The position numbers and the translations under genes are program-made. Source: a virus. Taken from it: 21,361 nucleotides of DNA. The stretch covers positions 1 to 21,361 of the IMG/VR virus record IMGVR_UViG_3300020578_004289; one strand, written 5' to 3'. The notes beneath the pieces are model-generated. The model was not told where the DNA came from and did not search any database. It saw only the letters and a list, made by a program, of their open reading frames with translations. Positions 1 to 21,361 of the stretch are shown piece after piece (the first letter of the stretch is position 1; every line of letters begins with the position of its first letter).

Positions 1-260
1 GGTGAATTATCAATTATTTCAATGTCATCAAAAGTTGTTTCAGGGTGACATTCTATACCTGCGGGCATAATTACAGTCTTGCTATATAATCTAGCTATTG
101 CTATAGGTAAATATTTATGTTTTTCAACTTTATATTTGAATGGCCGACAAAAACAAAATGTTATATTATCGCGTTTAGGATATATCTCAGCATCTTTATT
201 TAATACTATTCTGTTTTCTTTTCTTCCATCACCATATTCTATAACTAATTCCTTTAACAT
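1..260 (-). CDS. Unknown phage protein, N-terminal part (runs off left edge)
   Basis: The minus strand reads from an ATG at 260 to the window edge without a stop, giving 86 residues that begin MLKELVIEYGDGRKENR. The rest of the gene lies outside the window. There is a cysteine pair in FCFCRP (about residues 35-40) and a segment PAGIECHPETTFDDIEI that resembles short conserved stretches in small phage proteins I cannot name. The leader before the ATG is A/T-rich with no Shine-Dalgarno sequence. It follows the 117-aa gene after 45 bases. Function unknown; the open frame, strand and spacing support it as a real gene. Confidence 0.6.
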   Translation of the reverse strand, partial: MLKELVIEYGDGRKENRIVLNKDAEIYPKRDNITFCFCRPFKYKVEKHKYLPIAIARLYSKTVIMPAGIECHPETTFDDIEIIDNS

Positions 261-305
261 AACCTTTTTTAAAGTAAATATACGAAAATTTTTCTATAAA
301 ACCAA

Positions 306-659
306 TTACTTTTTAAGTTTCTTTTTACTTTCTTTTATTCCGTCGACTAAACCTTTAGTCTTTAAAAACTTGATAGCTTTTACAATTTCAGCACATCCCT
401 CATATAACTCATTTTCTTCATATATAGACAAATTATTTTCTAATGTTTCAATAAAATCTAATCTATCCACAGTTACATCATATATTGTTTCTTCATTTTC
501 AACAAAAATAGAAAGAGCATGTAAGTGTCTTTTTCTACTATTTAGATTTTTTAAAATAGTTTCAACTAATGCAGTTGAAATTCTTAAATCGCGTTTAGCA
601 ACCATTTTTTCAAATTCATCACTATCAAATACACTAATTTCTGTTGCCATGTTTTTCAT
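306..659 (-). CDS. Hypothetical protein, 117 aa
   Basis: This reads from ATG at 659 (a second in-frame ATG lies three codons later) to TAA. The product is charged and probably mostly helical, with alternating acidic and lysine-rich segments and a strongly basic end (ESKKKLKK). The segment ISTALVETILKNLNSRKRHLHALSIF looks like a helix pair, broken here only by description: residues about 28-53. No catalytic motif is visible. The start lies 2 bases after the stop of the 51-aa gene, so the two are probably translated together. A long opposite-strand frame over this region is a shadow. Function unknown. Confidence 0.65.
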   Translation of the reverse strand: MKNMATEISVFDSDEFEKMVAKRDLRISTALVETILKNLNSRKRHLHALSIFVENEETIYDVTVDRLDFIETLENNLSIYEENELYEGCAEIVKAIKFLKTKGLVDGIKESKKKLKK

Positions 660-661
660 AT

Positions 662-817
662 TTAAAATAAATTTAAAAATTTAGGATCAATTTCTTTTTC
701 CTTTAATTTACTATTTTTCTCGTCATTTTCCAACATCTTTGTAGCAAGTTTTTCAAGATGTTTTTCTTTTTGATTACTATAGTCTTTAATTATTTTGATA
801 TGTTTTTTATTTTTCAT
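662..817 (-). CDS. Small lysine-rich hypothetical protein, 51 aa
   Basis: This short frame fills the gap between the 117-aa gene and the HNH-like gene. It starts at ATG 817 (MKNKKHIKIIKDYSNQ) and ends at TAA 662. The composition is very rich in Lys and Glu, consistent with a single amphipathic helix or a nucleic-acid-binding peptide. It sits 14 bases after the stop of the HNH-like gene and 2 bases before the next start, the packing expected of a real phage gene. No motif is recognised and no function is proposed. Confidence 0.5.
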   Translation of the reverse strand: MKNKKHIKIIKDYSNQKEKHLEKLATKMLENDEKNSKLKEKEIDPKFLNLF

Positions 818-831
818 TTCAATTATACATA

Positions 832-1479
832 TTATTTCTTTTTAGAAACTAGATCATAAGGGTCATCACTTACTTTAATATCAAAACTCCCCAGTTCTTC
901 TAAACGCTTTTTAGTATATTCATCTACTTGAAAATCAATAGCATCTGTTGTGTTATAAACAGTATGTCCTTCAATTGATTCAATATCTTTATCTGTAAAT
1001 ACATTTCCTATATTTAGAAAATAACAGTTATAGCAACTTAGTTGGGCATTTCCATTTGTATAATCGTGTTTATGGCCATTTAAAAAAGTCATTAATAATG
1101 GTGTTTTACCGTCAACATCTCTTTTTTCATCAAACCCGCAATAATAACATTGCTCCAACATATAACCCGCTTCAATTAATTTAAATTTAAGTTTTTCAGC
1201 ATTAAACGAAGAAGCATCTATTTTACCATTTACTATTTCTTCAATTGGAGCTATTTTATCTAAATGGTGGCTTGTAATAAATTTTGGAATACCTCTACCA
1301 CTTTGATTTTTATGTAATTCAAATAAAGATAAACCTGTTTCTTCATCTTTATATGCTTTCATAAATGGTTTTAAATGCTGGTAAGAACAATTTAAATAAC
1401 GGGCTGCTGCTCTAACTGAACGAGTGTATTTCATTGCTCGTACACATTCTTCTTTTGATATTGGTTTTGGTTGGGCCAT
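832..1479 (-). CDS. HNH-like zinc protein with N-terminal helix-turn-helix
   Basis: The 215-aa product starts at ATG 1479. Residues about 15-45 (RSVRAAARYLNCSYQHLKPF) look like a helix-turn-helix. The centre carries a four-cysteine cluster CYYCGF (C111, C114) and CYNCYF (C149, C152) enclosing an NGHKHDYTNGNAQL segment. This is the layout of phage HNH/endonuclease VII-like zinc folds, in which a histidine-containing hairpin lies between two CxxC knuckles. It is probably a DNA-binding protein and may be a nuclease. I cannot confirm the catalytic His-Asn pair, so it could instead be a non-catalytic zinc regulator. It follows the DksA-like gene after 1 base, indicating co-transcription. Confidence 0.6.
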   Translation of the reverse strand: MAQPKPISKEECVRAMKYTRSVRAAARYLNCSYQHLKPFMKAYKDEETGLSLFELHKNQSGRGIPKFITSHHLDKIAPIEEIVNGKIDASSFNAEKLKFKLIEAGYMLEQCYYCGFDEKRDVDGKTPLLMTFLNGHKHDYTNGNAQLSCYNCYFLNIGNVFTDKDIESIEGHTVYNTTDAIDFQVDEYTKKRLEELGSFDIKVSDDPYDLVSKKK

Positions 1480-1480
1480 G

Positions 1481-1792
1481 TTACATATTTTCTAATCCAT
1501 CCAATAATGTATTATCCCAAAGTTTGATATTTTCATCTTCATCATTGTTTAACTCTATTTTATCAAAATTAGTAAAATCAGGTTGTTTAATATTTTCCAT
1601 TCTATCAGCTTCATTAGCATCAATAATTATCATATCATTCCAAGTATGATCTTTTTCACCATATACCATTGACATTCCTTTTTTAGCTCCAACTGTAGAG
1701 CAGCCAACACATGTTTTAGTGCCTGGAAGGGCTTTAATTCTTAATGGGTTAATTTCTTGTTTACATTTAATGCAGGTTCTACTTTCCATCAT
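1481..1792 (-). CDS. DksA/TraR-type C4 zinc-finger protein
   Basis: The 103-aa product begins MMESRTCIKCKQEINPLR. It has a C4 zinc finger at C7, C10, C28 and C31 with the spacer INPLRIKALPG, the pattern of the DksA/TraR C-terminal zinc finger. Members of that family bind RNA polymerase through the secondary channel and alter promoter choice. The long N-terminal coiled coil of full-length DksA is absent; instead an acidic tail (ELNNDEDENIK) follows the finger, so RNA polymerase binding is inferred, not shown. The start overlaps the preceding gene's stop by 14 bases. Either of two consecutive ATGs (1792, 1789) could serve as start. Confidence 0.6.
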   Translation of the reverse strand: MMESRTCIKCKQEINPLRIKALPGTKTCVGCSTVGAKKGMSMVYGEKDHTWNDMIIIDANEADRMENIKQPDFTNFDKIELNNDEDENIKLWDNTLLDGLENM

Positions 1793-2174
1793 ATCGTTTT
1801 AAAAATTTATATAATTGTAAAGGGGTATTAATTATGTATCTTACTCCATTTGAATCTACTAATGGATAAACTCCCCCTTCAGGATTAATACTATCAAATA
1901 CCCACCATAAAATAATTTCAGTTTGTGATTCACCAAATTGTTTTTCCATTACCATACGCATTGAGCGAACATATGGGTTATCATATTTTTCTACGTGAAT
2001 ACCAACTGTGTTTAATACAGCATTTACTGCCTCAATTTGGCACATATTCCCTATTAATTCTAAAAAAAATTTTTCTTTTTTCTTTTCAGTTGATTTTTCA
2101 CTTTCTTTTACCTTAACGTGCTTTCCAATTAATTCAGATAAGTTTTTAAATTTTTTATTTTCTTGCTCGTTCAT
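1779..2174 (-). CDS. Conserved-looking hypothetical phage protein, 131 aa
   Basis: I chose ATG 2174 (MNEQENKKFKNLSELIGK); a TTG five codons upstream is also in frame but less likely. The first 40 residues are Lys/Glu-rich and probably helical. The C-terminal two thirds is a compact domain containing MEKQFGESQTEIILWWVFDS, then INTPLQLYKFLKRYDGK. No enzyme motif is apparent. The gene overlaps the 57-aa gene upstream by 20 bases and the DksA-like gene downstream by 14, so all three are probably translationally coupled. Function unknown. Confidence 0.65.
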   Translation of the reverse strand: MNEQENKKFKNLSELIGKHVKVKESEKSTEKKKEKFFLELIGNMCQIEAVNAVLNTVGIHVEKYDNPYVRSMRMVMEKQFGESQTEIILWWVFDSINPEGGVYPLVDSNGVRYIINTPLQLYKFLKRYDGK

Positions 2175-2328
2175 ATTTTTCAACTTCAAATATATTTAAA
2201 AAATCTTCTATTGGCATTTGTTTAATATGAGCTGCTATTTCAATAGCATCATCTAAATCAATTGCTTTAAATTTGCCTTGTGGTTCTTTTTTTGAATCAA
2301 ATTTGTTGTAGTATACAAATAGTTTCAT
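2155..2328 (-). CDS. Small hypothetical protein, 57 aa
   Basis: The product MKLFVYYNKFDSKKEPQG... starts at ATG 2328 and ends at TAA 2155. Its start overlaps the stop of the GT2 gene upstream as ATGA, the coupling used repeatedly in this operon, which is good evidence that it is translated. It appears to have a beta-rich N terminus followed by an acidic helix (AIDLDDAIEIAAHIKQM). It marks the point where the carbohydrate island gives way to small phage genes. No family is recognised. Confidence 0.6.
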   Translation of the reverse strand: MKLFVYYNKFDSKKEPQGKFKAIDLDDAIEIAAHIKQMPIEDFLNIFEVEKYERARK

Positions 2329-3497
2329 ATTTTAATTAAATTATTTTGGTATTCTTCTATATGATTGATTATAATTTTAAATATGTCAATTTCAAATTCT
2401 CCAACTTCTCCACTATCCTTGATTATTTTAGGCATTTGAGTTAATAGTTGAAAATTTTGTTGGTTAAGTTGGTTTGCATCAAATTCAATTACTATGTCAT
2501 TTTCCCATTCTGGGGTGTTATTAGCTAAGCTAAATGCTCGTTTTGTTAAATTAAATGAAGTATTTTTTTGTTCTCTGTCAATATAAATATCAACTATTTC
2601 TTGGTTTTCAATATAAATACGATCACACCAAGGTTCCAGAATAGAAAATAATTGCCCAGGACAATTTTTAACTACATAAGCAATATTATATTTTGGTGAA
2701 ACAATAGGTTCCATTAGTGGGGTATGGTTTACGTTTGAGCCCCATTTGCGAATAAATTCCATTGTTGAACGATCCATATCTGCTTTCCATTTTGTATGTC
2801 GTTCTGGATCACCATCAAAGCTACCAGCTCCTCTACCTGTTAAATGGTAAACTAATGAATTCCAAGGTTGGATAAATTTATAACCTGCTAAGTGCATTCG
2901 GTTAAATACATCAGAATCTTCTCTACATGAATGCAAAATTGGATCATGCCCACCCAATGCTAAAAAATCTTCTTTATACATCATCCAAGGAGCAAATATA
3001 CCATAAGTTACTTTATCATCTTCAAGATGTTCCTCTACATATTGATTAAATTCATCTTTTTTAAATTCTTCAGGCCACATCCCAAAATCAAGTAGGATTT
3101 TTTCTCCATTATTTGGATGCAAAGGTGGTTCGATACGAGTTGAACAAACTACTGTTTTTTCTTTTAAATAATTAAATGCTTTTAGATCAGCATCTTTACC
3201 CAACATCATATCAGCATGAAATATCATGAATACATCTGTTGTAGAATGTTCGATACAATAATCATATGCTTTACCAATCCCAAATAAACTTTCACCTAAA
3301 TTTGGATTAACGAAATATTTTAAATTATATTCGTCTTTAACTTGTTCTAACCATTCAATTGTGCCATCTTCGTCTGAATCAACAAAGATAATGATTTCAT
3401 GATCATTTCGGGATGCATTTTCTCTAATTGAAGGGATACAAGTTTTAAGGTAACGTAAATTTGATTTACTGGGGATGCAAAATGTTATTTGATTCAT
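2325..3497 (-). CDS. GT2 (GT-A fold) glycosyltransferase with C-terminal extension
   Basis: This 390-aa protein begins with a family 2 glycosyltransferase core: ITFCIPSKSNLRYLKTC at the N terminus, a nucleotide-binding FVDSDEDGT at 39-45 and a metal-site-like HADMM at 94-98. The metal site has a single Asp (HAD instead of DXD). Later CREDSDVFNRMHLAGYKF (about 193-210) matches the ED-containing acceptor loop of GT2 enzymes. Roughly 130 C-terminal residues after about 260 form an extra domain that I do not recognise. It is the last gene of the sugar island, and its ATG overlaps the cytidylyltransferase stop (ATGA). A likely role is transferring the activated sugar made by the preceding genes. 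Donor and acceptor are unknown. Confidence 0.75.
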   Translation of the reverse strand: MNQITFCIPSKSNLRYLKTCIPSIRENASRNDHEIIIFVDSDEDGTIEWLEQVKDEYNLKYFVNPNLGESLFGIGKAYDYCIEHSTTDVFMIFHADMMLGKDADLKAFNYLKEKTVVCSTRIEPPLHPNNGEKILLDFGMWPEEFKKDEFNQYVEEHLEDDKVTYGIFAPWMMYKEDFLALGGHDPILHSCREDSDVFNRMHLAGYKFIQPWNSLVYHLTGRGAGSFDGDPERHTKWKADMDRSTMEFIRKWGSNVNHTPLMEPIVSPKYNIAYVVKNCPGQLFSILEPWCDRIYIENQEIVDIYIDREQKNTSFNLTKRAFSLANNTPEWENDIVIEFDANQLNQQNFQLLTQMPKIIKDSGEVGEFEIDIFKIIINHIEEYQNNLIKI

Positions 3498-4171
3498 AAT
3501 TCTAATTTATATAATTGTTCTCCTAATTGAAATTGCCATTCATAATCTATATCAAAGGCTTCTAATTCAGGCATAATAAATAACTCAGGTTCAGCTGGGC
3601 TTTTAGTGTCCATGTAAAAATTATCTTTAATTATGTCCATTCTAGTAGCATAAAGGCAATGCCCAGCTTCATATATTGGATCTACAATTTTAGTATTCAT
3701 AGAACTTAATCCTTTCCAATCAGTAATAGAATGTCCTTCTTTATCCCAATAATATGTTCTTTTTTCAAATACAGCAAATGCTCCTTCTTTATCAGATTTA
3801 ATAAATTGTTTTATAAAATTATCTATAGTTTCAACTTTTAATAATGGGTTACATGCACTAATTTCAATGGCATATTTATAAGGTAATTTATCATGCCATT
3901 CTATAATAGTTTGTAAATCTGTTTCCCCATAAGCTGATTCTTTAGATCTAGAAAAAATATTAAATTTGTATTTATCTACTACTTGTTTTAATTCATTTTC
4001 ATAGACTGAGAAATAAATATTTTCTTTAGGGATATTTTTTAAATGGAGGAGTTTTGATAAAAGAATATCCATTAAGGTAGTCCCAGAAAATGGTCTAAGC
4101 ATTTTTTGAGGTACTCGTTGAGAACCCATTCTAGCTGAAATAACTATACATAAATCATTTATGTTTTTCAT
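3494..4171 (-). CDS. CMP-sugar cytidylyltransferase-like protein (NeuA/SpsF type)
   Basis: This 225-aa nucleotidyltransferase has the N-terminal CTP-binding loop ISARMGSQRVPQKM (11-24), a variant of the AR-GS-R-P-K motif of CMP-sialic acid and CMP-KDO synthetases. It also has SACNPLL (106-111), comparable to the TSP-like loop of that family, and a C-terminal FDIDYEWQF (D207, D209) corresponding to the metal-binding D-x-D. It would activate a nonulosonic acid with CTP in the cytoplasm. It is co-located with a NeuB-like synthase and coupled by ATGA overlaps on both sides. SpsF-like proteins of other specificity share these motifs, so the exact sugar is an inference. Confidence 0.75.
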   Translation of the reverse strand: MKNINDLCIVISARMGSQRVPQKMLRPFSGTTLMDILLSKLLHLKNIPKENIYFSVYENELKQVVDKYKFNIFSRSKESAYGETDLQTIIEWHDKLPYKYAIEISACNPLLKVETIDNFIKQFIKSDKEGAFAVFEKRTYYWDKEGHSITDWKGLSSMNTKIVDPIYEAGHCLYATRMDIIKDNFYMDTKSPAEPELFIMPELEAFDIDYEWQFQLGEQLYKLEL

Positions 4172-4812
4172 ATGATTTCTCTTAGTAGTTTAAATTTTTC
4201 ACAATATAATAATCCTACTTCTGATCCCCAAACCCTCATTAGATTTTCTACATTTTGGTAACTTCTAGTATGAGGGTAATGTCTCATTTCTTTATCATAT
4301 ATTTTTAAAGCTTTTATTTTCTTTTCTACATTATTTTCAGATACTTCAATATATGAATTAGCATCAAAATATGTTGTTGGATTATAATCTGTAGAAGATG
4401 GTACATGATAAGAATAAATTTTTATTTTGTGACCATTTTGGGGTCTAAAAACAGTCAATGCTGCTTTAGTTACTATTTGATGATCAACATTTAAATCACC
4501 TATAAAATGGGTAAAAATAATATCTGGGGGGTGATTTATACTGGATTCAATGAATTTACAAACATCTAATAAAGGGATAGAATCTATTGCATTATCCGGG
4601 AAATTACCTGAATTAAATTGGTTTATTCCTAAAATGTCTGAGATTTGTTGAAGTTTAGGGTTTCTATTTTTTTCTCCATTCTCTCTACTTCCAACTCCAT
4701 CTGTAAAAGTTAAAAGTTGAATATCATGGCCTTCATTAGATAATTTTGAAATGGTAGCTCCACATCCTAAAGTTTCATCATCTGGGTGGGCTGCTAAAAT
4801 TAAAATTTTCAT
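4168..4812 (-). CDS. PIG-L (LmbE) family zinc deacetylase
   Basis: The 214-aa product opens MKILILAAHPDDETLGCG. The AHPDDE motif (H9, D11, D12) and a later NVDHQIV (H111) supply the zinc ligands and catalytic Asp of the PIG-L/LmbE family. These enzymes remove N-acetyl groups from GlcNAc-type substrates or related amines. Length fits the family. The gene overlaps WbqC by 35 bases at its start and the cytidylyltransferase by ATGA at its end. Next to an N-formyltransferase, the natural guess is that it frees an amine on a sugar intermediate that is then formylated. The substrate itself cannot be read from sequence. Confidence 0.85.
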   Translation of the reverse strand: MKILILAAHPDDETLGCGATISKLSNEGHDIQLLTFTDGVGSRENGEKNRNPKLQQISDILGINQFNSGNFPDNAIDSIPLLDVCKFIESSINHPPDIIFTHFIGDLNVDHQIVTKAALTVFRPQNGHKIKIYSYHVPSSTDYNPTTYFDANSYIEVSENNVEKKIKALKIYDKEMRHYPHTRSYQNVENLMRVWGSEVGLLYCEKFKLLREII

Positions 4813-5461
4813 TTATTTGATGGTTTAATGAGTCTATTCCTTGATTAAATAAAATATCTAAAACAGACAATGTATTAGTATTTGGTTTTGATTCTTGGAA
4901 CTTAATATCAATGTTAAAATTATTAAAATATTCTATTTTAGCATAATTTTTTCCCATAGAGCCAAACAAAAAAGAATCACATTGAGTGTATAAACACATA
5001 TCTTTTATAAGTTCTTGTTTTTTAGTTTTAATTTCTAACTCACTTAAATATAATATTTTTGTTTTAATATTCAAAATATTTATAAAAATACTTAATTGAA
5101 ATTTTAAAAATTCTCCTAAATATGTAAATTGGGTAGTAAATATAGATTTTATAATACTAGAATATTGATTAAAATATGGAGTCTTGTTATAATTTAAATA
5201 AATAGAGTTCCATTGTTTTTTTCTCCAATCAATATTATTTTGAATTTCTATTTCATTTATAGTTTTTTCTTTATAATCTTTTGTGTAAACTGGGATGGTT
5301 AACCATATAGGGCCGTGGGGTGTGTTTATTTGATTTCTATTAATAAAACTATTTTTTTCAAATTGAACATTATCCATAATTATGAATAAATCACTATTAA
5401 CTATTTTATTAAAATACCCTATCCAAGGTAAATAAGCTAATTGATGTGCTGAAAGGATCAT
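4778..5461 (-). CDS. WbqC-family protein
   Basis: The 227-aa product has the WbqC signature near its N terminus: HQLAYLPWIGYFNKI, then DLFIIMDNVQFEK and INRNQI (about residues 6-45), followed by a conserved WLTIPV segment. Length matches the family. WbqC proteins occur in O-antigen and polysaccharide clusters; their biochemical role is poorly defined. Here the gene lies between a formyltransferase (ATGA overlap at its start) and the PIG-L deacetylase, which suggests that it acts on the same sugar intermediate. The family assignment is firm; the role is not. Confidence 0.8.
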   Translation of the reverse strand: MILSAHQLAYLPWIGYFNKIVNSDLFIIMDNVQFEKNSFINRNQINTPHGPIWLTIPVYTKDYKEKTINEIEIQNNIDWRKKQWNSIYLNYNKTPYFNQYSSIIKSIFTTQFTYLGEFLKFQLSIFINILNIKTKILYLSELEIKTKKQELIKDMCLYTQCDSFLFGSMGKNYAKIEYFNNFNIDIKFQESKPNTNTLSVLDILFNQGIDSLNHQINENFNFSSPPR

Positions 5462-5997
5462 AAGGGGAGTTTTTTATCCCAATTTATATTTGGGGGAAGT
5501 TCTGAGTCAAAATGAATTGTTCCATTCTTTGGTTGGGGGGATGGGGATATATCCCCATTAATTATTTTTTTATAGTTTTCTATAAATAATATTTCTATTT
5601 CATATTTTAATCTTTCATAGGATGTTCTTAAGGTGTTTTCATTAGGTTTAAAGGTAATTTGTTTTTGAATAAGAATATCTCCTGTATCTATTCCTTCATC
5701 GATTAAATGAATAGTTACTCCTGAGGGGGTTTTTTCTTGGAAAGACCAATAATTAGGGCTACTTCCTCTATTGTAGGGTAAATAAGACATATGCAAATTT
5801 ACAAATTTATTTTTCCCCCACTCTAAAATATCTTTTTTAAGTAAATGTTTATAACCAAAACTTATAAAAAAATCATATTTTTTACAAAAATGTAAATCTA
5901 TTTTTTCTTTCCAAGTAGTTACTTTATAACCTTTTTCTTTTAAAAAATTAATTATTAAAGTTTGATTTTCATCATATCCTAAAAATAATATATTCAT
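5458..5997 (-). CDS. Sugar N-formyltransferase (formyl-THF dependent, catalytic domain only)
   Basis: I start this at ATG 5997, which overlaps the NeuB-like stop as ATGA; a GTG four codons upstream is less likely. The 179-aa product carries the formyltransferase core: N67-L-H69 followed by SYLPYNRGSSPNYWSF, then GVTIHLIDEGIDTGDI with D104. Asn, His and Asp are the catalytic triad of N10-formyltetrahydrofolate transferases (Met-tRNA Fmt, ArnA N-domain, sugar formyltransferases such as WlaRD/VioF). Fmt's C-terminal tRNA-binding domain is absent and the N-terminal Rossmann part is short, which argues for a small-molecule amino sugar as substrate. It would place an N-formyl group on an amino sugar in this island. 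Confidence 0.8.
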   Translation of the reverse strand: MNILFLGYDENQTLIINFLKEKGYKVTTWKEKIDLHFCKKYDFFISFGYKHLLKKDILEWGKNKFVNLHMSYLPYNRGSSPNYWSFQEKTPSGVTIHLIDEGIDTGDILIQKQITFKPNENTLRTSYERLKYEIEILFIENYKKIINGDISPSPQPKNGTIHFDSELPPNINWDKKLPL

Positions 5998-7007
5998 ATG
6001 TCTTTCCACTTAATTATACTGTATTGAGGAATATTTTTTTTAGAAGGTTTCCCTAAAATGTCATTTAAAAATTTAGGAGATATTCCATTACCTGGTCTTC
6101 TTAGCCCCAAGTTATCTAATGTAAAAATTTCTCCTTCTTTTATATTTTTTATAGCTGTAATGCTTCTTCTAGCTATTTTTCTCATTTCAATTTCCTCATC
6201 AAGAGGAATTAATTCACCACTACCTAATAAACTTTCAGCTTGCCTTACATTATCTACTAGTTGTTTTAATTCTTTAGGATCAGCAGAAAACCAATGGTCA
6301 GGACCTGAGGAATTTTTATCTAGAGTAAAATGTTTTTCTAAAATAGAAGCCCCGGCTAGTGTTGCCACTTCACATGCTTTCCACCCTTCAGTATGATCAG
6401 AATATCCTATTTTTACATTAAACTTTTTCTTAATAGAAATCATTTTATTTAGGTTAATTTTTTCTAAAGGTGTAGGATATAGTGAAACACAATGAAGTAC
6501 TGTTAAATCTTGACATCCTTCATTTAAAATAGTTTCGATAGCGTCTTTAATTTCTTCTTCATAAGACATTCCTGTTGAAATAATCATTGGAATATTTTTA
6601 GAAGCATAATATTTCATTAAAGGTAAATTAGTTAAATCATCAGATCCTACTTTTAATTTAGATAAATCAGTTATAGAAAGAATTAAATCTAGATCTGTTG
6701 GGTTTTGGGGGGTAGTAAATGCCTCAATCCCTGTTTTTTTACAAAAATCAAATAATTGTTTCCATTCTTCTAAAGTAAATTCTACTCTTTCAAACATGTC
6801 TATTTGAGGTTCTGTTATTGTTTGGCCTTGAGATTGATAAGTATACGTTTGATTTTTGTCTGTAATAAATTCTTGGGCTTTAAATGTTTGAAACTTAACA
6901 GCATCTACCCCACAACGTTTAGCAGTTAAAATCATTTGTTTAGCTAGGTTTAAATCTCCATTGTGATTAATTCCTATTTCTGCTATTATGTATGTTTTAT
7001 TACTCAT
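5994..7007 (-). CDS. NeuB-family nonulosonic acid synthase (sialic/legionaminic/pseudaminic type)
   Basis: This 337-aa enzyme matches the full NeuB layout. A TIM barrel starts AEIGINHNGDL (9-19), followed by AVKFQTF (36-42), KVGSDDLTNLPLM, STGMS, LHCVSLYPTP (171-180), GYSDHT (H205) and EKHFTL (H226), the two metal-binding histidines, and GPDHWFSADP. A C-terminal antifreeze-like SAF domain contains RRPGNGISP (303-311), which covers the active site in NeuB. The family condenses phosphoenolpyruvate with an N-acylated hexose to give a nine-carbon sialic-like acid. The exact product cannot be read from sequence. It overlaps the 114-aa gene by 8 bases and the formyltransferase by ATGA. Confidence 0.88.
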   Translation of the reverse strand: MSNKTYIIAEIGINHNGDLNLAKQMILTAKRCGVDAVKFQTFKAQEFITDKNQTYTYQSQGQTITEPQIDMFERVEFTLEEWKQLFDFCKKTGIEAFTTPQNPTDLDLILSITDLSKLKVGSDDLTNLPLMKYYASKNIPMIISTGMSYEEEIKDAIETILNEGCQDLTVLHCVSLYPTPLEKINLNKMISIKKKFNVKIGYSDHTEGWKACEVATLAGASILEKHFTLDKNSSGPDHWFSADPKELKQLVDNVRQAESLLGSGELIPLDEEIEMRKIARRSITAIKNIKEGEIFTLDNLGLRRPGNGISPKFLNDILGKPSKKNIPQYSIIKWKDI

Positions 7008-7344
7008 TATTTAATATATTTTCTATCTGAGTGGAATAGTGGTTAGATTCTTGGGTTAATGTATTATATTCTTGAGGGAATCCTAGATAGGCTAATTTCA
7101 TCATCTCCATCCACCATCTATTATTTTCTGCTCTAAGTTTTTCTAAATCATCTAAAATTAACTCATATTCTCTTTTATTTTCTAAAGTTAATTCTTCTAA
7201 TAATATAGAAATTTTTTTATCCCATTCATTAACTTTAATTAAAATGTTTTTAGCTTCTTCTGGGGAGTATTTAAAGGCTAATCGAAGTAGGTTAATAGTA
7301 TTAGTATTATTTTTTAATCTAATATGTTCTATTTTTTTATACAT
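7000..7344 (-). CDS. Small helical protein of unknown function (114 aa) beside NeuB
   Basis: The product starts at ATG 7344 and is almost entirely predicted helix: RLAFKYSPEEAKNILIKVNEWDKKISILLEEL reads as two amphipathic helices (written here as positions about 21-52), followed by a long charged coiled-coil-like segment through residue 80 and a WW pair at 77-78. No catalytic motif is present. It overlaps the NeuB-like gene by 8 bases and follows the methyltransferase by 4, so its product is probably made in step with the synthase. It could be a scaffolding or accessory subunit, but nothing in the sequence proves it. Confidence 0.65.
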   Translation of the reverse strand: MYKKIEHIRLKNNTNTINLLRLAFKYSPEEAKNILIKVNEWDKKISILLEELTLENKREYELILDDLEKLRAENNRWWMEMMKLAYLGFPQEYNTLTQESNHYSTQIENILNNE

Positions 7345-7348
7345 AATT

Positions 7349-7990
7349 TTATTTGGTTAATAAAACACTTAATTCACTATTGCCTATACAATCATTTCCG
7401 TGATGTAATCCTATTTTTACTCTTTTAATTGATTTAAATCCAATTTTTTTAGATATATTTTCAAATTCATCATAACTAATTAGAAATAAATCCCATTCAT
7501 TAGGAACCCAAGTTTCTTTATCATAATTATGAAACATTAAAAGTTTACCATTATCTTCTAAGGAATCATATATTTTTTTCATAATTAATTCTATATCATT
7601 TAATGAATTCATATACATTAAAACTCCTCCTATGAATACTTTAGTAAATCTTTTTTTAAAGTTTATATCTGGGAGGATACAGTATGTGGATTTAATGTTG
7701 AGTAAATTATTATTTTGAATCCACTCAGTAAAAATATTTAAAGCATATTCATTGGCTTCAAACATTTCTAAATACGAAGGATTACATTCTTGGATAATAT
7801 ATTTTGACTGATCCCCAGTACCTCCTCCTATATCTGCAACTGAATCAGTAGGGGTAATATCCAAATAAAATGTTACATCTTTAGCAATAGAATTATATAC
7901 TTCATCAGGATAAGACCCTCTTCCATGAATTGCTTTATTACTTGATCCAGAATTCCAATATCCGATCCATTTTTCATTTCTCTTTTTCAT
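7349..7990 (-). CDS. Class I SAM-dependent methyltransferase
   Basis: The 213-aa protein has a clear motif I, VADIGGGTGDQS (51-62), in a Rossmann-type methyltransferase fold, then an acidic ribose-binding residue in EMFEANEYAL and KVFIGGVLMYM as motif IV. The first 45 residues (KWIGYWNSGSSNKAIHGRGSYP) are an N-terminal cap common in methyltransferases of polysaccharide clusters. It could methylate a sugar hydroxyl or amine, or a carboxylate. It begins 73 bases beyond the probable original end of the aminotransferase gene and directly after a remnant repeat, so this junction has been rearranged. Substrate unknown. Confidence 0.75.
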   Translation of the reverse strand: MKKRNEKWIGYWNSGSSNKAIHGRGSYPDEVYNSIAKDVTFYLDITPTDSVADIGGGTGDQSKYIIQECNPSYLEMFEANEYALNIFTEWIQNNNLLNIKSTYCILPDINFKKRFTKVFIGGVLMYMNSLNDIELIMKKIYDSLEDNGKLLMFHNYDKETWVPNEWDLFLISYDEFENISKKIGFKSIKRVKIGLHHGNDCIGNSELSVLLTK

Positions 7991-8063
7991 AACTTTTAGT
8001 TTTTAATAGTTTATATTTTAAATTCATTTGTTTTGGTTCATCTGCTATAAATACTAAATCCTA
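7991..8063 (-). pseudogene. Remnant coding fragment between methyltransferase and aminotransferase
   Basis: Below the aminotransferase gene, the minus strand reads DLVFIADEPKQMNLKYKLLK in one frame directly after a TAG at 8061-8063, with no start codon in a suitable place. This closely repeats DEPKQINLKYKLL inside the aminotransferase. The frame runs out in a TGA just inside the methyltransferase gene. It looks like debris from a duplication or from replacement of a related gene's 3' end and is unlikely to be translated on its own. Confidence 0.5.
8003..8043. repeat. 41-bp direct repeat, copy 1 (intergenic)
   Basis: This stretch matches 8199-8239 at 39 of 41 positions in the same orientation, 196 bp apart (mismatches at 8009 and 8025). 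The other copy lies within the aminotransferase coding sequence; this one lies in the gap before the methyltransferase. Translated on the minus strand, both encode DEPKQ-I/M-NLKYKLL. Confidence 0.85.
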
Positions 8064-8085
8064 ATGATTTATCCAATATTTATCT

Positions 8086-9045
8086 CTAGTACATTCTTTC
8101 ATATAAAGGTAAATTAACTATTTTTGGGTGTAATTGTTCTGTGTTAGGTAAAGAACAATCTTTATAATATAGAGTTTTATGGAGTAAAGGATAATGTGTT
8201 AATAATTTATATTTTAAATTTATTTGTTTTGGTTCATCTATTATTAAAGTAGCAAAATAATATGAAGAATTAGGGTCATGTTTTAAAAATCTACCTTGAA
8301 ATTTATCTTGAATAAATTCAAAAGTTTTAATTCGATTTAAAAGATTAACATCATACATTCTAAAACTTTCTAGAGCAATAGTAGCACTTAAATTATTCAT
8401 ATAAAATTTAAATCCTTCTTGAACTATATCATAACTTTCATTAGTTAGTTGACGACCAAAATTTTTATAATTCTTAAAGTACTCAGCTGCTTCTTTTATA
8501 TTTGTTGAAAGCATTCCTCCATCTGGGCTACAGATTGGTTTTGTGGGGTGAAATGAAGTAAATATAAAATCACCTTTTATTGTTGGGTGAGGACAATGAG
8601 CAGCATCAATAACAACTATTTCATCACCTCTTAATTTCCACCCAGGGATATTACTTACACCTCCATACAAAATAGGCATTACTATATTTTGGTTACTATC
8701 AGTTCTTTTTTTTAAATAATCTTCACAGTCAAATAAAAGTTCATCGTTAACATCTACAAATATAATATTATGTCCGAAATGCTTTGCAGCCCAAACAGGA
8801 GAAGAAAAGGTTAATGAAGGAGTATAAACGTTACATTTACCATATTTTTCTTTTAAGTATGCAAAAATCATAAAAGCAGCGGCCGAAGCTGAATTAGTAG
8901 CTATATTGTATTCTTTATTGCTGTAGTGTTTAAAAGCGTTTTCAAATACTTCTACATTTGGCCCAAACCCCATATTCCCAGATTGGATAAGTTGAGAAAT
9001 ATTATTTAGGGCAGTTGAAGAAAAAGTATGTTCTAATGTTTTCAT
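8086..9045 (-). CDS. DegT/DnrJ/EryC1-family PLP sugar aminotransferase, frameshifted C terminus
   Basis: I start this at ATG 9045 (MKTLEHTFSS); a TTG eight codons upstream would overlap the dehydratase. The 319-aa product has the fold-type I aminotransferase motifs of the family: GFGPNVEVFENAF, ATNSASAAAFM, VIDAAHCP (D147, PLP N1 partner) and SFHPTKP with the Schiff-base lysine K169, then DGGMLSTN. It would transaminate the 4-keto sugar made by the adjacent dehydratase, as PseC does. The product ends NLPLYERMY at TAG 8086, but removing one base would read on as ERMTRDKYWINH to TAG 8061. That fits family C termini (LPLYERMT...), so a one-base insertion probably removed about 10 residues. Probably still active, not certain. 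Confidence 0.82.
   Translation of the reverse strand: MKTLEHTFSSTALNNISQLIQSGNMGFGPNVEVFENAFKHYSNKEYNIATNSASAAAFMIFAYLKEKYGKCNVYTPSLTFSSPVWAAKHFGHNIIFVDVNDELLFDCEDYLKKRTDSNQNIVMPILYGGVSNIPGWKLRGDEIVVIDAAHCPHPTIKGDFIFTSFHPTKPICSPDGGMLSTNIKEAAEYFKNYKNFGRQLTNESYDIVQEGFKFYMNNLSATIALESFRMYDVNLLNRIKTFEFIQDKFQGRFLKHDPNSSYYFATLIIDEPKQINLKYKLLTHYPLLHKTLYYKDCSLPNTEQLHPKIVNLPLYERMY
8199..8239. repeat. 41-bp direct repeat, copy 2 (inside aminotransferase gene)
   Basis: This is the coding copy of the 41-bp repeat, identical to 8003-8043 except at two positions. It encodes part of the C-terminal domain of the DegT-family protein. The distance between copies, 196 bp, is one more than a multiple of three. 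Confidence 0.85.
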
Positions 9046-9046
9046 A

Positions 9047-10021
9047 TTAACAAGATAATCCTTTTTCAATTAATTTAATTAATTCTTCAATATCTTCTTT
9101 TACCCACAATAATGAATTAAATTCAGGACCTGTATATTTTTTAAAGTCTTGGAACTTTTTATTTGTATATTGCGGTCTAATTTGAAGTAGATTCATATCA
9201 GTTACTTGGTATGTGAAATCCAATTCTGTTTTAGCTAACATATCTTCATGAAGTTTTTCTCCAGGTCGAAGCCCCATTAATTCAGTTTTAGGTTCCTTAT
9301 TCAACATTTTTCCTAATGCTTTGATACAAGTAGGTAATGTGTATGAATTAATTTGAGGAACAAATACTTCACCTCCAACCGCGTGTTCTAAAGCACCTAA
9401 TACTGTGTCAACAGCATCATCTAAAGTGAATAAAAATCTAGTCATTGCTTCTGAGGTTACTTTTAATGTTTGGTTATCATTAATCATATCAATCCAAAGA
9501 GGAATAAATGATCCGCGAGATGCAATTACATTTCCATATCTAACAGATGCAAATGTAGTTGATGTAGAATGATAATCATAGTTTGTAAAAATACGTTCAG
9601 CAATAAATTTACTTGAACCATACACATTCACAGGTTGGCAAGCTTTATCAGTTGAAACTAAAATACATTTTTCAATATTATTTTCTAAAGCTGCTCTAGC
9701 AACGTTTTCAGAACCATTAATGTTTGTTTTAACACATTCATCTGGGTAGAATTCCATATCGTCTATTCTCTTTAAAGCAGCGGTATGGATAATATAGTCA
9801 GGTTTATAGCGTTTTAGAGTTACATTTAATTTATTAAAATCTCTAATATCTCCTATTACTCTAATTACAGTTGGGTCGTTTCCAAATTCTAACGCTTGTT
9901 TACCTTCATCTCTACTATAAACAATTATAGTACAGTTAAATCGTTTTAAACGTTTAATAAGCGCTTTTCCTAATGAACCGGTACCTCCGGTAATTAATAT
10001 TGTTTTGTTTTTATAAATCAT
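9047..10021 (-). CDS. NDP-sugar 4,6-dehydratase, PseB/FlaA1-like (inverting type)
   Basis: This 324-aa short-chain dehydrogenase begins MIYKNKTILITGGTGSLGKA; TGGTGSLG (11-18) binds NAD(P). AALKRIDDMEFYPDE (81-95), STDKACQP (123-130) and YGSSK (134-138) are the hallmarks of UDP-GlcNAc 4,6-dehydratases of the PseB/FlaA1 group, where the catalytic residues are in STDK and Y-xxx-K. PGEKLHE near the C terminus is also typical. Reaction expected: UDP-GlcNAc to a UDP-4-keto-6-deoxy-AltNAc type sugar, the first step toward pseudaminic acid. The stop lies 1 base before the aminotransferase start, matching the PseB-PseC pairing. Related capsule dehydratases share these motifs, so the exact product is inferred. 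Confidence 0.85.
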   Translation of the reverse strand: MIYKNKTILITGGTGSLGKALIKRLKRFNCTIIVYSRDEGKQALEFGNDPTVIRVIGDIRDFNKLNVTLKRYKPDYIIHTAALKRIDDMEFYPDECVKTNINGSENVARAALENNIEKCILVSTDKACQPVNVYGSSKFIAERIFTNYDYHSTSTTFASVRYGNVIASRGSFIPLWIDMINDNQTLKVTSEAMTRFLFTLDDAVDTVLGALEHAVGGEVFVPQINSYTLPTCIKALGKMLNKEPKTELMGLRPGEKLHEDMLAKTELDFTYQVTDMNLLQIRPQYTNKKFQDFKKYTGPEFNSLLWVKEDIEELIKLIEKGLSC

Positions 10022-10042
10022 GTATTAAATATATTAAAAAAA

Positions 10043-11257
10043 TTACTGTAATGCAAGTTTTTTTAGTTCTTTTACTATTCTTTTTGAAGCATTAAAGTCA
10101 TTAAATTCATCAAAAAGTTTTAATAGTTTATTATTGTTTGGTTTTTCTTGAAGAAGAAAATCTAAATTAAAATCATAATTTAAGGTAGATTTTTTTACAA
10201 TTTCTAAAAAATAATTAATATCTTTTTTAAAATATTCAATTCTATCTAAATTTATAAACTTAATTAATTCATCATGAGTTTTAAATCCATGAACACCCAT
10301 CCAAAATTTAGCAGAATCTTCTACTCCTATTCCGGATTCATTTAAATATTGTTTTAAAGATAAATCTAAATCTAAATATGTAAGGATATTATCAATATTA
10401 ATTATTTTTTTATCTAAAAGTAAAGGTAGATGAATTATTGAACCTACAGGACCTATATGAACATCACATATATTAATTAAAGGATATAAATCTAAATTAT
10501 CATAAATTACTTTAACATTATCATATAAAAATGGAAAAAACTGATGTTTAAAGTTATCATGATAAGGTTCCCCAGGGTATGGTTTAAAAAATATTTCATA
10601 TTTAGAATGGTCAATTTTATCAATTAAATTTTTTAAACAATTAAACATTTCATTTCTAGAAGATGTAATTATACTATAAAATAAAATTTGGGTTTTGTTT
10701 TTATCTATATTATATTTTTTATAACAATATTCTTTATTAACTTTTAACAAGTCATCACATTTTGGATTACCCGTTATTATTGATTTAGAAGTATCAAACC
10801 CAGACTTATTACGTTGAGTTTTAGTAAATTTACTATGTTCAAAATACAGATCAATTTGATTTTGAGGATATTTAGTTCTTGAATGCATTTCAAGAATTGT
10901 TTCTATATTATTGATAAGCATAGTATTAACCTCAACCATTGTTACTTTACAATTCCATTTCGATTTGAATTCATGAATAATAGATTGTTCAGGTTGCCAA
11001 CAATCTCTTTGAATTAAAAGAACATCAGGTATAAAAGGTAAAGAAACATTTAATGAATCACTCCAAATTCCCCCCCAGTTATTTTCGGGTATGTTAGAAT
11101 CATAAACAAATTTATCAAGATTATGAGTTGGGAATTGTAATTGGGTTTCTTGGGAATATAAGAAAAAATAATTAAAGTTAGTATTTTTTAATTCTCTAAC
11201 TATATTAATTACAGAAGCTACTCCTTTACTGTCCGAAGCAAATATTACAACATTCAT
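10043..11257 (-). CDS. GT-B-like protein of the sugar island (glycosyl/glycerophosphotransferase-like)
   Basis: I start this at ATG 11257, which overlaps the preceding stop as ATGA; a further ATG four codons upstream is also in frame. The 404-aa protein looks like a two-domain GT-B fold: an N-terminal half with FLYSQETQLQF and PDVLLIQRDCW, a linker ITGNPKCDDLLK, and a C-terminal half with IFFKPYPGEPYHDN and VHIGPVGSIIHLPLLLDKKII. The last parts resemble the donor-binding region of CDP-glycerol glycerophosphotransferase and UDP-GlcNAc 2-epimerase-like proteins. It could be a transferase, or it could fill the missing PseG/NeuC-type UDP release step. Specific function is not established. Confidence 0.6.
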   Translation of the reverse strand: MNVVIFASDSKGVASVINIVRELKNTNFNYFFLYSQETQLQFPTHNLDKFVYDSNIPENNWGGIWSDSLNVSLPFIPDVLLIQRDCWQPEQSIIHEFKSKWNCKVTMVEVNTMLINNIETILEMHSRTKYPQNQIDLYFEHSKFTKTQRNKSGFDTSKSIITGNPKCDDLLKVNKEYCYKKYNIDKNKTQILFYSIITSSRNEMFNCLKNLIDKIDHSKYEIFFKPYPGEPYHDNFKHQFFPFLYDNVKVIYDNLDLYPLINICDVHIGPVGSIIHLPLLLDKKIINIDNILTYLDLDLSLKQYLNESGIGVEDSAKFWMGVHGFKTHDELIKFINLDRIEYFKKDINYFLEIVKKSTLNYDFNLDFLLQEKPNNNKLLKLFDEFNDFNASKRIVKELKKLALQ

Positions 11258-12000
11258 AATCCAACCCATTTTTTTAATTGTTCATAAATACTATCAGGAT
11301 GATATGTTGCGTTTTTATCTACTCCATGGCTGCTGAATACATCATTCCAAAAATGTATAGCATGTATATTTTCTTGGATTTGAAAATCATTATTTGGAAT
11401 AAGTAGTTTGTTTGCTTCCCACCAATTAATAGACATAAATACTCTATAATCTTTTACATATTGTTGTAAATTATGTTGAGCTATAGTTTTTCTAACTAAA
11501 GAAGGACCTATGTCTCCCCATCTAATACTTGTTTTATCTTCAAACGATTCACAAAAATCAACACAATATTTTATAGCATCACATTCTTTTGGATATTTTT
11601 GAACACCTGAGGTTGCTTCTTGTTCTCCTCTATGGGTGTTTTCAGCTGCAAATACATATGGGGCTTCAAAATCAAATGGTTTAATACAAATAATATCTGT
11701 GTCAACCCAATACCCACCTTCTTTTTCCATCATTTTAAATCTAAAATAATCAGAAAATGCTCCTAATGATCCTGGTCTTCCATTACTACCAGGAGCATAA
11801 AAAATATCTTTTTCGGGGACTATCTTATTGGCATCTTCTAAAATAATCCCTTCAGGCAAATTTTCAATATCATTGTAGACATATAAGTGATAAGGATGTT
11901 CATTTAGTATAAATGACTTAATTGAAAGTATTTCTAAATTAGATAATTTATTACCTACCCATAAACTACCTACTCGTTCTAAATTATTGTTTATTTCCAT
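11254..12000 (-). CDS. GT32-like DXD glycosyltransferase
   Basis: This 248-aa protein has the hallmark of the DXD sugar-transferase family (Gly_transf_sug/OCH1-like): AFSDYFRFKMMEKEGGYWVDTDIICIKPF (described as positions 81-109), with SD at 83-84, the GGYW turn and D100-x-D102 as metal and sugar-nucleotide site. NIHAIHFWN near residues 215-223 matches the conserved His-Trp end of the family. These enzymes use a nucleotide sugar and Mn2+ to extend glycans. The start overlaps the second FkbM gene by 10 bases and the stop overlaps the GT-B-like gene as ATGA. Donor and acceptor unknown. Confidence 0.8.
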   Translation of the reverse strand: MEINNNLERVGSLWVGNKLSNLEILSIKSFILNEHPYHLYVYNDIENLPEGIILEDANKIVPEKDIFYAPGSNGRPGSLGAFSDYFRFKMMEKEGGYWVDTDIICIKPFDFEAPYVFAAENTHRGEQEATSGVQKYPKECDAIKYCVDFCESFEDKTSIRWGDIGPSLVRKTIAQHNLQQYVKDYRVFMSINWWEANKLLIPNNDFQIQENIHAIHFWNDVFSSHGVDKNATYHPDSIYEQLKKWVGL

Positions 12001-12587
12001 TTTTCAAAATTTAGGTGATTTTTAGATGATATAACTTTTAGGATTTCATCTTCTCTTTTTTGCATTTCATTATTATTAGTAAACATAATACTATGAAATT
12101 CTACATAAAGATGTTTGATGTAATCTAAAGTATCATGTTTTATAAAGTCTTCTAAAATATCATATTCTGCCCCCTCTACATCTAATTTAAGTACTATATT
12201 ATCATCTTTTGAAAAATTTTCAATAAATTCACGTAAACTAATACAATCTACTTCTATAGTTATATTAAAATTTTTAGGACCTGTTCCAGCCGTTGGATTC
12301 CAAGTATCTAAAGACATAATAGAACTTCCCATCCCTATTAGACCTTCTCCGGGACGGTTATCTATGTTAAAAGTAACAGTATTGTAATGAGTACTTACAG
12401 CATTATTATAATATTTTATGTCATTTTTAGCAATAAAATTATGATTTAGTTGAGTAAAAAATTGGAGGGTGTAAGGATTTGGTTCAAATGTGTATATATC
12501 CCATTCTGGGGTCATATTAAACATTTGGTAAAATTCTTGGAGTCCTTGACCTAGGTGTGTTCCACAATCTATATAAATATTTTTCAT
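11991..12587 (-). CDS. FkbM-family methyltransferase (second copy)
   Basis: I use ATG 12587, which overlaps the previous gene's stop as ATGA. The 198-aa product has NIYIDCGTHLGQG (SAM-binding motif I, residues 3-15), FEPNPYTL and VLKLDVEGAEYDILEDF, all diagnostic of FkbM methyltransferases. The family O-methylates sugars and other metabolites. It is shorter than its neighbour (198 against 277 aa) and starts directly at motif I, lacking an N-terminal cap. The pair differs clearly in sequence, so recent tandem duplication is unlikely. It probably acts on a sugar hydroxyl in the island's glycan, but that is inference. Confidence 0.8.
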   Translation of the reverse strand: MKNIYIDCGTHLGQGLQEFYQMFNMTPEWDIYTFEPNPYTLQFFTQLNHNFIAKNDIKYYNNAVSTHYNTVTFNIDNRPGEGLIGMGSSIMSLDTWNPTAGTGPKNFNITIEVDCISLREFIENFSKDDNIVLKLDVEGAEYDILEDFIKHDTLDYIKHLYVEFHSIMFTNNNEMQKREDEILKVISSKNHLNFEKWK

Positions 12588-13417
12588 AAATATGTGTTTA
12601 TGCAAATTAAATTATGCCCTGAATTAGGGTTTATGTCTGCTACTGATTTGATTTCTTTTCCTAGGTTATCTAAATCTAAATTATTTATTTCTTCATCATA
12701 TGCTTTATAACCTAATGAATGAATGATATCAAGTAAATCAGTTATTTCATTTGAATTTAAACCATTATATATTTCAGTAATTAAAATCGGTTTATGAGTT
12801 GTGATAGTATTTATAAGGGTTTTTAAAATATCTTTATCATGGCCTTCAGCATCTATTTTAATAAGAGAAATATTTCCAACCTCAACATTATTTTCTTGAA
12901 TAAATTTTTCAAAATTAATAGCCCAAACATCAATTGGAATTTTATGTCCTGTTACTCCTACACCAAATTGAGTACGTGTAGCAAATCCTCCATTGCAAAA
13001 TCCATAATCTGAATAATGAAATGTTAATGGGCCTTCTTCATCTGAGATAGCATAATTAAAGGGGATTATGTTGGGGTTTAATTCAGAATTTTTTTTAAGA
13101 ACTTCAAATGTTGCTGGGTTGGGTTCAAAAGAAATAACTTTATCTGCAAATAATGAGTATGCTACAGACATATTCCCAGCTTGGGCCCCAATATCAATTA
13201 CAGTACTGTTTGGGGTAATGATTTTTGAAAGATTATTAAGAATTTTTTTATTAAATAATGCTTTTATTTCCCAATCTCCTTGCCAAGGATGCATCCATCT
13301 ATGGTAATTAATCTCTTTATCTTCTATTTTTAAATTAATAATTTGAGTAGGATAATGATTATTACTTTGTTTTAATACTTCAAGAACTTGAGTTCGATAA
13401 TCATTTACTTGGTGCAT
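12584..13417 (-). CDS. FkbM-family methyltransferase (first copy, with N-terminal cap)
   Basis: The 277-aa protein starts at ATG 13417. A cap of about 70 residues precedes motif I, VIDIGAQAGNMS, followed by ISFEPNPATFEVL and SLIKIDAEGHDKDIL, the FkbM signature (acidic residue then EGxD/E). The cap may select the acceptor. It overlaps the 54-aa gene by 13 bases at its start and the second FkbM gene by ATGA at its end, so all three are probably translated from one message. The methyl acceptor is unknown; family members methylate polysaccharide sugars. Confidence 0.8.
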   Translation of the reverse strand: MHQVNDYRTQVLEVLKQSNNHYPTQIINLKIEDKEINYHRWMHPWQGDWEIKALFNKKILNNLSKIITPNSTVIDIGAQAGNMSVAYSLFADKVISFEPNPATFEVLKKNSELNPNIIPFNYAISDEEGPLTFHYSDYGFCNGGFATRTQFGVGVTGHKIPIDVWAINFEKFIQENNVEVGNISLIKIDAEGHDKDILKTLINTITTHKPILITEIYNGLNSNEITDLLDIIHSLGYKAYDEEINNLDLDNLGKEIKSVADINPNSGHNLICINTYL

Positions 13418-13569
13418 TTTTTTAAATTTATAAATTCTCTAACAACTTTACCTAAATCAGCATCATTAGAATATTTTTTAACAAACATTTCTATAACTTC
13501 TATTCTTAAAATTTCATGCTTTTCTTTATAATATTCGTTCTCTAAATCAATATAGGTCTCATTTTTCAT
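13405..13569 (-). CDS. Small ORF in glycosyltransferase operon, 54 aa
   Basis: This is a short frame from ATG 13569 to TAA 13405 (MKNETYIDLENEYYKEKHEI...). It is charged and mostly helical, with no motif. The support is positional: its start overlaps the GT2 stop as ATGA and its end overlaps the FkbM start by 13 bases, so it occupies an otherwise empty 150-base gap in the operon. Function unknown. Confidence 0.55.
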   Translation of the reverse strand: MKNETYIDLENEYYKEKHEILRIEVIEMFVKKYSNDADLGKVVREFINLKKCTK

Positions 13570-14189
13570 AATGTGTTATAATAATTATTTTGTTTTTCTT
13601 GACGATCAATTGTTTTTGGATGGTGTAAACACCATTCCTCTTCAGGAGGTAAAGATGATAAAAAATTATGCCCTTGCAATACTTCGTGTACTTTATTTTC
13701 CCATTTAATTTCAGGTTTATTTTTCCAAATACGCCATTGGTAATCTGGGAAGTTAACCCATCCATCATTAGTTACTCTCCATCCCCATTTTGCAATATGT
13801 TCAGGGGTTAATCCATCAACTGTATTAATTCGAGGAACTAATAGCACGTCAACATTTGGGTTGCTGTCTATAACATCTGGTAGATGTTCTAGTAAGGTTT
13901 TAGTAGGGATTTCATCAGCATCAATTTGAAAAATATAATCTCCACTACAAAAACTGGTTAATTTGTTTTTCCAATCAGCAAAATGGTTATTGAATTTATC
14001 TTTATACCAAGCAAACTCACCATTTATAGAATGAGTTCGCAGAAAATTTTCCACTTCGGGGTCACCATTTGCTTCATCATATAAAATCACAATGTTATCT
14101 TGTTGTCGTTTATATTGAAGTAAAAAATTTACTAAACGTTGAATTTCTACAAATTCATTACAAACTGTAATTGCATAACTTATTTTCAT
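13566..14189 (-). CDS. GT2-family glycosyltransferase, short form
   Basis: This 207-aa protein begins MKISYAITVCNEFVEIQRLV, the start of a GT-A family 2 core. FQIDADEIPTKTLL contains D90-A-D92, the metal and nucleotide site. WRIWKNKPEIKWENKVHEVL (residues about 153-172) matches the W-x-K...VHE acceptor-side motif of the SunS-like/GT2 group. It lacks any membrane segment, so it acts in the cytoplasm. It starts 19 bases after the 160-aa gene and is coupled to the 54-aa ORF. Donor and acceptor unknown. Confidence 0.8.
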   Translation of the reverse strand: MKISYAITVCNEFVEIQRLVNFLLQYKRQQDNIVILYDEANGDPEVENFLRTHSINGEFAWYKDKFNNHFADWKNKLTSFCSGDYIFQIDADEIPTKTLLEHLPDVIDSNPNVDVLLVPRINTVDGLTPEHIAKWGWRVTNDGWVNFPDYQWRIWKNKPEIKWENKVHEVLQGHNFLSSLPPEEEWCLHHPKTIDRQEKQNNYYNTL

Positions 14190-14208
14190 AATATTTTAGT
14201 ATATTAAA

Positions 14209-14691
14209 TTATTTTTGAGGTTCCAAATTTGCTTCAAAAACTCCAATATAATCTAAGGCTTCAATATAATCACGTTCATGAAACCTTTTCATATTTGGCA
14301 TATCCATTTTATATTCCATAAATTCTCCTGGTTTACCAGGGATAGGATGTTTTTTTTGGTCTTTTTTAGATAATTTAATTGCTTTAACAGCTGCCCATTG
14401 CCAATTTTGGGCATTATTTCCATTAGCAAATACCATACCTTTTTCTTTAATGTTAATATTGTTTGGAATCCATATTAAATCTGTGTTTGGGTCTTTCCAA
14501 GCTAAATCTTTATATAATTCAGGTAGAATTTCCATTTGTAAATTGTAAAATTCTTCTCCCTCTTTCATTAAACTATTAGACCAAAATCCACAAGATAAAC
14601 TTAGGTAATTTGATATATCTGGGGTGACTTGTGTTTTGTAACATAAATCTCCTCCTGATTTAGGACAATTTATTATTTCTTCGTACTGCAT
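14209..14691 (-). CDS. Unknown protein between glycosyltransferases, 160 aa
   Basis: The product opens MQYEEIINCPKSGGDLCYKT, with two Cys at 9 and 17, followed by TPDISNYLSLSCGFWSNS, which carries a third Cys. The body is rich in Trp and aromatic residues (LAWKDPNTDLIWIPNNI, NNAQNWQWAAVKAI), suggesting a compact globular fold and perhaps nucleic-acid or glycan contact. No catalytic motif is recognised. The start overlaps the GT4 stop as TAATG, so it is probably coupled to that enzyme. I think it is a conserved phage family but cannot name one. Confidence 0.65.
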   Translation of the reverse strand: MQYEEIINCPKSGGDLCYKTQVTPDISNYLSLSCGFWSNSLMKEGEEFYNLQMEILPELYKDLAWKDPNTDLIWIPNNINIKEKGMVFANGNNAQNWQWAAVKAIKLSKKDQKKHPIPGKPGEFMEYKMDMPNMKRFHERDYIEALDYIGVFEANLEPQK

Positions 14692-15983
14692 TATGCTTCT
14701 ACTTTTTTAAGTTTAGGTAATTCAATTTTATTTAATTTAGGTAAATTTAGTTGAACCTGTTTTGGAAATTCAGGAATTTTTTCCTCAAATAATTTACCTA
14801 ATTTTTCTTTCATAGCATCAAATGAAAATTTTGTTCTTGATTGAAATCCTTGACGTTTTGCTTTATCAGCATATCCTTTATAATTTTCAAATACATCTTT
14901 TAAATAGTGTCCTACATGACCTGTATCAACTGAAAACCATTCTGCTTCTGCTAATAACATATTATTTGCGGCACTTGGGTGTACTTTAGTTAAAGCACCA
15001 GGCAATAGTGTTACAAATTCAGGATTTAAATAATCAATATGACCACTCCAATTTGTTGTAATAATTGGTTTATTTACAAGTGAAAACTCGAGTAATGGAC
15101 GACCAAACCCTTCACCTTTAGTTAAGTTAACCATTGCTTTAACTTTAGGATGATTGTAAATTTGATTCATTTCCTCGTCTGTAAATTCACCATGTAACAA
15201 ATAAACGTTTGGTAAATTGTGTGATTTGCAAGTATCTTTAATTGCTTTAATTCGTTTTAACAATTCATCTCTATCCATATAAGAGGATCCTACTTGAGAT
15301 GTTTTTAATATTAAAGCTGGCTTTTTAGATTTATTTTTAAAAGTTTCATAAAATGCTTTAACAAGTAATCCTACATTTTTCCTATCTTCACCTATTTGTC
15401 CTTGCATCCAATGACCTACAAATAAATAAGCAAATTCTTCTTTAATTAAAGATAAATCAAAATTTGATTTTACAGATTTATACTTTTCAATATCTGCACC
15501 TTCAAATATAATTTCACTATCTCCTTTCCATTCAATTAATCCTACTGATTGGTTTGTTCTTTGATCACGTTTTTCAAATTTACTGTTTTTAAGCACGTCA
15601 ATTGTGTGTTTTGAGGAACCTAAAATTAAATTCATACGTGAACAACCCTCAATCCATTCAGCAGGTGCTACAGTTGTTTCAATTCCTGCTGTACAACCAA
15701 TGTTATATTTTCCAATTGGTTGAAATTCATTTGGAACTGTAATTTGCATCCAAATTTCTGGTTGAGCTGGTAATTGGGGTGAATTTAATAGGTATGAATT
15801 TAGAAATGACCATTCCGGATTATCTTTAATAAATCCTTTTGGTGTTGCGCCCCATCGTTGAGGTAAAATTTTAACTTCGTATTTGTCTAGCTCAATAATT
15901 GCTTTAACAATATCTCTAGAACGTGCTCCATAGCCACTGTACGTATCGATCGCACAACTTATTACAAAAACTGGTTTGCTCAT
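14691..15983 (-). CDS. GT4-family glycosyltransferase (430 aa)
   Basis: This retaining GT-B enzyme starts at ATG 15983 (MSKPVFVISCAIDTYSGYGARSR, a nucleotide-sugar/acceptor Rossmann start with Ser-Gly-Tyr-Gly). The donor domain contains YLLHGEFTDEEMNQIY and NLTKGEGFGRPLLEFSLVNKP, the E-x7-E motif of GT4/GT1-type enzymes. A Pro/Lys/Leu-rich tail (LNLPKLNKIELPKLKK) follows. It is the second gene of the island, 4 bases after the first GT4. Base composition and codon choice resemble the other phage genes here. Acceptor could be a virion protein, cell envelope or DNA; nothing distinguishes these. Confidence 0.8.
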   Translation of the reverse strand: MSKPVFVISCAIDTYSGYGARSRDIVKAIIELDKYEVKILPQRWGATPKGFIKDNPEWSFLNSYLLNSPQLPAQPEIWMQITVPNEFQPIGKYNIGCTAGIETTVAPAEWIEGCSRMNLILGSSKHTIDVLKNSKFEKRDQRTNQSVGLIEWKGDSEIIFEGADIEKYKSVKSNFDLSLIKEEFAYLFVGHWMQGQIGEDRKNVGLLVKAFYETFKNKSKKPALILKTSQVGSSYMDRDELLKRIKAIKDTCKSHNLPNVYLLHGEFTDEEMNQIYNHPKVKAMVNLTKGEGFGRPLLEFSLVNKPIITTNWSGHIDYLNPEFVTLLPGALTKVHPSAANNMLLAEAEWFSVDTGHVGHYLKDVFENYKGYADKAKRQGFQSRTKFSFDAMKEKLGKLFEEKIPEFPKQVQLNLPKLNKIELPKLKKVEA

Positions 15984-15987
15984 AATA

Positions 15988-17427
15988 TTAATATAATAAT
16001 TCGTGTTTAATTGTATCTTCTTTTACTTCATTGCAATTGATTAACTCATATTTTGAGCGTGGAATCCACGTTGAAAATAATTGATCTATCGCGTTAATTG
16101 CTCTAATTCCCATAGCCTCTCCAGTTAACCCTGCTTCATTTACAGCCCAATACCTTCCTGTTTTACCAAGACTATCTCGTATCTCTTTACCTAAAGCATA
16201 TACTTCAGATATACGAGCGGCTGCATCTTCAGCTGTGCATCTATCATCCCAAATGTAAGGTGTTTTAGGTGAACCTTGAATTGAACGATTTGTTGGATAA
16301 ACCGGAAATGCCCAACAACCATGATTTTTTAATCTACCTGTGTGATTTGAAGGTAATTGTGGTGTTGGTTCAAACCATTTTCCATACTCGTCTTCAAATT
16401 TCATTTGATCTTGCATCCCACCAGTTACATTTGCTATAATTACAGTTCCTGCTAAAATTGCCTCTGTTAACGATAGGCCCCACCCTTCATTTGAAGTTAA
16501 TAAAATTTGAGCATCTGCAATATTGTACAACATGTTTAGTTGTTTATGATCTAACTTATTAGTTGAAAAATAAATTGCATTTGGATAATCTTGAAATAGT
16601 ATTTTTCTAACTGCATCTAAATCAGTTCCATGCTCACTTATTACTTCGGTATGTAATACCATAGCACATTTTTGTGCTTTTTCTTTCGGTAATGTATCTA
16701 AAAAATACCTAAACGCAAGCATTGTATCTGGAATTTGTTTACGTCTAATATTTCTTGAATTAAAAAATACTACAAAATCTTTTTCCTCTCCTGAAAATAA
16801 ATGTTTTTTAAATTCATTTAGTTCTTTTACTTCATTTTCATTTTCAATTGGATAAAAATGCTCTTCATTTAAACCATGTGGAACATACTCTATTACTTTT
16901 GTTTTTGCCTTTTCACCTAATACAAGTTCATTTATTAACTTTGTTTGTTTTGAAATTGCTAGTAATGCATCACATGACTCGTAAAATGCTTTGTTGTATA
17001 ACGGCGCTGGATAATCATCCCAGATGTTTAAATAAATGATTGGCATTTGTTTTCTAATTTCGTTTTCAATCATAAACAACCATTCAAAATATCTTGGGTC
17101 TGTGATTAACATAATTGCATCTGGTTTTTCCAAATCAATTAAATGTCTAATTAAATCTGCTTCTCCATATCCATTTACAGGATATAAAAAAACAGATGTA
17201 TCTGTTAGGCCTGTGTTTGTGTTTGTATCTGCTGATAGATCAAATCGTTTTCCAACTTCGGGATGATTGATTGCTCCTGCTACGTTTACCCAATTGAAAT
17301 GTTGAGCTGTGTTTAAAACTAATTCACGTGCTACTGTTGCTACACCCGAGTGTACTCTAATGTCATCACAAATTAATAAGATTTTTTTTCGTTGGTTTTG
17401 AGGTAAATAACCGAATTTTTCTTTCAT
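15988..17427 (-). CDS. GT4-family glycosyltransferase (479 aa), first gene of the sugar island
   Basis: The 479-aa protein starts at ATG 17427. An N-terminal Rossmann domain reads KKILLICDDIRVHSGVATVARELV (about residues 14-37). The C-terminal donor domain has FNSRNIRRKQIPDTMLAF, DAQILLTSNEGWGLSLTEAI (E-x7-E) and AGTVIIANVTGG. These are GT4 features. An insert around residues 370-410 is rich in Pro/Trp. It is preceded by a terminator and an A/T-rich gap of about 70 bases, so this may be the promoter-proximal gene of the island; no convincing promoter was identified. It pairs with the adjacent 430-aa GT4. Confidence 0.8.
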   Translation of the reverse strand: MKEKFGYLPQNQRKKILLICDDIRVHSGVATVARELVLNTAQHFNWVNVAGAINHPEVGKRFDLSADTNTNTGLTDTSVFLYPVNGYGEADLIRHLIDLEKPDAIMLITDPRYFEWLFMIENEIRKQMPIIYLNIWDDYPAPLYNKAFYESCDALLAISKQTKLINELVLGEKAKTKVIEYVPHGLNEEHFYPIENENEVKELNEFKKHLFSGEEKDFVVFFNSRNIRRKQIPDTMLAFRYFLDTLPKEKAQKCAMVLHTEVISEHGTDLDAVRKILFQDYPNAIYFSTNKLDHKQLNMLYNIADAQILLTSNEGWGLSLTEAILAGTVIIANVTGGMQDQMKFEDEYGKWFEPTPQLPSNHTGRLKNHGCWAFPVYPTNRSIQGSPKTPYIWDDRCTAEDAAARISEVYALGKEIRDSLGKTGRYWAVNEAGLTGEAMGIRAINAIDQLFSTWIPRSKYELINCNEVKEDTIKHELLY

Positions 17428-17495
17428 ATATAACTTTGTTTTTATTTAATATAAATATTTAACCTTGATTTTCCAAATAAACTTGTTAGTTTATT

Positions 17496-17519
17496 AAAAA
17501 ATAAGCTATAAAGCTTATT
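17496..17519 (-). terminator. Probable intrinsic terminator after the RHH-like gene
   Basis: On the minus strand a 7-bp stem (AATAAGC/GCTTATT) with a 6-base loop is followed by four further T, making about six T in a row. It overlaps the stop codon of the ribbon-helix-helix-like gene. It is A/T-rich, so it is weaker than the one at 18696. A second, unrelated hairpin follows at 17476-17495. Confidence 0.5.
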
Positions 17520-17703
17520 CCAAGCTTAGGTCGTTGTGGTTGTGAACTTTTTTTCTAAAGTCCTCATCTGTTAAATAAAGGTGGATTGCTCTTTCACTTA
17601 GTTTTTGAAACGAGAATTTACGCTTTATGCATTCAATTTTAAATTTGTCGAATAATTCCGTATCAATTTTTACGGAAGTTAATTGTTGTGTTTTATCACT
17701 CAT
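17515..17703 (-). CDS. Small ribbon-helix-helix-like protein, 62 aa
   Basis: This starts at ATG 17703 (MSDKTQQLTSVKIDTELFDK). The segment TSVKIDTELFDKFKIECIKRKFSF has a short beta strand followed by two helices, the shape of ribbon-helix-helix DNA-binding domains, and QKLSERAIHLYL continues the second helix. A charged tail follows. It could be a small repressor or DNA-binding accessory protein. It sits between the Fe-S nuclease gene (44 bases upstream) and a terminator, so it may be cotranscribed with the nuclease. The RHH assignment is by pattern only. Confidence 0.6.
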   Translation of the reverse strand: MSDKTQQLTSVKIDTELFDKFKIECIKRKFSFQKLSERAIHLYLTDEDFRKKVHNHNDLSLE

Positions 17704-17746
17704 ATGTTTTTAATTTTATGTTATCGTATATACATATGGTGATATA

Positions 17747-18682
17747 TTAGTAGGTTGCAGAACATAAGTGAGTTTTATAGAAAGGACACCACTTGCAATT
17801 ATCATTTATTTTAGGTTGGTGTTCTACTTGTTTAAAACCATTCCAATCAAATGCTTGTTCTATAAATTCCTCTATTGATTTTGTTACTCTATTTAATTTT
17901 ACTTTACCTGCTGCTGGTTTATGAATTTGGACTCGTTTAATAACAAATTGCTCACTTTCAAATATTTTGCGTTTTACAATTAAAAATTCAACTTCAATAT
18001 TTTCTAAAGGTATATTATAAATTTCGGAAAAATACTTTTTGTATGCTATAAGTTGAAATTGTTTGTTTTCATCTGCTTTTTGTTTTTTGTTCCAACCATT
18101 ATATGATGTTTTAATATCTATAATTCTAATTTTATTTGTTGGTTCGTGGTATAAAACAACGTCAATAAATCCTTGAAGTATTACATTTTGGTATTTTGGA
18201 TGTGGTGTTAGTATAATAGGTATTTCACACCCTACTAAATGCCATCCTCGTTTACCAAAATATTTATTTCTATCTTTAGCTAATTCTCTTATAATTTCAA
18301 CTCCATCTTCATAAAATTCTCTAAGTTCTTCTGGGGATACAAAATGTTGGTTATTGTTTAATTTGTATTGTTCTTTGTAAAGTTCTCTCATTTTTTCCTC
18401 TAGCATTTCAGATGTGTTAATTCTGTCTGCTTCTGCTCCGCTTTGCTCATAAAATACAGTTAGATAGTGTTGAAGAGTTTCGTGAAATGCTGTTCCAAAA
18501 ACAGTATGGATTGAAGAAGTAAATTGTTTAAACCCTTCTTTATATTGTAATGACCATTTTTTAGGGCAATCATTAAACATTGAAAGTTGAGAGTAGGAAA
18601 TTGATTTTTGGGTTGCATAGTCAATTTGAGGTAAAGACTTTTCTTTTATTTCCTTTAATATAAAAGGTAACTTTTTCTTCAT
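17747..18682 (-). CDS. PD-(D/E)XK nuclease, RecB/Cas4-like, with Fe-S cysteines
   Basis: I start this at ATG 18682 (MKKKLPFILKEI); a TTG five codons upstream is less likely. The 311-aa product has SYSQLSMFNDCPKKW (29-43, first Cys C39), GTAFHETLQ, GFIDVVL, IIDIKTS (D-x-K catalytic core) and QFQLIAYK, which together are motifs of PDDEXK_1/RecB-B nucleases. C-terminal C296-xx-C299-x7-C307 with C39 forms a four-Cys set like the Fe-S cluster of Cas4 and AddB. It probably acts as an exonuclease or end-processing enzyme in replication or recombination. It starts 14 bases after the T tract of the terminator, so it may have its own promoter or depend on read-through. Confidence 0.85.
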   Translation of the reverse strand: MKKKLPFILKEIKEKSLPQIDYATQKSISYSQLSMFNDCPKKWSLQYKEGFKQFTSSIHTVFGTAFHETLQHYLTVFYEQSGAEADRINTSEMLEEKMRELYKEQYKLNNNQHFVSPEELREFYEDGVEIIRELAKDRNKYFGKRGWHLVGCEIPIILTPHPKYQNVILQGFIDVVLYHEPTNKIRIIDIKTSYNGWNKKQKADENKQFQLIAYKKYFSEIYNIPLENIEVEFLIVKRKIFESEQFVIKRVQIHKPAAGKVKLNRVTKSIEEFIEQAFDWNGFKQVEHQPKINDNCKWCPFYKTHLCSATY

Positions 18683-18684
18683 TA

Positions 18685-18790
18685 TATCAAGATACAAAAA
18701 AAGCCTGCCAAAGGCAAGCTTTCTTGAGAATATCTTGATAGCGATAAAAGTATTCTCTTGCTATAACTAGCAAACGGTCCTAAGCCGTTT
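18685..18790 (-). promoter_or_regulatory. Structured RNA region upstream of nuclease gene, with alternative pairings
   Basis: On the minus strand, in order: AAACGG/CCGTTT stem (arms 18785-18790 and 18772-18777), TTGCTA/TAGCAA stem with a 4-base loop (18758-18773), GAGAATA/TATTCTC stem (arms 18751-18757 and 18726-18732), then the terminator hairpin. A 10-bp inverted repeat TATCAAGATA (18731-18740) and TATCTTGATA (18685-18694) encloses the terminator; its upstream arm shares two bases with the third stem, so these pairings compete. The downstream arm ends 2 bases before the nuclease ATG. It may be an attenuator, a start-site mask or a stable 3' end. Confidence 0.45.
18696..18720 (-). terminator. 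Rho-independent terminator
   Basis: Minus strand: an 8-bp stem AGCTTGCC/GGCAGGCT with a 3-base loop and one G-T pair, followed by a run of seven T. GC-rich for this genome, so it is a convincing intrinsic terminator. It follows the 38-aa gene and precedes the PD-(D/E)XK gene. Confidence 0.85.
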
Positions 18791-18896
18791 CTTTAAATTT
18801 ATTTAATAGTTGATTATTTTTTTCAATTAATTTAAGACGTTTAGCTAAATTGGATCTATTACGCTTTTGTTTGCCCTCTTTTTTTGCTCGTGCCAC
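18780..18896 (-). CDS. Small basic hypothetical protein, 38 aa (GTG start)
   Basis: The frame runs from GTG 18896 to TAG 18780: M-ARAKKEGKQKRNRSNLAK... followed by a short helix ending KFKETA. It is very basic and could bind nucleic acid or ribosome. It begins 7 bases after the stop of the 77-aa gene. No ATG is available in frame, so the GTG start is assumed. The stop codon lies in the loop region of the first hairpin of the structured region. Small and unrecognised, so confidence is moderate. Confidence 0.5.
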   Translation of the reverse strand: MARAKKEGKQKRNRSNLAKRLKLIEKNNQLLNKFKETA

Positions 18897-18902
18897 TTTA
18901 AT

Positions 18903-19136
18903 TTACTTGATAATACCAGCTCTTAATTGCCAACGTTTAATTTCTTCAATATTTTCTTGAGGTCCGATTATGTTTTCGTAATCGATCATTCCTAGTGTTC
19001 CACCTAAACGAGACAAGTCAATTGCGTTTTCTGCTACACGGTGCAAATCCATATCGTCTTTTGCATCCTCTCTAGCATATTCGAGTAAACGAATAAATAG
19101 AGGTATGTCTAATTTGACTGTGTCTCTTGGGTTCAT
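18903..19136 (-). CDS. Hypothetical phage protein, 77 aa
   Basis: The product starts at ATG 19136, overlapping the previous gene's stop as ATGA. The segment LDIPLFIRLLEYAREDAKDD and MDLHRVAENAIDLSRLGGTLG form a small all-helical protein. I have an impression of a conserved short phage family with this sequence, but no function is known to me. Its position between the 183-aa gene and the 38-aa basic gene suggests cotranscription. No catalytic residues. Confidence 0.65.
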   Translation of the reverse strand: MNPRDTVKLDIPLFIRLLEYAREDAKDDMDLHRVAENAIDLSRLGGTLGMIDYENIIGPQENIEEIKRWQLRAGIIK

Positions 19137-19684
19137 TTTATCTTAGTTTGTTTTTTTAAAAAATCAAAATAATTAACAACATATTTAATGCCTGTATCTA
19201 AATTAGCTTCTTTTTCTCCTGATGATGATTTAGTAGTAGGACCAAATTCTACTTTATCTGTTATGGTCCCAGCATCTCTTGGTTGAACTACATATTGTCC
19301 TTCATCATTAACAACTACTTGTAATTCTTTTCCACTAGGAGTTTTTACTAGAATAAAATTTAAATCAATTCCTGAAAGTTTAGCATCATGTCCTGCGTTT
19401 ATTAATTCTCCTTCTAGTTTTCTTAAATCATTTTTTTTTGGAAGATCCCCTTCAAATTTTTCAATTTCTTTTAAACTATATTTTTTGTTTAAAAAGTATT
19501 CAAAAGCATCTTCGTATGATTCTTTTTTACGTCCTTCAAACGGATTATTAATTGCTCCAACTCCAACAATTCCACCAGCAATGTAGTGTTCGTTAAGGGA
19601 TTCTTTTTCTTCTAATTTTGCTTTATATTCACTTTCTGTGATTACTCCAGCTAACATTTGCATACGTAATGTTTCTTTGTTCAT
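19133..19684 (-). CDS. Hypothetical phage protein, 183 aa
   Basis: The start at ATG 19684 gives MNKETLRMQMLAGVITESEYK. This opening is followed by a short segment IAGGIVGVGAINNPFEG and a domain with many charged residues (ILVKTPSGKELQVVVNDEGQ, about residues 110-130, looks like a beta meander). A Ser/Gly/Thr-rich linker (TTKSSSGEKEAN) precedes a helical end. Function is unknown; possible roles are virion-associated or DNA-metabolism accessory. It precedes the 77-aa gene with an ATGA overlap. Confidence 0.65.
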   Translation of the reverse strand: MNKETLRMQMLAGVITESEYKAKLEEKESLNEHYIAGGIVGVGAINNPFEGRKKESYEDAFEYFLNKKYSLKEIEKFEGDLPKKNDLRKLEGELINAGHDAKLSGIDLNFILVKTPSGKELQVVVNDEGQYVVQPRDAGTITDKVEFGPTTKSSSGEKEANLDTGIKYVVNYFDFLKKQTKIK

Positions 19685-19705
19685 TTAGATATTTTATTAT
19701 AAATA

Positions 19706-19921
19706 TTATAGACCTTTTGTCTCTACAATTTTTTTCAATTTTTCTAGGTATAAAATGGCATCCATATGTTCTTGTTTGGCATGCTCAATCCACTCTAAAA
19801 TACTTAAATCTTCACGATCTAAATCAACTCCATATTTTGTTTTACCAAATGTTGCTCTTTCAACAAATTGGTCAATAATTGAATCTACAACTGAGTCTGT
19901 AACCTTAATTTCTCTATTCAT
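19706..19921 (-). CDS. MazG-like / phage small nucleotide-hydrolase-like protein
   Basis: The 71-aa product has a motif FGKTKYGVDLDREDLSILEW and EHAKQEHMDAILYLEKLK (E43, E51, D54), resembling the all-alpha NTP pyrophosphohydrolase (MazG/dUTPase-type) helices found in short phage proteins. Full enzymes carry an EExxE and an ExxD pair; here only the ExxD-type half and a nearby Glu are visible, so activity may need a dimer or may be absent. It starts at ATG 19921, overlapping the clamp-loader stop as ATGA. That position beside replication genes suits a role in nucleotide metabolism. Confidence 0.55.
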   Translation of the reverse strand: MNREIKVTDSVVDSIIDQFVERATFGKTKYGVDLDREDLSILEWIEHAKQEHMDAILYLEKLKKIVETKGL

Positions 19922-20352
19922 TTTTTTAGAAGTTTTTCTGCTTCTTTTTCATTTAACCCCATGTCATATAGAACTCTTCTAGTTCCACTTTCGCGGAGTA
20001 TATCAATGTACTCTTCTGCTTCACCTAAGCTACATTCAAAATGTTTTGCTACATACTCTACCAATGTAGCAGGCTGTTTCTTGGTTCTTGACTTGATATA
20101 TTTCAAGAACGTTTTTTGTTTTGGAATCATCTCTCTATAAATTTGATATATTTGTTGTTTGTTTTCGTAGGGTATAGTTTGAATATAATTTGCTAACTCA
20201 ATGTAGCGTATATCCATCGATACGTATCGACTAACCATATAGGAGTTCCATTTGTCCCATGAATCTTCCGAAATATTTTCAATGGGAGTTTTATAGAGGG
20301 TGATTTCATTTAACCACCCCCATAAATCTTTTATTTGTTTTTTATTATTCAT
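19918..20352 (-). CDS. Clamp-loader small subunit, T4 gp62-like
   Basis: I start this at ATG 20352; a GTG further upstream overlaps the homing endonuclease and is less likely. The 144-aa product fits the gp62-like clamp-loader A subunit seen in T4-type phages: LWGWLNEITLYKTP, SYMVSRYVSMDIRYIELANYI (N-terminal helices), IPKQKTFLKYIK (the pKkrf.kw-like segment) and a C-terminal helical domain YVAKHFECSLGEAEEYIDIL. With gp44, gp62 loads the gp45 clamp for the phage polymerase. Its stop overlaps the MazG-like start by ATGA. Gene 44, 45 and 43 homologues are not in this window. Assigned by pattern, not by alignment. Confidence 0.6.
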   Translation of the reverse strand: MNNKKQIKDLWGWLNEITLYKTPIENISEDSWDKWNSYMVSRYVSMDIRYIELANYIQTIPYENKQQIYQIYREMIPKQKTFLKYIKSRTKKQPATLVEYVAKHFECSLGEAEEYIDILRESGTRRVLYDMGLNEKEAEKLLKK

Positions 20353-20968
20353 ATTTCCAAATAAAACCTTTTGCTGTTTTTTGTTTATTTCTTGCAACAC
20401 ACTGAATGTCTAAAGGGTTAATTTTTAAGGTTTCTCCTGCTTGTTTAGCAGAATCCCACATTTTAATTAAATTCAATTGTTTATCATATTGAAATATTCT
20501 TTTAGATTTTTTAGGGTGGGGAACACCTGTTCTAGATATAGAAAGTTTAGGGTTAGGTATTCCTTTTTTGGATTTACTTATATTTTGTTTCCATTCTTGT
20601 GTATACATTGGATGTCCTTTTTTTCCATTTGACATATTTTTTCGAGCAATTTCACTTTTTGGTTTTTTTAATTTATTTATATGTTCTTCCGTTAAATCCG
20701 ATAAACCCCCTCCTCCATTGTTTTTATTTTTTAATTTAAAACCCCATTGTTTAAATTGCTCTATCCAATAACATTCCCAAAACTTCCATTCTTCTTTACA
20801 TACTTCATCTATTATTTCTAAATAAACATGTTCGCTCATATTATGTTTGTGAGATATATTTCTTCTATATGGATTATTTGTTTTTCCTACATAAAATGGA
20901 ATATCATCCCCATTATGAATGTAATATATTGCTATTTTTTTTTCGATAACGTTGTTTGGCTTTTTCAT
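20345..20968 (-). CDS. GIY-YIG homing endonuclease with NUMOD3 and NUMOD1 motifs
   Basis: From ATG 20968, the 207-aa product has the GIY-YIG nuclease at its N terminus: IYYI (14-17) and PFYVGKTNNPYRR (24-36) hold the two-strand signature with the conserved Arg, then WECYWIE with the catalytic Glu near 66, and NNGGGG. Residues 107-152 show NUMOD3-like repeats (SEIARKNMSNGKKGHP, SISRTGVPHPK); 157-207 are a NUMOD1-like DNA-binding region (IFQYDKQLNLIKMWDSAKQA). The stop overlaps the clamp-loader start by 8 bases. A frame on the same strand extends the N terminus if one A of an A9 run is skipped, so the true protein may be longer. Confidence 0.82.
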   Translation of the reverse strand: MKKPNNVIEKKIAIYYIHNGDDIPFYVGKTNNPYRRNISHKHNMSEHVYLEIIDEVCKEEWKFWECYWIEQFKQWGFKLKNKNNGGGGLSDLTEEHINKLKKPKSEIARKNMSNGKKGHPMYTQEWKQNISKSKKGIPNPKLSISRTGVPHPKKSKRIFQYDKQLNLIKMWDSAKQAGETLKINPLDIQCVARNKQKTAKGFIWKYE

Positions 20969-21065
20969 CTTCTTGTTCTTTGTTGTTCCAATAATAGTCT
21001 CGGGCACGTTGTTTTTTAACAGCTTGTTTTTCTTCTTCTGTTTGATATTTTTTTAAACGTCCCAT
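20913..21065 (-). CDS. 50-aa ORF, probable N-terminal piece of the homing endonuclease (out of frame)
   Basis: The frame starts at ATG 21065: MGRLKKYQTEEEKQAVKKQR, then DYYWNNKEQEDEK and RYRKKNSNILHS to TAA 20913. It overlaps the GIY-YIG frame around an A9 run at about 20935-20943. With one A removed the frames join, KQRYRKK flowing into IAIYYIHNG. Basic charge and the YY-x-NK pattern resemble N-terminal extensions of phage homing endonucleases. It could be translated with a frameshift, could be a separate small protein, or could reflect a sequencing indel in the homopolymer. Confidence 0.5.
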   Translation of the reverse strand: MGRLKKYQTEEEKQAVKKQRARDYYWNNKEQEDEKAKQRYRKKNSNILHS

Positions 21066-21090
21066 CGATTATACATATTAAAGGATCCAA

Positions 21091-21098
21091 CAAAGATA
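21091..21098 (-). promoter_or_regulatory. Candidate Bacteroidota-type -7 box
   Basis: The minus strand reads TATCTTTG, an exact fit to the Bacteroidota sigma-ABfr -7 motif TAnnTTTG. It lies 26 bases upstream of the 50-aa ORF start, a fair distance for a transcription start and leader. A -33 TTTG at the usual spacing is not clear (only TTTC about 17 bases upstream), so this is weak evidence. Confidence 0.3.
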
Positions 21099-21104
21099 CA
21101 AAAA

Positions 21105-21344
21105 TTAAATAGAAATATCTCTATATTCTTCTCTTATTTCTAAAGGTAAAGAATCTAAAAGAATCTTACGACTATCTAGATCATAAAAAACAGGGATTGG
21201 AATGAGTTGGTCTTCATCTGATCCAATTATAAATTTAGAGATTTTTCGTATGACAACTGCTTGCCCGAATAAATGTCCCCCATCAAAACCAGTTATTGGT
21301 GAGGTGTTTTTAAAGTCAATGTTTAACTTTGGTTGTTCTTGCAT
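21105..21344 (-). CDS. Hypothetical protein, 79 aa
   Basis: This reads from ATG 21344 (MQEQPKLNIDFKNTSP) to TAA 21105. It seems beta-rich in the middle (GQAVVIRKISKFIIGSDEDQ and LIPIPVFYDLDSRKILL), a pattern of small phage accessory or core-fold proteins. No motif is recognised. Its upstream sequence is A/T only, without a ribosome binding site. There is a 39-base gap before the next ORF, in which the candidate promoter lies. Confidence 0.6.
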   Translation of the reverse strand: MQEQPKLNIDFKNTSPITGFDGGHLFGQAVVIRKISKFIIGSDEDQLIPIPVFYDLDSRKILLDSLPLEIREEYRDISI

Positions 21345-21361
21345 TTTATTTATTTTTATTG

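Follow-up and report, generated by a model that had tools for sequence, protein, structure and literature searches.

The three hairpins that lie upstream of a PD-(D/E)XK nuclease gene in a 21-kb IMG/VR virus record are, with near certainty, one member of a conserved family of RNAs, recurrent and strongly structured in many large phages, that is undescribed and without an Rfam entry. Within this family the stems change freely in sequence, whereas loop L1 (CUUAGGACC) stays constant, as does loop L3 (UUCGCUACC) in the majority of members, and L1 and the main L3 class are perfectly complementary to a conserved segment of 23S rRNA. The best explanation for this combination of features, to which we assign a probability of about 0.45, is a phage RNA derived from a 3' UTR, acting in trans and pairing with 23S rRNA. 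Such an RNA would be made as the 3' UTR of whichever gene lies upstream, might then be cut down to a small RNA, and its stems would act as a scaffold that displays the two constant loops to the host rRNA. In the subfamily represented here, the terminator would end the RNA, and the nuclease would be transcribed anew from its own promoter.

The window locus and its nuclease gene

The window is the whole stretch of DNA that was analysed (21,361 nucleotides), and all features under study are carried by its minus strand. Hairpin 1 (P1, 18774-18788, ACGG[CTTAGGA]CCGT) contains the constant loop L1 (CUUAGGACC, 18776-18784), and a stretch of the P1 region, CUUAGGACCGUU (18773-18784), is antisense to 23S AACGGTCCTAAG over 12 nt without mismatch. 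Hairpin 2 (P2, 18758-18773, TTGCTA[GTTA]TAGCAA) keeps its pairing among relatives with a varying sequence, as judged by eye in alignment A2, and hairpin 3 (P3, 18726-18757, GAGAATA..TATTCTC) bears the constant apical loop L3, here UCGCUAUC (18737-18744), antisense to the 23S sequence UAGCGA inside GGUAGCGAA (1929-1937). Then comes an intrinsic terminator (AAAGCUUGCC-UUU-GGCAGGCUUUUUUU, 18696-18722), which is kept in relatives, is the sole terminator-like site on the minus strand in the 2 kb scanned, and is where the transcript from upstream would end. An inverted repeat of 10 perfectly matched bp has its upstream arm (TATCAAGATA, 18731-18740) inside P3 and its downstream arm (TATCTTGATA, 18685-18694) before the nuclease ATG (18682-18680). 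The three hairpins, the terminator and the repeat had been reported in a first-pass annotation of the sequence and are indeed present; the overlap of the upstream arm with hairpin 3, given there as two bases, is correct for the stem as it was drawn and larger in fact, as hairpin 3 also pairs CTT with AAG. A 38-aa reading frame with a GTG start (18780-18896), lysine/arginine-rich and belonging to a neighbour-protein cluster of 5 loci (cluster 6), is presumed to be the upstream gene of the RNA; its UAG stop lies inside L1, where a stop codon is also found in 28/202 elements (judged by distance). Fold z-scores are -4.49 for the 191-nt minus strand and -2.24 for hairpins 1-3 alone.

The nuclease gene (17747-18682, 311 aa) matches Pfam PF12705 (E 2.1e-25) and a PHROG exonuclease (E 2.6e-28). 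Its nearest cultured relatives, at 40.7% identity, are found in immuto-group phages of Flavobacterium, so the host of the window phage is probably a bacteroidote. Elsewhere in the window, the minus strand appears by eye to carry an extended series of genes of the sugar/glycosyltransferase, SAM-methyltransferase and NeuB-like kinds (2325-17427), of which the gene at 15988-17427 matches Glycos_transf_1; in Flavobacterium phage immuto a glycosyltransferase block likewise follows the nuclease. The translation of 20345-21007, also on the minus strand, looks by eye like what we take to be a GIY-YIG homing-type endonuclease (YYIHNGDDIPFYVGKT).

Upstream regions were read for nuclease relatives in 80 viral loci, and they present a terminator, then CTTG-N20-TATCTT, then the start codon a few bases on. 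In the window, the putative promoter (18687-18718, minus strand) consists of a -33-like CTTG (18715-18718), a spacer of 20 bases and the -7 box TATCTTGA (18687-18694). A relaxed form of the motif, [ACT]TTG-N19-21-TAnnTT, counted once 24 of 81 regions had been set aside as duplicates, is found in 27/30 distinct element-bearing nuclease loci, in 204/6000 random windows (3.4%), and in 9/27 loci scored as lacking the element, among which L012 and L032 carry variant elements. We take this motif to be of the Bacteroidota housekeeping type, with consensus TTTG-N19-21-TAnnTTTG: it resembles that type by placing CTTG/TTTG-N19-21-TAnnTT before the nuclease ATG, and differs from it by a first element that is usually CTTG and a second that is TATCTTtg-like; the strict consensus had no match at the promoter site of the window. 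The predicted nuclease mRNA would thus probably start at or beside the ATG, i.e., leaderless, and on a two-unit reading the nuclease gene would form a transcription unit separate from that of the hairpin RNA. Terminator and putative promoter are retained in relatives that have no hairpins (L043, L045, L047-L049, L052). An AT-rich inverted-repeat insert (AATCAAATTATTGATT-like) sits between terminator and nuclease start in L028, L031 and L041.

This arrangement had been read as an attenuator or a translation mask of the nuclease, in which the 10-bp repeat would fold over the terminator or the start codon to the exclusion of hairpin 3. On paper such a fold exists (57-nt segment, -27.2 kcal/mol, z -7.3), and the two arms do exclude hairpin 3. 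A repeat as long as 10 bp arises in 3/500 shuffles of the 109-nt segment and in 7/394 tiles of the AT-rich window. However, L001 and L002, which are nearly identical to the window, are alone in sharing the repeat with it, and a helix of at least 9 contiguous pairs between the arms occurs in the window alone among 31 distinct rows (including 8 for which the box was mis-picked, and with L001 and L002 removed as duplicates), most of the others being at shuffle level; two mutually exclusive pairings conserved among relatives were not found in this set. The downstream arm coincides with the conserved -7 box, whose predicted start would leave the two arms in separate transcripts, an arrangement that the first-pass annotation itself had named as counting against its reading, and the element is found away from nucleases, before many other genes. 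Because the repeat is unconserved, its downstream arm is a putative promoter box, and relatives without hairpins keep terminator and promoter motif all the same, both versions of this reading are unsupported and must be judged very improbable.

A family of structured RNAs behind phage genes

Most close relatives have the same hairpins, with their loops, ahead of the nuclease, whereas the gene upstream differs. In a wider search, the pattern TTAGGACCGT-N18..48-TCGCTA was found in at least 120 viral stretches, and a matched control with a reversed L3 in 11, compared with at least 120 for the true pattern of the same length. In total, 308 distinct elements were collected (188 of type II and 120 of type I), counted by a mixed criterion and one per locus. 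The first scans yielded 202 distinct elements, and 189 of these follow a gene on the same strand, at a median of 10-14 nt past its stop, a position which favours the other suggestion of the first-pass annotation, namely that the hairpins are the 3' end of a small RNA processed from the operon upstream. The distance to the upstream stop is at most 60 nt for 95/100 type I and 75/89 type II elements, and promoter-like sites occur downstream of the elements, not upstream. A strict pattern matches exactly once in each of 11/26 long records and not at all in the other 15, and the proteins encoded next to the elements fall into 158 clusters, 109 of which are singletons, with ribonucleotide reductase, terminase and a DsbA-like protein among them.

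A known RNA family was considered and rejected: at the gathering threshold, Rfam 15 gives no match in the window and none on the element in 18 loci, the best sub-threshold score being that of Thr_leader (25.6 bits versus 55 required). One viral contig with a type II element (L193) also contains a permuted tmRNA (4319-4989, minus strand; RF04321, E 8.9e-8). With R1, a type II model trained without the window, the window obtains 22.7 bits (E 0.0021). Control-scan loci obtain up to 19.6 bits in that search, and R1 alone therefore lends modest support; some control-scan loci score 18-21 bits with models R1 and R2. The window has the L1 core, P2, and P3 with the L3 loop, just 3' of a gene, as do other members of the family.

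Two layouts can be distinguished. Type I, to which the window belongs, consists of P1, P2 and P3, the terminator being either P3 or a following hairpin, while type II consists of P1, P2 (a hairpin whose loop is L2), P3, and a tail (AAGUGAGC), mostly without terminator; a T-run is present in 79/105 type I versus 12/95 type II elements. In the type II alignment, 91.5% of cells are paired and 283 cells are changed on both sides, giving a covariation score of 0.797 versus 0.198 in shuffles (reached by 0/500) and 0.043-0.196 in slid controls. For type I, P3 has two-sided changes in 8/9 pairs, and at least 8 pairs enclose L3 in 97/106 elements versus 22.8% of shuffles. The same simple flank-stem test applied to P3 of type II finds at least 8 pairs in 11/96 elements, slightly above the 5.7% of shuffles, and for this stem the alignment covariation is the stronger test. 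Fold z-scores can be unremarkable, for example +0.40 for the element of Pseudomonas phage PA5oct and +0.11 for the type II element of L277.

L2 is invariant in alignment A1, as imposed by the search pattern. A search free of L1 and L2, anchored on L3 and the tail (AAGTGNNC), returned 195 distinct sequences, of which 52 show no hallmark at all and are presumably due to chance. The tail variant AAGTGACC is accompanied by L2 CGGGTGCTG in 6/6 loci (L126, L346, L533, L547, L556, L583), and in L553 both sides are replaced (GCCCAC / GTGGGC). Judged from this in-register covariation, L2 and the tail form a covarying pseudoknot in type II; taken singly against shuffles, the variants are mostly not significant.

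Complementarity of the loops to 23S rRNA

L1 is antisense to 23S 1921-1930 and L3 to 23S 1929-1937. Both segments belong to the helix 69-71 region, an intersubunit site that folds late. The two targets abut and are identical in three Bacteroidota rRNAs, but the order of the loops is the reverse of what a simple antisense would show, and binding, if any, would have to be made of two separate loop contacts. On the preferred reading, L1 and L3 would establish these two contacts in trans, and the pairing would alter the assembly or the use of host ribosomes during infection.

When the 134 first elements were compared with E. coli rrnB, the dominant antisense run was 23S 1913-1937, with no comparable run on the sense strand, a result that is partly circular as the search pattern had fixed 16 bases. 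Less circular searches gave a similar picture: with L2 and L3 as anchors, TTAGGACC was found upstream in 84/108 cases and downstream in 0/108, about half of the 24/108 misses having closely related sequences (TTAGGGCC or CCTAGGACC, for example) and the others looking like chance coding matches; with L2 and the tail as anchors, TTAGGACC was found upstream in 156/197 and TTCGCTAC was present in 125/197. Within 23S 1905-1985, the full 10-nt antisense match of L1 is equalled by 2/20000 shuffles and the 9-nt match of L3 (TTCGCTACC) by 21/20000. A second L3 class (ACGCCATTC / TTACGCCA), antisense to 23S ~1966-1979, i.e., ~40 nt downstream in the same region, is matched as long by 31 and 78 of 20000 shuffles, respectively. 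In 8 of the 44 loci that have no CGCTA, the rRNA match of greatest length is located within 23S 1900-2000, versus 5.1% of shuffles. The longest conserved rRNA match of the window is 12 nt (CTTAGGACCGTT), a length reached by 1/200 shuffles. The extension that follows L1 (TATAGTTA) is only weakly kept. Ranking of predicted duplexes, made without shuffle control, places 23S 1891-1940 windows first for 5/7 elements, and second and third for the other two.

Other observations weaken the link. A third L3 class (GTCGTGCC, or (G)GAGTCGTGCCC), which takes the place of TTCGCTACC on an otherwise unchanged scaffold in ~25 loci (e.g., L424, L429, L437, L440, L490, L496), has a 6-nt match only, which 1694/20000 shuffles reach. 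The nuclease lineage of the window itself contains L3 variants that weaken or break the pairing (TCGCAACC in L004, L007 and L013; TCACTA in L032 and L034; CCGCTA in L012), and some L1 variants (CCTAGGACC) mismatch 23S. In L286, L434, L505, L509 and L525, L1 (CCTTAGG) has a perfect partner within the element (CCTAAGG, P1 region), identical to the word that L1 matches in 23S; this partner is missing from most members. The target sites are moreover structured in mature ribosomes.

A further caution comes from L2 (CGGCUGCUG), antisense to 16S 519-527 (530 loop; 1/1000 shuffles), and from the tail (AGUGAGC), antisense to 23S ~1099-1105 (42/1000 shuffles). Both had been considered as additional rRNA guides and were dropped, L2 being paired with the RNA's own tail; as the two covary as a pseudoknot, their rRNA matches are probably incidental, and the fact that so striking a 16S match is explained by an internal structure illustrates that matches of this type can mislead. 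Pairing of L1 and L3 with 23S rRNA is a plausible candidate interaction. According to a review (PMC7038079), an antisense PNA directed against 23S helix 69 inhibits E. coli, which designates helix 69 as a vulnerable site.

Competing explanations, known systems and cultured carriers

How else could constant loops on changing stems be accounted for? The element could be a structured 3' UTR acting in cis (an mRNA stabiliser, a processing site or a terminator-associated element) or a scaffold for a phage protein, its complementarity to 23S being a coincidence or a relic. Its constant position 3' of a gene, the frequent association with a terminator in type I, the existence of at least three L3 classes, one of them without rRNA match, and the 16S match of L2 that proved to belong to a pseudoknot are all compatible with such a role. 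However, upstream genes are unrelated between lineages and the element is present in single copy, unlike a generic stabiliser; the terminator is mostly missing in type II; and it is jointly improbable that L1, L3 and the second L3 class should all find their match in one 80-nt stretch of 23S. This reading is somewhat less probable than action in trans on 23S rRNA. A small self-cleaving ribozyme or a ligand-binding riboswitch, whose active or binding site would be formed by the invariant loops, might be suggested by the presence of such loops on covarying stems together with the type II pseudoknot, but the window and 18 loci contain no Rfam family that reaches its gathering score, and this result, the inconsistent class of the downstream gene, and the swapping of L3 among unrelated loop sequences make it unlikely.

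A more specific form of the trans-acting reading, which is put forward tentatively, is that of a dedicated ribosome-directed RNA of large phages, in which a compact scaffold would bring its two loops, in permuted order, onto abutting 23S segments of the helix 69-71 region and so delay 50S maturation or retune host ribosomes, and lineages would exchange L3 to address a neighbouring 23S strand. If the pairing with 23S is real, phages would here be directing an RNA instead of a protein against the ribosome, and it would offer a natural antisense handle on helices 69-71; if it is not, the elements still make up a new family of phage RNAs, one that includes a covarying pseudoknot.

Parallels exist with several known systems. 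H/ACA and C/D guide RNAs are likewise structured RNAs with short segments antisense to rRNA; the segments considered here differ in being located in apical or hairpin loops, in permuted order and in phages of bacterial hosts. Phage proteins that bind host ribosomes, reportedly described by Gerovac et al. in 2024, would share with the candidate RNA the targeting of the host ribosome early in infection, and differ from it as proteins. The c4 RNA of P1/P7, a phage antisense RNA, is also phage-encoded and structured, with loops proposed to pair with a target in trans (PMC12197685); c4 has a single mRNA as target, whereas the candidate here is a universal 23S region, and the element is spread over many phage lineages. 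The PNAs of Kulik et al., as cited in the review mentioned above (PMC7038079), are equally antisense to the helix 69 area, but they are synthetic single oligomers, in contrast to a natural, structured phage RNA with two permuted loops. In the open-access literature searched, no phage RNA complementary to rRNA, nor any description of the candidate phage RNAs, was found.

Among cultured phages, blastn with the element DNA produced no convincing match, and a genome scan returned 27 stretches, which were rRNA itself or chance. When model R1 was run on 12 cultured or named records, 11 had no match at E<=1, and model R2 gave weak matches on the 12 cultured records (E 0.02-0.7), one of them elsewhere in PA5oct. 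The remaining record, Pseudomonas phage PA5oct, which was found via a neighbouring gene, carries one R1 element (115465-115561, E 6.9e-7), located five bases after the EST35_0189 stop in model coordinates, with L1 beginning just behind the stop (115473). L1 and L3 are intact in this element, L2 and the tail differ, and a terminator follows. The stretch is at least 99% kept in 11 records of the group, including Callisto, MIJ3 and Paride, so that the proposal can be tested now in cultured Pseudomonas jumbo phages. Paride is reported to be closely related to PA5oct and MIJ3 and to replicate on dormant cells (PMC10761892).
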